Shown here piece by piece: positions 1 through 49,153 of a stretch of DNA of 49,153 nucleotides (within the stretch, counting starts at the first letter, position 1; each line of letters starts with the position of its first letter). The stretch is from positions 1 through 49,153 of the IMG/VR virus record IMGVR_UViG_3300025030_000158; one strand, given 5' to 3'. This DNA comes from a virus. Both the position numbers and the translations under genes were made by a program. The notes under the pieces are model-generated. The model made no database searches, had not been told where the DNA came from, and worked only from the letters and a program-made list of their open reading frames with translations.

Positions 1-275
1 CGACCAACACCGGGGACAGTTCAGCCGCGACCAACACCGGGGACAGGTCAGCCGCCGAGGTGAGCGGTAAAGAGTCCGTGGCCATGGCCATAGGCTATGA
101 AAGTAAGGCGGCAGGTGCTCTCGGGTGTTGGATAGTGCTTTCAGAATGGGAGAAGAGGATAGACGGATATCATATAAAAACTATGAAATGCGCCTTTGTT
201 GACGGCAAAAAGATTAAAGCCGGCGTGTTTTATATGCTATCTGGCGGCAAGTTTGTTAAAGACGATAAGGAGTGA
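1..275 (+). CDS. Repeat-bearing phage protein, C-terminal part (start lies outside the window)
   Basis: The reading frame is open from base 3 to the stop at 273-275, so the gene begins upstream of the window. The first 59 bases encode two copies of a nine-residue repeat (TNTGDxSAA), followed by a conserved-looking tail with KAAGALGCWIVL and a lysine-rich end. This layout, many TNTGxxSAA repeats and then the GALGCWIVL block, is one I know from uncharacterised phage and bacterial proteins (DUF7666-like, from memory). The repeats probably form a solenoid of pentapeptide-repeat style. A GTG at 60 could start a short product, but the repeat frame runs straight through it, so it is not the real start. 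Function unknown. Confidence 0.7.
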   Translation, partial: TNTGDSSAATNTGDRSAAEVSGKESVAMAIGYESKAAGALGCWIVLSEWEKRIDGYHIKTMKCAFVDGKKIKAGVFYMLSGGKFVKDDKE

Positions 276-278
276 ATT

Positions 279-725
279 ATGTGCGAACAATGCAAAAAGC
301 TCGAAAGCGACGCCCTCACGATGGCCCTGCGACTCATGGGCGAAGGCGAGGACACCATGGGGGCGGAGTGCCGCGAGGTCATGGCCAGGTGGCGTACCAA
401 GTGCCGTGTGCACCTGTGCGTTGCTGCCGGTATTGACCCGGGTATGCCTGAGTGTTGGGCGGGATGGAAAGGTAGGGGAAACATGGATGAAAAGATATGG
501 AATCTTTTCGCAGACAACAAAAAACTACCAAAGGGAACGCGCATAAAAACAACGTGTGGAGGAATCTACACCGGGGGCATACACGAGCTGTCCGATAGCG
601 TCCTTGAATCAGCAAACAGCGTACCGAACATATTGAGCGAGTATGTACCATTTTGGGTTCTCGGATGGCGCGACCTGCACAACGATCTACTGCCACCAGA
701 TACAAATAAAGGAGGCCCCCAATGA
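279..725 (+). CDS. Hypothetical early phage protein, 148 aa
   Basis: A good ribosome binding site (AAGGAG) precedes ATG 279, only three bases after the previous stop, so the two genes are co-transcribed. The product has four Cys in its first 50 residues (CEQC near the start, then two more) and a more ordinary C-terminal half. An internal ATG at 483 has AGGGGAA before it and could give a second, shorter product of 80 residues. I do not recognise the family. The stop overlaps the next start as ATGA, which suggests coupled translation. Confidence 0.65.
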   Translation: MCEQCKKLESDALTMALRLMGEGEDTMGAECREVMARWRTKCRVHLCVAAGIDPGMPECWAGWKGRGNMDEKIWNLFADNKKLPKGTRIKTTCGGIYTGGIHELSDSVLESANSVPNILSEYVPFWVLGWRDLHNDLLPPDTNKGGPQ

Positions 726-1003
726 ACACCCCGATGGAACAAATCGAAAGCAAGCTCGGCGGCATCAAGGTTCTGCTGGCCGAAGTCAACGCCCTCGCCA
801 AGCAGCTTCGGCAAGGCACCGACGATCCAGACCTTTACGACCGGGAGTTGGAAACTGCCGCCTTTGAACTCGGCATCGAATTATCGAAGCTCTACGGCAA
901 AGCACTCGAAGCCAACACGGACATGCGCCTGCTTGTAGAAAACGCAAAGGACGAGCTGGCCGAAATTCATGCGATCAGAGCCATCAGGGTGGGAAGGAGA
1001 TAG
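722..1003 (+). CDS. Hypothetical early phage protein, 93 aa, helical
   Basis: It starts in an ATGA overlap with the upstream gene, behind a clear GGAGG at 711-715. The sequence is charged and strongly helical (leucine and glutamate rich, no Cys, no membrane segment), as in small phage accessory proteins that form coiled coils. No family is recognised. Confidence 0.65.
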   Translation: MNTPMEQIESKLGGIKVLLAEVNALAKQLRQGTDDPDLYDRELETAAFELGIELSKLYGKALEANTDMRLLVENAKDELAEIHAIRAIRVGRR

Positions 1004-1005
1004 CC

Positions 1006-1182
1006 ATGGGTAGAGATTGCCGCAACTGCTGTCACTCACACCTATCTTCGCGTGCCCTATACCACTACGGAAAAACAGGCGACGCCGGATCGTTTCCTGA
1101 AGACGCAGAGTGCGAACACGATGAACCGTATTTTCCAGACAAAGCGGATATGTGCGACGGATTCATAGAAAGGAGAAGGTAA
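1006..1182 (+). CDS. Small Cys/His-rich protein, 58 aa
   Basis: A short gene behind AAGGAGA at 994-1000, starting two bases after the previous stop. The 58 residues contain CRNCC at the N-terminus, a CEH in the middle and a further Cys near the end, a pattern that fits a single zinc site. The stop overlaps the next ATG (TAATG), so it sits in the same transcript. Small phage proteins of this sort (C..C....F....C.......C) are common near recombination genes. Function unknown. Confidence 0.6.
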   Translation: MGRDCRNCCHSHLSSRALYHYGKTGDAGSFPEDAECEHDEPYFPDKADMCDGFIERRR

Positions 1183-1322
1183 TGGACTTCGGTACGTCAA
1201 TTTTCATTGCTTCACTCGTAGCCGTAAACGTATTTATTGGGCTGGAAATGGAGTATTGGGAGAACAAAATTCACATTTCGGCAGCAGTGTTCTTATTTAC
1301 GGCATCAATATTGATTAAATAA
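1182..1322 (+). CDS. Small membrane protein, 46 aa, two predicted transmembrane helices
   Basis: The start overlaps the previous stop (TAATG), with AGGAGAAGG just upstream at 1171-1179. The product has two hydrophobic stretches, about residues 4-20 and 32-46, separated by a short polar loop (EMEYWENK). It probably inserts in the inner membrane as a hairpin. A two-helix membrane peptide in an early operon could act in host takeover or superinfection exclusion, but nothing in the sequence proves this. It is too far from any lysis gene to be called a holin. Confidence 0.5.
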   Translation: MDFGTSIFIASLVAVNVFIGLEMEYWENKIHISAAVFLFTASILIK

Positions 1323-1333
1323 TGGAGGCTGGA

Positions 1334-1534
1334 ATGGACTTACTAACCTGCATAACCGACGGCATGACCTGGTTCCGCTTGACCGTTATCGTGCTGGTCT
1401 TCGCGCCAATCTTTATACCCTACGATGTTTGGACGAATCGCAAAGCCGAACGGAACGCACGGCAGAAGGAAGGCGCTCAGATGTTGGATAACTTTGAACT
1501 GATCCAGATGGTCAGGGCAAAAAAGGAGGATTAA
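1334..1534 (+). CDS. Small membrane-anchored protein, 66 aa
   Basis: I chose ATG 1334 because TGGAGG at 1323-1328 is correctly spaced for it. ATG 1322 sits inside that binding site. The product has one hydrophobic helix near residues 15-31, followed by a basic, charged cytoplasmic tail. It follows another small membrane gene directly, so the two may work together. No family is recognised. Confidence 0.6.
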   Translation: MDLLTCITDGMTWFRLTVIVLVFAPIFIPYDVWTNRKAERNARQKEGAQMLDNFELIQMVRAKKED

Positions 1535-1536
1535 CC

Positions 1537-1830
1537 ATGGCAATCATCACCACCTACAAATGCGACAAGTGCGGCAAGGAATGGATTCCAGGAGCAAGTG
1601 GAGAGCATCCGGTTGCCGTTTCAATCGGGTTCGATTTTGGCAAAACTGACCCTCCATACAACTGTAGACCGTCCATCATGCGGAGCAAAATGTGGTGCAG
1701 GCAATGTGTTATATCGTTAGGAATGTGCGAACCAAACAAAGAAGAAAAGTCAACCGCTCCTGCCGAACTCACATTCGAGCAAAAGGTAATCATTTTGTTT
1801 GAAGAACTCGGATTCAGGCAAGCTGAATAA
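1537..1830 (+). CDS. Zinc-ribbon protein, 97 aa
   Basis: Strong AAGGAGG site, start two bases after the previous stop. The product carries C9xxC12 and C54xxC57, the two halves of a zinc ribbon (YKCDKCGKEW, then WCRQC), then a charged C-terminal helix. Such proteins in phage early regions often bind nucleic acid or modify a host enzyme, but no specific role can be assigned. Family membership beyond the zinc ribbon is not clear. Confidence 0.7.
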   Translation: MAIITTYKCDKCGKEWIPGASGEHPVAVSIGFDFGKTDPPYNCRPSIMRSKMWCRQCVISLGMCEPNKEEKSTAPAELTFEQKVIILFEELGFRQAE

Positions 1831-1880
1831 CGGGGCTCCGACCACCGCGAATGATCGAAGCCAAAAGGGGAGTGTGCAAA

Positions 1881-2135
1881 ATGCAAGTTACTAACCAAGA
1901 CAGAGAGGACATGGCCGAATGCATCAGCGATATGTTCGGCAATGTTTCCGTATTCATCGAACACCTTCACAACTATTACGTTTTCGACAAAAAAGAACAC
2001 AAGACCATATGGAGACTGTACATCCACACTCCTGGGATGATCTCAAAGGAGTTCGATTCCTGGGCCGAGCTGAAAGCCTATGTTCATTCTCAGGACAAGG
2101 ATTTTTCCGAACAAGTTTTAATCACCGAAGCATAG
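1881..2135 (+). CDS. Hypothetical phage protein, 84 aa
   Basis: The frame is open from ATG 1851, but the best binding site (AGGGGAG, 1866-1872) serves ATG 1881, which also begins the ordinary-looking part of the protein. The product is acidic, with aromatic patches (HNYYVFDKKEHKT, then WRLYIHTPG) that suggest a small alpha/beta fold. It ends ten bases before the next gene in the recombination cluster. Function unknown. Confidence 0.6.
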   Translation: MQVTNQDREDMAECISDMFGNVSVFIEHLHNYYVFDKKEHKTIWRLYIHTPGMISKEFDSWAELKAYVHSQDKDFSEQVLITEA

Positions 2136-2145
2136 GGAGGGGAAA

Positions 2146-2679
2146 ATGGAAAACAAGGACAAGACCCATTACCGTAAAGCGTTCAACTCTCCGTACCTTT
2201 CAAGCGCGGACATAGTTGAGCCTACCGTTTTGAAGATTAAATGCGTAACGCTTGAACCGGACAAGACCAAGAAAACCAAAGACCTTTTCAATACGGCATA
2301 CTTTTCAGATAAGGAAATTCGCCCCGGCGAAGCACTCAAGCCCATGATCCTGAACGCTACCAACTCGCGCACCATGAAAAACCTGACCGGATCGGCCTTC
2401 ATCGATGATTGGAATGATGTTCATGTGACGGTCTATGTTGATAACGGCGTTAAATTCAGGGGAGACACCGTTGACGGTTTGCGGATCAGCACCGAACACC
2501 CCAAGGTTTCCAAACCAATTTTGACGCCTGCCCATAAAAAGCATTGGGCGAACGCAATAGCCGCCTACAAGCGCGATGGAAACTTTAATTCCATTGAAAA
2601 GCACGTCACGGTCAGCGCCGAAATGAAAGCCAAGATCATAGAGGAGTCGAAAAATGTGGCACCCGGTCAAGCAGAATAG
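2146..2679 (+). CDS. Conserved phage protein next to the recombination exonuclease, 177 aa
   Basis: Behind GGAGGGGA. The sequence opens with YRKAFNSPYLSSADI and has a central block with LNATNSRT, then WNDVHVTVYVDNGVKFRG. I recognise this from many tailed phages, where the same protein lies directly upstream of, or overlapping, a YqaJ-type exonuclease. Here it overlaps the exonuclease gene by 26 bases. The family has no firm function that I know of. Position and the beta-rich central block suggest a single-strand DNA binding or recombination partner, but this is inference. Confidence 0.7.
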   Translation: MENKDKTHYRKAFNSPYLSSADIVEPTVLKIKCVTLEPDKTKKTKDLFNTAYFSDKEIRPGEALKPMILNATNSRTMKNLTGSAFIDDWNDVHVTVYVDNGVKFRGDTVDGLRISTEHPKVSKPILTPAHKKHWANAIAAYKRDGNFNSIEKHVTVSAEMKAKIIEESKNVAPGQAE

Positions 2680-3292
2680 TGACGACCCATGCCCTTGCTG
2701 CGGTAAAACTTGGATGCAATTAAGGGCAGGGAAAGTTACAGGTTCAACCATCGGTTGCGTGATGGCCAATATTGGCAAGGATTTTGGCGACCCGGCAAAA
2801 AGGTTGGCAGTCGATATCGCAGTGGTAGAGCTTGGCGGCTTACCGACTCCTAACGACTACAAAAACGGCCATATGGAGCGCGGACACGAACAAGAACCGA
2901 TAGCCCGTCAACTGTACGCGGAAGAGTATTTCAGCGAAGTTTTAGAAGGTGGATTTTACGACAACGGTTTTACCGGGTGTTCTCCTGATGGTCTGGTTTA
3001 CAATGATGGTTTGGTTCAAATAAAAAGCGTTATCAATTCCAGGCATTATGAGTGCGTTGCGCGAAAATCTTTCGATCCGTCTTATAAGTGGCAGCTCATT
3101 TTTGAACTGAAAGAATCGAAGAGAAATTGGACAGATTACGTTTCGTACTGCTCCACATTTCCACAGGATTCAAGGCTTTTTGTGTGCCGAATAAAGTCTC
3201 AAGATGTTCAGCAAGAGTTCTCCGCAATAGACAGCAGGTTAAAAGAGTTTAGGGCGCTGGTTAATAGGTTTAAATCAAAAATAGGAGGGTAG
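2654..3292 (+). CDS. YqaJ-type viral recombination exonuclease
   Basis: A 212-residue PD-(D/E)xK nuclease of the YqaJ/lambda-exonuclease kind, expected to chew one DNA strand to give 3' tails for annealing-type recombination. Visible motifs are RAGKVTGS near residue 24, GHEQEP (77-82, catalytic Glu), SPDG (110-113, metal-binding Asp112) and VQIKS (121-125). The last is normally ExK. Here Gln122 replaces Glu, with Lys124 kept. The N-terminus has a Cys cluster (C13, C15, C16). The gene overlaps its upstream neighbour and is one base from the coiled-coil gene downstream, a typical recombination operon. The Gln variant occurs in phage relatives as I remember them, so activity is plausible. Confidence 0.85.
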   Translation: MWHPVKQNSDDPCPCCGKTWMQLRAGKVTGSTIGCVMANIGKDFGDPAKRLAVDIAVVELGGLPTPNDYKNGHMERGHEQEPIARQLYAEEYFSEVLEGGFYDNGFTGCSPDGLVYNDGLVQIKSVINSRHYECVARKSFDPSYKWQLIFELKESKRNWTDYVSYCSTFPQDSRLFVCRIKSQDVQQEFSAIDSRLKEFRALVNRFKSKIGG

Positions 3293-3293
3293 C

Positions 3294-4277
3294 ATGGCCG
3301 AGAACAACGCTCTGATAGTAGTCGATAAACTTGACCCTATCGAAATCTTCGTCAAAGGCGGCCTTGATAGTGTCATCGAAACCATATCTAAAAGAGCCGA
3401 AGAAGAATTAAAAGACGCCACGCTGGAAACGGCCAGGGGGCGCAAAATTTACGCATCGGTAGCCTACAAAATCGCCCGGTCAAAAACCCTTCTGGACGAC
3501 ATGGGTAAAGAATTAACCATTGAGCAAAAGCGCCAAATCAAAAAGAACGATGTGAACCGGAACCTACTTTGGGAGCGATGCGAAAAGTTGCAGTCAGAAA
3601 AGCGCAAACCGCTTACCGATTGGGAAGCGGCAGAGGATGCTCGTATCGCCAAAGAAAAGGCCGACGCTGAATTTGCCCAGGCGTGGTGCGATGCCCACGC
3701 CGAACACACCCTATGGCTCAAGGCCAAAGAACTTGACGCCCTTAAAGCTGAAATGGCCCGCAAAGAGGCCGAGCAGAAGGCCAAGGAAGAGGCCGAACGT
3801 ATCGCCAAAGAACAGAAAGAGGCTCAAGAAAAAGCGGCCAAGGAAGCAGCCGAACGCGCCACCCGCGAAGCCGAACAGGCAGCAGAGAAGGCCCGTATCG
3901 AAGCAGCCGCCAAGGCCCAAGCTATCATTGATGAGGCCCAACGCAAGGAACGCGAAGCCAGCGAAGCGGCGGCAAAGGCAGAACGCGACCGCATTGCGGC
4001 CATCGAAAAAGCCAAGTCTGACCAGGAAGCAGCCGTCAAAGCCGCTGAGGCAAGGGCTAAGGAAGAGGCCGACAGGAAAGAACGCGAACGACTATCGGCC
4101 GAAGCTAAGGCTAAGGCTGAGGCTGAGCGCATCGCATCGAATAGGGCGCATCAGGCCAAAATCAACAAGGAAGCTATGGCCGATTTCATCTCCATCGGTT
4201 TCGATGATGAGAGGTCAAAGGCTATCGTTGTGGCTATCGCAAGCGGTAAAATCAGAAACGTCAAGATCCAATATTAA
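3294..4277 (+). CDS. Long coiled-coil protein of the recombination operon (TolA-like by composition)
   Basis: The 327 residues split into three parts. An N-terminal domain (about 1-115) holds TARGRKIYASVAYKIARSKT. A long Ala/Glu/Lys/Arg heptad region (about 115-280) is a coiled coil, and is often mis-annotated as TolA. A short C-terminal domain holds MADFISIGFDDERSKAIV. I know this three-part protein from many phages, next to exonuclease and RecT- or Erf-like genes; DUF1351 is an analogous neighbour in Gram-positive phages. It lies one base after the exonuclease stop. A role as a partner of the exonuclease is inferred from position only. Confidence 0.75.
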   Translation: MAENNALIVVDKLDPIEIFVKGGLDSVIETISKRAEEELKDATLETARGRKIYASVAYKIARSKTLLDDMGKELTIEQKRQIKKNDVNRNLLWERCEKLQSEKRKPLTDWEAAEDARIAKEKADAEFAQAWCDAHAEHTLWLKAKELDALKAEMARKEAEQKAKEEAERIAKEQKEAQEKAAKEAAERATREAEQAAEKARIEAAAKAQAIIDEAQRKEREASEAAAKAERDRIAAIEKAKSDQEAAVKAAEARAKEEADRKERERLSAEAKAKAEAERIASNRAHQAKINKEAMADFISIGFDDERSKAIVVAIASGKIRNVKIQY

Positions 4278-4292
4278 CAAGGAGGATCAAAA

Positions 4293-4616
4293 TTGAAAAA
4301 GACAATCATGCTACTCGCAACCATCGCCCTACTCACCGCCTGCGCCACCTTGCAGACACAGGAACCGCAACCCGCAAAGGCAACCGCAACCGGGCAGGCG
4401 CCCGCCCCTGACAAGATTCAGTCCCGACTAAAAGTGCTCGAACCTCTGGCCAAGGAAGCCCTCGAAGCCGTCAAGAAAACTCCTCAGTGGTCGGCCTACG
4501 AAGTCCAGCGCAAGGAGTCGGACGCAGCGGCTAAGGTGGTTGAGGCCACCCCGGAATGGAAGAAGTTAAAGGCTATCCAGAAGGAGCAAGAGTATCTTTT
4601 AAAACTTAGCAAATAA
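4293..4616 (+). CDS. Small lipoprotein, 107 aa
   Basis: The start is TTG 4293, behind AAGGAGG at 4278-4284. Residues 1-16 form a signal peptide (two Lys, then a hydrophobic run) ending in the lipobox LTAC (Leu14-Cys17), so the mature protein should be lipidated at Cys17. The rest is polar: a Pro/Ala/Gln linker and then a lysine-rich helical region with two related segments (KTPQWSAYE and ATPEWKKLK). It may act at the periplasmic face of the host membrane. A spanin role is possible but unsupported, because no endolysin or holin is nearby. Confidence 0.7.
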   Translation: MKKTIMLLATIALLTACATLQTQEPQPAKATATGQAPAPDKIQSRLKVLEPLAKEALEAVKKTPQWSAYEVQRKESDAAAKVVEATPEWKKLKAIQKEQEYLLKLSK

Positions 4617-4626
4617 GGAGCGCACA

Positions 4627-4908
4627 ATGAAGAGACTATTCGCAATCATGATCCTATTGGCACTCGTTTCACCGGCCATGTCCGCGCCGCCGAAAGAAGA
4701 TCACGAAGGCCCCAAAAAGTACGAGATCAACATTGAAATCCGGTTCAATTCGATCACTATGGAGCAATTCGCGGAGATCGAAAAGTACCTGGACAGCCTG
4801 AAAAGGAAGCCCTGCAAACTGGAGATTAAAAAGGAAATGCTGCCGAAGGATGGTGGTTTTATTGTTTACGATGGCAGCCCTTCGATTACTTTGAGGACAG
4901 ACAATTAA
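4627..4908 (+). CDS. Secreted or periplasmic small protein with Sec signal peptide, 93 aa
   Basis: AAGGAG precedes ATG 4627. The first 19 residues are a classic signal peptide (MKRLFA, hydrophobic core, cleavage after AMSA). The mature part, about 74 residues, is charged, with one Cys and an alternating pattern that fits a small alpha/beta fold. It directly follows a lipoprotein gene, so the pair may act together in the envelope. No family is recognised. Confidence 0.65.
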   Translation: MKRLFAIMILLALVSPAMSAPPKEDHEGPKKYEINIEIRFNSITMEQFAEIEKYLDSLKRKPCKLEIKKEMLPKDGGFIVYDGSPSITLRTDN

Positions 4909-4912
4909 CCAC

Positions 4913-4960
4913 CACCCCAAGCGCGGGGTGCTGTTCGGCCCCGCGCCTTCCTGGGGGGTG
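4913..4960 (+). other. Strong GC-rich intergenic hairpin
   Basis: Inner arms GCGCGGGG (4921-4928) and CCCCGCGC (4939-4946) pair perfectly around a 10-base loop. Outer arms CACCCC (4913-4918) and GGGGTG (4955-4960) extend the stem across an internal loop. There is no T-run after it, so it is not a standard intrinsic terminator. It separates the envelope pair from the next gene block and may slow polymerase, protect an mRNA end or be a processing site. Confidence 0.6.
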
Positions 4961-4983
4961 AGATAATAGGGAGAATATGGCTT

Positions 4984-5349
4984 ATGGGTTTTCGAAAATT
5001 TATAGACACAAAAAAGAGGGGCGCGAGTTTGCCCATGATCTCAATTTGGACAAGGGGTCAGATCTCTTTTAATACCGTAGCCGCTGAAAGTCTTCATCTA
5101 AAAGATTACAGCCACATAGAGTTATATTTTGACCACCAAAAAAGGCTTATCGGGCTCAATCCTACAAACATTATCACCGAATCCATACCGATTAATTTCA
5201 GAGATGGCGGCCTTGTAAATTTTTCGGCAATTCCGTTCCTGCGAAGCATCGGAATTTTTGGTAATAAAACAGCTAAGTATATAATCACGGATGATAGAAA
5301 AGTATCGGGACTGTATGTGGTCGGCATAGGCCACAAAGTTGGTCCGTAA
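4984..5349 (+). CDS. Hypothetical phage protein, 121 aa, beta-rich
   Basis: ATG 4984 is used. An ATG at 4977 sits in another frame and gives only 31 codons. The sequence, with PMISIWTRGQISFN, then YFDHQKRLIGL and later GIFGNKTAKYIIT, resembles a loose family of small bacterial and phage proteins that open with SIWxxGQIxF and may have an AbrB-like or other small beta fold. That resemblance is from memory and weak. The binding site is poor (GGGAGAAT), and the gene follows the hairpin at 4913-4960. Confidence 0.55.
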   Translation: MGFRKFIDTKKRGASLPMISIWTRGQISFNTVAAESLHLKDYSHIELYFDHQKRLIGLNPTNIITESIPINFRDGGLVNFSAIPFLRSIGIFGNKTAKYIITDDRKVSGLYVVGIGHKVGP

Positions 5350-5374
5350 CGACAAGAAAGGAGCACCCAGCAGC

Positions 5375-5458
5375 ATGAAGCCCAAAGTCGATTGGCCATA
5401 CGCAGAGGTTCCGGCACGCCATAAAAAACCGCTTGATATAGGTAAACCCACAAGGTAA
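5375..5458 (+). CDS. Possible micro-protein, 27 aa
   Basis: A short open frame behind AAAGGAG (5357-5363), whose spacing to ATG 5375 is rather long at about 11 bases. The product is basic and proline-rich (WPYAEVPARHKKPL). It fills the gap between two better-supported genes, which favours it slightly. There is no family to compare it with, and it may be chance. Confidence 0.3.
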   Translation: MKPKVDWPYAEVPARHKKPLDIGKPTR

Positions 5459-5467
5459 TATTGAGAC

Positions 5468-5608
5468 ATGAAAATAAAACTCAAAACGCAGCTAAAATGC
5501 AAGCGGTGCGGGCACAAGTGGAATCCTCGCAAAACCGAGGTCAGAATTTGCCCGCACTGTAAATCGGCCTGGTGGGATACAGAAAAATTGAAGGGTAGCC
5601 AGAATTGA
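5468..5608 (+). CDS. Zinc-ribbon protein, 46 aa
   Basis: A short gene with a clear rubredoxin-like zinc ribbon: C11xxC14GHKW and C28PHC31. Its LKCKRCGHKWxPR opening is common in small phage proteins that consist only of this zinc ribbon. The stop overlaps the TTG start of the next gene (TTGA at 5605-5608), so translation is probably coupled. It likely binds nucleic acid or another protein through the zinc knuckle; the partner is unknown. Confidence 0.65.
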   Translation: MKIKLKTQLKCKRCGHKWNPRKTEVRICPHCKSAWWDTEKLKGSQN

Positions 5609-6057
5609 AAGAGATCATCACCCAATACAAAAGCGGCTGCCTTCGCCCATCGTCATTTTCAGACCACGAGGTTTTATCGGAGAATTACAAAGAGAACCAG
5701 CTCGTCAGATGCCAAACGTATGCGGTGTCTAAGGGTATGGAGCCAAGCGTTGATCAAAATAATACTCTTCATGCCTGCTTCCAGTTGGTAGCCGACAACC
5801 ACCCGAAATTGAAGACCAAGGAGCAGGTCAAGTTCCACATTAAGGTGGCGCTCCATTTCGTTCATGAAGACCTCGTGGCGGTTCGCAAGGATGGCACGGT
5901 GCAATTTTCTTATCGTAGTTTCAGTTTCAAGGAACTGAAAAATATGGAGAGATTGCGAATCTTCGATAGGTCGTTTGAGTTATGCGCCGATCTATTGGGT
6001 ATCAGCGTTGAAGAGTTGATAAAAGAGGCTAAGGCACGGATGCAACGGAGGGGATGA
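5605..6057 (+). CDS. Conserved phage protein, 150 aa
   Basis: Starts at TTG 5605 in a TTGA overlap with the zinc-ribbon gene. The sequence, with SVDQNNTLHACFQLVADN and the block YRSFSFKELKNMERLRIFD ahead of a helical C-terminus, looks like a conserved phage family I have seen beside NinB- and HNH-type genes, but I cannot name it with confidence. The DQN segment recalls the DQNxxxW of NinB, which may be chance. The next gene starts in an ATGA overlap. A role in DNA recombination is suggested only by its neighbours. Confidence 0.6.
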   Translation: MKEIITQYKSGCLRPSSFSDHEVLSENYKENQLVRCQTYAVSKGMEPSVDQNNTLHACFQLVADNHPKLKTKEQVKFHIKVALHFVHEDLVAVRKDGTVQFSYRSFSFKELKNMERLRIFDRSFELCADLLGISVEELIKEAKARMQRRG

Positions 6058-6347
6058 TGGATTTCAGCCCGCAACCTAAAACCGCACCGGTTCGGCTCAA
6101 AGGCAAAGCCTACGCCGAGTTCCGCCGCCAAGTGTACGAGGATTGCCTTGGCAAATGCGCTGAGTGCGGCCAATACGCGCCATTGGGAATAAGCGGCCTG
6201 TTTGATCTTCGGCTTTGTGGGCATGTAGCACACATTAAAAGCCATGGTTCTGGAGGCGGGGATACTATCGACAATGTACGCTGGCTTTGTGCAAAATGCC
6301 ATCTTGAGGGAGAGCACGGCCCGAAGTGGTCAAGGGGGAATAAATGA
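6054..6347 (+). CDS. HNH endonuclease-like protein, 97 aa
   Basis: A compact HNH nuclease. It has zinc-holding C35xxC38 and C79xxC82, and the core CGHVAHIKSHGSGGGD, in which His57/His60 and the following beta-hairpin lead to Asn74 and the final His83. All elements of the beta-beta-alpha-metal fold are present. It would nick or cut double-stranded DNA. It lies in the recombination cluster in an ATGA overlap with its neighbour, so it is probably a regular phage recombination or resolvase-type (NinG/Rap-like) enzyme and not a mobile intron nuclease. Its small size supports this. Confidence 0.8.
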   Translation: MMDFSPQPKTAPVRLKGKAYAEFRRQVYEDCLGKCAECGQYAPLGISGLFDLRLCGHVAHIKSHGSGGGDTIDNVRWLCAKCHLEGEHGPKWSRGNK

Positions 6348-6676
6348 GAAAGCCCAAAACAAACTGGAACGCACTATCTGAAGAAGCGAAAATGGGGTTT
6401 TTCGAGTTCTGGCTGGCCACCAAGTTTTTTGCCGGCCAGGCTGTTCCGACCGCATGGGGCGAAGATTCCATAGAAAAGCCTTGTTCTGAGTGCCCAGGAG
6501 AATACTGTTCAGTAAAGGCTTGCTCCGATTTGTGCGGCACCATGTTCACTAATCTACCACATAACGAACGTGTGCCGTACACGTGCCCATGCATCGCATA
6601 CGGAGAAAAAGCGGTAGAGGCCCTTGAGCAGTGCCTTATCGAGGATGGATGGATACCCACCCAGCGCGTAACCTAA
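6344..6676 (+). CDS. Cysteine-rich hypothetical protein, 110 aa
   Basis: Starts in an ATGA overlap with the HNH gene, behind AAGGGGGAA. The product has eight Cys in its middle third (CSECPGEYC, KACSDLC, CPC), enough for one or two metal sites, although the spacing does not match a standard zinc finger or ferredoxin. The flanks are helical. Unknown family. Confidence 0.6.
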   Translation: MRKPKTNWNALSEEAKMGFFEFWLATKFFAGQAVPTAWGEDSIEKPCSECPGEYCSVKACSDLCGTMFTNLPHNERVPYTCPCIAYGEKAVEALEQCLIEDGWIPTQRVT

Positions 6677-6685
6677 CGCGCCCAA

Positions 6686-6719
6686 CCCATCGAGAATCGC
6701 AGGCGGTTGCAACGATGGG
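6686..6719 (+). other. Short intergenic hairpin
   Basis: Arms CCCATCG (6686-6692) and CGATGGG (6713-6719) pair perfectly around a 20-base loop in the 91-base gap between two genes. No T-run follows. A modest stem; it may be chance. Confidence 0.3.
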
Positions 6720-6767
6720 ACAAACGCCGGGGAGATCGCCCGATCCGGCCATCCTAAGGGGGATCGA

Positions 6768-6950
6768 ATGAGCGCATCCAAACCCGAACCGAAGCCCAAC
6801 AAAGGAAGGCACTGCCCCAAATGCCAAAGCCCCATGCTCTTTATGTATGGCTGCGGATGGGATTATGACCGATACATTTGCTCAAAATGCGGTTGCGATT
6901 ACGCCGAAGAAACCGATCAGAGCACCTATCCACCGGAGGTAAAACGGTAA
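6768..6950 (+). CDS. Zinc-ribbon protein, 60 aa
   Basis: AAGGGGG precedes ATG 6768. The product has C16PKC19 and C38SKC41 with extra Cys at 29 and 43, a plain zinc ribbon with a proline-rich N-terminal tail. It belongs to the series of Cys-pair micro-proteins in this early region. Function unknown. Confidence 0.65.
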   Translation: MSASKPEPKPNKGRHCPKCQSPMLFMYGCGWDYDRYICSKCGCDYAEETDQSTYPPEVKR

Positions 6951-7007
6951 TTGATGCTGAACGGGCCAGCAAAGCCCGAATAAATAAACAACCGTGGAGG
7001 TAATCAC

Positions 7008-7439
7008 ATGAATCAGACACAGATAGCGTACTTCGAAAGAAAGATCGAAACCGCATTGCGCGCTGCCAAACGATCAATAGACGATTCGGTGGTATCGGAG
7101 GAAATCACATCCGGCCAGAAGGTGGCGCAGATTATGGCCAGCAAAGCCCGCTTTAAAGTTGAGGCGTTTGCCGGCGAAGATTGCCCGTATGATGCCGAGA
7201 AGCTTTTCAAGTTTTTCGATTTTGAGGGGGCCGACGAGATCAAATCACGCAATGCCGCCGCCGTGGTCGCTGCCGAAAAGAAGCGCCGCGAGGCTGAACG
7301 TGAAGCCGGTAAACTTATGGATGCCTTTGTTTTAGAAAAGCTATCCGATCCGGTTGCTGCCATCGATGAGTTTATCGGAAAATATGAAGAGCATCCCAAG
7401 GCTCAACCTGTATTGGTTTCAAAGAAAAAGAAACGGTAA
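7008..7439 (+). CDS. Hypothetical phage protein, 143 aa, partly coiled coil
   Basis: GGAGG precedes ATG 7008. The first 85 residues look globular and helical, followed by a charged coiled-coil segment (AAEKKRREAEREAGK) and a lysine-rich end. No motif points to an enzyme. It sits alone between two small zinc-ribbon genes in the early operon. Confidence 0.6.
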   Translation: MNQTQIAYFERKIETALRAAKRSIDDSVVSEEITSGQKVAQIMASKARFKVEAFAGEDCPYDAEKLFKFFDFEGADEIKSRNAAAVVAAEKKRREAEREAGKLMDAFVLEKLSDPVAAIDEFIGKYEEHPKAQPVLVSKKKKR

Positions 7440-7452
7440 CTAATATTCTGAT

Positions 7453-7482
7453 GGCCCGCCGTGGCTCATCGCGGGGCGGGCC
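7453..7482 (+). other. GC-rich hairpin before a small gene
   Basis: Arms GGCCCGCC (7453-7460) and GGCGGGCC (7475-7482) pair perfectly with a 14-base loop. The stem lies just after the stop of the 143-residue protein and 17 bases before the next start. There is no T-run. Confidence 0.5.
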
Positions 7483-7498
7483 TGGGGAGGGGATCACC

Positions 7499-7648
7499 AT
7501 GAAATGCTTTTGTAAAGAGCTCGCTTTTGAGGTGCCGACGCACAAGTGCTCTTTTTGCGGAGCGCACATCAACCAAGGAGAAAATCTTTATACCGTCGTA
7601 ATCACTTGGGGTAACGGGAAAACAGCATGTAAAGAATGTTACGATTAA
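7499..7648 (+). CDS. Zinc-ribbon protein, 49 aa
   Basis: I place the start at ATG 7499 behind GGGGAGGGG. The frame is open from 7451, but that stretch forms the hairpin at 7453-7482. Three Cys pairs are visible (C3xC5, C17xxC20, C44xxC47); the last two form a zinc ribbon around a short beta segment (NLYTVVITWGNGKTAC). Similar micro-proteins occur in many phages. Function unknown. Confidence 0.6.
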   Translation: MKCFCKELAFEVPTHKCSFCGAHINQGENLYTVVITWGNGKTACKECYD

Positions 7649-7693
7649 TTTGAACCAGTAGAAGAGTGTGGCGATTAATTTGTGGGAGTAACC

Positions 7694-7852
7694 ATGTCAG
7701 AACAAACCGAAAAACAATGGCAAAAAGAGCGCAAGGACACCATAAAATATCTCAAGGTGGCGTGTGAAGAATTTGGTGATCTTGATTGGGACGAAGACCT
7801 TCACCTTGTGGATATACTGGAAAAACATTTAATCCGTTATATATCTGGGTAG
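7694..7852 (+). CDS. Small acidic hypothetical protein, 52 aa
   Basis: A short gene behind GGGAG. The product is acidic and helical, with DWDEDLHLVDILEKH at its C-terminal end, and has one Cys. The preceding 40 bases contain a short direct repeat (GCGATTAATTTG and a near copy) left from the end of the previous gene. Function unknown. Confidence 0.5.
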   Translation: MSEQTEKQWQKERKDTIKYLKVACEEFGDLDWDEDLHLVDILEKHLIRYISG

Positions 7853-7855
7853 CCA

Positions 7856-8038
7856 ATGGGCATTAATCGAATTATAGAAGACCTCGAAGAGCAAATAGCT
7901 TTATCCGATAGGATTGGAGAGGACCCCGACGATGCAAGTTGGAATTATGAGATCGGCGTGCTTTTAAGCTCAGGGGACGCACTGCGCGTTGTTAAGGTTC
8001 TAAAGCAAGCGGTACTTCGCGGCGAGGTTCAGGAGTAA
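7856..8038 (+). CDS. Small hypothetical protein, 60 aa
   Basis: Starts three bases after the previous stop, without a clear binding site, so translation may depend on the upstream gene. It is helical, with an acidic centre. The next gene starts two bases after its stop, in the same operon. No family is recognised. Confidence 0.5.
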   Translation: MGINRIIEDLEEQIALSDRIGEDPDDASWNYEIGVLLSSGDALRVVKVLKQAVLRGEVQE

Positions 8039-8040
8039 CC

Positions 8041-8496
8041 ATGGCAAGCCAATCGATAAGACGCCAATCAACCATATGCGCCTTGTTAGAGGGGTTCCTT
8101 AACATGATGTCTGATCAAGGCGCAGACAAAAGCGAAATGTTCAAAACCCTGAGAACCGACGCGATTAAGGCATGTGACGAGGCCGTGGAGCTGCTCAGGG
8201 CAGAACCCAATGGCAGACTATCAGACAGGGATATTGTGCGCATCAAGCGGGCGATAGACCTATTCCATGATCGGTGTTTCCCTGGCGGAGAGTTCACGGC
8301 AGAGGAACCGCTTTCGATGCTCATTTGCTTAATAGTTGACCAGCTATCTTTTATGAAGCCGGGAGCCAAGCAACGGGCCTTTGAAAAGCTATTGCACGAA
8401 ACGGAAAATCTTATGGTCTGCTTCGATCCGGCTTGCGAGTATTCAGCGCCGGATGGGTATCGGGCGGCGGTGGTTTTCGAGGCATTGGAGATTTGA
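8041..8496 (+). CDS. Hypothetical phage protein, 151 aa, all-helical
   Basis: AGGAG precedes ATG 8041. The sequence is regular in its hydrophobic spacing, with RAIDLFHDRCFPGGEF in the centre, and looks like a bundle of helices. There are no catalytic motifs. It lies in the run of small early genes and overlaps nothing. Unknown family. Confidence 0.6.
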   Translation: MASQSIRRQSTICALLEGFLNMMSDQGADKSEMFKTLRTDAIKACDEAVELLRAEPNGRLSDRDIVRIKRAIDLFHDRCFPGGEFTAEEPLSMLICLIVDQLSFMKPGAKQRAFEKLLHETENLMVCFDPACEYSAPDGYRAAVVFEALEI

Positions 8497-8497
8497 A

Positions 8498-8692
8498 ATG
8501 GAAAAGTACGAAGAAACAACCTATGGATTTAAGTATGGAGCGGCAGAAGTTACCCGCTGTTGTTCAGACGATAAAAAAGGTTGGGTTGTCGTAGGCGTAA
8601 GAACCGCCAAGGCTGTACTCGACATCTACGTTACAAAGACAGGCAAGGTAAGAATCTGGAGCGGTGAAAAAGAATGGAGGCAAACAGAATAA
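8498..8692 (+). CDS. Small beta-rich hypothetical protein, 64 aa
   Basis: ATG 8498 follows the previous stop by one base and marks the start of the natural-looking sequence. Repeated beta-strand patterns (KGWVVVGVRTAK, VLDIYVTKTGKVRIW) suggest a small antiparallel sheet, as in single-sheet phage inhibitors. There is a CC pair near residue 20. Function unknown. Confidence 0.55.
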   Translation: MEKYEETTYGFKYGAAEVTRCCSDDKKGWVVVGVRTAKAVLDIYVTKTGKVRIWSGEKEWRQTE

Positions 8693-8696
8693 GCGA

Positions 8697-8861
8697 ATGA
8701 ACCAACTCCCAATCTTCCACGAAAGCCCCCAAAAGCCGGTCCTATGCGCCCTATGCGGCCGGCCCCTGAAGGATCACCAGAGCGTAACACGGCAGATGGG
8801 GCCACGGTGCTGGGAGCGCGTCTTGACCGTGGCAAGAGGGATGAGAGAGAAGGTAAAGTAG
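8697..8861 (+). CDS. Small zinc-binding protein, DUF6011-like, 54 aa
   Basis: I use ATG 8697. A GTG at 8664 would extend the protein by 11 unlikely residues. The core LCALCGRPLKDxxS and MGPRC gives C17, C20 and C38 around a treble-clef-like zinc site. I know this pattern (C..CGRPL, G.GP.C) from short proteins and domains of phages and actinobacteria, named DUF6011 as far as I recall. Function unknown. Confidence 0.6.
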   Translation: MNQLPIFHESPQKPVLCALCGRPLKDHQSVTRQMGPRCWERVLTVARGMREKVK

Positions 8862-8866
8862 AAAAT

Positions 8867-9151
8867 ATGGAAACCGTAAAGTTCACATGCCACGGCAATA
8901 GCGCCCCGGCCTATTCTTGTAATAAGCCTGGGGATATGTCGGGAGAGTATGTCAAGGTTTTTAGCGATCTTGACCGGCGCGATGTATTACTTAAAGCTGC
9001 CTATGAGTTGCTCAAAAAGCAGGTTAAGTCGGGCTATGTTCTGAACCTACTGGCCGAAACCGTCTTCTATGACGAAACAGATTGCGACGGGTATTGCCTT
9101 GCAAACGACATCGCCTACCTGCTGGACCTTGAAGACCTGGATGGTATGTAA
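8867..9151 (+). CDS. Hypothetical phage protein, 94 aa
   Basis: AGAAGG precedes ATG 8867. The frame is open further upstream, but only as the shadow of the preceding gene. The protein is acidic with a helical centre (DLDRRDVLLKAAYELLKKQ), and its C-terminal part holds several aspartates. It has six Cys without a zinc-like spacing. It lies directly upstream of the NinB gene. No family is recognised. Confidence 0.55.
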   Translation: METVKFTCHGNSAPAYSCNKPGDMSGEYVKVFSDLDRRDVLLKAAYELLKKQVKSGYVLNLLAETVFYDETDCDGYCLANDIAYLLDLEDLDGM

Positions 9152-9163
9152 CATGAGGGCCAA

Positions 9164-9568
9164 ATGATCGAAGTAATCATCTATCGTAAGCGCGACATAT
9201 TCATCCCTATGACCGAGGATGACCGCCAACTATCGCAAGACATCGAAGAAGGCGTTCTGCTGCGGGCAAAGATCACGCGCAAAAAGGTTGACCAAAGGAC
9301 CATAGACCAAAATAAAAAAATGTGGGCCATGCTTGGAGATATATCAAAACAAGTTGTTTATGGCACCAAACTAACAAAAGAAGATTGGAAGGACGTTTTA
9401 TCGGCGTCGCTGAAAAAGCAGAAGGCCGTGCCAGGGATAGACGGCGGATTTGTGGTCCTTGGAGCGAGAACTTCCAAGATGTCCATACCAGAAATGATTG
9501 ATATGATCGAGCTGTCGTATGCCTTCGGAAATGAGCATAACGTAAAATGGTCTGAGAAAACGGAATAG
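9164..9568 (+). CDS. ninB: NinB-family recombination protein
   Basis: A 134-residue protein of the NinB (lambda Orf) family, which binds single-stranded DNA, interacts with SSB and helps start annealing recombination in place of RecFOR. The family signature is clear: RTIDQNKKMWAMLGDIS near residues 45-61, then KEDWKDVL, GGFVVLGARTSKMS, and the AFGNEHNVKW end. Length is normal for the family. GAGGG precedes ATG 9164. With the YqaJ exonuclease and the HNH protein it completes a phage recombination set. Confidence 0.9.
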   Translation: MIEVIIYRKRDIFIPMTEDDRQLSQDIEEGVLLRAKITRKKVDQRTIDQNKKMWAMLGDISKQVVYGTKLTKEDWKDVLSASLKKQKAVPGIDGGFVVLGARTSKMSIPEMIDMIELSYAFGNEHNVKWSEKTE

Positions 9569-9583
9569 CGAAAGGAACCGGCC

Positions 9584-9781
9584 ATGCAATGCCCCAACTG
9601 CCAAACAAAGATGGACCCGGAGCCATGCACTTACAAGCGCGATTCAGGTTGCCTGGGCGATGCCGTGATTTATACATGCCCAGAGTGCGAGTATCAATGC
9701 CATGTTGCTTATGGCAAGGTCCGCGTTTTGTTTGAAGGCAATCCGAGCGTTGACAGGCAAATCATAGATTGTGGGTGGTGA
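9584..9781 (+). CDS. Zinc-ribbon protein, 65 aa
   Basis: AAAGGA precedes ATG 9584. C3PNC6 and C32PEC35 (plus C39) form a zinc ribbon; the C-terminal part is a short beta-rich segment. Similar proteins lie near NinB in other phages. Function unknown. Confidence 0.65.
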   Translation: MQCPNCQTKMDPEPCTYKRDSGCLGDAVIYTCPECEYQCHVAYGKVRVLFEGNPSVDRQIIDCGW

Positions 9782-9784
9782 ATC

Positions 9785-9937
9785 ATGGACCCAGAAACCA
9801 AAAAGCGCCTACAAAACCTCAGCAAGCAGCTCCGCAGACTCCGCAAGTACCGCGACGATGAAAAGTACCGCGAGGCTTACGAGGAGGTCCAGGGGGCTTT
9901 GAAGAGGCGGTCCTTGGAGATTACGGGGAAAGTTTAA
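9785..9937 (+). CDS. Small basic helical protein, 50 aa
   Basis: Starts three bases after the previous stop. The 50 residues are nearly all helix-forming and very rich in Lys, Arg and Glu (KQLRRLRKYRDDEKYREAY), as in a small coiled coil or DNA/RNA-binding peptide. It is the last gene before the promoter region at 9938-10016. Confidence 0.5.
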   Translation: MDPETKKRLQNLSKQLRRLRKYRDDEKYREAYEEVQGALKRRSLEITGKV

Positions 9938-9952
9938 CCGTGCGGCAAACTA

Positions 9953-9981
9953 TTGACTTTAAGTTCATTGCGTGAGATAGT
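9953..9981 (+). promoter_or_regulatory. Candidate sigma-70 type promoter for the replication operon
   Basis: TTGACT (9953-9958) and GATAGT (9976-9981) are spaced by 17 bases, five of six and four of six matches to the consensus. It lies just after the end of the first early gene block and ahead of the leader hairpin and replication genes, so it may start a separate transcript. Confidence 0.5.
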
Positions 9982-10016
9982 TGAGGTGCTGCGGTACTGA
10001 GATAGAGGAAATTCTA

Positions 10017-10133
10017 ATGCCAATTTTCGCCCGATTGTATGCGTGTCACCCTCCTTTTCCTCTGGATCGTGCCGTAGCAGCGCATACAGTCGGGCGATTT
10101 CCTTTTATGGTGAAGCCAAATGAGATGGTTTAA
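10017..10133 (+). CDS. Possible leader peptide, 38 aa
   Basis: An open frame from ATG 10017 behind AGAGGAAA, ending inside the next gene (14-base overlap). It covers the whole hairpin at 10028-10096, so a ribosome reading it would melt the stem. The next gene has a poor binding site of its own, which fits translational coupling. It could be a regulatory leader or a chance frame. Confidence 0.35.
   Translation: MPIFARLYACHPPFPLDRAVAAHTVGRFPFMVKPNEMV
10028..10096 (+). promoter_or_regulatory. Long leader hairpin with an anti-Shine-Dalgarno-like loop
   Basis: CGCCCGATTGTATGCG (10028-10043) pairs with CGCATACAGTCGGGCG (10081-10096): 16 positions, one of them a G-U pair. The 37-base loop contains CACCCTCCTTTTCC, pyrimidine-rich and complementary to AAGGAGG-type binding sites. 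It lies about 45 bases after the promoter and 24 bases before the start of the replication gene at 10120. A role as RNA switch or attenuator is inferred. Confidence 0.6.
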
Positions 10134-10476
10134 GCATCTTGCTTTGGCGCAAAGGGACCCCGACATGCAACTCCTTATATCAGAGTATGGCTACGAGGGT
10201 TACGGGGTATATTGGGCCATACTCGAAACGCTGTCAGAAAATCTAAACGGCGGCCAAACAACCAAGCTAACCCTTCCGTTAAAATCTTGGAAAAATTCCG
10301 CAATTTCCGACAAAAAATGGATGAAAATTGCGCGGTTTTTATCCGAAAAAAATAAAATTTCAGTTGAAATTTCTGAAAAATTAGTGACAGTGACTTGCGA
10401 TAAGTTGCTGAAATTTAGGGACGAATACAACCGCAAGATAGACAAAAAGTCCGGACAATATCCGGACAATGTCTGA
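10120..10476 (+). CDS. DUF4373 (Lin1244/Lin1753-type) replication protein, N-terminal domain only
   Basis: The first 100 residues match the N-terminal domain of phage replication-organiser proteins: MRWFKH, then DPDMQLLISEYGYEGYGVYW, then a winged-helix-like continuation. Full-length family members usually carry a further linker and C-terminal region. Here the frame stops after KKSGQYPDNV, in a stretch of short repeats (TCCGGACAA twice, 10449-10466). The gene may have lost its C-terminus, perhaps when the endonuclease gene downstream entered. It likely helps recruit the helicase or primase to the origin. The start has no strong binding site and may depend on the leader frame. Confidence 0.7.
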   Translation: MRWFKHLALAQRDPDMQLLISEYGYEGYGVYWAILETLSENLNGGQTTKLTLPLKSWKNSAISDKKWMKIARFLSEKNKISVEISEKLVTVTCDKLLKFRDEYNRKIDKKSGQYPDNV

Positions 10477-10525
10477 AACGTGTCCGTTTTCGCTCTGTAA
10501 TCTGTATTCTGTCATCTGATTTCTG

Positions 10526-10538
10526 CTTACCAGGTAAG
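10526..10538. promoter_or_regulatory. Palindrome, possible operator
   Basis: CTTACC-A-GGTAAG is a perfect 13-base palindrome in the 98-base gap before the endonuclease gene. It is followed by AT-rich sequence (GTATAAAGTAAC) that could serve as a weak -10. It may be an operator for a small dimeric repressor. Confidence 0.3.
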
Positions 10539-10574
10539 TATAAAGTAACTTAATTAGTATGGAGTAGGGGGAAC

Positions 10575-11210
10575 ATGGAACTCAGGGAATACATATCGGC
10601 CATGGTCGGCAGAAAGTTCGGAAGATGGACCGTGCTTTCTTTCTCGCATAAAAATATAAACAGGGCGATCGTTTATAATTGCGTTTGCGATTGCGGCGTA
10701 AAAAAATCAGTAAATGGTCAAATATTGAGAAGTGGCGGTTCTAAAAGTTGCGGTTGTCTTAAGTCTGATGTTTCGAGGTCAAAAACATTATCTAAAAATC
10801 CTCACTGGAAAGGTGGGAGATATATAAACGATTCAGGTTATGTGATGGTGTATATGCCCTCGCATAAAAGAGCGCAGTCGAACGGATATGTTCGTGAGCA
10901 CATTCTAATTTCTGAAGCTGCTATTGGCAGGCCGCTTCCTGATAGTGCGCAAGTTCACCACTATGGCCACGTTTCTGATAATTCAAAAATTATAATCTGC
11001 GAAAATCAAGAATACCACTATTTGCTGCATCTAAGAGAACGAGCTATTGAAGCTTGCGGCAATCCTGATTTCAGAAAATGCAAATTTTGTCACGAATACG
11101 ACGACATAAAAAATATGTATGTCAACCAATCGAAGCATCACGGCTGGAACGTGTACCATCGGGAGTGTCAGAATGAATACGATAAGAAGGCCAGAAATGC
11201 GAGATTTTAA
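10575..11210 (+). CDS. Free-standing HNH homing-type endonuclease, 211 aa
   Basis: An N-terminal region (about 8-62) shows the pattern GRKFGRWTVLSF, CDCG and SCGCL, a zinc-binding domain typical of phage HNH homing endonucleases. The middle (about 75-155) is an HNH_3-type nuclease: REHILISEA, GRPLPDSAQVHHYGH, DN and then ENQEYHYLLHLRE. The end holds two more Cys pairs (CKFC, HREC). Such genes move by cutting alleles that lack them. Its codons look richer in A and T than its neighbours' (not computed). It lies between a shortened replication gene and the helicase, overlapping the helicase start, as expected for an insertion. Confidence 0.85.
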   Translation: MELREYISAMVGRKFGRWTVLSFSHKNINRAIVYNCVCDCGVKKSVNGQILRSGGSKSCGCLKSDVSRSKTLSKNPHWKGGRYINDSGYVMVYMPSHKRAQSNGYVREHILISEAAIGRPLPDSAQVHHYGHVSDNSKIIICENQEYHYLLHLRERAIEACGNPDFRKCKFCHEYDDIKNMYVNQSKHHGWNVYHRECQNEYDKKARNARF

Positions 11211-12747
11211 ACTTAGAGAATACCAAACAAGGCTTGTTGATGCCGTCAGGAAGCAAGCCTTGCTTGGGCATAAAAGGATATTAGCGGTTTTGCCGACAGG
11301 GGCAGGCAAAAGTGCGTGTATGGGTGAGATAGCCATGTCGTCAATGCAAAAAGGAAACCGTGTTTTAGCTATGATGCACCGCAGGGGGTTGGTTGAGCAG
11401 ATGATTGAACGGTTCAATGAGTGCGGAATTGAACCCGGATGTATTATGGCCGGCGTTGATTCGGCTCTTGATAGGCAATGTCAAGTTGCATCGATCTGGA
11501 CATATAAGCGCCGCATACAGTTGGCTGAAAAAGATTTTAATAGGTTTTGGGTAAACGCGCCTGTTGTCCTGATAGACGAGGCCCATCACATTTTGAACGC
11601 CACATATCAAAAAGTTTTATCAGAGTATCCGAACGCTTTTGTTGTTGGTTTCACGGCTACACCAACGCTTTCAACGGGAGCTGGTTTGGGGAATTATTTT
11701 GATTGCATGGTTAACGTCGTTTCGATGAGCGAACTATTGGCCGGTGGTTTCCTTGTCCCTGGGGTTTACTATGGTCCCTCAGAACCGGACTTAGCCAAGC
11801 TAAAAATTGTGCAAGGTGACTATGACAAGAAGGGTTTGGACGAGAAAATAAACCGGCCCGAAATAGTCGGAAACGTGGTTGATAACTGGATAAAATACGC
11901 TGGCGATAAACTGACGATGGTTTTTGCAATCAATCGAAAACACGCCATGGCTCTATGCAACGAGTTTATCCGTAGAGGGATCACCGCTGAATACCTGGAC
12001 GCAAACAACGAGGACGAAGAACGAAGCGAGGTTTTAGAACGATCAAAGAACGGCGACACGATGGTAATTTGCCAGATAGGTCTTTACACCGAAGGATCGG
12101 ATTTGCCTTGGCTACAATGCCTTGTGGTTGCGCGTCCTACGCGAAGCCTGGGGCTCCATAGGCAGATTTTGGGAAGGGGTGCAAGGCCGTGCAAGGTAAA
12201 ACAGAATTTCATGGTCCTTGATCACGGAGGTAATTGTAAGCGGCTCGGTTTCTACGAAGACGAAATAGAGTGGACTCTTGACGGAAAGCCAGATTCGAAC
12301 CGGGCACCGCGCAAGCACAAGGAACGTAAAATAATAATATGCGACAAGTGCGCCGGGTTTAATGAATTAAACGAATGGACCGAAGCAGAAATTAAAAATG
12401 GCCGCTGTGTTCGTTGCGGCCATGAAATACAGAATTTTGGGAAAAAGGTAAATGCCCTTCAAGCCGACCTAATAGAACTTAAAAAGCCAAAAGATAAAAA
12501 AGAAAAATGGGACACCGCATCAAAACGTCAGCTTTGGGGGATGTTAGATTACGAGCGACGAAGATTATGCAAAGAAGACAAGTGGCAGCTTGCTCAATAC
12601 AAATCTATCACAGGTGTATGGCCCAGAGGAATGGATGACATCGGTCCTATCAAACCAGATCAAAAGTGCCTCAATTTATTGAAATGGCAACGCATAAAAT
12701 ACATTAAGGGGAGACAAAAAGCGGAGGCCGCGAATGGAAACAGATGA
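11173..12747 (+). CDS. SF2 DEAD/DEAH-box DNA helicase
   Basis: A superfamily 2 helicase of about 524 residues. From ATG 11173 (GGGAG seven bases upstream): Walker A LPTGAGKS (40-47), DEAH (135-138), GFTATP (159-164) and motif VI QILGRGARP near residue 330, so all core motifs are present. Near residues 385-415 lies a zinc site (CDKC and CVRCGH), then a lysine-rich C-terminal region. ATG 11197 is an alternative start that begins at the usual first helix. This type, with the Zn site, is common in phage replication modules and lies directly upstream of a Toprim primase here as elsewhere. It would unwind DNA at the phage fork or act in recombination. Confidence 0.88.
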   Translation: MNTIRRPEMRDFKLREYQTRLVDAVRKQALLGHKRILAVLPTGAGKSACMGEIAMSSMQKGNRVLAMMHRRGLVEQMIERFNECGIEPGCIMAGVDSALDRQCQVASIWTYKRRIQLAEKDFNRFWVNAPVVLIDEAHHILNATYQKVLSEYPNAFVVGFTATPTLSTGAGLGNYFDCMVNVVSMSELLAGGFLVPGVYYGPSEPDLAKLKIVQGDYDKKGLDEKINRPEIVGNVVDNWIKYAGDKLTMVFAINRKHAMALCNEFIRRGITAEYLDANNEDEERSEVLERSKNGDTMVICQIGLYTEGSDLPWLQCLVVARPTRSLGLHRQILGRGARPCKVKQNFMVLDHGGNCKRLGFYEDEIEWTLDGKPDSNRAPRKHKERKIIICDKCAGFNELNEWTEAEIKNGRCVRCGHEIQNFGKKVNALQADLIELKKPKDKKEKWDTASKRQLWGMLDYERRRLCKEDKWQLAQYKSITGVWPRGMDDIGPIKPDQKCLNLLKWQRIKYIKGRQKAEAANGNR

Positions 12748-13678
12748 ACTAAAAAAACAATCTCAAGGAAAATGGAGAAGTATCCTTGCAAGCCTCGGAA
12801 TTGAGGTTCCAGACGATCCAAAAAAGCACGGACCTTGCCCGGTATGCGGACCAGGCAACAACGGTCATCGGTTCAGGTTCGACGACAAAGACGGAAACGG
12901 CGGGTGGATTTGCACTCAATGCGGATCAAATGACGGGTTGGCGCTGGTTCAAATGGCTCTCGGGCTTTCGTTTGTCGAAACGAAAGAGCGTGTCGAATCA
13001 GTTCTCGGAATAGCTGAATTTTCCAAACCAGCGCCAGGAGCACCGCAACGCGACCCAAAAAAAGACCTGATCGACCTCTACACAAAATCAAAACCTATCG
13101 CCGGATCGGATATGGTGTCGTTATACCTTCACGCAAGGGGCCTTGTTCTTACTCCTGAAAACGTCCGTTTTTGCCCTACCTGTTACAACTCAGATTTAAA
13201 AAAAGAAATGCCGGCCATGCTTGCGACGTTCTCAAATAAAGACGGAAAAGCCGTTTCAATCCACCGAACTTACCTGGACGGGATAAAAAAGGCAGATGTG
13301 CCAACGGTTAAGAAAATGATGCCTGGAACCGAGCCGCTTGCAGGTGGAGCCATTCGGCTTGCCGAGCTTACCGGGGACACTCTCGGGGTATGCGAGGGAG
13401 TTGAAACGGCCATAGCTTGCAGGCAACTGTTTGACATTCCAACATGGGCGACAACAGGGACATCGTTGCTTGAGGCGTTCGTTCCTCCTAAAGAAGCGCG
13501 GAAGGTTATAGTTTTCGGAGATTGCGATTCAAACTTTGCCGGTCAATGCGCTGCTTATAAGTTAGCGAAAAAACTTTATAACAAGCCGTTTGAATTGATC
13601 GTGGAAGTTCAGATACCTCAGTATGGAGATTGGAACGACGAACTTAAACGGCAGATTGGGCCGATGTCTGCAAAGTAA
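12734..13678 (+). CDS. DNA primase with zinc-binding and Toprim domains
   Basis: A 314-residue primase of the P4/phage type. The N-terminal zinc ribbon has C35xxC38 and C60xxC63 around HRFRFDD and GGWICTQCGSNDG. The C-terminal Toprim domain has catalytic Glu221 in LGVCEGVETAIA and Asp263/Asp265 in FGDCDSNFAG, then a GDWNDEL block. There is no helicase domain fused to it, unlike P4 alpha or T7 gp4, so unwinding is left to the SF2 helicase, whose gene it overlaps by 14 bases. GGAGG precedes ATG 12734. No DNA polymerase is visible in the window, so host polymerase is probably used unless one lies outside. Confidence 0.88.
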   Translation: METDELKKQSQGKWRSILASLGIEVPDDPKKHGPCPVCGPGNNGHRFRFDDKDGNGGWICTQCGSNDGLALVQMALGLSFVETKERVESVLGIAEFSKPAPGAPQRDPKKDLIDLYTKSKPIAGSDMVSLYLHARGLVLTPENVRFCPTCYNSDLKKEMPAMLATFSNKDGKAVSIHRTYLDGIKKADVPTVKKMMPGTEPLAGGAIRLAELTGDTLGVCEGVETAIACRQLFDIPTWATTGTSLLEAFVPPKEARKVIVFGDCDSNFAGQCAAYKLAKKLYNKPFELIVEVQIPQYGDWNDELKRQIGPMSAK

Positions 13679-13688
13679 GATAAACCGT

Positions 13689-13713
13689 GCGGCCCCTGGT
13701 TCGCCGGGGCCGC
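13689..13713 (+). other. GC-rich hairpin after the primase gene
   Basis: GCGGCCCC (13689-13696) and GGGGCCGC (13706-13713) pair perfectly around a nine-base loop. A second, small stem (AAGATT/AATCTT) follows before the next start. There is no T-run. It may stabilise the 3' end of the replication mRNA or mark a processing site. Confidence 0.5.
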
Positions 13714-13757
13714 GAAGATAGGGATTTCGAGCGTCGAAAGATTAGGGAATCTTCATT

Positions 13758-14045
13758 ATGCTGCGTAAAAGTAAAGAGTTAAAAGAAATCGAGGCCGCTT
13801 GGCTTGGGCGCAAGGTCCGATTTTACGAGATCGATGCCCTTTCAAAAACGCGACCATCGCCACTTCTTGGGCCTTATTTTGGTGTCGTTGTAGGGTCCAC
13901 GACTAACCAAGCGCTAATAGAAGACAGGCTTGAAGGCAACGATTATAGACACTCAATAAAGTTCACAGGGTTTCTAATCGTGCGTGAGAAGGAAAGAGAG
14001 CGGGACGCGTTCCCTTCGCCGCTACATTGCGAAATAATATCATAG
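13758..14045 (+). CDS. Hypothetical phage protein, 95 aa
   Basis: The start at ATG 13758 lies in the small stem-loop region after the primase and lacks a strong binding site. The product is basic, with a beta-rich middle (SPLLGPYFGVVVGSTTNQ). The true end is the stop at 14045, overlapping an unlikely upstream extension of the next gene. No family is recognised. Confidence 0.55.
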   Translation: MLRKSKELKEIEAAWLGRKVRFYEIDALSKTRPSPLLGPYFGVVVGSTTNQALIEDRLEGNDYRHSIKFTGFLIVREKERERDAFPSPLHCEIIS

Positions 14046-14092
14046 GCAAGGTCCGTAACGACCCCGCAAACGACCCCAGAAAGGAAAGCCCC

Positions 14093-14257
14093 ATGACCTA
14101 CCGCTACGCATGGAAAAACAATCCAAAGCGGGCCTCAATGTACGGCAGAACATGCCGCGTTTTGGCAACCGGCAAAATGGGATCGGCGCTAATCGAGTTC
14201 GAGAACGGGCAAAAAGAGATCACCAGTAAACGGGCATTAAGGAGGAAGGTCCCATGA
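14093..14257 (+). CDS. Conserved small basic phage protein, 54 aa
   Basis: AGAAAGGAAAG precedes ATG 14093. The sequence (YRYAWKNNPKRASMYGR, CRVLATGKMGSALIEFE, ending in SKRALRR) is one I know as a short conserved phage protein found beside VRR-NUC or recombination genes. It is highly basic and beta-rich, with a fold like a small SH3 or KOW domain, and may bind nucleic acid. The next gene starts in an ATGA overlap. Confidence 0.65.
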   Translation: MTYRYAWKNNPKRASMYGRTCRVLATGKMGSALIEFENGQKEITSKRALRRKVP

Positions 14258-14607
14258 AACTGCCACCCAGGCCAGAAGAAGACGAACAGCGCGCCGTCGC
14301 CCAATACCTCGATATGCGCCGCGACCTGCTATGGTGTCATGTCGGAAATGGCGGCATGCGCAACAAAGCCGAGGGGGGAAAGCTCAAGGCGCAAGGCGTA
14401 AAGGCCGGTGTGCCGGATATCCTGATTTTCACGCCGACCAACAACGGCTATGTGGGCGCCGCTATTGAGTTGAAACGTAGGGACGGCGGCAAGCTGCAAG
14501 AATCTCAAATCAAGTGGCTCGCGCGGCTTGAGGTTTGCGGATGGGATACACACGTATGCCACGGATCGGACCAGGCGGTAGAGGTTTTGAAACGATTGTA
14601 TGGGTGA
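14254..14607 (+). CDS. VRR-NUC domain nuclease
   Basis: A stand-alone 117-residue VRR-NUC protein of the PD-(D/E)xK superfamily. The signature is complete: EDEQRAVAQYL at the N-terminus, HVGNGGMRNKAEGGKLKAQG, GVPDILIF (metal-binding Asp), then AIELKRRDGG with the ExK pair, and the QxxWLxRLxxxGW helix. It is expected to cut branched or flapped DNA structures such as recombination intermediates. It fits with the HNH and NinB genes as part of a phage recombination and replication set. Length is normal for phage members. Confidence 0.88.
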   Translation: MKLPPRPEEDEQRAVAQYLDMRRDLLWCHVGNGGMRNKAEGGKLKAQGVKAGVPDILIFTPTNNGYVGAAIELKRRDGGKLQESQIKWLARLEVCGWDTHVCHGSDQAVEVLKRLYG

Positions 14608-14621
14608 AAGGGGGAAGCGCA

Positions 14622-15173
14622 ATGAAAGAAAGGCCTATTTTGTTCAGCGGGCAAATGATCAAAGCGATACTCGGAGGGAGAAAGACACAGACGCGCCGGG
14701 TGATGAAGCCGCAGCCAGAATGGGTAACACCGGACGGCGTTATGAATTGGAATAAAAGCTGCGCGATGGTTTCGGCCCATAAATGCCCATACGGGTTTCC
14801 AGGGTGCCATGTTTGGGTGCGAGAGAAGCACGCTCGGTACGAGCACGGCGGCATTTGCACCCCACATTATCTAGCAGACGGACAAATGCCAACTATCGAC
14901 GATCGGCACGATGCGGGACTTCTCAAGGTTTATCCGTCAATACACATGCCGCGATGGGCAAGCCGCATCACGCTGGAAGTTACAGGCGTTCGCGTTGAGC
15001 GACTACAAGACATCGGCCAGGGGTCGGCATGCGCCGAAGGATGCCCCCCGCTCAACGAGCCGATAGAGTGGTTTCATGGTCTTTGGGATACGATCAACGG
15101 GAAGTCATATCCATGGGAAAGTAACCCTTATGTTTGGGTAATCGAATTTAAGAGAATCGAGGTATCCAAATGA
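14622..15173 (+). CDS. ASCH/PUA-like phage protein, 183 aa
   Basis: ATG 14622 has AAAGGGGGAAG upstream and starts the conserved part, so the longer frame from 14535 is rejected. The opening RPILFSGQMIKAILGGRKTQ followed by TRR, the CPYG and VWVREKHA blocks, and the middle IHMPRWASRITLEVTGVR are hallmarks of a phage family with an ASCH-like fold, often listed as a morphogenetic or hypothetical protein. ASCH domains bind or modify RNA, so an RNA-related role is possible. The next gene starts in an ATGA overlap. Confidence 0.75.
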   Translation: MKERPILFSGQMIKAILGGRKTQTRRVMKPQPEWVTPDGVMNWNKSCAMVSAHKCPYGFPGCHVWVREKHARYEHGGICTPHYLADGQMPTIDDRHDAGLLKVYPSIHMPRWASRITLEVTGVRVERLQDIGQGSACAEGCPPLNEPIEWFHGLWDTINGKSYPWESNPYVWVIEFKRIEVSK

Positions 15174-15463
15174 AAACCGTACTCACGATCATAGCCATTG
15201 CCTTTATGTTTTCGGGCCAAGCGATAGCTGGTGACGGCCTTGAAGGTATCGCGGCTTCATCTTTCACCAAGGAGCAGATTGAGGAGCTTCTTGTGAAAGC
15301 CGGTAGTGCGACAACCTTCACAACCTGCTACCAGGTTTTCGCGCCAAAGGACGATATCACGGTCCACGAACTTGCGCTGTGCCTTTCGGTGCTTCTAGAC
15401 CGGCAAAGTGTTGATCTGCTTCCAAAAAAAGCCGCACGCCACTTCCGCGAGGTATGCCAATGA
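15170..15463 (+). CDS. Periplasmic or secreted small protein with Sec signal, 97 aa
   Basis: Starts in an ATGA overlap. Residues 1-20 form a signal peptide (MKTVLTIIAIAFMF, cleavage after AIA). The mature protein has three Cys, at 53, 71 and 96, and is helical. It is the third exported small protein in the window, after those at 4293 and 4627. Function unknown. Confidence 0.6.
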   Translation: MKTVLTIIAIAFMFSGQAIAGDGLEGIAASSFTKEQIEELLVKAGSATTFTTCYQVFAPKDDITVHELALCLSVLLDRQSVDLLPKKAARHFREVCQ

Positions 15464-16587
15464 CCACCGAAACCGCCATAGAAGCCATGCTCAACAGTGA
15501 TTCCTTCTTTACCTGCCAACTCAAGGGCGTCCGCATGGAAAAAGCAGCCTGCGTCATCCGGCGCCGCAATGCACTCACCGGATGGATAGCCGGCAGCAGC
15601 GCATCGTCCAACAAGCCGGGCGCCCAAGATACCGGCTGCCGGGATTGTGAGCAGGGAAAACAGATCGCCAAAGAGGTATCCCCCGGGCAGGTCAAGGCCT
15701 ACCAGATGCGCGTGGGAGGGTCCAGGAAATGGGACAAGAAGGCCATGGCAAAGCCCGGGCAGATCACGGAACCATTGCCTGAACCGGCCGGGAAGGTGTG
15801 CAGCCGCAAAGAGTGCAAGCACGAAGGCCGGCCCCAGGCCGCCGACAACTTCCACAAGGGCAGCCGTGCGGATGGCCTGTGCGGCTATTGCAAGGACTGC
15901 CAGCGCGACCTGGCCGAAGAACGCAAAAAGAAACTCGCTGACCTGAAAGCGGATTTGCGCGAACGACTGGACCGGGCGGCCGGAGTTACCCAGGAGCAGC
16001 TCGCCGAGAAACAGGATGATCCAAGCGCGATACCCGCGAAGATATGCCCGGAACCGAATTGCGTATACGGTAGGTCACCACAACCACTCGACAATTTTTA
16101 CAACAACAAGAACACAACCGATGGCAAAGCCTATTTTTGCAAGGCCTGCATGATCCGAAAGCAAAAAGTCTATGACCAGAAGCGGAGGGACCTGCTGGCT
16201 ATCGCCGTCAAGTCGTACCCTGTCAACGCCATCGAGAAACCACCACAGGAGGGGAAAGCGAAAACCATGGAACAAAAACAGGAAATCACCGAAAAGATTT
16301 GCAGGAGCGACCGCTGCGCCCACGCGGGAGAAGCGCAGCCTATCGAAAACTTTATGCGATCCAAGATGAGCCCAGACGGGTATATGCACCTGTGCAAAGT
16401 GTGTTACCGGATACAGGCCGTTGATCGGGTGGGGCTAAAGGCGCGTTCAGGGAAGTCCCTGGAGTTGCGGTTCGATGATTATCCAGAACTTATGACCGAA
16501 CTTGCGAAGCAGGCCAAGTCTGAGTTTCGAACGGTTCAGGCGCAGGCTATGATGATTTTACAGCGGGCTTTGGGGCCGCAGGGATAG
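15460..16587 (+). CDS. Three-zinc-module protein with ribbon-helix-helix C-terminus, 375 aa
   Basis: I use ATG 15460 (GAGG seven bases upstream, ATGA overlap with the previous stop). The protein has an N-terminal Cys domain (C19, C31, C60, C63). Then come three copies of a module with CxxxxC, QPxxNF and CxxC: C114/C119 to C144/C147, C196/C201 to C227/C230, and C281/C286 to C312/C315. Charged helical linkers separate them. The last 45 residues (from SLELRFDDYPELMTEL) look like an Arc-type ribbon-helix-helix DNA-binding domain. I do not know a characterised protein with this layout. Zinc modules plus RHH suggest a DNA-binding regulator or nucleoid-like protein. It lies near the end of the early genes, where a late regulator would fit. 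Confidence 0.75.
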   Translation: MTTETAIEAMLNSDSFFTCQLKGVRMEKAACVIRRRNALTGWIAGSSASSNKPGAQDTGCRDCEQGKQIAKEVSPGQVKAYQMRVGGSRKWDKKAMAKPGQITEPLPEPAGKVCSRKECKHEGRPQAADNFHKGSRADGLCGYCKDCQRDLAEERKKKLADLKADLRERLDRAAGVTQEQLAEKQDDPSAIPAKICPEPNCVYGRSPQPLDNFYNNKNTTDGKAYFCKACMIRKQKVYDQKRRDLLAIAVKSYPVNAIEKPPQEGKAKTMEQKQEITEKICRSDRCAHAGEAQPIENFMRSKMSPDGYMHLCKVCYRIQAVDRVGLKARSGKSLELRFDDYPELMTELAKQAKSEFRTVQAQAMMILQRALGPQG

Positions 16588-16614
16588 GGGCTACAGCCCC
16601 AATGGGAGGGGAGA

Positions 16615-17043
16615 ATGGGGATCTTAAATTACACGACACAGATAAAGACCGAAAAAACAGCGTCCGAGATCCAACGCAAATTGGCCGATGCAAAGGCCCA
16701 AGCTGTTCTGTGCGAGTACGATGCAAACGGCGTTATGTGCGCCATGTCGTTTAGGATAATGACTCCGCAAGGCCCTATATCGTTTCGCCTTCCGGCTAAC
16801 ATAGATGGGGTTTATCGAGCCATCTGTAACGATCGAAACATCACCAAGGGATTGAAAACCAGGGACCAGGCCGCCAGGGTTGCGTGGCGCATCCTGAAAG
16901 ATTGGGTCGAGGCTCAACTTGCAATTGTTGAGGCTGAAATGGCCGACATCAAAGAGGTTTTTCTTCCTTACGCTCAGAACAACGCCGGGAAAACACTGTA
17001 CGAGCTGATAAGCGATGGCGGCTTTAAACAGCTTACCCCTTAA
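16615..17043 (+). CDS. Conserved phage protein, 142 aa
   Basis: GGGAGGGGAG precedes ATG 16615. The opening MGILNYTTQI, then FRIMTPQGPISFRLPANIDGV and the block RVAWRILKDWVEAQLA with IKEVFLPYA, mark a family I know from many phages of proteobacteria, usually in the early or replication region. No function is established to my knowledge. It is the last rightward gene before the terminator at 17111-17151. Confidence 0.75.
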   Translation: MGILNYTTQIKTEKTASEIQRKLADAKAQAVLCEYDANGVMCAMSFRIMTPQGPISFRLPANIDGVYRAICNDRNITKGLKTRDQAARVAWRILKDWVEAQLAIVEAEMADIKEVFLPYAQNNAGKTLYELISDGGFKQLTP

Positions 17044-17110
17044 CGGTCCGCAATGACCAGGAGAAAGGAGGCCCAACCATGCGCGTCTAACCGAAACACC
17101 ATAGGACAAA

Positions 17111-17151
17111 TACAAAGCCCCACCGCGCTATCGGTGGGGCGTTTCGTTTTT
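17111..17151. terminator. Bidirectional intrinsic terminator between convergent operons
   Basis: GCCCCACCG (17117-17125) and CGGTGGGGC (17132-17140) form a perfect nine-pair stem with a six-base loop. GTTTCGTTTTT follows on the rightward side, and CTTTGTATTTG on the leftward side. It sits exactly where the rightward early genes meet the leftward operon. Confidence 0.9.
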
Positions 17152-17163
17152 CAGGGGTGCGGT

Positions 17164-17538
17164 CTAAGCGTACCACTTCTTGACATCATAATATCGGGCA
17201 ACAACCTCATTGTAACCGAGTTTACGAAGCAATTCACAAAGAAGGTCGTCGGCATCGCCGTGGGCTACTTCGGTGTCTCCGTTATCAACGCACCCCTGCA
17301 TTTTTTGGACATATTCGTCTTGCAGTTGTTTTTTCATGCCTTCCTCCTTCATCCTTCCATCCTTCCGTTCCAGCATCGCGGCCACATCATCGACATGGAT
17401 CATCCAAGACGATCCGATCTTGATGGCCTGAACCTTTTCAGAGTTGATCATCTGCCGGATTCTCGCGTCGGAGATACCGGCTTGTTTTGCGGCCTGCATT
17501 GTTGAGAGATAGTCTTCCAGAGGGTTTTTGAGGGTCAT
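17164..17538 (-). CDS. MerR/excisionase-type helix-turn-helix protein, 124 aa
   Basis: Leftward gene; ATG at 17538 behind GAGGGGGATG and in an ATGA overlap with the gene before it. Residues 10-55 form the domain STMQAAKQAGISDARIRQMI followed by a basic strand and SWMIHVDDVAAML, the pattern of excisionase/MerR-like (HTH_17) DNA-binding domains. A charged linker and a helical C-terminal domain follow (RKLGYNEVVARYYD). It is the only clear DNA-binding gene of this leftward operon and could be a repressor, an antirepressor or an excisionase. No integrase is visible, which favours a transcription role. Confidence 0.75.
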   Translation of the reverse strand: MTLKNPLEDYLSTMQAAKQAGISDARIRQMINSEKVQAIKIGSSWMIHVDDVAAMLERKDGRMKEEGMKKQLQDEYVQKMQGCVDNGDTEVAHGDADDLLCELLRKLGYNEVVARYYDVKKWYA

Positions 17539-17666
17539 ATCATCCCCCTCATCCGGCATCCGTCGCAAGATCCACGGTTGCAGTCGAAACACTGCGCCGG
17601 CCCGGTGTAATCGGATATTACGTGCCTTCTCCACCATGCGCGGATAAGTTCGGATATTCTGGCCAT
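17535..17666 (-). CDS. Small Cys-rich protein, 43 aa
   Basis: Leftward; AAGGAGG five bases before ATG (17666). The 43 residues end in C26xxC29 and C34xxC37, a zinc knuckle, after a basic amphipathic helix (ELIRAWWRRHVISD). The stop overlaps the start of the helix-turn-helix gene, so the two are probably made together. Confidence 0.6.
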   Translation of the reverse strand: MARISELIRAWWRRHVISDYTGPAQCFDCNRGSCDGCRMRGMI

Positions 17667-17716
17667 AGAATCCTCCTTGTCTGGCCCGGCTGCCCGGGCC
17701 TTGGGGTTAAAGAATC

Positions 17717-17989
17717 TCAAACATGTAGCGGCAAATGCCGATAGTTTCCGTCCAGGATGTCTTGTAGGTTGTCCTGGTCGTCGTTCACCATCTCGCCACC
17801 GTTGAACATTTGACGGATGACATCCATTGTTTTAGCGTTTGTAACGGTTGTTTTGCGGAAGTCCAACGATCCTGAGTTGTTTACCCACCTCACAAAAGGC
17901 GCGGTGATGGTTATCTTGCCGCCGTAGTCGCGCATGGTGTACTCTGTGTCATAGATTCCGGTCGTTACGTCGATTGTCTGCTTTTTCAT
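17717..17989 (-). CDS. Hypothetical protein of the leftward operon, 90 aa
   Basis: AAAGGA precedes the ATG at 17989. The product has a beta-rich first half (TIDVTTGIYDTEYTM, GGKITITAPFVRW) and an acidic second half. No family is recognised. It is the second gene of the leftward operon. Confidence 0.6.
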   Translation of the reverse strand: MKKQTIDVTTGIYDTEYTMRDYGGKITITAPFVRWVNNSGSLDFRKTTVTNAKTMDVIRQMFNGGEMVNDDQDNLQDILDGNYRHLPLHV

Positions 17990-18019
17990 CGGTCGTTCCT
18001 TTCTGGCCCGAGGGCCGGT

Positions 18020-18220
18020 TTAATCCACATATTTTTCGAGACGGTCCTGAACACCACCGAACAGATTGCTCCATGTGGAATCAGCGTAAAAATCCCACGA
18101 TCCATCCGGTTGGTATTTTCTGATTGCCGCGATGCGCTGATCCCTGGTCATGGCGTCCCACTTTTGGGCCGGTTGAGCCTTACCGAAAAAGGACTCTGAA
18201 TCTAAGCGATTGATCGACAT
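18020..18220 (-). CDS. Hypothetical protein, first gene of the leftward operon, 66 aa
   Basis: The ATG at 18220 follows GGGGGAGG and is preferred over an upstream ATG at 18289 that lies in the promoter. The product has aromatic patches (WDFYADSTWSNLF) and charged helices. Its position just after the leftward promoter suggests early or regulated expression. Unknown family. Confidence 0.6.
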   Translation of the reverse strand: MSINRLDSESFFGKAQPAQKWDAMTRDQRIAAIRKYQPDGSWDFYADSTWSNLFGGVQDRLEKYVD

Positions 18221-18253
18221 TGTTGCGCCTCCCCCTGTTTGATTGTTAGCCGC

Positions 18254-18282
18254 AATATACTTACGCCGCAATAAGATTGCAA
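18254..18282 (-). promoter_or_regulatory. Leftward promoter candidate
   Basis: Read leftward: TTGCAA (18282-18277), 17-base spacer, TATATT (18259-18254), four and five of six matches to consensus. It lies 34 bases ahead of the first leftward start, as expected. Confidence 0.55.
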
Positions 18283-18333
18283 GGGTCAAGACTGATAGTT
18301 TTCACCTACCATAGCAAAAACACAGTAAACCAC

Positions 18334-18362
18334 TTGCATCCTAAACAATATCTTGATATAGA
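18334..18362 (+). promoter_or_regulatory. Rightward promoter candidate for the packaging and late genes
   Basis: TTGCAT (18334-18339), 17-base spacer, TATAGA (18357-18362). Its -35 resembles that of the leftward promoter (TTGCAA), and it lies about 50 bases from it, back to back. It is placed to start the transcript running into the terminase genes. Confidence 0.45.
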
Positions 18363-18390
18363 GTTCATCAGCGCACACTCCTTTCCCTCC

Positions 18391-18422
18391 GGTCCAGCCC
18401 CTATTCTCCCGGGGGCTGGACC
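18391..18422 (+). promoter_or_regulatory. Strong hairpin in the late leader
   Basis: GGTCCAGCCCC (18391-18401) and GGGGCTGGACC (18412-18422) pair over all 11 positions with a 10-base loop. It lies about 30 bases after the rightward promoter and has no T-run. A candidate attenuator, antiterminator site or mRNA-stabilising 5' hairpin. Confidence 0.55.
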
Positions 18423-18477
18423 ACTCCCATTGTAAGCGAGGGAGCGGAGCAGTTTAAAACCAACCAGCGAGGCCCGC

Positions 18478-18699
18478 ATGTCAAAAGAGATCACGCTGTT
18501 CCTTCCAGGCGCACCGAACGAACCCATCCAGACCATCCACGGCGAAATGCCCTACCGCGACTGGCTGCACAAAGAGGCCAAACGGATCAATCGCGCACCG
18601 GGCCGAACGTGCCGCGTGATCGAGCGAACGGAAAACGACCGGATACGCTGCTGGGCCGTTGGAAATCAACACCCTGGTTGCGTGGTGGGGGCGAAATGA
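18478..18699 (+). CDS. Small hypothetical protein, 73 aa
   Basis: GCGAGG precedes ATG 18478. It is the first gene of the rightward late block. The sequence is basic in its centre (HKEAKRINRAPGRTCRV) and has two Cys. It ends in an ATGA overlap with the next gene. No family is recognised. Confidence 0.55.
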   Translation: MSKEITLFLPGAPNEPIQTIHGEMPYRDWLHKEAKRINRAPGRTCRVIERTENDRIRCWAVGNQHPGCVVGAK

Positions 18700-18908
18700 T
18701 CGAACCTATCCGAATGCGGCTCCCGAACGGAGCACTGATAAAGCCCTGCAACGAGTGTAAGCACAGCGAGTATGACGTTGGCCCAAACAAGCACTTCTGC
18801 ATGATAGCGCTCAATGTCGTTGATGAGACTCCAGCGGCTTGCTCAGATGCCCGCAGCAACCCCGCACTTTGTGGATTGGGCGGTACCCATTGGGAGCCGA
18901 AAGAATGA
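18696..18908 (+). CDS. Small Cys-rich protein, 70 aa
   Basis: Starts in an ATGA overlap. The pattern PCNECKHSE, FCM, CSDAR and CGLGGTHWEP gives five Cys, like short phage proteins that follow C..C....C....C..AR....CG..G..W.P. These probably bind one metal ion. Function unknown. Confidence 0.6.
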   Translation: MIEPIRMRLPNGALIKPCNECKHSEYDVGPNKHFCMIALNVVDETPAACSDARSNPALCGLGGTHWEPKE

Positions 18909-19159
18909 CCCCCACCAACCAAGAAAACCCACAGGAAGGGGGCCTCCGGCAGATGTCCCCGGGGCCTGTCGGAGGCCCCCGCTTTTATGAAACCCGCATG
19001 GTCAACCACTACTTTTGCATGAACGGCCCATACGAGGGATGCCTTGCCACCGTTGTAGGCAATCACAGTCAAGGGCGCGTTCTGCTTTGCGACCAGAAGG
19101 AAGGCAACGTCAAGGTCGCCTATGAACTGCTCGACGGTAGGCTATGGTGGGACGAATGA
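18905..19159 (+). CDS. Hypothetical protein, 84 aa
   Basis: ATG 18905 is in an ATGA overlap and has GGGAG upstream. A terminator-like hairpin (18938-18986) lies inside the first 28 codons; the natural-looking part starts near NHYFCMNGPYEGCL and looks like a small beta barrel. A later start at ATG 18998 has no binding site, so I keep 18905. The Pro/Gly-rich, low-complexity N-terminus encoded by the hairpin is odd. Confidence 0.5.
   Translation: MTPTNQENPQEGGLRQMSPGPVGGPRFYETRMVNHYFCMNGPYEGCLATVVGNHSQGRVLLCDQKEGNVKVAYELLDGRLWWDE
18938..18986 (+). terminator. Terminator-like hairpin inside a coding region
   Basis: GGGGGCCTCCG (18938-18948) and CGGAGGCCCCC (18970-18980) pair over 11 positions, then GCTTTT. 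The loop of 21 bases holds a further CCCCGGGG. The T-run is short, so termination would be partial. It lies early in the 84-residue gene and may trim transcription before the terminase genes. Confidence 0.5.
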
Positions 19160-19350
19160 CCGATACCAAGAAGCCAGCACCGGAGGCCCTGCTTATTGAC
19201 GATACCTGCACCGCCGCAGGTGTTTTGTTTGCGCCTGCCGGGAGTATACCGGAAATCATGTCTTTGTGGGAGAAGTGCGCCGCAGAGTGCATAGCTGCCC
19301 GGGGCGCAGAACTCATGGAGTATTGTCTGCCAGATGGCCGCACCGCTTAA
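19156..19350 (+). CDS. Small hypothetical protein, 64 aa
   Basis: Starts in an ATGA overlap and overlaps the terminase small subunit gene by 17 bases. It is helical, with four Cys (DTCTAAG, KCAAEC, EYC). No family is recognised; its place just ahead of the packaging genes is typical for small accessory genes. Confidence 0.55.
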   Translation: MTDTKKPAPEALLIDDTCTAAGVLFAPAGSIPEIMSLWEKCAAECIAARGAELMEYCLPDGRTA

Positions 19351-19933
19351 ATACGATTGGCCCACAATCAAAAACGAATACCGTTCAGGAACGTATTCGG
19401 ACGCAGAGTTATCCAGGCGTCATGGTTGCAGCCGAAGGGCAATCCAAAAGAGGATCGAAAAGGATGGTTGGACCCGCGATCTATCGTTGGCCGTTAAGCA
19501 GGCTTTTAACGCTAAGATGGTAGCAGGGGATGCAAAGGTAGCAAGCAAGGTAGCATCCGACAATGCAAAGGCCGACGAGTCAGAGGTCGATAGGGCCGCT
19601 GAAGTCCGGCTTGATGTTGTCATGCTCCACCGCTCAGACATCAAGGCCCTACGTGAAGAGGAACAGCGCCTGCTTGCCGAACTCGGAGACAGCCCGACCA
19701 AACTATGGGTAGGTCAGTACCAGGGCCAAGTAATCGAGCACAAGGTCGGAATTGCTGTCACCGAACGCGCATCGGCCCTGCAAGCCCTGGCCGCCGTTCA
19801 GCACAAGCGCATCCAGTTGGAGCGCCAAGCCTTCAACATAGACGACAAGAGCGGCAAGGCCGAAGACCCCATATCCGCGATTTTGGATGAGGTCGCAAGG
19901 CGAGCGGCGCCGTTGGTGAGCAGGGATGAGTAA
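19334..19933 (+). CDS. terS: Terminase small subunit
   Basis: A 199-residue protein immediately upstream of the large terminase gene (8-base overlap). The N-terminal 50 residues form a helix-turn-helix: WPTIKNEYRSGTYSDAELSRRHGCSRRAIQKRIEKDGW, of which the basic recognition segment is SRRAIQKRI. The rest is an Ala/Glu/Lys-rich oligomerisation region with DIKALREEEQRLLAEL and RASALQALAAVQHKR, typical of small terminase subunits that ring the packaging site on DNA. It would select the pac or cos site and load the large subunit. Confidence 0.85.
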   Translation: MAAPLKYDWPTIKNEYRSGTYSDAELSRRHGCSRRAIQKRIEKDGWTRDLSLAVKQAFNAKMVAGDAKVASKVASDNAKADESEVDRAAEVRLDVVMLHRSDIKALREEEQRLLAELGDSPTKLWVGQYQGQVIEHKVGIAVTERASALQALAAVQHKRIQLERQAFNIDDKSGKAEDPISAILDEVARRAAPLVSRDE

Positions 19934-21440
19934 GGTTCAGGTGATAGATAACCTGGCAGACCCGTTATGGCGGTTGAACAATCTTTACTGGATAGTTGAT
20001 AAAGAAGGCAAAAAGGTTCCATTCCGTTTAAACGGGGTTCAATCGAAGCTGTTTCAAGACTTGTGGTTTTTCAACCTGATTCTGAAAAGCAGGCAGCACG
20101 GCATGACGACGATGGTTGACATAATGGGATTAGATCAAGCCCTGTTTAATGACAACTTTTCGGTTGGAATATGCGCTCATACCAGAGAAGACGTTGAAAA
20201 GATTTTCCGCACCAAGGTAAAGTTCCCATACGACAACCTACCCGAAGGAATCAAATCAGCAAGACCAGCCAACACCGACACGGCCAAGATGATGGCATTT
20301 CCGAATGGATCGTCAATCGAAGTTGCAACCTCGTTGCGCTCTGGGACATATCAATACGTTCATGTGTCAGAGTTCGGCAAAATCTGCGCCAAGTATCCTG
20401 AGAAATCAAAAGAGATTGTAACCGGAACATTTGAAACCGTTCACCCTGGATCGTATTTGTTTGTTGAGTCAACAGCAGAAGGACGAGAGGGGTACTTTTT
20501 CAGGTATGTCCAAGAAGCCCAAAAAAGGCACGAGGTAAAACAAAAGCCGAACAAGCTGCAATTTAAAATGCATTTTTTCGCCTGGTATCAAGACCCCGGA
20601 AACCGCCTTGACGCTGATGTTTTCATAACTCCAGAATACGATAAATATTTCAAGAAGCTCGAAACCGAACACGGGATAGCCTTGGATCAATCCCAAAAGG
20701 CGTGGTATCAAACCAAGGCGGAAACCCTCGAAGATGATATAAAGCGAGAACACCCATCGACGGTCGATGAGGCTTTCGAGGCCGCCATTTCAGGTGCCTA
20801 CCTTGCCAAGCAAATGTCAAAACTCAGACTCGCCGGCAAAATCGGTGTTGTCCCTCATGATCCATCATTGCCTGTTAATACCGCGTGGGACTTTGGCCTC
20901 AACGACAGAATGTGCATCTGGCTTCACCAATACGGAGGCCTTCAGCATAGGGTAATAGGCTATATTACAGGGACGGATGACGACGTTTTATATTACTGGC
21001 GTGAGTTGAAGCGCAAGGATTATATATGGGGCGTTCACTACCTTCCGCACGACGCAAAAACAAGAAGGATCGGAACGGCTAAAACCGCAGACGAAGCTCC
21101 ACGCACAATCGAGGATATTCTAAAAGAATCCGGGATGCGGAACATTAGAGTGGTTCCCAAGGTAGAAGACAAGTGGACAGCCATTCAAGAGACGAAGCTG
21201 TTTCTCCCCATGTGTTACATTGACGCCAAAGAGTGCGCCGAAGGCATCAAAGGGTTGGATAACTTTCGGCGCGAGTGGGACGAAGCTATGGGTGATTGGA
21301 AAAACAAACCTCTTCATAATTGGGCCATGCACCCTTATGACGCCTTCGAAACATTGGCCAGGGGATTCAAAAAATACGGATGTTCGGTTGATCAGTTCAG
21401 GCAATCCGACATCATGCCAGACTACGAGGAGGCATACTAA
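19926..21440 (+). CDS. terL: Terminase large subunit
   Basis: A 504-residue packaging motor with the ATPase and nuclease parts both visible. The Walker A variant is KSRQHGMTT (54-62), with the RQ-x-G-x-T form of phage terminases. Walker B is YVHVSEFGK, where Ser148 stands in place of the usual Asp and Glu149 is the catalytic base. The coupling motif is ESTAEG (181-186). The nuclease begins with TAWDFGLND near residue 310 and continues through LPHDAKTRR to HPYDAFETLARG at the C-terminus, giving the three acidic residues of the RNase H fold. It cuts and pumps DNA into the prohead with the portal encoded downstream. Confidence 0.92.
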   Translation: MSKVQVIDNLADPLWRLNNLYWIVDKEGKKVPFRLNGVQSKLFQDLWFFNLILKSRQHGMTTMVDIMGLDQALFNDNFSVGICAHTREDVEKIFRTKVKFPYDNLPEGIKSARPANTDTAKMMAFPNGSSIEVATSLRSGTYQYVHVSEFGKICAKYPEKSKEIVTGTFETVHPGSYLFVESTAEGREGYFFRYVQEAQKRHEVKQKPNKLQFKMHFFAWYQDPGNRLDADVFITPEYDKYFKKLETEHGIALDQSQKAWYQTKAETLEDDIKREHPSTVDEAFEAAISGAYLAKQMSKLRLAGKIGVVPHDPSLPVNTAWDFGLNDRMCIWLHQYGGLQHRVIGYITGTDDDVLYYWRELKRKDYIWGVHYLPHDAKTRRIGTAKTADEAPRTIEDILKESGMRNIRVVPKVEDKWTAIQETKLFLPMCYIDAKECAEGIKGLDNFRREWDEAMGDWKNKPLHNWAMHPYDAFETLARGFKKYGCSVDQFRQSDIMPDYEEAY

Positions 21441-21625
21441 TGGCAACCGTAATTGACGCAAGAGCACTCGTTGATGCTATAGAGCGCAGCAGACCGAAAG
21501 AGCCATCAATCGCCTATGAGTTTTCCAATGGGCGAAAGTTTTATCATTCCGAAAACCCGTATGACGATTCGGAGGTGTCTGTGGGCAGCGTGTTCCCATA
21601 TACATTCCCGTTGGTATTTGAGTAG
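21440..21625 (+). CDS. Small hypothetical protein, 61 aa
   Basis: The ATG overlaps the terminase stop (TAATG), and the upstream GAGGAGG lies inside the terminase end. It is short and polar, with a beta-like C-terminal part (SVGSVFPYTFPLVF). Unknown family. Confidence 0.5.
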   Translation: MATVIDARALVDAIERSRPKEPSIAYEFSNGRKFYHSENPYDDSEVSVGSVFPYTFPLVFE

Positions 21626-21630
21626 CATAA

Positions 21631-21646
21631 ATCGCCAAGTGGCGAT
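21631..21646. promoter_or_regulatory. Palindrome downstream of the small gene
   Basis: ATCGCCA-AG-TGGCGAT is a 16-base palindrome with seven-base arms. It starts six bases after the stop codon in a 142-base gap that holds no other clear signal. Possible operator or weak hairpin. Confidence 0.3.
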
Positions 21647-21767
21647 ATAGTATGGCAAGAATGAGCAAAAACATTGTCATTGATTTTATTGGGTAAGTGA
21701 TCTGAAAACGCGGCTTGCAACAAAACGCGGCGGCTGGGTAGGAAATCGTCAAAAAGGAATATACACC

Positions 21768-22079
21768 ATGCAAATGCAATCAGTCCAATCAATTACCGAA
21801 AGGCGAGAGTTCTGCGGCCTTGTTGACGGAGTCTTACTGACCGGCAGGTCCCACCCAACCGATGAGACATGGGCCAAGCAAATGCTGCTGGTTTTGCATC
21901 GTGCTGTTCCATCCATGTCATGGGAGCTTGAGATTCAATCCGGTTCTATCCTGTTTTGGTGTGGCCTGCACCCCACGTTCGGGTATCGCATGACGGCTGC
22001 ACAACTCAATAAGGGCTACTCAATACTTGCCCGAAAGGGCCAAGAGCTGGTCGAAAGGATCAAGGCTGGAGCATGCTAA
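21768..22079 (+). CDS. Hypothetical protein upstream of the portal gene, 103 aa
   Basis: AAGGA precedes ATG 21768. It has a compact globular pattern (SITERREFCGLVDGVLL, SWELEIQSGSILFWCGLHP) and a helical end. It overlaps the portal start by seven bases. Its place between terminase and portal suggests a packaging or head accessory role, but no family is recognised. Confidence 0.6.
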   Translation: MQMQSVQSITERREFCGLVDGVLLTGRSHPTDETWAKQMLLVLHRAVPSMSWELEIQSGSILFWCGLHPTFGYRMTAAQLNKGYSILARKGQELVERIKAGAC

Positions 22080-24103
22080 CCGAAGAAGCCCCCATGGAAG
22101 GCGACGAGTACGCCGGGACCGAACAAGAGGAAATCGATTGGCTGTCGATTGCCAAGGAAGCGTACAAGACCGGCACCGACTATCTTGACGCCAACTATCG
22201 AAAGCAATGGGAAAAGAACGTCTCAAATTTCCAGAACCGGCACCCTTCAGGCTCAAAGTATTACACTGACGCCTATAAGTTCCGGTCAAGAATGTTCCGG
22301 CCAAAGACCCGCTCGGCCATCAAGCGGTCTGAGGCGCAGTTCGCAGCGGCGATGTTTTCGACATCGGATGTTATCACGGTTGACCCGATTGACCAGATGG
22401 ACGCCGAAGAGGACAAGCAGGCCGAGGTATGGCAGGCTGTCCTCAACTATCGGTTGCGGCACTCGGTCCCGTGGTTCCTGACCTGTGTAGGGGCGTTTCA
22501 AGAGTCCAAGATTTACGGCATTGTGGTTTCCAGGCAAGAATGGGTTTACGAGGAAATCGAGGAAGAGCAAGTCTCAACCGATCCCATCACCCAAGCCGAA
22601 GTCCGAACGCCTGTCAAAAAGGTCATCGAAGACCGCCCCTGCTGCGAACTGATCGAGATTGAAAACATCCGGTTTGATCCGGCAGCAAAATTCTATGATC
22701 CGGTCAACACAAGCCCCTATTTCATCGAATTAATGCCGATGTATGTGGGTGACGTTCTTGAAATGATGAAAAAGCAAGACCCCAAGACCGGAAGGCCCGT
22801 ATGGAAAGAATACGACCGGGGCGAAGTCTTGGCCTACGGTCAGAGAGTAACCGGAAAATCCGACACCACCGGGCAAGCCCGGGAAGGAAACAAGACCGAC
22901 CCCAAAGGCAACGAGCAAAAAGCCAGAGAGTTTGAGATCGTTTGGGTCCATCGGAACTTCGTCAAGAAAGACGGCACCGATTACGAGTTTTACACCCTGA
23001 CCGATATGGCCCTGTTGACCGATCCGGTTCCTTCCACCTCTCCATTGGGAAGACCATACCGGGTAGGAATCTCAGCGATTGAGGCCCACAGAGCTATCCC
23101 TGCCGGCGATGCTGAGTTAGGGGCAGGGTTGCAAGCCGAAGCCAACGAAATCGTTAACCAGCGCCTTGATAACGTCAAGATCGTGTTGAACCGTGGGAAG
23201 TACGCCAAGCGAAACAGCGGCACCGACCTTACCACCCTCAAGCGGTCATACCCAGGTCGAATAGTCATGACCGATGATATCAACTCAATCAAAGAAGAGG
23301 TAGTCCAAGACGTAACCGGGTCAGCCTACCAAGAGCAAGACCGCGTAAACGCCGATATGGACGATTTGCTTGGAGGCTTTGCTGGTGGTTCAGTGATGTC
23401 CAATCGCGCCCTGAATGAGACCGTGGGCGGCATGAACCTGATAAATCAAAGCGGCAACTCGGTTGCTGAGTACGGTGCAAGGACTTTCGTTGAAACCTGG
23501 GTTGAGCCGGTCCTTTCCGATCTAATCAAGCTGATTCAGCTTTACGAATCCGACGAAATCCTACAGCGATTCGCAAAGACAGCCAGTGTTCAAATTGGAG
23601 ATCGAAAACAGTTCATGAAGCGGATGAGCGTTGCGGTATCCGTGGGCTTTGGTTCGCTGGACCCGAAGGCCAGGACACAGACTGTTACCCAGGTGCTTAT
23701 GGCTTTGGGGAAGATGGCTCCATGGGCCATGGCCGGCCTTGATGTCAAACGGCTGTCGAAGGAAATGTTCGGGACCGTGGGATACCGGGACGGGTCAAAG
23801 TTCTTTTCCAATCTACCGGACGGACCACCGCAGCAACCGGAAGACCCCATGATCGGATTAAAGAAACAAGAGCTTGAGATGAAGTCTCAAATTGAAATGG
23901 CTCGAATCAAAGCCGATTATGATGTGGAAATGTCGAAGCTGGCAATGCAGTACAATATGACCCAGGATCAACTCTACGCGAAACTCGACCTCGACGAGCG
24001 CAAGCATAATCTTGACATCATGAAGGAGATGAGCCGCAGGGAGGATATAGCAACCAAGCGTGAGGAAATGGCCCTGCGCCTCAAGACGGGAGAGGGTATA
24101 TGA
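22073..24103 (+). CDS. Portal protein
   Basis: A 676-residue protein in the expected place after the terminase and before the scaffold and coat genes. Features fit the large podovirus-like (P22/N4-type) portals: an acidic N-terminus, a stem and wing core with DPIDQMDAEEDKQAEVWQ and a central FVETWVEPVLSDLIKL helix. A C-terminal coiled coil rich in Glu, Lys and Met (from about 600) would form the barrel. The ring of portal subunits would form the DNA entry channel and the packaging and neck attachment site. ATG 22073 follows GGAG; ATG 22094 is a possible alternative. Confidence 0.85.
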   Translation: MLTEEAPMEGDEYAGTEQEEIDWLSIAKEAYKTGTDYLDANYRKQWEKNVSNFQNRHPSGSKYYTDAYKFRSRMFRPKTRSAIKRSEAQFAAAMFSTSDVITVDPIDQMDAEEDKQAEVWQAVLNYRLRHSVPWFLTCVGAFQESKIYGIVVSRQEWVYEEIEEEQVSTDPITQAEVRTPVKKVIEDRPCCELIEIENIRFDPAAKFYDPVNTSPYFIELMPMYVGDVLEMMKKQDPKTGRPVWKEYDRGEVLAYGQRVTGKSDTTGQAREGNKTDPKGNEQKAREFEIVWVHRNFVKKDGTDYEFYTLTDMALLTDPVPSTSPLGRPYRVGISAIEAHRAIPAGDAELGAGLQAEANEIVNQRLDNVKIVLNRGKYAKRNSGTDLTTLKRSYPGRIVMTDDINSIKEEVVQDVTGSAYQEQDRVNADMDDLLGGFAGGSVMSNRALNETVGGMNLINQSGNSVAEYGARTFVETWVEPVLSDLIKLIQLYESDEILQRFAKTASVQIGDRKQFMKRMSVAVSVGFGSLDPKARTQTVTQVLMALGKMAPWAMAGLDVKRLSKEMFGTVGYRDGSKFFSNLPDGPPQQPEDPMIGLKKQELEMKSQIEMARIKADYDVEMSKLAMQYNMTQDQLYAKLDLDERKHNLDIMKEMSRREDIATKREEMALRLKTGEGI

Positions 24104-24408
24104 GTTTTCTCGATAAACTATTTGGCCGCGAAGTCCCAGACGTTCAAGCCCTTCAAGCCGACGTAGCCGTATCGGATCTATTCACGGTGTGGTGCCAATC
24201 AGACATTGGAAGGTACATAATCGGGCGGGCTGAACAGTACGAAGTCCAAGTCCTAAAAGACCTGGCCGGCGTTTCCCCGACCGACACGACGCGAATCATC
24301 GAACTTCAAAAAGAATCCATGATCCCCGGAAAGATTTTGGAATGGATCGAAGAGGCTATCGAACGCGGAGAAGTGGCAAGGTTCCAGCTATCTGAAATTG
24401 AAGAATAA
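24100..24408 (+). CDS. Hypothetical protein after the portal gene, 102 aa
   Basis: Starts in an ATGA overlap with the portal stop. The product is acidic and helical (TTRIIELQKESMIPGKILE), a common small gene at this place in podovirus-like head operons. No function is assigned. Confidence 0.6.
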   Translation: MSFLDKLFGREVPDVQALQADVAVSDLFTVWCQSDIGRYIIGRAEQYEVQVLKDLAGVSPTDTTRIIELQKESMIPGKILEWIEEAIERGEVARFQLSEIEE

Positions 24409-24435
24409 CATTGACTTTCATGCGGAAGTGTGCCA

Positions 24436-24567
24436 ATGGATAAGATAGCAAAGATTGTGGATTTACTAAGGACATTGATACAGCAATGCTATACGGGGCA
24501 CATAACAATCCACTTCAATAAAGGGTGCCTATGTAAGATCGAAAAAAGAGAAACACTAAGCATCTAA
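24436..24567 (+). CDS. DUF2292-like small protein, 43 aa
   Basis: A short gene between the portal block and a terminator. The sequence fits the small beta-hairpin family DUF2292 (pattern: helix, then YxGxITIxFxKGxLxKIEKxET): here LRTLIQQCYTGHITIHF, then CKIEKRETLSI. Such peptides of about 45 residues occur often in phages and bacteria, with unknown function. The binding site is weak. Confidence 0.55.
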   Translation: MDKIAKIVDLLRTLIQQCYTGHITIHFNKGCLCKIEKRETLSI

Positions 24568-24597
24568 ACGGCCTCTTGCAGACCGAAAGGTAACTGA

Positions 24598-24638
24598 AAG
24601 CCGCTACTTCCGAGAAATCGGGGCAGCGGCTTTTTTTA
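24598..24638 (+). terminator. Intrinsic terminator before the scaffold gene
   Basis: AAGCCGCT (24598-24605) and AGCGGCTT (24625-24632) pair perfectly around a loop of 19 bases that has its own small stem (CCGagaaatCGG). Seven T follow. It ends the portal block. A near twin lies at 47522-47558. Confidence 0.9.
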
Positions 24639-24667
24639 TTAACACAACAACCAAAGGAAAAACGCGA

Positions 24668-25666
24668 ATGGAAGCTATCGTAACAGACGCCCCCCAAAGC
24701 GATGTAAAGACCAAGCACGACACGGATTATGAGGCCCTTCTGGCAAGACGGCAAGCGGAACAGGTCAAGACCGAACCAGAACCTGAACCTGAGCCCATCG
24801 TAGAGCCCGAAGAGTTGACCATCGACCTTGTGGACGCCAAAGGCAACACCATAAAAGTCCCGGCGTCAGCTCGTTACCGAGCCAAGATCGACGGTCAAGA
24901 AGTTGAGGTTCCGTTCGACAAGATCACCAGGAGCTACCAAGTTGGCGCTGCTGCCGATCAAAGGTTAGAGCGGGCCACGAAAAAAGAGCGTGAGGTTGAA
25001 GCCAGAGAAAAAGAAATCAATGAAAGGCGCAAGTCGTTAACGGCCCAAGAAGAATCGATGGCTGAAAAAATGAAGGCCAAAGACGAGCAGGCCGGAAAGC
25101 AAGTCAAGACGGATGACACCTATCTTGCCCTTGCCGGTAAAATGATCGAAGCGCTGACAGACGAGAATAACGCCGATAAGGCTCTGGCAGAAGTCCTAAG
25201 GGGCCTCACGCCCCAACAGGCGGTCAATTACGAAGAGATCGCCGCCAAAGCCAAACAGGAAGCCCTCGCCGAAATCGATAAGCGCGAACAAGAGCGCGAA
25301 TCAAAGGCAGCGCAGGCCAAAGCAGCGGAACGGGCCAAAAAGGCATCAGAGGCCAACCAGCGGTTTGCGAACGAATACAGCGATGTTATCGAGGATTCGT
25401 TCTACTACGACGCCGCAAAAGACCTCGCCAAGAAAAAATGGCAGGCCCGCCCCGATGCCGATCCCTGGGAAATCGCAAGCGAAGTGGGAAATGAGGTTCG
25501 TAAAAAGATGCCCGCAAAGGCCAAAGAAGAACCGAAGCCCAATCCCAAGCCGGCTCCTATCCCCAGAGTTGCCACCGGAAGGGCCAGCATCGGAAAAGAC
25601 CCTGAACCAGTAACCAGAGAATCAACCATCAAAGAAATGAAAAAACAACGGGGACAACCCGTCTAA
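24668..25666 (+). CDS. Head scaffold-like protein
   Basis: A 332-residue, very acidic and charged protein just before the coat gene. An Glu/Pro repeat (EPEPEPEPIVEP) opens it, then a short beta region (IDLVDAKGNTIKVPASARY), a long coiled coil (KKEREVEAREKEINERRK and following), and a lysine/proline-rich C-terminus that would hold the coat-binding helix-loop-helix. Size, charge and place match P22-type scaffold proteins that help assemble the prohead and then leave. AAAGGAAA precedes ATG 24668. Confidence 0.8.
   Translation: MEAIVTDAPQSDVKTKHDTDYEALLARRQAEQVKTEPEPEPEPIVEPEELTIDLVDAKGNTIKVPASARYRAKIDGQEVEVPFDKITRSYQVGAAADQRLERATKKEREVEAREKEINERRKSLTAQEESMAEKMKAKDEQAGKQVKTDDTYLALAGKMIEALTDENNADKALAEVLRGLTPQQAVNYEEIAAKAKQEALAEIDKREQERESKAAQAKAAERAKKASEANQRFANEYSDVIEDSFYYDAAKDLAKKKWQARPDADPWEIASEVGNEVRKKMPAKAKEEPKPNPKPAPIPRVATGRASIGKDPEPVTRESTIKEMKKQRGQPV
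25648..25662 (+). promoter_or_regulatory. Hairpin just ahead of the coat gene ribosome binding site
   Basis: ACGGG and CCCGT pair around a five-base loop (GACAA) at the end of the scaffold gene, two bases before AAGGAG (25665-25670) of the coat gene. One of four such hairpins in front of head genes. Confidence 0.45.
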
Positions 25667-25677
25667 GGAGATAGGCC

Positions 25678-26652
25678 ATGACTCAACTTTGGAGCGTAAA
25701 CAGCTTGGGCGGATATATGTATTCCGACAACCTGAGCAAAGAACTTCGCATGGGTGTCGCGCCCGCCGTGCGCTTTCGCCAATTCGCAGACATCAAAGAC
25801 CCGGAGCATCAGAGCCGGCACAAAGGCGCCACCTTCCACTGGAACGTGTTTTCCACCCTGACCGCAGACAGCGGGTCCACCACGCGGACCTTGACCGAAA
25901 CCAACACCATGCCCAAGGGTCGTTACACGATCACCCAAGGGACCATGACGATCACCGAGCACGGCATCGAGGCCCCCTACACCGGCCTTCTGGACGACCT
26001 GTCCGAGCAGCCCGTCAAAGAGATCATCCACAACGTCCTCAAGCGCGACTGCAAAGAAGCCCTGGACCGTGCCGCGGCCGCCGAGTTCAACAAGACCCCG
26101 CTTCGGGTGTGCCCAACTTCCGGCACCGATACGTCCGCAGTGACCCTGACTACCAACAGCGTTTGCACGCTCACCAACACCATTGCCCTGGGCAACCTTC
26201 ATGTTAAGTCCATTGTGGACCTCATGAAGGAAAGAAACATCCCGGCCTATACCGATGACGACTATTACTGCATCGCGTGGCCGACCACTTTCCGCGCCTT
26301 CAAGGACGACCTGGAATCCATCAAGCAGTACACCGACACCGGGTTCGGGCACATCATGCGCGGCGAGATCGGCCGTTATGAAAACTGCCGGTTTGTTGAG
26401 CAGACCAACGTCGCCAAGACCGCTATGGGCACGGCCGCCGCTGCCTGGGCACAGGCCAAGTCGAACTGGGCCTTTTTCTTCGGCTCCGATACCGTGGCCG
26501 AGGCCGTGGCGGTTCCCGAAGAAATCCGCGGCAAACTCCCTGGCGATTACGGTCGCGACAAGGGCGTCGCCTGGTACTATTTGGGCGGCTTTGGGATTTC
26601 CCACACGGACGTTGATCAAGCCCGCATCATTATGTGGGACTCGGCCGCTTAG
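25678..26652 (+). CDS. Major capsid protein
   Basis: A 324-residue coat protein of the N4 gp56/P22-type head family. The opening is MTQLWSVNSLGGYMYSDNLS. A YTGLLDDLSEQPVKEII stretch leads into the long spine helix, and FFFGSDTVAEAVAVPEEIRG with DKGVAWYYLGGFGISH marks the C-terminal axial region. It would form the icosahedral shell together with the portal and the proteins encoded upstream and downstream. It follows the scaffold gene by 11 bases, with a strong AAGGAG and a small hairpin ahead. Its codons look rich in C and G at third positions, as in a highly expressed gene (not computed). Confidence 0.88.
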   Translation: MTQLWSVNSLGGYMYSDNLSKELRMGVAPAVRFRQFADIKDPEHQSRHKGATFHWNVFSTLTADSGSTTRTLTETNTMPKGRYTITQGTMTITEHGIEAPYTGLLDDLSEQPVKEIIHNVLKRDCKEALDRAAAAEFNKTPLRVCPTSGTDTSAVTLTTNSVCTLTNTIALGNLHVKSIVDLMKERNIPAYTDDDYYCIAWPTTFRAFKDDLESIKQYTDTGFGHIMRGEIGRYENCRFVEQTNVAKTAMGTAAAAWAQAKSNWAFFFGSDTVAEAVAVPEEIRGKLPGDYGRDKGVAWYYLGGFGISHTDVDQARIIMWDSAA

Positions 26653-26668
26653 TCCTTAACAACGATAT

Positions 26669-26684
26669 GGGGCTGAAAGGCCCC
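26669..26684 (+). promoter_or_regulatory. Hairpin ahead of the next head gene
   Basis: GGGGC (26669-26673) and GCCCC (26680-26684) with a six-base loop, ending two bases before AAGGAG. Same placement as the hairpin before the coat gene, different sequence. Confidence 0.5.
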
Positions 26685-26698
26685 CAAGGAGATAAAAC

Positions 26699-27130
26699 AT
26701 GAGCAGCTACGCAGATCCTAAATATGGTGTCTCCCATCAGCACATGCTGACCGGAAACGACGCCACCACCATGCTTTTTACCCCCCAGGCTGGAACGGGC
26801 GCGGAAACCAAGACCCACACCACGACTTGTGATCCGTGGGCTCCCGGGCGCGCCATTACGCTGAAGAAGATTCAGTACCAGGTCAAGACCGCTGCCACCG
26901 GCACCGGGAATTCTCTCGCCCTGGACATCTACAGCGGGACCACTTCGGTAGGCAGCCTTGCCGTTTCTACAACGGCAGCGCTTGGTATTGTCCAGTCTTC
27001 TGCCGATCTTGATGTGGCCGTGGCAGCTACCAGCTACATTCGGGTCCTCGCCAAATCCACCACGACAGCCAGCGCTGCGAACGCGGCCACCGGGCAAATC
27101 GGTATCACCTATCAGGAGACGTTCAGTTAA
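26699..27130 (+). CDS. Head decoration or structural protein candidate, 143 aa
   Basis: A Thr/Ala/Ser/Gly-rich beta protein with a repetitive pattern (DIYSGTTSVGSLAVSTTAAL, then AATSYIRVLAKSTT). It directly follows the coat gene and has its own AAGGAG, as do decoration proteins (head spikes and Ig-like or beta-sandwich cement proteins) in many phages. The stop overlaps the next ATG (TAATG). The beta-rich composition and position support a virion role; a specific family is not recognised. Confidence 0.65.
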   Translation: MSSYADPKYGVSHQHMLTGNDATTMLFTPQAGTGAETKTHTTTCDPWAPGRAITLKKIQYQVKTAATGTGNSLALDIYSGTTSVGSLAVSTTAALGIVQSSADLDVAVAATSYIRVLAKSTTTASAANAATGQIGITYQETFS

Positions 27131-28644
27131 TGTGGAGCCCTGAAAAGTCGCAAGGGTACGAAGTCAGAAAAGTTCGGGACAGGGTTGCATCCTATCTTCG
27201 AGGGGTGATTCTCGACGTAGGTTGTGGCCCTGAAAAGGTTTGTGTTGAGGCCATCGGCATTGATTATATGTCAAAAGCGGCCAATATTCAATGCGACCTG
27301 ACCCATCCTGAGTCCTTGCGGCTTTTCGGCTCAAACAGCGCTGACGTTGTGTTCTCTTCGCATTTCCTTGAGGACTGCATTGATTACGTGGGTATGCTCC
27401 ACGAGTTCTTTAGGATTTGCAAGCCTGGTGGCCACATCATTCTGTATCTACCCCACAAGGATTTATATCCGAACGTGGGACAAGAAGGGGCCAACCAGAA
27501 TCACAAGCATGACTTTATACCATCGGATATTATCGATGCAATGCCCGGGGTGTTTCTCGTCAAACGGTCTGTTGTTCATGATGAAAACGACGAGTATTCC
27601 TTTGAGTTGATCGTTGAAAAGGTTTCCGATCTTGCGCCGATGAGACTGCCGTATTCCATCAAAGAGTACGGCAGGGCGAATACCGTTGTTGTCGTAAGGT
27701 ACGGCGGGTTCGGTGACATGGTGATAGCGGCCCCAATCTTTAAAAGACTCAAAGAACAGGGGAAATACGTTATCGCCAATGTTTCGGCGGATTCAAAATT
27801 CGTTCTTGATGGAAACCCGTACATTGACGAGTTTTTGATTCAAAGCCGGTACACCATCCCGTCAACTCAACTCAAAGAATACTTTGAGGTTCTCAGCCAG
27901 CAATACGGGCAGGTCATCAATCTATGCGAAAGCATGGAAAGAACCCTGCTTGTAGAGCGCGAAAAAGACCCAGACCTGTTCTATCTTCCCCACGAGGAAC
28001 GCCACAAAAGGTTCAACCGGAACTATTCCGAAGCAACCATGGAGCTCGCCGGGTTAAGCGGTGGAGCCAAGCCAGAGCTTTATTTGACCCAGACCGAGGA
28101 AGTCCTTTGCAATGTGTTCAAGCAGAAACATAGGGGCTTTTTCAACGTCATGTTTCAAGTATCGGGGTCTTCTTGGCACAAACTTTATCCCCATGCGAGC
28201 GATGTAGTTGACGATCTGTTAGACGAGTTCAAGGACATGCAGGTTTTTTTGACGGGCGGGAGCAACGCCTCTTTATTGAACTGGACCCGGCCGAGGCTTC
28301 ACAACCGGATCGGGCAATGGGACATGCGTCAGACGATGGTTTTAACTAAGTTCATGGACTGCGTAATCTCCCCTGAAACCGGAACGCTCAATGCTGCCGG
28401 CGCTTTCGATACCCCCAAGATCGGGCTATTGACCCACTCTTCGAAAGAGAACCTGACCAAGTATTTCACAAACGATTATTCGATTCAATCCGATGCCCCC
28501 TGTAGCCCATGCCATAGGATGATTCACGAACTGCACGAATGTCCCCTGGACGATGTTTTTGGTCTTCCGGTGTGCATGTCAAAGTTTATGGACCCTGAAA
28601 AAATCAAGAACGCGGTAAGAGAAATCTACCGAAAAAGGAGTTAA
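27130..28644 (+). CDS. Fusion of a SAM methyltransferase-like domain and a GT9-family glycosyltransferase
   Basis: A 504-residue protein with two parts. The N-terminal 150 residues carry a class I methyltransferase motif I (VILDVGCGPEK, about 26-36), motif II (IGIDY) and a later FRICKPGGHIILYLP strand. From about residue 185, VVVRYGGFGDMVIAAPIF, then VSGSSWHKLYP, SPETGTLNAAGAF and CSPCHRMIHELHECPLD follow the plan of ADP-heptose:LPS heptosyltransferases (GT9). Bacterial GT9 proteins have a DSGPMHLA-like block where this one has ETGTLNAAG. It lies in the head operon between structural genes, so it may modify a virion part or alter host surface sugar after infection. The two domains are joined in one frame with no break. 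Confidence 0.8.
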   Translation: MWSPEKSQGYEVRKVRDRVASYLRGVILDVGCGPEKVCVEAIGIDYMSKAANIQCDLTHPESLRLFGSNSADVVFSSHFLEDCIDYVGMLHEFFRICKPGGHIILYLPHKDLYPNVGQEGANQNHKHDFIPSDIIDAMPGVFLVKRSVVHDENDEYSFELIVEKVSDLAPMRLPYSIKEYGRANTVVVVRYGGFGDMVIAAPIFKRLKEQGKYVIANVSADSKFVLDGNPYIDEFLIQSRYTIPSTQLKEYFEVLSQQYGQVINLCESMERTLLVEREKDPDLFYLPHEERHKRFNRNYSEATMELAGLSGGAKPELYLTQTEEVLCNVFKQKHRGFFNVMFQVSGSSWHKLYPHASDVVDDLLDEFKDMQVFLTGGSNASLLNWTRPRLHNRIGQWDMRQTMVLTKFMDCVISPETGTLNAAGAFDTPKIGLLTHSSKENLTKYFTNDYSIQSDAPCSPCHRMIHELHECPLDDVFGLPVCMSKFMDPEKIKNAVREIYRKRS

Positions 28645-28646
28645 TC

Positions 28647-28799
28647 ATGGAAAACGTGAAAGAAGGTCTGAGCGAGAAAAAAGAGATCAAGGAAAGCGAC
28701 AGCAAGTTCGGCATGACACGGGAAAACCCCGGTCAGATTCCGACCAAAAAGCCCGTCGAAAAGGCCTCAAAGGGCGGTAAGTCCTTTAAAATTTCGTAA
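28647..28799 (+). CDS. Small charged protein, 50 aa
   Basis: AAAAAGGAG precedes ATG 28647. The product is very polar and lysine-rich, with no hydrophobic core (KEGLSEKKEIKESDSKFG), and is probably disordered. It lies between the two glycosyltransferase genes. Function unknown; minor head protein or accessory peptide. Confidence 0.5.
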   Translation: MENVKEGLSEKKEIKESDSKFGMTRENPGQIPTKKPVEKASKGGKSFKIS

Positions 28800-28805
28800 C
28801 CAAGG

Positions 28806-28828
28806 GCCGGGGGTGAATAGCCCCCGGC
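28806..28828 (+). promoter_or_regulatory. Hairpin ahead of a small gene
   Basis: GCCGGGGG (28806-28813) and CCCCCGGC (28821-28828) with a seven-base loop, ending two bases before AAAGGAG of the next gene. Strong stem, no T-run. Confidence 0.55.
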
Positions 28829-28840
28829 ACAAAGGAGCTT

Positions 28841-28999
28841 ATGGACGAAAAAGAAAAGGGCTACGTTCAAACGCCGATGTACGAAGAGCCCGACGATTTA
28901 TACATCATGCCGGATTGGCCCCCCAAAGATCGGAGCCAGACCGCCGCCAACCATCGGCGCAGAACCGAAAGGGAGAAACGGGATGCGAACACTCGATAA
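28841..28999 (+). CDS. Small hypothetical protein, 52 aa
   Basis: AAAGGAG precedes ATG 28841. The sequence is proline- and acid-rich in the first half and arginine-rich in the second (NHRRRTEREKRDAN). It overlaps the next gene by 17 bases. A minor virion or accessory peptide is likely. Unknown family. Confidence 0.5.
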   Translation: MDEKEKGYVQTPMYEEPDDLYIMPDWPPKDRSQTAANHRRRTEREKRDANTR

Positions 29000-29306
29000 A
29001 TCAAAACCCTTTGGGGAAGTCTGTGGGGCTTCACAGTCCGGTGCAAGGTACGAGCAAGACGGCGTTTTGTTCGATGCGAAAGGCGAAGCCCTGAATGCGG
29101 TTGAGATCGTGATCCCCGAAGGGCTACCTCCCGGCCGGCCCCTGCTGCCGCCAGACGTTCCCGTATCCGAAGAGGAAACGGTGCTTTCGCGCTACCGGGC
29201 AGGGCTTTCGGTAAAGGAAATAGCCAAGGAAACCGGCATCCACCACAAAACCGTCGGGAAGATCATCAAGGATGCGAACGCTCAAACTGACATCGCCGTG
29301 GGATAA
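28983..29306 (+). CDS. Helix-turn-helix protein in the head operon, 107 aa
   Basis: The N-terminal half (FGEVCGASQSGARYEQDGVLF) matches a short phage block that I know from small head-operon proteins, usually with a Y-E-Q-D-G core. The C-terminal half is a clear helix-turn-helix, with the recognition part KEIAKETGIHHKTVGKII. It overlaps the second glycosyltransferase gene by 35 bases. It could regulate late genes or belong to the virion; the DNA-binding part is the only firm statement. Confidence 0.65.
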   Translation: MRTLDKSKPFGEVCGASQSGARYEQDGVLFDAKGEALNAVEIVIPEGLPPGRPLLPPDVPVSEEETVLSRYRAGLSVKEIAKETGIHHKTVGKIIKDANAQTDIAVG

Positions 29307-30294
29307 GTACGACTTTTCACGGTTAAAGGGTCCTGGAAAGTCCGTCTGTGTCGTTCGCTACGGGGCGTTTGGAGATATGATCCAAACGTCTTCGATTCTT
29401 CCGGCCTTAAAAGAGCAAGGGTATCATATCACGGTCAACGTGACCCCTTACGGCGAAAGGGTCATTCGTTCCGACCCGCATGTGGATTGCGTGTTCATCC
29501 AAGAAAACGATCAAGTCCCGAATCAAGGCCTCCCTCAGTATTGGGAAGCGCTATCAAAGCCTTTCGATAAGTTCGTCAACCTTTCAGAATCTATCGAAAG
29601 ATCACTACTTGCGGTCGAAGGTGAAAAATCCTTTAACTGGCATCCAAAATTCAGGGACATGGTTATGGGCGTTGATTACCTGGACGCAACCCACGCGATA
29701 GCCGACTGTGAGAATTACCCTAAAAGACCCAAATTTTATCCGACTGACGGTGAAAAGAAGTGGGCAAAGGAATACCGGCGAAAATTCAAAGGTAAGGTCA
29801 TAATGTGGGCGCTGTCTGGGTCGGCGGTCCACAAGTACTATCAGCGGATGGATGAGGTTATCGCCCGGTTGATGCTCAATACGGATGCCCCTATCGTCAT
29901 GGTGGGGGATAAGTCCTGTATTCTCTTGGAGTCTGCATGGATCAACGAAAAAAGGGTCATTCGAAAATCGGGTAAATGGTCGATCAGGGAAACCCTTGCC
30001 TTCATGCAGCAGTGCGACGTTGTGGTGGGAACAGAAACCGGAGTCATGAACGGGGCATCCTTTGGGCCGATGAAAAAGGTTATCATGCTGTCCCATTCCT
30101 CGCCTAAAAATCTGGGCGGGAGTTGGAGAAATACCGCTGTTATCACTCCGAAGGATTGCCCCTGTTATCCGTGTCATGTTCTTCATTACGGGTGGTCAAC
30201 CTGCCACTACGACAAAGAGACAGGCGGAGCGCTTTGCATGGCTAAAACAGATCCTAATGAAGTCTATCAAGCGGTCGTTGGCGGTTTATCCTAA
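29272..30294 (+). CDS. Second GT9-family glycosyltransferase
   Basis: A 340-residue relative of the C-terminal part of the protein at 27130. Shared blocks are VVRYGAFGDMIQTSSIL (near residue 29), LSGSAVHKYYQRMDEV, GTETGVMNGASFG, LSHSSPKNLGGSW and CPCYPCHVLHYGWSTCHYD. It has no methyltransferase part. It starts within the preceding gene, in another frame. Like GT9 enzymes it should bind a nucleotide-sugar (possibly ADP-heptose) and transfer the sugar to an acceptor, but the acceptor block differs from that of LPS enzymes. Two diverged copies in one head operon suggest a two-step sugar addition. Confidence 0.8.
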   Translation: MRTLKLTSPWDKYDFSRLKGPGKSVCVVRYGAFGDMIQTSSILPALKEQGYHITVNVTPYGERVIRSDPHVDCVFIQENDQVPNQGLPQYWEALSKPFDKFVNLSESIERSLLAVEGEKSFNWHPKFRDMVMGVDYLDATHAIADCENYPKRPKFYPTDGEKKWAKEYRRKFKGKVIMWALSGSAVHKYYQRMDEVIARLMLNTDAPIVMVGDKSCILLESAWINEKRVIRKSGKWSIRETLAFMQQCDVVVGTETGVMNGASFGPMKKVIMLSHSSPKNLGGSWRNTAVITPKDCPCYPCHVLHYGWSTCHYDKETGGALCMAKTDPNEVYQAVVGGLS

Positions 30295-30298
30295 TAGC

Positions 30299-30313
30299 GG
30301 CGTCAGTGACGCC
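30299..30313 (+). promoter_or_regulatory. Hairpin ahead of the next structural gene
   Basis: GGCGTC and GACGCC pair perfectly around AGT, two bases before AAAGGAG of the gene at 30329. Very compact; same placement as the hairpins at 25648, 26669 and 28806. Confidence 0.5.
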
Positions 30314-30328
30314 TTAAAGGAGATTTAA

Positions 30329-30613
30329 ATGGCAAAAGATTTTAGCGGTCACTCGGCAGTTTTCGCGGAACTTTCAAAGTGTATCTTCGAGGCTGGAGCG
30401 TATAAAGCGGTAAAGTACATAAGCCCCAAGCTGACGGTAAAGGCAACTCGTAAAAGATTCAACGGCAAGGTGGACGGAAGAAACAGAATCGCTGAGGTAT
30501 TGTTCACCATCGGAGCGCCAAACTACGCCGAAAGGGAATTTATAAAGGCCGCGTTGAAAGCGAAAGAGACATTCCCGGTTAAAAGGCCACAAATGAAATT
30601 TCAGAAAGACTAA
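30329..30613 (+). CDS. Hypothetical structural-cluster protein, 94 aa
   Basis: AAAGGAG precedes ATG 30329. It is basic, with a regular alternation (KYISPKLTVKATRKRFNGK) and a helical end. It lies just before the head-to-tail joining gene. No family is recognised. Confidence 0.55.
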   Translation: MAKDFSGHSAVFAELSKCIFEAGAYKAVKYISPKLTVKATRKRFNGKVDGRNRIAEVLFTIGAPNYAEREFIKAALKAKETFPVKRPQMKFQKD

Positions 30614-30615
30614 CC

Positions 30616-31296
30616 ATGAGCAGCACCTTTTTAGAACTCTGTCAGTTGATGCGTCAAGAGTGCGGCGTTGGCGGGAGCGGGCCGCCCACTGTAACCGGGC
30701 AAACCGGGATGCTCGCTAAACTCGTTTCATGGGTAGCCGACGCCGATATCGATATTTGCACAAAGTATCTCGATTGGGGATTTCTCCATGCCGAGTTTTC
30801 ACGTCCCACGGTCGCCGGCACAAAGGACGTTTCGGCCCCTTCTGACTTTGGCCTGTGGGATGAGGATAGTTTTTTCCTCAACTACACCACCAGCGCGTAT
30901 CAAAAACTTTCCAAGTTGGATTACTTTGAATGGCGAAGCTCCTACCGAAACGGAGTCAAATCCAATCAAAAGCCCACAGAGATAATTATCAAGCCGAACA
31001 AAGACTTGATCCTTGAGCCGCCCCCTGACATCGAATACACCCTGACCGCGGACTATTACAAGACGGCAACCAAGATGACCGCCAACACCAGCGTTTCGTT
31101 GATTCCCACAAAGTTTGACCGCCTGATAATCGCAAGGGCTAAAATGTGGTACGCCGAGCACGAAAATGCCCCCGAAGTCATGCAGGGCGCAGTTGTCGAA
31201 TATAAGGAACTGATGGGACGGCTTGAATCACTTTACCTCAGAGGCCAGGAGCCCAACACGATGGGACACTCTCACATGGTAATCGTGCCAGAATGA
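30616..31296 (+). CDS. Head-tail adaptor or tail accessory protein
   Basis: A 226-residue protein with LELCQLMRQECGVGGSGP and TVTGQTGMLAKLVSWVADAD at the N-terminus and AKMWYAEHENAPEVMQGAVVEY near the end. I know this pattern from podovirus-like phages, where the gene follows the head genes and precedes the large stabilisation protein, as P22 gp4 precedes gp10. It probably fits under the portal ring. The next gene starts in an ATGA overlap. The assignment rests on pattern and order. Confidence 0.7.
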   Translation: MSSTFLELCQLMRQECGVGGSGPPTVTGQTGMLAKLVSWVADADIDICTKYLDWGFLHAEFSRPTVAGTKDVSAPSDFGLWDEDSFFLNYTTSAYQKLSKLDYFEWRSSYRNGVKSNQKPTEIIIKPNKDLILEPPPDIEYTLTADYYKTATKMTANTSVSLIPTKFDRLIIARAKMWYAEHENAPEVMQGAVVEYKELMGRLESLYLRGQEPNTMGHSHMVIVPE

Positions 31297-33383
31297 CGAG
31301 CAACTATAATAATAACGACTATAAGAATTTAGTAGCATACTATCCCCTTCGTGGAGGGGAAGATCTTGTGTCTCCAACTCTTTCGGTAAAACCGGGAAGA
31401 TTTAGGTTTTCCAGAAACTATGAATGCGACATCTCAGGTAGACCAAGAAGGATAGACGGCTACGAAAGATTCGACGGCCAGCCGAAACCTTCCGACGCTT
31501 CCTATTGGATTCTGAATTTTGACGCCGGCTGGACCGAAATCGAAGTTGACGACACGGTTGAAGGGGATACCTCCGGGGCTACCGGGAAAGTCCTCACTGT
31601 TGCCGTTGAGTCTGGGTCGTGGGCCGTGGGGGATGCTGTCGGGTATCTCATCCTTTACAATGTCACAGGGACTTTCGTAAACGACGAACCGATCCTTGTT
31701 TCAGCTTCAGCAGTTGCGACGACAAGCAGCGCCGCTTCCGAAAACGGTGCAGATAACGACACCGATAACGCGGCCTGGGCGCAAGCCGCTATCGAAGCGG
31801 CACGGTTAGATATTGCCGCCGTTCCGGGCTCCGGCAGTCTACTCGGGGCATGGCAATACAGCGGGGTCAAATACGCCTTCAGGAACAATGCCGGGGGGAC
31901 AGCCGGCGCTATGTATAAGTCCTCTGCGGCTGGATGGGTTCTTTGCACGCTCGGTAGGAGTGTTGATTTTACCAGTGGGGGAACTACTGAAATCGTAGCC
32001 GGAAACACAGTCACGGGGGCAACGTCAGGCGCTACGGCGGTTGTCGGCAGGGTGATATTGACCAGCGGAACATGGGCCGGTGGTGACGCTGCTGGAAGGT
32101 TTATCTTCACAACCCAAACGGGGACACTGCAATCTGAAAATCTGAATGTCGGCGCCGTAACCAATCTTGCTACCATTGGAGGAAACTCAACCGCCAACGC
32201 CCTGCCCTTGGGTGGTCGGTACGAATTTGAGAACTATAATTTCGGTGGCCATTCCAACACCAGAAGAATGTACGCCTGCAATGGAGTTGGAACCGCTTTT
32301 GAATGGGACGGGACTGTTTTTGTTCCTATCATTACCGGGATGACCACCGATACACCCAAGCATTTGAAATGCCATAAGGGGCATTTATTCCTGATATTTT
32401 CAGGCGGCTCGATTCAGCACAGTTCTTTCCTCGATCCCTACGAGTGGAGCGCGATTACGGGGGCGGCAGAGCTTGCAATCGGTGACGAAGGTGTAGGTAT
32501 GGCGGTTATACCGGGAGATGTTCTGGCGATCTTCGGGAGAAACTCCACTAAACTGCTTTACGGAACGACCATTGACGATTGGGATTTGCGGACCCACTCA
32601 AACGAATCCGGGGCCATTGAATGGACTATCCAGAGGATCGGCGGGAATGTAGTCTATCTTGATGATAGGGGGATCACCACCCTTTCAGCCACCGATACCT
32701 ATGGGGATTTTGATTCAAACACAATCTCAACCGATGTCCAGCCGTTCCTTAATTCAATGCGTGGGCTTGAGATCGCGTCGGTAAAGGTTAGAAAAAAGAA
32801 CCAATACAGGCTGTTTTTCACAGACGGCCATGTTCTTATTCTTACCATCAACGGAGATACAATCGTAGGCTACACCAGGGCATATTATGATGACCCGGTG
32901 GCTTGTTGTTGTTCGGTGGAAGACACCAGCGGAAACGAAGAGTTGTTCTTCGGGTCAACCGATGGGTTCGTCTACCAGATGGATAAAGGGACTTCGTTCG
33001 ACGGCGGGGCGATAGAAAGCTATCTGAAGGTCCACGCCAATCATTTAAAAACCCCGACCTATAAAAAGAGGTTCAGGAAGCTGACCGTAGAACTTGACGC
33101 TCCGAACAATATCACGTTGAGCGTTAGTCCTGATTATTCCTACGGTACCGATGAAAGCCCTTCAGGACAAGATTTGTCTATCGCCGCTTCCGGTGGTAGT
33201 TGGGACATCGATGCGTGGGAGTCTTTTGTTTGGGACGGTCCGTCTGTTTCGACAGGAGAAGCAAGGATTGACGGAAGCGGACTAAGTATTGGATTGGACT
33301 TTTATCATACCGGAATTTACGATTCGCCCCATACCATCCAAGGGGTAATTGTTCACTATGATGTAAGGGGGTTGAACAGATGA
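31293..33383 (+). CDS. Packaged-DNA stabilisation / tail hub protein (P22 gp10-like)
   Basis: A 696-residue protein in the place of P22 gp10. The beta-rich sequence with repeated strand patterns (FGRNSTKLLYGTTIDDWDL, GGNVVYLDDRGITTL, KNQYRLFFTDGHVLILT) fits a beta propeller that plugs the neck. Between about residues 80 and 290 it has two copies of a 50-residue motif: VEGDTSGATGKVLTVAVESG with GDAVGYLI, and VTGATSGATAVVGRVILTSG with GDAAGRFIF. This extra duplicated insert is not part of the usual gp10 fold as I know it. It may decorate the tail or bind sugar. The next gene starts in an ATGA overlap. Confidence 0.75.
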   Translation: MTSNYNNNDYKNLVAYYPLRGGEDLVSPTLSVKPGRFRFSRNYECDISGRPRRIDGYERFDGQPKPSDASYWILNFDAGWTEIEVDDTVEGDTSGATGKVLTVAVESGSWAVGDAVGYLILYNVTGTFVNDEPILVSASAVATTSSAASENGADNDTDNAAWAQAAIEAARLDIAAVPGSGSLLGAWQYSGVKYAFRNNAGGTAGAMYKSSAAGWVLCTLGRSVDFTSGGTTEIVAGNTVTGATSGATAVVGRVILTSGTWAGGDAAGRFIFTTQTGTLQSENLNVGAVTNLATIGGNSTANALPLGGRYEFENYNFGGHSNTRRMYACNGVGTAFEWDGTVFVPIITGMTTDTPKHLKCHKGHLFLIFSGGSIQHSSFLDPYEWSAITGAAELAIGDEGVGMAVIPGDVLAIFGRNSTKLLYGTTIDDWDLRTHSNESGAIEWTIQRIGGNVVYLDDRGITTLSATDTYGDFDSNTISTDVQPFLNSMRGLEIASVKVRKKNQYRLFFTDGHVLILTINGDTIVGYTRAYYDDPVACCCSVEDTSGNEELFFGSTDGFVYQMDKGTSFDGGAIESYLKVHANHLKTPTYKKRFRKLTVELDAPNNITLSVSPDYSYGTDESPSGQDLSIAASGGSWDIDAWESFVWDGPSVSTGEARIDGSGLSIGLDFYHTGIYDSPHTIQGVIVHYDVRGLNR

Positions 33384-34666
33384 TGAAAAGATATGTCGCC
33401 ATAATTGCAGCCGTCTTAATTGTTCTTTCAGGGTATGCCATCGGAAGTGATTATTTCGATTATAGCGACGGCAGATTGACAGCCGGAACGACCGCAAGGT
33501 CCGGCCAGTTGAATACTATTTTCGACGAGATAGACACCGGGCTTGCAAAGCTTCCGTCAGAGACACGATTAAAGCGCGGCACGGTAAACTATGCCGAAGA
33601 CACCGGAGCCGCAGACGCTTATGTCGTGTCTCTGACATACGCCCCCACTTCGTACACAGACGGCATGGAAGTGATCTTCAAGGCTTCAGCCGTAAACACC
33701 GGGGCTTCTACGATCAATGTAAACGCCCTTGGGATCAAGGCCATCCGAAGAGGCGACGGCGGGGTATTGTCTGCCGGTGACATCCCAGAGAGCAAAATCG
33801 TCGTTCTGCGGTTCAATTCTACATCTGATTATTTTGAGATTCAAGGAGGCCTGATCGGTTCTGGCACCGGTACCATGGCCTCTCAGAACGCAAGCGCGGT
33901 TGCTATCACGGGAGGATCTATTGCAGGGATTACGGACCTTGCGGTGGACGATGGCGGGACCGGGGCGTCTACGGCTTCAGGCGCACTTTCTAATCTTGGT
34001 CTTACAGCAAACGCTTCCGAAGTCAACGCGACGTGTGACGGCAACACGGCCACGGCAGCAGAAATTACGCAAGTTTGCGACGGCAACACGGCCACGGCAG
34101 CAGAGTTATCAGAGCTCCATTCTCAGGGTGCCGTTGCCGCCGACTTTGCCAAACTGCATGCAGTTGCGGGAACTGCCATAGCCGATACGACCTCGACTCA
34201 AACGCTATCGTCAAAAACGCTTACAAGCCCGGTTTTAAATACAGGAGTTTCCGGCACGGCCGTACTTGACGAAGACGCCATGACCTCAAACTCAGCCACG
34301 CGGCTTGCCACTCAGCAGAGTATTAAGGCGTATGTCGATTCGCAAAGAGAGAATACATCTTTTTTGGCGGGTGGCGACCTAACCGGAACCGTCTATATAG
34401 CGCGATCTGGGAAGATAGTTTCCATGACATGGGGGCATCTAACGCACAGCAGTTCTAACAATCCGTCAAGCGCAGCAGGCGTCATACCTGCTGCGTATAG
34501 GCCGGTTGCATCATGCGATAGCGTTTACACAGCGTACAGCTTTGGGACAGCTTTGATCGTTGTCTTCACCAGCGGGGCATTTGAGTTTGAGTACATTGAT
34601 TGGGACGGGTCTTTATTCACGGCAACCGGAACTGGCCCTGGGACAGTTTCTTGGGTTATCCCCTAA
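33380..34666 (+). CDS. Fibre-like virion protein with an N-terminal Sec-type signal
   Basis: A 428-residue protein. Residues 1-22 look like a signal peptide (MMKRYVAIIAAVLIVLSGYA). The rest is Ser/Thr/Ala/Gly-rich and fibre-like, with LQTLSS-type and LSELH repeats, two exact copies of TCDGNTATAAEI-type units (42-base repeat at 34037-34104), and TSFLAGGDLTGTVYI ahead of a C-terminal beta domain. A phage fibre has no known need for a Sec signal, so this could be an anchor or a truly exported protein. The gene overlaps the opposite-strand gene by its last four bases. Confidence 0.7.
   Translation: MMKRYVAIIAAVLIVLSGYAIGSDYFDYSDGRLTAGTTARSGQLNTIFDEIDTGLAKLPSETRLKRGTVNYAEDTGAADAYVVSLTYAPTSYTDGMEVIFKASAVNTGASTINVNALGIKAIRRGDGGVLSAGDIPESKIVVLRFNSTSDYFEIQGGLIGSGTGTMASQNASAVAITGGSIAGITDLAVDDGGTGASTASGALSNLGLTANASEVNATCDGNTATAAEITQVCDGNTATAAELSELHSQGAVAADFAKLHAVAGTAIADTTSTQTLSSKTLTSPVLNTGVSGTAVLDEDAMTSNSATRLATQQSIKAYVDSQRENTSFLAGGDLTGTVYIARSGKIVSMTWGHLTHSSSNNPSSAAGVIPAAYRPVASCDSVYTAYSFGTALIVVFTSGAFEFEYIDWDGSLFTATGTGPGTVSWVIP
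34037..34104 (+). repeat. Tandem repeat in the fibre gene (two copies, 42-base period)
   Basis: A 26-base unit (34037-34062) recurs exactly at 34079-34104, encoding CDGNTATAAE twice with a 14-residue period. Fibre proteins often change length by gain or loss of such units. Confidence 0.8.
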
Positions 34667-35160
34667 AACCCAAACCTAAGTCCGATGGAATAATTATGAG
34701 CAGCCGTAACACCCTCAGCCCCTATCCAAACATACTGCCAAGCCGATCTATATTTCGGAGAGAGCATGGCGCTGATCGCGGTATGAAGGATAAGGGTGGA
34801 CGCAAAGTAAAGATGGACATCGGACTCTTCGGGATACTCACCGATAACGATACCGGCAAGACCGGATTCGTAGTATTCCCCGTTGCTTTTGGAAATATCG
34901 ACAGTTTGCGCCCAGTCCGCGATATGCAACGCGGTATAAGTGACCTGGCGGGCGGTATCGGCCTTAGTCCATCCTTCGAACGGAACGGACGCACAGCCGA
35001 CCATGAGAACGATGCACAACGCACCGGCAGCTTTCAGAAACTCGTGGATGGCATCGCGGATCAACTGAGCTACCGACGATCCTCTTTTTTCGGAAAGGCT
35101 CTGAAGTGCCAAAAGAAAAGATTTCGGGATAAACATGCTGAATCTAATGGCGTTTTTCAT
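34663..35160 (-). CDS. Ribbon-helix-helix domain fused to a lipoprotein-like phage protein, 165 aa
   Basis: Leftward gene inside a rightward operon; AAAGGA eight bases before the ATG at 35160. Residues 1-43 fit a ribbon-helix-helix DNA-binding domain: strand IRFSMFIPKSF, helix LLALQSLSEKRG, second helix SVAQLIRDAIHEFLK. The chain runs on into a hydrophobic segment with a lipobox-like LMVGC (Cys56). A conserved phage lipoprotein follows: TKADTARQVTYTALHIADWAQT, then GEYPEESDVHLYF, YRSAWQYVWIGAEGVTAAHN. I know that latter part from many phages as a stand-alone lipoprotein. No in-frame start with a good binding site lies between the parts, although an unusual start at FLKAAG cannot be excluded. 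Confidence 0.75.
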   Translation of the reverse strand: MKNAIRFSMFIPKSFLLALQSLSEKRGSSVAQLIRDAIHEFLKAAGALCIVLMVGCASVPFEGWTKADTARQVTYTALHIADWAQTVDISKSNGEYYESGLAGIVIGEYPEESDVHLYFASTLILHTAISAMLSPKYRSAWQYVWIGAEGVTAAHNYSIGLRFGF

Positions 35161-35193
35161 GGCTATAATCCTTTCGTTGGGTTGAGTTGTGAT

Positions 35194-35223
35194 ATGATAG
35201 GCATACATCAGGCATACTGTCAA
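35194..35223 (-). promoter_or_regulatory. Strong leftward promoter with tandem direct repeats (putative operator)
   Basis: Read leftward: TTGACA (35223-35218, perfect), 18-base spacer, TATCAT (35199-35194, five of six). The spacer holds two direct repeats, GGCATAC on the plus strand at 35200-35206 and 35211-35217, eleven bases apart, one helical turn. Ribbon-helix-helix repressors bind tandem sites of this kind, so the protein it drives may repress it. Confidence 0.7.
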
Positions 35224-35240
35224 GAGGAAAAGGTGAAATA

Positions 35241-36254
35241 ATGGCCGACGAATTGTTTAAGACCGCAGACCTGACCGCGCTACAACCAGAGACCACGGCC
35301 AGCACTGACTATCAGGTGCAATCGGCCATCACTCCAGCGCAGACCGGGTTATTTTCCACAGCGCCGGCGACATCGGAAACCACGACAGCGGCAACGACGG
35401 CTCCCGCGCAAGAATCGGGGCTATTATCTGACGCCCAAGCTGCTGAGACGACAACCGCGTCGCAGACGCAAGCCGACACGGTAGCGCAGCAACTCAACGC
35501 GCTGCTGGAAACAAATAACCCCTATCTGGTTGCTGCAAGGGAAAGCTCGCAAAGAGCATCGGCTTCAAGGGGTCTTCAAAACTCGTCTATCGCCGCGACC
35601 GCTGGCGAAAAGGCCGCTATCGAATCAGCCCTGCCAATAGCGACCCAAGACGCGAGTTATTACCAGCAGCAAGGGCTAAATGAGCAAACCACAGCAAACC
35701 AGAAAGAGCTTTACCAGACGCAAGGCGATATTTCTTCGCAGCTTTCGGCACAAGAGCATGCACAAGCTCTAGAGACTCAGGCGATAGAAATGGAGTGGAA
35801 TAAGCTTGATCTACAACAAAGGATCGATCTCGAATACGACCAGATGGAAGAGACTGCCAAGGAGAACTTCAACACGCTGGTAAACCAGATTGGCGAAGAT
35901 TACATGAATGACTTCATGGAACTGGCGGTCAACCCTAACTTCGATACGGATGCAGATAGACAAAAAGCTATTGATATTCTCACCGAGACATACAACCAGC
36001 GATATCAGATGGCCGCAGAACTCGCGGGGTATGAATTAGAATGGGAAACGCCGACCACAGAGTACGATGTTAACGAACCAACGCAAGCCGGCGAGTTTGA
36101 TCCTCCAGGTACATGGAGCAATATTAGTCCCGGGGATGATGGGTATGTTCTAGGTGGTTCATATGTAGATGGTGAAGGCAACGTGTTCGATTCAAATGGT
36201 AGCTATCTTGGAAACCAAGATACGCAACAAACCGGAAATGTAAATCTAGTATGA
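35241..36254 (+). CDS. Virion protein, likely internal or ejection protein, 337 aa
   Basis: Starts a new rightward block after the opposite-strand gene. The first 90 residues are Thr/Ala/Gln-rich and disordered. The middle (ALLETNNPYLVAARESSQRA, then SALPIATQDASYYQQQGLNE) and the helical QALETQAIEMEWNKLDLQQR stretch match a group of podovirus-like structural proteins, often next to a large ejection protein. The C-terminal 60 residues form a glycine-rich, beta-like end. The position before the giant protein gene supports an ejection role. AGGAAAAGG precedes ATG 35241. Confidence 0.65.
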   Translation: MADELFKTADLTALQPETTASTDYQVQSAITPAQTGLFSTAPATSETTTAATTAPAQESGLLSDAQAAETTTASQTQADTVAQQLNALLETNNPYLVAARESSQRASASRGLQNSSIAATAGEKAAIESALPIATQDASYYQQQGLNEQTTANQKELYQTQGDISSQLSAQEHAQALETQAIEMEWNKLDLQQRIDLEYDQMEETAKENFNTLVNQIGEDYMNDFMELAVNPNFDTDADRQKAIDILTETYNQRYQMAAELAGYELEWETPTTEYDVNEPTQAGEFDPPGTWSNISPGDDGYVLGGSYVDGEGNVFDSNGSYLGNQDTQQTGNVNLV

Positions 36255-36973
36255 AAGCACAATACATAGACAACCCATATCCTGTTTGGGATAAAATCAA
36301 GACCTTCATGGAAGACGATAATGGAGGTTTAAGAACCTATGATATTTGTGTGGGAGTCTTTGACGGCAAAGAAATGGCCGGGGCGTTCTCCATCCGAAAG
36401 TGGACCGAGCAATGCTATGAAATCCACGGCGGTGTCCATCCTGAGTATTGGGGGAAGGGTTTCGACGTTTGCGATTGTCTTGGCCGTGCGCTGTTCTCTG
36501 GCACTCCCTGCTTAAAGATCGTCGCTATCATACCAGAGTTTAACCGCTTGATGAGGCAATGCCTTTTGCAATGCGGTTTAAAAGAGGAAGGCAGAATAGA
36601 AAGAGCTTTTTTGAAAAGAATGAAACTTCACGATTTACTTGTTTTTGGCATCTGTAAAAGCGATATGCCGGAAAGGAAATGGTATGGCACCAGTAGCAGT
36701 TGGCGCAGCGGTAGCAGGGGCCATAGGGGCCTCAGCGGCCACAGCAGCGGTTATCACGGCGGCGGTCACAGCAGCGTACATTGGAGCGGCGGTGGGCTTT
36801 GCGGCAAGCATCATAACGGGCGGAGACCCGTTGAAGGGTGCTTTAACCGGAGCTGTCACAGGAGCCGTAGCCGGTGGCATCGGTGGTGCTCTTTCGGTAG
36901 CGACAACACCCGCTGCCGCTGGAGTAGCTGGAACCGAAGCAGGTGTAGCCACGGCAGGGGTTCAAAGCACTGA
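36251..36973 (+). CDS. GNAT-like acetyltransferase domain protein with a long overlapping tail
   Basis: Starts in an ATGA overlap. Residues 1-135 look like a GNAT-fold protein: VGVFDGKEMAGAFSIRKW, HPEYWGKGFDVCDCLGRALF and the KEEGRIERAFLKRMKLHDLL end. It resembles the DUF2824 (P22-type) phage group as I remember it. After about residue 145 the frame reads on through the next gene (36684) in another phase, giving a Ser/Gly/His-rich tail of about 96 residues that looks like a frame shadow. The true product may end earlier after a frame change, or the tail may be real; the sequence alone does not decide it. The active site is probably intact. Confidence 0.6.
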   Translation: MKAQYIDNPYPVWDKIKTFMEDDNGGLRTYDICVGVFDGKEMAGAFSIRKWTEQCYEIHGGVHPEYWGKGFDVCDCLGRALFSGTPCLKIVAIIPEFNRLMRQCLLQCGLKEEGRIERAFLKRMKLHDLLVFGICKSDMPERKWYGTSSSWRSGSRGHRGLSGHSSGYHGGGHSSVHWSGGGLCGKHHNGRRPVEGCFNRSCHRSRSRWHRWCSFGSDNTRCRWSSWNRSRCSHGRGSKH

Positions 36974-37415
36974 AGGGCTTATGGCCCTTGAGGGCGCAGC
37001 AGCCGGAACCGCTTCGCAGGCAGGGCCGACTATCGCCGCTTCCGGTGGAACCGCTGCCGGGGCCGTGGGCGCAGCGAACACGGTAGCCCCCACCGTTGCC
37101 CAGGCTCCCCAATCTGGAGGGCTTTTTGACGGTGCCGCAAGCTGGATCAACAAAAATCCAGAAATGGCAAAGATTGCAGGGCAAGGCATCGGCGGTGCGG
37201 CTAAATCGATGCTGGACGCCCGGACTTCCCAAAAGGAAATCGACGCCCTTATGGAAAGGGACCGGCTCGGAAGAGACGCCATCAAAATTAAGGGCCTTAC
37301 AAATATTCAATTGAAGACCACGCTGCCGACGATTAGCGGCTTTACTTCTACGCCATCTTGGCGTAATAAAACAGGAGTGGGGTTATTCGATGAAACCGAA
37401 ACCGCAGCAGCCTAA
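36684..37415 (+). CDS. Ala/Gly-rich virion protein with membrane-like helices, 243 aa
   Basis: AAAGGAAA precedes ATG 36684. Residues 2-45 are a run of Ala, Val and Gly (AVGAAVAGAIGASAATAAV, then TAAYIGAAVGFAASI), followed by more of the same around 60-160. This fits pore-forming or membrane-active ejection proteins such as P22 gp7 or gp20 in composition and place. The C-terminal 80 residues are polar with a helix (QKEIDALMERDRLGRDAIK). The start lies inside the preceding gene. Its role in DNA passage through the inner membrane is inferred. Confidence 0.6.
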   Translation: MAPVAVGAAVAGAIGASAATAAVITAAVTAAYIGAAVGFAASIITGGDPLKGALTGAVTGAVAGGIGGALSVATTPAAAGVAGTEAGVATAGVQSTEGLMALEGAAAGTASQAGPTIAASGGTAAGAVGAANTVAPTVAQAPQSGGLFDGAASWINKNPEMAKIAGQGIGGAAKSMLDARTSQKEIDALMERDRLGRDAIKIKGLTNIQLKTTLPTISGFTSTPSWRNKTGVGLFDETETAAA

Positions 37416-37887
37416 AGAGAAGTCAAATCCTACCCAGGACCGATACAATATCTTCGTGTCTCAGGGCATTTTGATGGCCTCCAAGATCGCCCCGACCATC
37501 GCAGGGAAAGCCAGTGTTGACACTCTTGGGAACGCTCTATTTGGGATCGTGACCAAGGTAGAAGACGGCGGGCTCAAGCACGGCGTCAAGTTCGATTTGA
37601 ACCTGATGATGAAAGGCTCACAGGAGATTCTGGCTTTTCTCATCGACCGAACCGGAGTTGACGTTGAGCAGATGGGCGAAGAGGGTATTAAGTCCGTTGT
37701 CGGGATCGCGGTAGGAAAATACCTTCAGTCCGCAATCAAGTCGGGAAAGATGACCGAACAGCAAGTCATTGAACTGGCGCAACAGGCCCAAGCCCAAGCC
37801 CCGGAAGAATCGCCCCACGAAGACGAAGGGTTGATGGCACCACCGGCGCAAGCGCCCCCCGATCAGATGGAGGTTCAAAATGGTTGA
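37390..37887 (+). CDS. Hypothetical virion protein, 165 aa
   Basis: Overlaps its neighbours by 26 and eight bases. A globular helical middle (YNIFVSQGILMASKIAPTIA, GIKSVVGIAVGKYLQSAIKS) is followed by an Ala/Gln/Pro-rich C-terminus. I have seen this pattern in podovirus-like head or ejection operons, but have no name for it. It is probably a virion component that works with the large proteins on each side. Confidence 0.6.
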   Translation: MKPKPQQPKEKSNPTQDRYNIFVSQGILMASKIAPTIAGKASVDTLGNALFGIVTKVEDGGLKHGVKFDLNLMMKGSQEILAFLIDRTGVDVEQMGEEGIKSVVGIAVGKYLQSAIKSGKMTEQQVIELAQQAQAQAPEESPHEDEGLMAPPAQAPPDQMEVQNG

Positions 37888-38581
37888 TTTCCTTTCTGGG
37901 TTATTGGGTGGTGTGGCTGGTGGCGGTCAAGCCGTTGCGGAGATTGGTGACGACAAAATCCATGAGCTTGCCAGGCACCTTGAAATGAAGGCCATGGCCG
38001 AGATCAATCAAAAAACAGATGAGCGGCGGTTCGGGTACGACAAAGAGCTTCAGGGCGAACGTCAGACCTTTGAAGCGGGCCAGAACAAGGAAAAAAGAGA
38101 CTTCGATAAGGGGCTTTTTGGCGACGAGATAAAATTCAAGGAAACCCAAGCCGCCGCTGATAGGGCGTCAGCCGAAGGGATGGCAGGGGCGAGAAACGCA
38201 ATGACCGAAAGACTCGCCAAGATGGAAAACGATCTTCAGGCCGAAAAGAACAAGGCCGACAAAGACGACGCCTACGCAAGAAACCTTCAGGCCAGAATTA
38301 AGGCTATAGAGGAATCCAGGAAAATAACAGAGATGGGCGGTTCAATTGACGAGATCAACGCCCCCCTGGAAGCAGCCGGGCTACCAACCATGGAAGAATA
38401 TGAAATGGTCCCAGGCAAAAAAGGGCTATTTTCTGACGAGCCCCCCGTTACAGGGATGCGCCGCAAGGGGTCTGGTTTGCCTACTTCGCTTTCCGGCGCC
38501 CCGAAAGCTGGAACGGTGGATAGTGGATACAAATTCAAGGGCGGCGACCCGGCAGACCCAAAAAATTGGGAGAAGATTTAA
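37880..38581 (+). CDS. Coiled-coil virion protein, 233 aa
   Basis: A Gly-rich opening (MVDFLSGLLGGVAGGGQAVA), then a long coiled coil of Glu, Lys, Ala and Arg (about 30-150), then a proline-rich C-terminus. It lies directly before the giant gene, with no gap between stop and next start. It probably forms part of the internal ejection complex. No family name is known. Confidence 0.6.
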   Translation: MVDFLSGLLGGVAGGGQAVAEIGDDKIHELARHLEMKAMAEINQKTDERRFGYDKELQGERQTFEAGQNKEKRDFDKGLFGDEIKFKETQAAADRASAEGMAGARNAMTERLAKMENDLQAEKNKADKDDAYARNLQARIKAIEESRKITEMGGSIDEINAPLEAAGLPTMEEYEMVPGKKGLFSDEPPVTGMRRKGSGLPTSLSGAPKAGTVDSGYKFKGGDPADPKNWEKI

Positions 38582-41500
38582 ATGATGCCTTGGGAAAAGT
38601 ATTCTGCTACCCCCGATGGGCCGTGGGCAAAATACGGATCACCGGAACCGCCGAGCGCCGAGGAAGGGTCCAAGCCGGATAATCCAGACTTTAGTCTTGG
38701 GCGCCTTGGAAAGCAGATGTACCGTAACGCAGCACAAGGCGTTGCTGATGTCGCAAGAGCCACCGGAGCAGCCCGCAGAACCGATGCAGCCGGAATAGAA
38801 ACCAAGGGCCGTTACGAAGAAAGCGTCCCAACCCAGGGCCTTTTTGAAACCCGCGAGCAAGTAGGAGATGCATTTGAACGTGGCGAACTTTCAAGGGGAG
38901 ACGCCGAACAAATCCTCAAAACAGGCTTTAAATTCCAACCATCCCAACAGACCACAGCCCATGCCGAAGAGACCAGGGAAAAAGCCAAGCCGTGGGAAGC
39001 GTTAGCGGCGTCCATGCCTGAACCGCTTGGGGGATCTCCAGATGGGCTACTTGGCATTGTAGAGCAAGCCGCAGGCGGCATGGCTCGCTTTGCTCCGTCA
39101 ATGGCCGTTAGCGCCTTGAATCTCCCCGCTGGCACAGCTCTGACATTCAGCCAGCTTCACGGTTCAAAATTTGATGAACTGAAAAAGAAAGGCGTTGACG
39201 ACCAGCGGGCAAACGAAGCCGCCATGATCAGTGCCGCCATAATGACGCCGATTGAGCAGGCCGGAACAGTAGTTGAGTTGGGCGCGCTAAAAAACCTGTT
39301 CAAGTCAAGCGCTAAGGGGTTCGGCGCTAAGGCAAGGCAGTTCGTAGGCGCTCTGTTAAAGAGCAGCGCGGCAGAAGGCATTGAGGAATACCTTCAGCAG
39401 TACCCTGACGAGATTTCAACTCTGTGGGCGACAAATCCAGATAAGCCCCCGGCAGAACTTGCGAACCTTGTTATTCAAGAATTGCCGAGGATTAAAGAAG
39501 AGGCCAAGCAATCCGCAGTCGTTGGCGCGGTAGGCGGGGCTATGATGGCTGGTGCTGGTCAAGTGGCGTCTACCCCATTCAAGGGCAAGGCTGAAGAGAT
39601 AGAATCTCAGCCCACCTTTGACGGTAAAGTACAAGTAGCCCAGGACCAAGCCGCCCAGGATACAGCGCCCACGCCATTACAGAAAATAAAAGACAACGCG
39701 GCCAACCGGTTGACGCCCCCCGACATCAAGGTATTGCCACCTGGCCAAAAACTCATGGACCCGATGTCACCCAACAGCGAGACGGTTAAATTCCCGCGAC
39801 AGACCAAAGCCGACCGGGATGCGATTGCATCAGAATTTCAAGCATCGAACAAGGCCGCGGCCGAACGCGCAAAGCAGCAGCAAAATCAAGTCGGAATGCA
39901 AACGATCCTTCAACGGGTCGCTGAAAACCGGAGAAAGAACCAAGAGAAACTTGACGCTGTTGACCGCGTAGGTCTTACCCAACAGGAACGCCAAAAGTCT
40001 ATTGAGGCCGCCGACCGTGCCGAGCAAATGGCCGCAGAGGTCGAAAAGGTCAAGCAATCGTTCACCGGCAAAAAGCCCCCGCAACTGCAAAATATTGCTG
40101 ATGCCGTGGTTGAGGAAGCGCCCGCTGCGCCCGCCAGAGTCGAACCTGAGATTGACCAGGCCCCCGTTGGGCAGCCTCCCGTTGACCGGCAAAAGCAACA
40201 ACAGGAAGTTGAGTTGCTTGCCGACATCTTGGCAAGTTCTGAAGACAAGGCAGCACGTCAAGCCATAGCCGCAGAAATGAAACGCAGGTTCAAGCCCGCT
40301 TTCGTTCCCGGTTCATCCGATCCTTCCGGCTACCAATACAAACCAAGTACACAAGAGGCCCTGCGCTCGAGTGGTGAGCAGCAAGTTGAGCCCACCACCG
40401 GACAGGGTGTAATCGAGTCTCACCCCCCTGCCGACCCCTCCCGGCAGGTACAGCCTTCCCCGGCGCAGCCTGCCTCCTCCCAGGTTGACGCCGGGGAAGG
40501 CACCCCTAAAGCCGATCTGCCAAGTGTAGAAGCGGTAACGAACTCGTCAGAGATGGCGAGTTCAGCCCCCATCAACCAAAACGGCAAATCAGGCCGCCGA
40601 GCAATAGTTTCTTCCCCTGGTGGCGAACCGTCCGTAATAGCAGACAACCGCAAGCCAGCGATAGGTGAAAAGATAGAGGAACGGCGCAACGGCGATGACG
40701 AATACCTTAACAGCCTTCAGCCAAGCCAACGAGCTTCGGTAATGAGAATCCCAACAGAAACCCGACAAGCCATGCAGTCCGAATCAGCCAAGCACAACGC
40801 AAAGTTGATCGGCTACGAAAATGGAAAGTATTGGCTGCACGATAACGAGACTGGATCAAGCGGGAATCTGGTTGATTCAGTTGACCAGATAGCTGGAAAG
40901 ATTGCTGAGAATCGTGAGGCTTTTAGGTCGGTTCAAGGGCAGCAAGTTAAGGCAACGCCCCCAACCTTAACCGAGCCGAGCGGTAAGGAAAGCCCCGTTC
41001 AGCAACCGGCACCCGTTCAGGAAAGGCGAACAGCGCCGGAAGGTGAACAGAATACGAGCGCAACGAACCAGAAGGGCAAGGATGACAAGCCCATCTTTTC
41101 GCGGAGAAACCAGCAGACAGAAAGCCTCAAGGAGTTCTCGGGCCGCATAAAAGAAGATTTGGGGTTAAGTCAATTCGATGTCTACGAAAGGAATAATGGA
41201 GACATCGAGCTAAGTCTCCTGGTGGTTCCGAAAGGTGAAAGAAAAAAAGGTAAGGGATCGGACGCCGTTCGTGCTCTGGCCGAATACGCCGATATTGCAG
41301 GCAAAAGGATATTCGTTAACCCGGCACAGAAAGACGACGCGCACGGCACTACGTCCCACGCTCGCTTACTCAGGTTTTATAGTAGGTTCGGCTTTGTCAG
41401 AAACACCGGGCGAAATAAAGATTTTACGTTACCTCCGGGCATGTATCGTAACCCGAGAGTGCCGCTATTCCAGAAGCGCACCCCCCAAGAGCACGGCACC

Positions 41501-44500
41501 CAAAAAGCCAAAGACATAACCCGCAAAATAAACCGCGTGACATCCGCATGGCAGAACGCACCAACGGTCGAAGTAGTCCAATCCCAATCCGACCTGCCCG
41601 GCGACATCCTCAACCACTTAAAAGCCATCGGCGCGGAAACCGACGTAGTTGACGGCACCTTCTACCAAGGAACTGTTTACCTCGTAGCGGATAACCTCGC
41701 TTCCGAAAAGGCCGCAATTCAAACGCTACTCCACGAATCCTTCGGACATTACGGGCTTCGGGAACTTTTAGGCCCTCGCTTCGGCCAGATTTTACGGCAA
41801 GTCTACAACTCTAAAAAGTCAGAGATTGACGCGATAGGCAAAGAGTATGGCTTTGACACGCGCAGGGCTAACGGCCAAGCCCTTGCCGCCGATGAGTGGC
41901 TTTCCCGGCATGTTTCGGAGAACGAGCAATCTACTTGGATCGACAAGATCATCTCTGCCATCCGGTCATTTGTTCGAAGGATTGCTCCGAATCTCAAATT
42001 TTCAGATGCCGAAATAAGGAACCTTCTTGACGCTGCCCGGTCCCGCGTAGTGGGAACCTCCCCCTCCTTGGCCGGCGCGGGATCGGGGGCGTTATCCCCT
42101 ATTGACCTTTCCGCCGAAAATGCCTTAAATCAGCCTGTGACCTCCAAGCGCGGGGCGGGCATAACCACCGAGAATCAACCCGAGAAGCCCGAAGGTGGGA
42201 AAATCAAAAGGCTGTCAATCGTAGACGAAGCCACGCTGGACAACTTCATAGACCACATAGAGAAAGACAAAACCGGGGGTTCTATTGGGATTCGCGGAAT
42301 ATATCGCCATGAGGTCGGCAAGAAAAAACTAAAGCGATCCCTTGATTCTGTTGAAATGCCTGATGGAACAACAAGGAAAGGGTGGTTGTCGGGAACGTCT
42401 GTTATTGAGATCGCTGGAGATTGGGATAGCATACCAAAAGATTTGTTGATTGAAAATCTCCGCAAGGCTTGGGATAGGGTCCAAAAATATGGCGACAGTG
42501 GGTTTGCTATAGTTAGCGGAGACTTGCGTAAAAACGAAATTAGTAACGATATAGGCGAAGCCGTATTCGGAAATGCAAGAGTTATCGCATATATTGACTC
42601 GGTGGATGTCAGCAAACTTTCCGACCCTAACCCCACAAGCCAACCGGGCAAGGCATACAATCCGAGGGGGAACAAATCAGCTATAGAAATGCGGGAAAGC
42701 GACCCGAACGGGAGCCTCGCAAACTACGACGACCAAAGCAAAAAGGAATGGCTTGCGGCACCACCCCCGGCAAATGGAAAACTAAAACTATACAGGGCGA
42801 CACCAGAGGGCGCACCAATTAAGCCTGGTGATTATGTTACAAATTCTAAACAGTACGCGCTTGACCATATAAAAAACAACCTGGGCGGAAAAGGCAAAAT
42901 AGCCGAAATAGATGCCACCCTCGATGATATCTATCCCGCTGATGGCCCAAAGGAATTTTGGTATGCCCCTGCATCTCTCATAGACTCAAGCCAACCGGGC
43001 AAGGTTGGCACTGAACTATCCTCGACGACGGCCACCGGCTCCATCACCCCCCGCCAAGTCCAGAAAGCCTTCGAGCAAAAAGGCTTTAAAACCGAACGGA
43101 TAGGGAACCTGATCCGCGTCAAAACCCCCTCTGGCAACCTTTACGTTGACGTTACCGATATGGTCGTAGAAAACGACGCCGAAGCCATCAAGATCGGTTA
43201 CGGTCGTTCCGCGGACCCCGGCGAGAAGGTGGCGGGCTCCTATCAGAACTTCGACGGCACCGGAACCATCCGGCTTAAACGAAACCTTGCCGACGAATAC
43301 ACCCTATCCCATGAAACCTTTCACCATCTCAAGGCCGCTGGAATCTTCAACCCCCTTGAGCTTGCCACGCTCAAGAAAGCAGCAGGTCCGGGCGAAGAAG
43401 CGCAGGCCCGATGGATCGAAGGGAAGCTCCGTGAGCGCGGGAGTGAAAAAGGGATCATCGCCCGGTTGATTCAGAAGGTGGCCGATTGGCTGGATGCCTT
43501 TGCTAATCTGGTGGCGGTGACCGAGCGTGGGATTGTTCGTGGGATGGAGAGCGGCGAGTTTTTGGGCCGGGAATCTTATCTGGGTGAGGATTTGACGGAA
43601 GAAGGCGGGTTGGCCGAAGCGGGCCGCAAGCTTGACACGGATGCCGAAAATGCCTTAAATCAGCCTGTGACCTCCAAGCGCGGGGCGGGCGACATAGCCA
43701 CCAAAGAAACTCCGCAAGGCCCGAAGGGTGGGAAATACGAAGACATCAGATCCCAACTCAATGGCATGTCTAAGGACGACTTCGACAAGACCGAACAGCG
43801 GGTAGGTAGCAACTTAAAAGAGGCTTTAAGCCGGGTTGTCTACGCTGAAGAGGACTACCGACTTCCGAATCTTGGCAACATGATCCCGCCCGATAGGATG
43901 ACCCCGCAACTCAAAAGCAAGTCCAAGAGGGTCAAGATTTACAGGGCGGTTGAGGGGCAATTCAATTCCGTTCGTCCCGGAGATTGGGTGACCCTTACAA
44001 GGTCGTATGCCAAGGGTCACACTCAGGGCAGAAGCGGCGCAAAGATTCTTGAACTTGAAGTCCCGCGAGAGGATGTGGTTTGGGCCGGAACTGATGAAAA
44101 CGAGTTCTTCTATGCCCCCAAGGAACTTGCGAGACCGAACGCTAAAAGCACGTTTGATGGTATCACAGAGGCGCTTGAATCTATCCCTAACCCCACAAGC
44201 CAACCGGGCAAGGTTGGCACTGAACCAACCCGCTATTCCACCCTAACCCCCAAAGAACAAGGCGGCCACAAAGCCAATCTATCTGCCAAATACGATGAAG
44301 CCAGAGCCGCCATAGAGCGCCCATTAAACGATTTTATGTATTGGATAGTGGACAAAAACCACACCATCCAGGCGGTTCAGGAAAAACTCGATCTAGTCAC
44401 AGAAGACATAGACCTTTTTCTGAAGGAAACCCAACGGCCTAAAGTAACCGCGTCCAGGGTCAAAGGCTTTTGGGACGAGCAAGCCAAGCCCTTCATGGTT

Positions 44501-47089
44501 GCCATTGCCAAATCAGGCAAGACCCTCAAGGCCTTTGAGGAATACGCCCACGCCAAACACGCCCCTGAAGCCAACATTGACGCAAGAGACAAGAACGCCA
44601 AGCGCTACCTTGACCAACTGATAGAAGCCCTGCCCGCCAAACTCACGCGAAGCCTACGCGCTGAAATGGCAGAGTTGACCGAAAAGAAACGCAAGTCCGC
44701 AAAGATCAAAGGCGTGTTCGGAGGTATCGGATTGACCCCCGAAGACAACTACAACTTCCTTCAGAAAGCATTTACCGACTTCGCAGCCGAAAAGGAAACA
44801 CAGTCCTATCTCAAAAAGTGGGAATCCTTCACCGGCATGGACGAAACCAAGGATGATGTTGGGAAACTTTCCGGCATGTCAAACGCTGAAGCCATGGCGA
44901 TCACGGCTAAAGCCGACCCTGAAATGGAATCCTTACGGAAGATGCTTTCCCAGATCAACGCAAACCGGATAGACCTTTTGTACGACGCTGGGTTGATCCC
45001 ACAAGAAGAATACGAAGCCATTCAAGACAAGTTCAAGTTTTACGTTCCACTTCACCGTGAAGGATACGAGGATTCTTTATTCGGATCGTCCAGGGGCTTA
45101 AATCCCACCGGTAAGCCAATCAAGACGCGCGGAGGGTCCAAGCGGGCCGTGGTGGATATTGTTGGAAACTCAATCGCCTCATATGAAAAGGCAATCAACC
45201 TTGCCGAAAAAGCGCGGTCAACCAGAACCTTGAGGGATTTGGTCAAGGCCAATCCAGATCCGGAACTGTGGACCCTGAAAAAGGAAAAGAAATCCCCGCG
45301 CCTGGATCAATACGGAAACGTCAGAATGTACCCCGACCTTTTCAATATCGCGGACAACGAGTTTAGGTTCATGGCCGATCAGGAGCAATACATCCTTGAA
45401 GCGAACCGCGACAATAAAGACATGATGCTCATGATCCGAAATCTAAAGGCGGCCGACGCTCAACACGGACCTATTTTGAGTGCGCTGTCAAAGGCTAACC
45501 AGTGGCTTGCGCGGATCAATACGTCGTGGTCGCCTGAGTTTGTCATTTCCAACTTTGCCCGCGATATTCAAACCGCAGGGATCAACATTCAGGACACCGG
45601 GGTAAAAGGAAAAAGCATGCTCTCTGGCGCCGGGAAAGCCATTAAAGCGATTTGGAGAGTTGAGAAAGGCAAATCTAAGGGCGATCCACTGGAAGCGCTC
45701 TATGGACGGTTTAAGGACGCAGGCGGTAAAATCAGTTGGTCCGATGTTCACGGAAGCGTTGAAAAATTGGGCAAGAAAATATCCAGAGAGATCGAGATGC
45801 TTCAAGGAAAAAGACCATCCTTGAAAGCGTTCCGATCTTTTGTCGATACGGTTGAAGCTGCAAACACATCGATTGAAAACGGTATCAGGCTGCACGTATT
45901 TAAGCTCGCTACCGAACAGGGTTTATCTGATTCCAAGGCGGCGCAAATCGCTTCGGATATCACGGTAGATTTCACCAAGAAAGGCGCGGCTGGCCCCATT
46001 ATTAACTCTCTTTATCTGTTTGCCAACGCCGGCATTCAGGGCTCTTACCGGATCATTCGGGCGGCATCGAAAAGTTCAGCGGTTCGCAAGTCTCTCGCTG
46101 GCGTTGTAGGGGCCGGGTTCACTATTGGTATGGCAAATATTCTTATGGGTGGGGTCGATGACGACGGCGAAGATTATTACAGCAAGATCGAGGACCACAT
46201 CAAAGAGCGCAACGCTATCTTCATGATTCCAGGGACCAAGGGAAAATACGCCAAGATTCCTCTTCCATGGGGTTATAACCTTTTCTGGAATATCGGTAAC
46301 GAAGCGGCGGCAGCCATTGCATCAAAGAACTATAAGCCGCTTCAAGGAGCAGCAAGATTGGCCTCGACTTTCGCCAATGCATTTAACCCGCTTCAATCTG
46401 GTACTCTATTGCAAACCCTGGCTCCCACGATTGCCGATCCTTTCGCCATGGTAGCCGAAAACAAGAACTGGTTCGGCGGGCCTTTGATGCCGGAAAAGAA
46501 CGTCTTTGATAAGACCCCTGACCCTGATTCCGAGCGTTACTGGAAGTCGGCAAGAAAGCCTTCGGTGTGGGTCGCCTCAATGCTAAATAGGATGACTGGA
46601 GGTGATAAAGTCAAAAAGGGCGCTATCGATGTTTCGCCTGAAACGCTTGACTTGGTAATCGATACCGCTGGCGGGTCAATGCTCAGATTCTTTACGGACA
46701 TCGGGGCGGTCGCGTCAAGGTCGGTAGGCGGCGAGGAAGTCGAACTTCAAAGAGTTCCTTTCGTCCGAAGGGTCTTTGGCGAAAAGTCAGAATGGGCCGA
46801 TAGGACTCAGTACTTTAGAAACCTTGAGGATGTTTTGACAGTCAAGGAACAGCTCGCCGCTTATGAAGGGACCAAATACCACAGATATATTTCAATGAGC
46901 ACCAGGCCAGAGCAGGCGGTTATCGGAAACGCCAAACGCACTGAATACGCCCTGAAAAGATTGAAGAAAGATCGAAAAGCGGCAGAGGCCCAGGGCGATA
47001 AGGCCAGGGTAAAAGAAATCGACGCCAAGATTAAACGCCATTACATCGAATTTAATAAGAGATACAACGCCGAAAAAAGCAGATATTGA
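38582..47089 (+). CDS. Giant polyvalent virion protein (GNAT, two zincins, two ADP-ribosyltransferase-like modules, LPD38-like end)
   Basis: A 2835-residue phage polyvalent protein, probably packed in the head and sent into the cell with the DNA. From left to right: a structural N-terminus (WEKYSATPDGPW, hydrophobic AVVGAVGGAMMAGAGQ near 310); a Gln/Pro-rich linker; a GNAT-like domain (about 845-955); zincin 1 with HESFGH (1051-1056); an unknown alpha/beta domain (about 1200-1350); ART-like module 1 (Arg1405, PGDYVTNS, KEFWYAP); zincin 2 with HETFHH (1577-1582); ART-like module 2 (Arg1788, PGDWVTLT, ENEFFYAP); then helical regions and an LPD38-like end from about 2315 (WSPEFVISNFARDIQ) with a transmembrane-like stretch near 2503-2525. 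Linker sequences repeat exactly at DNA level. Enzyme activity is inferred. Confidence 0.8.
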   Translation: MMPWEKYSATPDGPWAKYGSPEPPSAEEGSKPDNPDFSLGRLGKQMYRNAAQGVADVARATGAARRTDAAGIETKGRYEESVPTQGLFETREQVGDAFERGELSRGDAEQILKTGFKFQPSQQTTAHAEETREKAKPWEALAASMPEPLGGSPDGLLGIVEQAAGGMARFAPSMAVSALNLPAGTALTFSQLHGSKFDELKKKGVDDQRANEAAMISAAIMTPIEQAGTVVELGALKNLFKSSAKGFGAKARQFVGALLKSSAAEGIEEYLQQYPDEISTLWATNPDKPPAELANLVIQELPRIKEEAKQSAVVGAVGGAMMAGAGQVASTPFKGKAEEIESQPTFDGKVQVAQDQAAQDTAPTPLQKIKDNAANRLTPPDIKVLPPGQKLMDPMSPNSETVKFPRQTKADRDAIASEFQASNKAAAERAKQQQNQVGMQTILQRVAENRRKNQEKLDAVDRVGLTQQERQKSIEAADRAEQMAAEVEKVKQSFTGKKPPQLQNIADAVVEEAPAAPARVEPEIDQAPVGQPPVDRQKQQQEVELLADILASSEDKAARQAIAAEMKRRFKPAFVPGSSDPSGYQYKPSTQEALRSSGEQQVEPTTGQGVIESHPPADPSRQVQPSPAQPASSQVDAGEGTPKADLPSVEAVTNSSEMASSAPINQNGKSGRRAIVSSPGGEPSVIADNRKPAIGEKIEERRNGDDEYLNSLQPSQRASVMRIPTETRQAMQSESAKHNAKLIGYENGKYWLHDNETGSSGNLVDSVDQIAGKIAENREAFRSVQGQQVKATPPTLTEPSGKESPVQQPAPVQERRTAPEGEQNTSATNQKGKDDKPIFSRRNQQTESLKEFSGRIKEDLGLSQFDVYERNNGDIELSLLVVPKGERKKGKGSDAVRALAEYADIAGKRIFVNPAQKDDAHGTTSHARLLRFYSRFGFVRNTGRNKDFTLPPGMYRNPRVPLFQKRTPQEHGTQKAKDITRKINRVTSAWQNAPTVEVVQSQSDLPGDILNHLKAIGAETDVVDGTFYQGTVYLVADNLASEKAAIQTLLHESFGHYGLRELLGPRFGQILRQVYNSKKSEIDAIGKEYGFDTRRANGQALAADEWLSRHVSENEQSTWIDKIISAIRSFVRRIAPNLKFSDAEIRNLLDAARSRVVGTSPSLAGAGSGALSPIDLSAENALNQPVTSKRGAGITTENQPEKPEGGKIKRLSIVDEATLDNFIDHIEKDKTGGSIGIRGIYRHEVGKKKLKRSLDSVEMPDGTTRKGWLSGTSVIEIAGDWDSIPKDLLIENLRKAWDRVQKYGDSGFAIVSGDLRKNEISNDIGEAVFGNARVIAYIDSVDVSKLSDPNPTSQPGKAYNPRGNKSAIEMRESDPNGSLANYDDQSKKEWLAAPPPANGKLKLYRATPEGAPIKPGDYVTNSKQYALDHIKNNLGGKGKIAEIDATLDDIYPADGPKEFWYAPASLIDSSQPGKVGTELSSTTATGSITPRQVQKAFEQKGFKTERIGNLIRVKTPSGNLYVDVTDMVVENDAEAIKIGYGRSADPGEKVAGSYQNFDGTGTIRLKRNLADEYTLSHETFHHLKAAGIFNPLELATLKKAAGPGEEAQARWIEGKLRERGSEKGIIARLIQKVADWLDAFANLVAVTERGIVRGMESGEFLGRESYLGEDLTEEGGLAEAGRKLDTDAENALNQPVTSKRGAGDIATKETPQGPKGGKYEDIRSQLNGMSKDDFDKTEQRVGSNLKEALSRVVYAEEDYRLPNLGNMIPPDRMTPQLKSKSKRVKIYRAVEGQFNSVRPGDWVTLTRSYAKGHTQGRSGAKILELEVPREDVVWAGTDENEFFYAPKELARPNAKSTFDGITEALESIPNPTSQPGKVGTEPTRYSTLTPKEQGGHKANLSAKYDEARAAIERPLNDFMYWIVDKNHTIQAVQEKLDLVTEDIDLFLKETQRPKVTASRVKGFWDEQAKPFMVAIAKSGKTLKAFEEYAHAKHAPEANIDARDKNAKRYLDQLIEALPAKLTRSLRAEMAELTEKKRKSAKIKGVFGGIGLTPEDNYNFLQKAFTDFAAEKETQSYLKKWESFTGMDETKDDVGKLSGMSNAEAMAITAKADPEMESLRKMLSQINANRIDLLYDAGLIPQEEYEAIQDKFKFYVPLHREGYEDSLFGSSRGLNPTGKPIKTRGGSKRAVVDIVGNSIASYEKAINLAEKARSTRTLRDLVKANPDPELWTLKKEKKSPRLDQYGNVRMYPDLFNIADNEFRFMADQEQYILEANRDNKDMMLMIRNLKAADAQHGPILSALSKANQWLARINTSWSPEFVISNFARDIQTAGINIQDTGVKGKSMLSGAGKAIKAIWRVEKGKSKGDPLEALYGRFKDAGGKISWSDVHGSVEKLGKKISREIEMLQGKRPSLKAFRSFVDTVEAANTSIENGIRLHVFKLATEQGLSDSKAAQIASDITVDFTKKGAAGPIINSLYLFANAGIQGSYRIIRAASKSSAVRKSLAGVVGAGFTIGMANILMGGVDDDGEDYYSKIEDHIKERNAIFMIPGTKGKYAKIPLPWGYNLFWNIGNEAAAAIASKNYKPLQGAARLASTFANAFNPLQSGTLLQTLAPTIADPFAMVAENKNWFGGPLMPEKNVFDKTPDPDSERYWKSARKPSVWVASMLNRMTGGDKVKKGAIDVSPETLDLVIDTAGGSMLRFFTDIGAVASRSVGGEEVELQRVPFVRRVFGEKSEWADRTQYFRNLEDVLTVKEQLAAYEGTKYHRYISMSTRPEQAVIGNAKRTEYALKRLKKDRKAAEAQGDKARVKEIDAKIKRHYIEFNKRYNAEKSRY
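42113..42160 (+). repeat. Exact 48-base direct repeat, copy 1, in the giant gene
   Basis: This stretch, encoding AENALNQPVTSKRGAG, recurs exactly at 43643-43690, 1530 bases (510 codons) downstream. Both copies follow the C-terminal helix of a zincin unit and stand before an ADP-ribosyltransferase-bearing part. Confidence 0.95.
42625..42653 (+). repeat. Linker repeat NPTSQPGK, copy 1
   Basis: A 29-base unit encoding PNPTSQPGK, found again at 44185-44213. A shorter, related form lies at 42987-43016. Confidence 0.85.
42987..43016 (+). repeat. Linker repeat SQPGKVGTE, copy A
   Basis: Thirty bases, encoding SQPGKVGTE with flanking bases, identical to 44196-44225. Both copies directly follow an ADP-ribosyltransferase-like module, so the linker marks a module border. 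Confidence 0.9.
43643..43690 (+). repeat. Exact 48-base direct repeat, copy 2, in the giant gene
   Basis: Identical to 42113-42160. The near-zero divergence, also at silent positions, argues for recent duplication or gene conversion. Confidence 0.95.
44185..44225 (+). repeat. Linker repeat NPTSQPGKVGTE, copy 2
   Basis: Holds the 29-base unit shared with 42625-42653 and the 30-base unit shared with 42987-43016. It closes the second ADP-ribosyltransferase-like module. Confidence 0.9.
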
Positions 47090-47136
47090 TTGAAAAAAAA
47101 TCAAAGATATTATAGCCTAACTCAAAGGAGCAAACG

Positions 47137-47478
47137 ATGGCAACCCTTATAAAACAAGTAGTTCACAAGGTCAACGGCGAAACTCAGTACATTTCTCAGC
47201 AGTGGCAGTTTGCAGAGGACGGCGCGCAGGTATTGAGTGACAATATGGTGGGCGGGTATCTTTTCACCGTGCGAATCAAAGCCTCTGCCGATGATGCCGT
47301 TACCGTGGTTGTATCGGATGCCCTTGGTAATCTGGTAAATCACACCACGACAGCGGCTATCGCCGGGGAATTTGCGGCAATAGGCGACCGCTACACCACG
47401 AACAACGAATTGACCATAACCCTTTCAGCCATCGCTTCGGGCACGGTCGATGTGGAAATAGTTATTTCCAAGAAGTAA
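47137..47478 (+). CDS. Small virion protein, 113 aa, beta-rich
   Basis: AAAGGAG precedes ATG 47137. The sequence (GGYLFTVRIKASADDAVTVVV, then NNELTITLSAIASGTVDVEIV) is a regular beta sandwich pattern without Cys. It lies between the giant gene and a terminator, so it is probably a virion protein such as a fibre-base or head decoration protein. No family is recognised. Confidence 0.6.
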   Translation: MATLIKQVVHKVNGETQYISQQWQFAEDGAQVLSDNMVGGYLFTVRIKASADDAVTVVVSDALGNLVNHTTTAAIAGEFAAIGDRYTTNNELTITLSAIASGTVDVEIVISKK

Positions 47479-47521
47479 CATAGCGTTCCATCGGCCTCTT
47501 ACCGACTGGAATCAGTATCGG

Positions 47522-47558
47522 AAAGCCGCTACCCTTAAAGAGGTTAGCGGCTTTTTTG
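47522..47558 (+). terminator. Intrinsic terminator after the giant-gene block
   Basis: AAGCCGCTA (47523-47531) and TAGCGGCTT (47545-47553), then a T-run (47552-47557). The stem, and the CGGCCTCTT stretch ahead of it (47492-47500), match the terminator at 24598-24638 and its upstream CGGCCTCTT (24570-24578). Confidence 0.9.
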
Positions 47559-47583
47559 TTTAACCAAAAGAGGGTTTACTTAA

Positions 47584-49153
47584 ATGAAAAAATGGATTGC
47601 CTTAATGGTATTGTTGGCGGCTTCGAGTGCTTTTGCTGCCCCCCCGTCGCCGCCGTTACCTCCAAAGATTACAGCGGCTCAGGTTGCATCTCCAAGCGGT
47701 GATACATCGTGGGTTATCGTGAACCCGGATGCGATCTACGATATAGCGGCAGCGGTTGCCGGGGAAGGTTCGATTGAAGTCCAGAACGAAGCCTTCAGCG
47801 TAGGCAACGCCTCCGGTGACGCGACCCACGCACCGTCTCAAGACTCTATGCACGATTGGGCAATCCAGTTCGATACTGACTTGGACGGTGACGTAGACGT
47901 AATTGACGCTACGGTATGGGCGACCAAGCAGGACGCCTCTACTGCCGCAACCGATACGGAGGTTTCAACGGCTGTTTCGGATCACGCGGCTTTAGCCGAC
48001 CCGCACACCGGATACTTGCTTGAATCTCTTTTTAATGCCCATACTGTTGTTTACGCCACGACAGACAACACGCCGGCAGCTTTGACGGTTGACGAACAAC
48101 GGGTGGTTGGAAGGGCGACGGGAGGTAATATCTCAGCCCTTACCTTGGGCAATGCCGCTACCAACGTGGCCCAATGGCCAGCCGATCCCGCAGCGCATAC
48201 CCTGTTTGGATTCGACAATACCGGAAACATTTACCGACCGATTACGATAGGGACAGGTCTTTCCTACGACCAAGCCTCGAATACTATCACGGCTACTGGC
48301 TCGGCTCTCTCGGACCTTGACGACCTGCCAGGTGACTCGGTTGACGATAACCTGATTGACGCCGCGCTTTTAGCAAGCATCACAGCCACGCAGCTTGACC
48401 CTGTTTTGACCTTTGCAGACGGCGACCTGATTGACCTATCTGGAATCACGCACACAGGAGACGCCGACGAAGGGCTTGCGCTTCCCGCCTGGGCAAATGT
48501 CGTACCAACAAGCAACAAGAAGTTTCTCGCCGCTGACGGCAGCAACCTTAAACTATATAATGGTGGATGGGTGACTATCGGGGCTACAGCCGCACCGACC
48601 GACGCGCAATATCTCACCTTGGCCCTTGACGCTACGCTATCGGCTGAACGTGTTCTGACCGCTGGATCAGACGGTATAGACTTCACCGACGCAGGCGCAA
48701 ATGGTGCTCTTACTATCACGGTGGATGCTACCGAAATCGGTACAGAGACATGGGGCGCTGGTGCTGGCATTACTTGGACGTTTGACGCTTCGGCGGGTAC
48801 TGACCCAACAATAGCTTTCGGGAACGGTTCTATCACGGCCTCTGTCCTAACAGTGACAGGTGCTTTGACGGCTAACGGTGGAGTTACCCTACAAACCACC
48901 GACCACCTTACCCTTGGGACATCTCAATGGGATAACGGAGCCGATAAGATTGATGGTGAGCAGATCGCGGACGACACCATTGACGACGATTCTATTGACT
49001 TCTCAGACGTGACCCTTGCCGACTTCGTAACCCCGACAACTCAATACAACGTCCTTGCGACGGCAGACGGGACCACATGGAGCACGGTTGATTTAGATGC
49101 AAATTATCTGCCAGCAACCACGATGTATTCGGGCGGGTCTGGATATGGCGGGG
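47584..49153 (+). CDS. Second fibre-like protein with signal peptide (3' end outside the window)
   Basis: The frame is open from ATG 47584 to the end of the window, 523 codons. Residues 1-18 form a signal peptide (MKKWIALMVLLAASSAFA), then a proline stretch. Near residue 105 lies DTDLDGDVDVIDATVWATK, a dockerin-like calcium-binding loop. The rest is fibre-like: Ala/Thr/Asp/Gly-rich with repeated TGSALSDLDDLPGDS, LTLALDATLSAERVLTAGSD and ITVDATEIGTETWGAG patterns that fit long beta-solenoid or triple-stranded fibre shafts. It begins a new transcript after the terminator, like the fibre gene at 33380. It probably binds the host surface. Confidence 0.75.
   Translation, partial: MKKWIALMVLLAASSAFAAPPSPPLPPKITAAQVASPSGDTSWVIVNPDAIYDIAAAVAGEGSIEVQNEAFSVGNASGDATHAPSQDSMHDWAIQFDTDLDGDVDVIDATVWATKQDASTAATDTEVSTAVSDHAALADPHTGYLLESLFNAHTVVYATTDNTPAALTVDEQRVVGRATGGNISALTLGNAATNVAQWPADPAAHTLFGFDNTGNIYRPITIGTGLSYDQASNTITATGSALSDLDDLPGDSVDDNLIDAALLASITATQLDPVLTFADGDLIDLSGITHTGDADEGLALPAWANVVPTSNKKFLAADGSNLKLYNGGWVTIGATAAPTDAQYLTLALDATLSAERVLTAGSDGIDFTDAGANGALTITVDATEIGTETWGAGAGITWTFDASAGTDPTIAFGNGSITASVLTVTGALTANGGVTLQTTDHLTLGTSQWDNGADKIDGEQIADDTIDDDSIDFSDVTLADFVTPTTQYNVLATADGTTWSTVDLDANYLPATTMYSGGSGYGG

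Follow-up and report, generated by a model that had tools for sequence, protein, structure and literature searches.

Inherited GT9-type glycosyltransferases, many of them methyltransferase fusions, in the capsid operon of uncultivated short-tailed phages, with a proposed role in virion glycosylation

Our analysis has identified, in uncultivated short-tailed phages, one or two modified enzymes of the heptosyltransferase (GT9) type, often fused to a methyltransferase, that are an inherited part of the capsid operon. The window, i.e. the whole stretch of 49,153 nucleotides that was analysed (IMG/VR virus record IMGVR_UViG_3300025030_000158), encodes two of them: a methyltransferase-GT9 fusion (MTase-GT9) and a stand-alone GT9-type protein. 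The known characterised GT9 enzymes act mostly on the lipopolysaccharide (LPS), which speaks against a virion substrate. For the phage enzymes, we judge glycosylation of a virion protein to be the most likely role, with modification of the host LPS as the main rival; the full proposal, that both genes encode active GT9-type GT-B enzymes of a late capsid glycosylation cassette that transfer a sugar to a virion surface protein, has in our estimate about an even chance of being correct. A literature search has found no paper that describes GT9 genes in the capsid operon of a phage.

The genes of the head module are all located on the + strand. The SU10-type portal protein (22073..24103; PF23899, 3.9e-32; phrog_1216, 1.3e-24) is followed by a putative scaffold protein (24668..25666), charged and coiled-coil-like, which is assigned by its position and composition; a PHROG search with it returned no match, and its homologues sit between the portal and the capsid gene in most relatives. 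The major capsid protein (25678..26652; phrog_1357, 1e-18) is 48.6% identical to its relatives in cultured Vibrio podoviruses. Downstream of it lies a small, Ser/Thr-rich (27%) ORF (26699..27130), decoration-like in composition, which runs with its stop codon into the beginning of the MTase-GT9 gene (27130..28644). The interval up to the stand-alone GT9 gene (29272..30294) holds a 49-aa ORF (28647..28799; translation), which, compared by eye with a consensus, looks similar to the C-terminal extension that the MTase-GT9 proteins of loci L006 and L007 carry; a 52-aa ORF with no assigned role (28841..28999; translation); and a small protein with a KPFGEVCG...QDG N-terminus and an HTH C-terminus (28983..29306; PF13384, 1.6e-5), a conserved member of the capsid module with similar ORFs in relatives and in cultured phages. 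The SU10-type head-tail (neck) adaptor (30616..31296; PF24175, 9.8e-13) and a probable head-closure/tail protein (31293..33383; phrog_5107, 2.3e-17) come next, the latter at the position where Vibrio phage 1.232.O has its annotated Hc3 gene. Promoters between the genes were not found above chance level. The location between coat and neck genes, as proposed in the first-pass annotation, is thus borne out on both sides, by phrog_1357 (1e-18) upstream and by PF24175 (9.8e-13) downstream.

The fusion protein combines a class I SAM methyltransferase (residues ~1-167; PF08241 at residues 43-105, 33.7 bits against a cutoff of 21.2) with a GT9 GT-B domain (residues ~184-504; PF01075 at residues 339-465, 25 bits against the Pfam gathering cutoff of 22), in agreement with the SAM-binding fusion that had been read from the sequence. 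The stand-alone protein, searched by itself, falls below the PF01075 cutoff and gives no GT9 match; it is nevertheless 33% identical to the GT9 domain of the fusion over 322 aa (E 3e-50). A sequence search of the PDB returned no significant GT9 match. The AlphaFold models (pLDDT 92.3 for the fusion and 92.1 for the stand-alone protein) place both in the same fold: the fusion reaches VIA Z scores of 23.1 to 3TOV, 22.2 to WaaF and 19.6 to TibC, and the stand-alone protein 23.4 to 3TOV, 22.4 to WaaF, 20.3 to WaaC and 19.0 to TibC, while UDP-GlcNAc 2-epimerases and other GT-B enzymes rank lower, at 13.9 and below. The methyltransferase domain scores 16.9 to 3DLI, and its SAM motif I (D/E-x-G-x-G) is intact in most of the 42 long members. 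The first-pass annotation had described two GT9-type ORFs with shared sequence blocks and had suggested a structural comparison with WaaC/WaaF; the PF01075 match, the 33% paralogy and the WaaF-like fold (VIA Z 19-23 to WaaF, WaaC and TibC) uphold its assignment. The phage enzymes stay far under the equivalog cutoffs (TIGR02195, 19.4 vs 134.6 bits; TIGR02193, 16.1 vs 185.3 bits).

The blocks VVRYGxFGDM, ETGxxNxA and CxPCH are present in both proteins, and their key residues are invariant or nearly so across 79 relatives. We have mapped the active site onto WaaC/WaaF by profile alignment (probability 98.4), using the catalytic positions that are defined by WaaC mutants (PMC5713226, PMC3559599): D35 and K188, found in 79 of the 79 relatives, align with WaaC D13 and K192, while E255 and N260 of the ETGxxN block, found in all 78 evaluable relatives, align with WaaC D261 and H266, two residues in contact with the donor heptose. 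The ETGxxNxA block had been taken for a replacement of an acceptor-side block; its alignment with D261/H266 moves it to the donor side. Random bacterial GT9 proteins keep D(S/T)GxxH at this site (32 of 32), whereas the phage family has ETGxxN, and the location of the change therefore hints at an altered donor sugar, not at an altered acceptor. Four cysteines (C298, C301, C311 and C322) and H302 are likewise found in every evaluable member of the set of 79, and in the profile alignment the cysteines match the WaaF-type cluster. The CxPCH block is thus shared by the two proteins, as had been noticed, but it is not distinctive: CxPC occurs in about three quarters of the 32 bacterial GT9 proteins, and because WaaF-type bacterial enzymes carry the block as well, we do not regard it as a specific sign of the phage family or of a TibC-type iron finger.

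The phage family is large: two scans of uncultivated viral contigs found at least 164 and at least 249 relatives, in overlapping sets. Among 50,697 GenBank phages, no close GT9 relative was found at the DNA or protein level, and the fusion yielded matches to its methyltransferase domain only. With the capsid gene as the anchor, 46 of the 56 loci with enough DNA have GT9 immediately downstream, and the other 10 lack it; with MTase-GT9 as the anchor, the capsid gene is located just upstream in 69 of 73. The GT9 distances correlate with those of the capsid (r 0.84) and of the portal (r 0.89), i.e. the three are co-inherited, and a median dN/dS of 0.10 over 136 pairs shows purifying selection on GT9. 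In 70 of 81 relatives, the end of the GT9 gene and the start of the adaptor gene share 4 bases (ATGA type). In the GT9 tree, the fusion and stand-alone forms occupy separate blocks, a split that is consistent with one transition; the two forms have different downstream tail modules, whereas GT9 remains with the capsid gene in both. The host genomes that were found are Gram-negative, and GT9 is retained across several proteobacterial classes and Thermodesulfobacteriota; one locus, L086, is prophage-like and belongs to Pseudothauera rhizosphaerae CC-YHH848, an environmental strain. As a caveat, synteny that is conserved inside one clade may be a result of common descent and need not point to function. 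Cultured phages whose capsid proteins are roughly 49-57% identical have no GT9 gene, and together with the 10 metagenomic loci they indicate that capsid assembly does not need it.

Inspection of the large inserts has shown additional glycan genes between the capsid gene and GT9 in about 15 relatives. They belong to the GT2, GT4 and Maf-like types or encode sulfotransferase, deacetylase, acyltransferase or sugar-type O-methyltransferase enzymes. The combinations vary, with GT4, a PIG-L deacetylase and a hexapeptide acyltransferase in L010; TylF in L034, L249 and L251; FkbM in L040 and L244; a sulfotransferase and a methyltransferase in L036; GT2 in L079, L218, L224 and L236; and PF01973, which we take to be the domain of Maf flagellin O-glycosyltransferases, together with methyltransferase-domain proteins in L244 and L275. 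In the window, the same gap holds the decoration-like ORF, which may be a candidate sugar acceptor; its relatives are confined to 4 viral contigs and L091, and abut the MTase-GT9 orthologue where mapped. Homology between this ORF and the ~131-aa ORFs at the same position in other loci is not supported (hhalign probability 3.5), which counts against the proposed role.

The mechanism that we propose builds on the computed fold, conserved active site, location, capsid co-inheritance, purifying selection and nearby glycan genes; catalytic activity in vivo, the nature of the donor sugar, a protein as the acceptor and the step at which methylation occurs are its predicted parts. The nucleotide-sugar would be held in the C-terminal domain by K188, E255-T-G and N260, while D35 of the N-terminal domain would deprotonate the acceptor hydroxyl; the sugar would then be transferred with inversion onto a virion surface protein, probably the capsid protein or its Ser/Thr-rich, decoration-like neighbour. 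The fused methyltransferase may O-methylate the attached sugar, or the sugar prior to its transfer, and in the relatives the additional tailoring genes may lengthen or alter the glycan. The earlier suggestion of capsid or decoration protein glycosylation is supported by the synteny, the capsid co-inheritance and the co-located glycan-tailoring genes, and stands, with its predicted substrate, at roughly even odds.

The enzymes might instead act late on the host LPS core, where a sugar (with its methyl group) placed on the receptor would keep new particles from being caught on debris or on cells already infected, or would block superinfection. We consider this role rather unlikely, even though WaaF and WaaC are among the closest solved relatives, the host genomes are Gram-negative and phages are well documented to encode O-antigen modifications with a phage-blocking effect (GtrABS, PMC11990801). 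Against it, GT9 is inherited with the capsid and portal and occupies the capsid operon in almost all loci; it is kept across host groups with differing LPS cores, and it stays beside the capsid gene while the tail modules vary. LPS-directed cassettes in temperate phages are usually accessory genes, which also counts against this role. The translational overlap with the adaptor gene and the location at the head-neck boundary would suit a bifunctional or regulatory role in assembly, as factors of the capsid-neck joint that are no longer catalytic, yet all catalytic positions are invariant, the fused methyltransferase has an intact SAM motif and other sugar enzymes cluster nearby, which makes such a role improbable. 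Glycosylation of the phage DNA bases, as performed by the T4 glucosyltransferases, is more improbable still: phage glycosyltransferases often modify DNA, according to the work cited in PMC12619734, but a non-exhaustive scan of the window genes found no base-hydroxylating or hydroxymethyl-pyrimidine gene, the location is a structural operon, and the nearest folds are LPS and autotransporter heptosyltransferases, not DNA glycosyltransferases.

If virion glycosylation is the correct reading, the presence of GT9 or MTase-GT9 in the capsid modules of hundreds of environmental phages, with variable neighbouring tailoring genes, would point to widespread virion glycosylation in aquatic phages of Gram-negative bacteria, overlooked because no cultured relative that was found has the GT9 gene. 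We tentatively extend this reading, as a possibility that we hold to be less than even, to a large lineage of uncultivated short-tailed phages with Gram-negative hosts that glycosylates and often O-methylates its own capsid through core capsid-module enzymes, with a donor other than ADP-heptose and a glycan that is diversified by swaps of tailoring genes at one fixed spot, resembling a capsid "serotype" locus. The family also offers a testable set of putative protein glycosyltransferases whose donor site is altered.

Among known systems, the Xuquatrovirus podoviruses PTXU04 and HelliStehle, and Vibrio phage 1.232.O, share the capsid protein family (51-57% identical to members) and the order capsid, small ORFs, adaptor and head closure, but their capsid-adaptor interval is without a glycosyltransferase. 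With WaaC/WaaF (CAZy GT9), the phage enzymes share the GT-B fold (Z 20-22), the catalytic D13 and K192 and the WaaF-type CxPC..C..C cluster; they differ in having ETGxxN in place of the D(T/S)(A/G)xxH signature, in scoring far under the equivalog cutoffs, in their capsid-operon location and in their frequent fusion to a methyltransferase. TibC demonstrates that a GT9-like fold is able to glycosylate proteins (PMC4358343). The BAHT enzymes (TibC, AAH) resemble the phage enzymes in this fold (Z 19.0-19.6), in four cysteines C-terminal to the donor site that may correspond to the BAHT finger, and in the protein acceptor, which is only proposed for the phage enzymes; the cysteine cluster is common to ordinary WaaF-type enzymes and is therefore not BAHT-specific. 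Unlike BAHT, the phage enzymes have no N-terminal beta-barrel, with ~22 residues preceding the GT-B domain in the stand-alone protein and the SAM methyltransferase taking the place of the barrel in the fusion, and there is no autotransporter in the locus. Covalent capsid glycans have so far been documented for a few mycobacteriophages, whose capsids and tail tubes carry glycans from phage glycosyltransferases, according to PMC12619734 and PMC11256854, which cite Freeman 2023. The cited F1 mycobacteriophage Maravista differs in having its glycosyltransferases at the 3' end of the genome and a Gram-positive host, while Che8 and Rita share with the phages described here the presence of phage-encoded glycosyltransferases proposed for virion glycosylation (Freeman et al. 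2023, as cited in PMC11256854 and PMC12619734).

The first-pass annotation had placed two GT9-type proteins, one of them fused to a methyltransferase, between the coat and neck genes of the window, and both reading frames are open on the plus strand: the fusion (MTase-GT9; 27130-28644, 504 aa) and the stand-alone GT9 (29272-30294, 340 aa). Both Pfam domains of the fusion exceed their cutoffs, PF08241 (methyltransferase) with 33.7 bits (cutoff 21.2) and PF01075 (GT9) with 25 bits (cutoff 22); Pfam does not assign the stand-alone protein to GT9, but it is a paralogue of the GT9 domain of the fusion (33% identity across 322 residues, E 3e-50). The 49,153-base window is a virus record; its head genes encode a portal of SU10 type, a capsid protein of phrog_1357 (25678-26652) and an adaptor likewise of SU10 type (30616-31296). 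By eye, a 49-aa ORF at 28647-28799 resembles the C-terminal extension of MTase-GT9 in two relatives' loci, L006 and L007 (3786-5459 in each). Elsewhere, the late region holds a single 2,835-aa ORF (38582-47089) with matches to a ParB C-terminal profile and to two PHROGs of unknown function, phrog_14770 and phrog_616.

The GT9 genes are closely tied to the capsid module. Among the 56 loci with enough DNA that were picked by their capsid protein, independently of GT9, a GT9 lies downstream in 46; conversely, of 73 loci anchored on MTase-GT9, 69 have the capsid gene upstream, and in the remaining four, as assigned by eye, large surface-type proteins precede GT9 and neck-type genes still follow it. 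Distances among GT9s follow those among capsid proteins (r 0.84) and among portals (r 0.89), correlations that 0 of 500 permutations reach; GT9 and the adaptor gene overlap, stop to start, in 70 of 81 loci, and the median dN/dS is 0.10 (136 pairs). L089 and L090 carry the fusion alongside different head or tail genes, and GT9 is absent from cultured relatives (Vibrio phages, PTXU04, HelliStehle) with roughly 49-57% identical capsid proteins; therefore, the capsid type as such does not need it. Group I introns (RF00028) lie within or beside the gene for the major capsid protein in several relatives, singly (L009 3658-3953, L010 452-737, L073 3690-3971, L091 3435-3762, L157 5721-5946) or in pairs (L012 2794-3070 and 3616-3914; L161 5715-5945 and 7062-7286).

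Glycan-type ORFs, picked by inspection, occupy the capsid-GT9 interval of several loci: GT4, a PIG-L deacetylase and a hexapeptide acyltransferase in L010, TylF in L034, L249 and L251 (with similar ORFs in L138 and L158), FkbM in L040 and L244, GT2 in L079, L218, L224 and L236, and PF01973 proteins with a methyltransferase domain in L244 and L275; in L036, where the capsid gene itself is not seen upstream, a sulfotransferase and a methyltransferase precede GT9. Further large inserts are homing-endonuclease-like or have no assignment. Very basic proteins of 170-200 aa, which fall into no assigned family, are inserted directly before GT9 in L029, L042, L061, L062 and L066. In many relatives, GT9 or the adaptor is preceded by a small protein with a conserved N-terminus, LD..KPYG.V.G....QDG..F, and a variable C-terminus (HTH in the window), which also occurs in cultured phages without GT9 (window 28983-29306; L199 8020-8301; L198 7981-8226; L200 8706-9158).

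Location, co-inheritance and neighbours, together with the precedents of TibC (PMC4358343) and of mycobacteriophage capsid glycosylation (cited in PMC12619734 and PMC11256854), give about an even chance that the enzymes modify a virion protein, while the main rival, modification of LPS, appears rather unlikely. For modification of a virion protein, a candidate acceptor is the small beta-type ORF directly 3' of the capsid gene (26699-27130), which is 27% Ser/Thr in the window. This version was detected in just four viral contigs plus L091, and in those mapped it adjoins an orthologue of the window's fusion gene; profile comparison gave no support for homology with ORFs at the corresponding position elsewhere. 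The marine versions have relatives in loci without GT9, which means that the ORF either came before the enzyme or persisted after its loss.

The family is essentially viral in our searches: GT9 relatives occur in at least 164 and MTase-GT9 relatives in at least 249 IMG/VR contigs (overlapping sets), compared with only eight bacterial or archaeal loci among 84,980 species genomes and no GT9-family locus among 50,697 GenBank phages. The 112 distinct sequences comprise 63 stand-alone forms and 49 long fusions, which fall into separate blocks of the GT9 tree. A divergent additional GT9-like ORF ('RYGAYGD'), with no Pfam match, lies between the capsid gene and MTase-GT9 in L213 (2703-3968), L214 (2153-3430) and L215.

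High-confidence AlphaFold models built on the family alignments (pLDDT 92.3 for the fusion, 92.1 for the stand-alone GT9) resemble bacterial GT9 structures. The stand-alone model is closest to Veillonella GT9 3TOV (Z 23.4, 4.2 A, 288 residues), followed by WaaF 1PSW (22.4), WaaC 2H1H (20.3), plant NDH-complex chains (18.9-19.8) and TibC (19.0), with UDP-GlcNAc 2-epimerases and other GT-B enzymes lower (Z at most 13.9); the fusion gives 23.1 (3TOV), 22.2 (WaaF), 19.8 (WaaC) and 19.6 (TibC), and its N-terminal domain resembles SAM methyltransferases (3DLI, Z 16.9; RebM, Z 14.3).

Profile alignment against bacterial GT9s (probability 98.4, E 5e-15) places phage D35 opposite the catalytic WaaC residue D13, K188 opposite K192, E255 opposite D261 and N260 opposite H266, while the four phage cysteines fall on the WaaF-type CxPC..C..C cluster. 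All 79 relatives keep D35 and K188; E255, N260, H302 and the cysteines likewise never vary among the sequences that reach them (77-78 of the 79). WaaC loses activity 900- to 4,700-fold when D13, D261 or K192 is mutated (PMC5713226), and its D261 and H266 contact the donor heptose (PMC3559599). The ETGxxN block, previously read as an acceptor-side replacement, thus sits in the donor-sugar site instead. Both enzymes are almost certainly, by prediction, active GT9-type GT-B transferases whose donor site is altered. The CxPC motif also occurs in about three quarters of 32 sampled bacterial GT9s, all 32 of which carry D(S/T)GxxH, whereas the phage family carries ETGxxN.

Follow-up and report, generated by a model that had tools for sequence, protein, structure and literature searches.

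The window, by which we mean the whole stretch of viral DNA that was analysed (49,153 nucleotides, IMG/VR record IMGVR_UViG_3300025030_000158), carries a lipoprotein gene on the minus strand that starts at ATG 35160 and ends at the stop codon 34663-34665. It converges with a tail-fibre gene on the plus strand (33380..34666), which matches tail PHROGs and has a stop codon that overlaps that of the lipoprotein gene by 4 bp. The first-pass annotation had described an opposite-strand reading frame with an LMVGC lipobox at this position, and both are present, but the start needed correction: 34663-35223 is a mechanical ORF only, and its TTG "start" at 35223 falls in the -35 hexamer TTGACA. The residue numbers given in that annotation for the two parts of the protein, 1-43 and 56-165, agree with a start at ATG 35160.

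Reading along the minus strand, the order is TTGACA (35223-35218), GTATGCC-TGAT-GTATGCC (35217-35200), TATCAT (35199-35194), the Shine-Dalgarno sequence AAAGGA (35174-35169; -5.4 kcal/mol against the anti-SD) that serves ATG 35160, and the ATG itself. The same -35 hexamer is found upstream of the gene in the IMG/VR relatives L003, L004, L008, L027 and L028, and the -10 hexamer comes from a sigma-70 consensus scan in which TTGACA-18-TATCAT was the sole site with at least 11 of the 12 consensus bases on either strand of the 49-kb window (shuffled window: mean 0.2 such sites, maximum 2). The promoter that had been proposed for the gene is thus borne out, and so are the two direct repeats 11 bp apart that had been noted within it. 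The 18-bp spacer between -35 and -10 consists entirely of this tandem repeat, a putative operator with an 11-bp period that is conserved in comparison with L027.

Taken alone the tandem repeat is weak evidence. Eight-base direct repeats at spacings of 8-14 bp number 16 in the window against a shuffle mean of 5.4, or about 2% per 60 bp, and a nine-base direct repeat with the same 11-bp spacing is present within the fibre gene. The repeat gains significance because it is conserved before the same module in other phages, as described below. GGCATAC is itself over-represented in the window (13 sites against 4.2 expected, with a maximum of 8 in 100 shuffles), and a regulon was considered as the reason and not supported, as no second perfect copy of the GTATGCC tandem pair is found elsewhere in the window.

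The polypeptide is laid out in three parts, all on the minus strand: a ribbon-helix-helix (RHH) domain (residues 1-43, 35032..35160), a lipoprotein signal ending at Cys56 (residues 44-56, 34993..35031), and a helical phage protein (residues 57-165, 34666..34992) that we call passenger A. An RHH fold had been suggested for the first 43 residues, and profile search of the N-terminal part supports an RHH domain there, with residues 1-46 giving 24.1 bits (E 3.4e-5) and the whole protein 20.6 bits against PF01402 (RHH_1, cut-off 20.5); the homologous domains in L027 and L028 give 31.4 and 22.6 bits. The best phage families for this part are Arc-like PHROGs, the Arc-like repressors. In the AlphaFold2 monomer model there are helices at 13-23 and 30-55, and the N-terminal strand has pLDDT about 30; the second RHH helix runs unbroken into the signal as the single helix 30-55, at low confidence.

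The lipobox L-M-V-G-C follows the hydrophobic stretch AAGALCIVLMVG in the window, and LVIGC and LVVGC follow a hydrophobic stretch in L027 and L028 respectively, with h-region hydropathy of 2.3-2.6 in the three proteins. The cysteine is at residue 56 in the window, 53 in L027 and L028 and 15 in relatives that have no RHH domain. In the three RHH-bearing proteins it is thus beyond the distance of about 15-35 residues from the start that is expected of a signal peptidase II substrate, and if they are lipoproteins then they are ones with an atypically long n-region. The greater length (Cys at 56 as against 15) could impair processing.

Passenger A is modelled by AlphaFold2 as a small helical bundle (pLDDT 88.3). 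A fold search with it gave no PDB match, the one similar structure being an unnamed viral protein (E 2.5e-4, TM 0.85), and no characterised homologue was found in sequence and fold searches. A resemblance to DUF5658 was weak and was given no weight. Spanin (Rz1), Cor and endolysin were rejected as identities, the matches being weak and those to Rz1 and Cor covering the signal peptide only; for Cor the match is to phrog_1119, at E 0.015-0.14 and confined to the signal. Beyond the signal there was no match to Llp or Cor in PHROGs, and there was none in PDB.

Relatives and the exchange of passengers

Relatives of passenger A are present in the IMG/VR stretches L002-L009, L017 and L020-L025, and the family is one of exported proteins at the ends of tail-fibre genes. 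The close relatives, in L003-L007, begin MK... at the position of Leu42-Lys43 in the window protein, have their cysteine at 15 and have their own TTGACA promoter. The DNA alignment of L003 with the window begins at the second base of codon 42, and crossover between the two types could have been anywhere in the signal. The RHH_1 profile had no match in nine records lacking the domain. An antisense gene with a 4-bp stop overlap against the tail-fibre gene is also found in L003, L004, L008 and L009. More distant relatives lie at or near tail-fibre gene ends (L009 1-198, L021 2836-3204, L024 2857-3198) and some of them carry a plain, non-lipoprotein signal; the wider family of fibre-linked exported proteins has the motif D..QT...E.NPILGKYP.

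The RHH-plus-signal protein found no relative when used as a scan query, and it was the DNA repeat that succeeded instead. A scan of IMG/VR with the repeat GTATGCCNNNNGTATGCCTA alone gave seven stretches, of which three (L027, L028 and L032) have RHH-lipoprotein fusions. Their promoters read TTGACAC-GTATGCCTGATGTATGCCTATC(A/G)TATGCC, that is, three copies of the repeat with an 11-bp period, then a Shine-Dalgarno sequence; in L027 and L028 the third copy lies another 11 bp along, and the window has two good copies. Their genes have a front of the form MKRIS...FLKAAGAL...GC joined to a mature protein unrelated to passenger A, which we call passenger B. Over this gene L028 and L032 do not differ, which leaves three distinct fusion alleles (window, L027 and L028/L032). 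Downstream of the remaining matches of the repeat scan there was no RHH gene, and a second, relaxed promoter pattern added chance matches only, none ahead of an RHH gene. When the fusion or parts of it were compared by BLAST with the INPHARED phages and the PLSDB plasmids, just distant RHH matches came up, and two scans of 84,980 bacterial and archaeal genomes, one for the passenger and one for the RHH-signal module, gave no relative.

Passenger B (L027 5174-5794, L028 4565-5161) is an enzyme-like lipoprotein that resembles the transglutaminase-like cysteine peptidases (BTLCP). The resemblance is weak, with 18 bits for PF06035, below the cut-off of 27; the L027 protein has a GDCED motif.

The L027, L028 and L032 fusions sit in the same antisense slot, between a fibre gene and a tail gene; this tail gene also lies beside the gene of L004, which lacks the RHH domain. 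As independent alleles they back two proposals of the first-pass annotation, that RHH domain and lipoprotein are fused in a single reading frame and that this is a moron-like antisense gene, and the 11-bp repeats are found again in them. Three combinations exist, since passenger A occurs without the RHH domain (L003-L007) and with it (window), and the RHH domain also occurs with passenger B (L027, L028/L032). The same front end stands on a different lipoprotein elsewhere, which gives it the look of a module for self-limited expression and export that can be reused. The gene is real, conserved and modular.

The limits of the module can be seen in the DNA. At the lipoprotein gene, homology between window and L027 is restricted to 35224-35016 on the minus strand, from the -35 to the signal (68.6% identity over 210 nt, E 7e-13), and takes in promoter, operator, ribosome-binding site, RHH domain and signal peptide. 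A fibre segment common to both (34124..34176, plus strand, 83% over 53 nt) is possibly a second recombination handle. On one side, L027 and L028 share 4.7 kb of upstream DNA with 87.6% identity that reaches as far as the signal peptide, and past it they diverge in passenger and in fibre tip. The front module is thus a constant handle next to a block that varies, made up of passenger and fibre tip. Because the two have this flanking DNA in common, their operators amount to hardly more than one observation beside that of the window. Passenger type is not strictly tied to tip type, as the tip in L004 (passenger A) resembles that in L027 (passenger B). Among the other window ORFs of at least 100 aa, matches in the L027 and L028 stretches were limited to the fibre and to a 211-aa protein, which has 29% identity to an L028 protein.

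Two other regions of the window may be mentioned. Between capsid and tail genes there are paralogous genes at 27130-28644 and 29272-30294 (33% identity over 322 aa), the first of which has a methyltransferase domain and also matches GT9 heptosyltransferase, and the pair might modify host surface glycans. A 2835-aa polyvalent protein with an LPD38 domain and an internally repeated segment (ENALNQPVTSKRGAG) is encoded at 38582-47089.

Conservation of the front module and alternative readings

Between window and L027, synonymous sites of the RHH domain plus signal differ by 72% (pS 0.72) and nonsynonymous sites by 20%. For the three pairs of alleles dS is 1.4-2.3 and dN 0.23-0.31, with dN/dS about 0.1-0.2 in all three, and by this comparison of sequences the RHH domain and signal are under purifying selection. 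The promoter block, in which 32 of 33 aligned bases are identical between window and L027, is far better conserved together with its repeats than the coding DNA, where synonymous sites are near saturation. The junction FLKAAGAL is the same in the proteins of window, L027 and L028 although the codons differ synonymously, which indicates that the joint of RHH domain and signal is translated and selected as one chain. We think it very probable that a single polypeptide is made from the gene. No record other than the window pairs the RHH domain with passenger A, as would be expected if the window gene were a functionless in-frame fusion that arose by chance, or an assembly chimera. However the same junction is present with a different passenger in independent contigs, amino acids are conserved across it with synonymous change, and the flanking arrangement with its 4-bp stop overlap is intact. 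A chance fusion or chimera is thus already disfavoured, and we regard it as most improbable.

A single reading frame could also give two products, with translation from ATG 35160 yielding an RHH form and translation from the internal codon 42 yielding a short lipoprotein. In the alignment that codon stands where the genes of L003-L007 truly start; it is followed by Lys, as in those genes, and initiation there would give a standard signal with Cys at 15; in L027 and L028 the internal codon is TTG, so that it is a legitimate start in two of the three alleles. In the window, however, it is CTG, a poor start, and in no allele does it have a Shine-Dalgarno sequence (-1.8, +0.7 and -1.5 kcal/mol, against a median anti-SD background of -2.4 kcal/mol in the phage), while the annotated starts all have one, at -5.4 to -11.0 kcal/mol. 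A second, short product is therefore possible but not favoured, and the two-product reading seems to us quite unlikely.

It might also be that the RHH domain does not regulate, but is a mere dimerising cytoplasmic anchor or a remnant, with the repeats conserved as promoter sequence. In its favour, Phe10 occupies the third residue of the strand, a position that usually contacts DNA, and the spacer and -10 of the L003 promoter, which has no RHH domain behind it, match those of the window at 13 of 24 bases (p 0.004 in shuffles, one register), so that part of the repeat may exist without the domain. But the RHH antitoxin VapB26 (TVYLP) likewise has an aromatic residue at the position of Phe10, and, with up to one mismatch allowed, no copy of the tandem repeat is present in L003, L004 or L008, all without the RHH domain; the repeat is also absent from L004-L007. 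Purifying selection on the RHH domain, the exact 11-bp period, the three copies in L027 and L028 and conservation far above that of the coding DNA also count against a non-regulating domain, which we rate as improbable as the two-product reading. The L003 promoter (about 40 bp upstream of 5001) retains TGCC and TATGC at operator positions, and is perhaps a decayed operator following loss of the RHH domain.

Predicted regulation and export

The reading that we favour, and hold to be rather likely on the sequence comparisons, is that promoter, operator, RHH domain and signal make up a mobile module which represses its own gene and, from an antisense slot by the fibre tip, exports lipoproteins that can be swapped. 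RHH proteins are dimeric when they bind DNA, adjacent dimers on sites that are in phase can act cooperatively, and autorepression is common among RHH genes (RelB: PMC2812701; antitoxin review: PMC4803016). The gene has its own promoter, with repeated in-phase sites between -35 and -10 that are conserved in L027 and L028. RHH dimers on two or three repeats would occupy the DNA between the two hexamers and keep polymerase out. As operator and RHH domain are conserved together, autoregulation is a well-supported prediction, and autorepression by the RHH domain is a part of the proposal that we predict with some assurance.

In this proposal a single polypeptide would have a type II (lipoprotein) signal peptide whose n-region is an Arc/CopG-type RHH domain. 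Cleavage at Cys56 and lipidation would follow, and the lipoprotein would go to the envelope, with the +2 Ala favouring the outer membrane. Lipoprotein signals are normally cleaved by LspA at the cysteine, and the RHH domain would thus end up not on the lipoprotein but on what is left of the signal peptide. This remnant may stay in the inner membrane, or intramembrane cleavage by a site-2 protease may free the RHH domain; RseP, a site-2 protease, removes signal remnants after the first cut (PMC8144685). We predict, with less assurance than for autorepression, that the RHH domain is at the membrane at some stage, and it is possible that the gene senses its own dose by means of a membrane-tethered repressor, as the first-pass annotation had suggested. 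Each exported lipoprotein molecule would leave one repressor molecule behind, and we propose that synthesis would stop in this way at a set dose.

An extension of this proposal is feedback coupled to export, in which the RHH domain would be held in the pre-lipoprotein and cuts by LspA and a site-2 protease would release active repressor. The promoter would then be shut only once the lipoprotein had truly been exported, and the front module would be a mobile regulated-secretion cassette put ahead of changing surface effectors. We consider this extension unlikely.

The gene has its own strong host-type promoter inside the late region and lies beside the receptor-binding fibre tip. An antisense location next to the fibre tip suggests that the lipoprotein most likely acts on the receptor or entry route of the phage itself. 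Superinfection exclusion or another receptor-related function is the likeliest role for the passenger, and we put it forward tentatively and, for superinfection exclusion, by analogy, as there is no sequence or fold match to Llp or Rtp45.

What we appear to have is a transcriptional repressor built into an export signal, reused with different cargoes and with a matching conserved operator. If the repressor acts, phages would have here a circuit of one gene for setting how much surface lipoprotein is made, and if the repressor is released only upon processing of the signal, the export of the lipoprotein would be read out directly. The antisense slot by tail-fibre tips is a place to seek superinfection-exclusion or receptor-targeting genes.

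Comparison with known systems

With regard to the RHH autorepressors (Arc, CopG, MetJ and the VapB/RelB antitoxins), the gene resembles them in having an RHH domain and its own promoter with in-phase repeated sites, and differs in that the RHH domain leads straight into a lipoprotein signal peptide. RelB dimers occupy adjacent sites on one face of the DNA (PMC2812701), but the sites for RelB are palindromic 12-bp half-sites, whereas here there are direct 11-bp repeats.

The fusion also resembles membrane-tethered regulators in its order of cytoplasmic N-terminal regulatory domain, membrane segment and exported C-terminal part. ToxR and CadC are one-component regulators of this kind, with one membrane segment. 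The sigma regulator FecR likewise has a cytoplasmic N-terminal regulatory domain, one membrane segment and an exported C-terminal part (PMC8144685). In contrast to all three, the fusion has an RHH domain, a cleavable lipobox signal as membrane segment and an exchangeable passenger.

There is a further likeness to peptides from lipoprotein signals that site-2 proteases release, in that a signal remnant may act after export. Peptide pheromones derive from lipoprotein signals; here, however, the remnant would carry a DNA-binding domain and not be a short peptide.

In the case of the superinfection-exclusion lipoproteins (T5 Llp, T1/phi80 Cor and Rtp45) the likeness is that of a small phage lipoprotein. 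The gene for T5 Llp, which blocks FhuA, adjoins that for the receptor-binding protein (PMC9586334), and Rtp45 is a superinfection-exclusion protein (PMC12685063). The present gene differs from these in its antisense orientation, its RHH front module and the lack of a sequence match beyond the signal region.

In the titles and abstracts of the open literature we found no described case of a membrane-anchored or signal-fused RHH protein, nor, in the same titles and abstracts, a description of RHH autorepressor, membrane-tethered regulator and phage lipoprotein moron joined through a signal peptide. Each of these three is a known kind, and the fusion would combine them.
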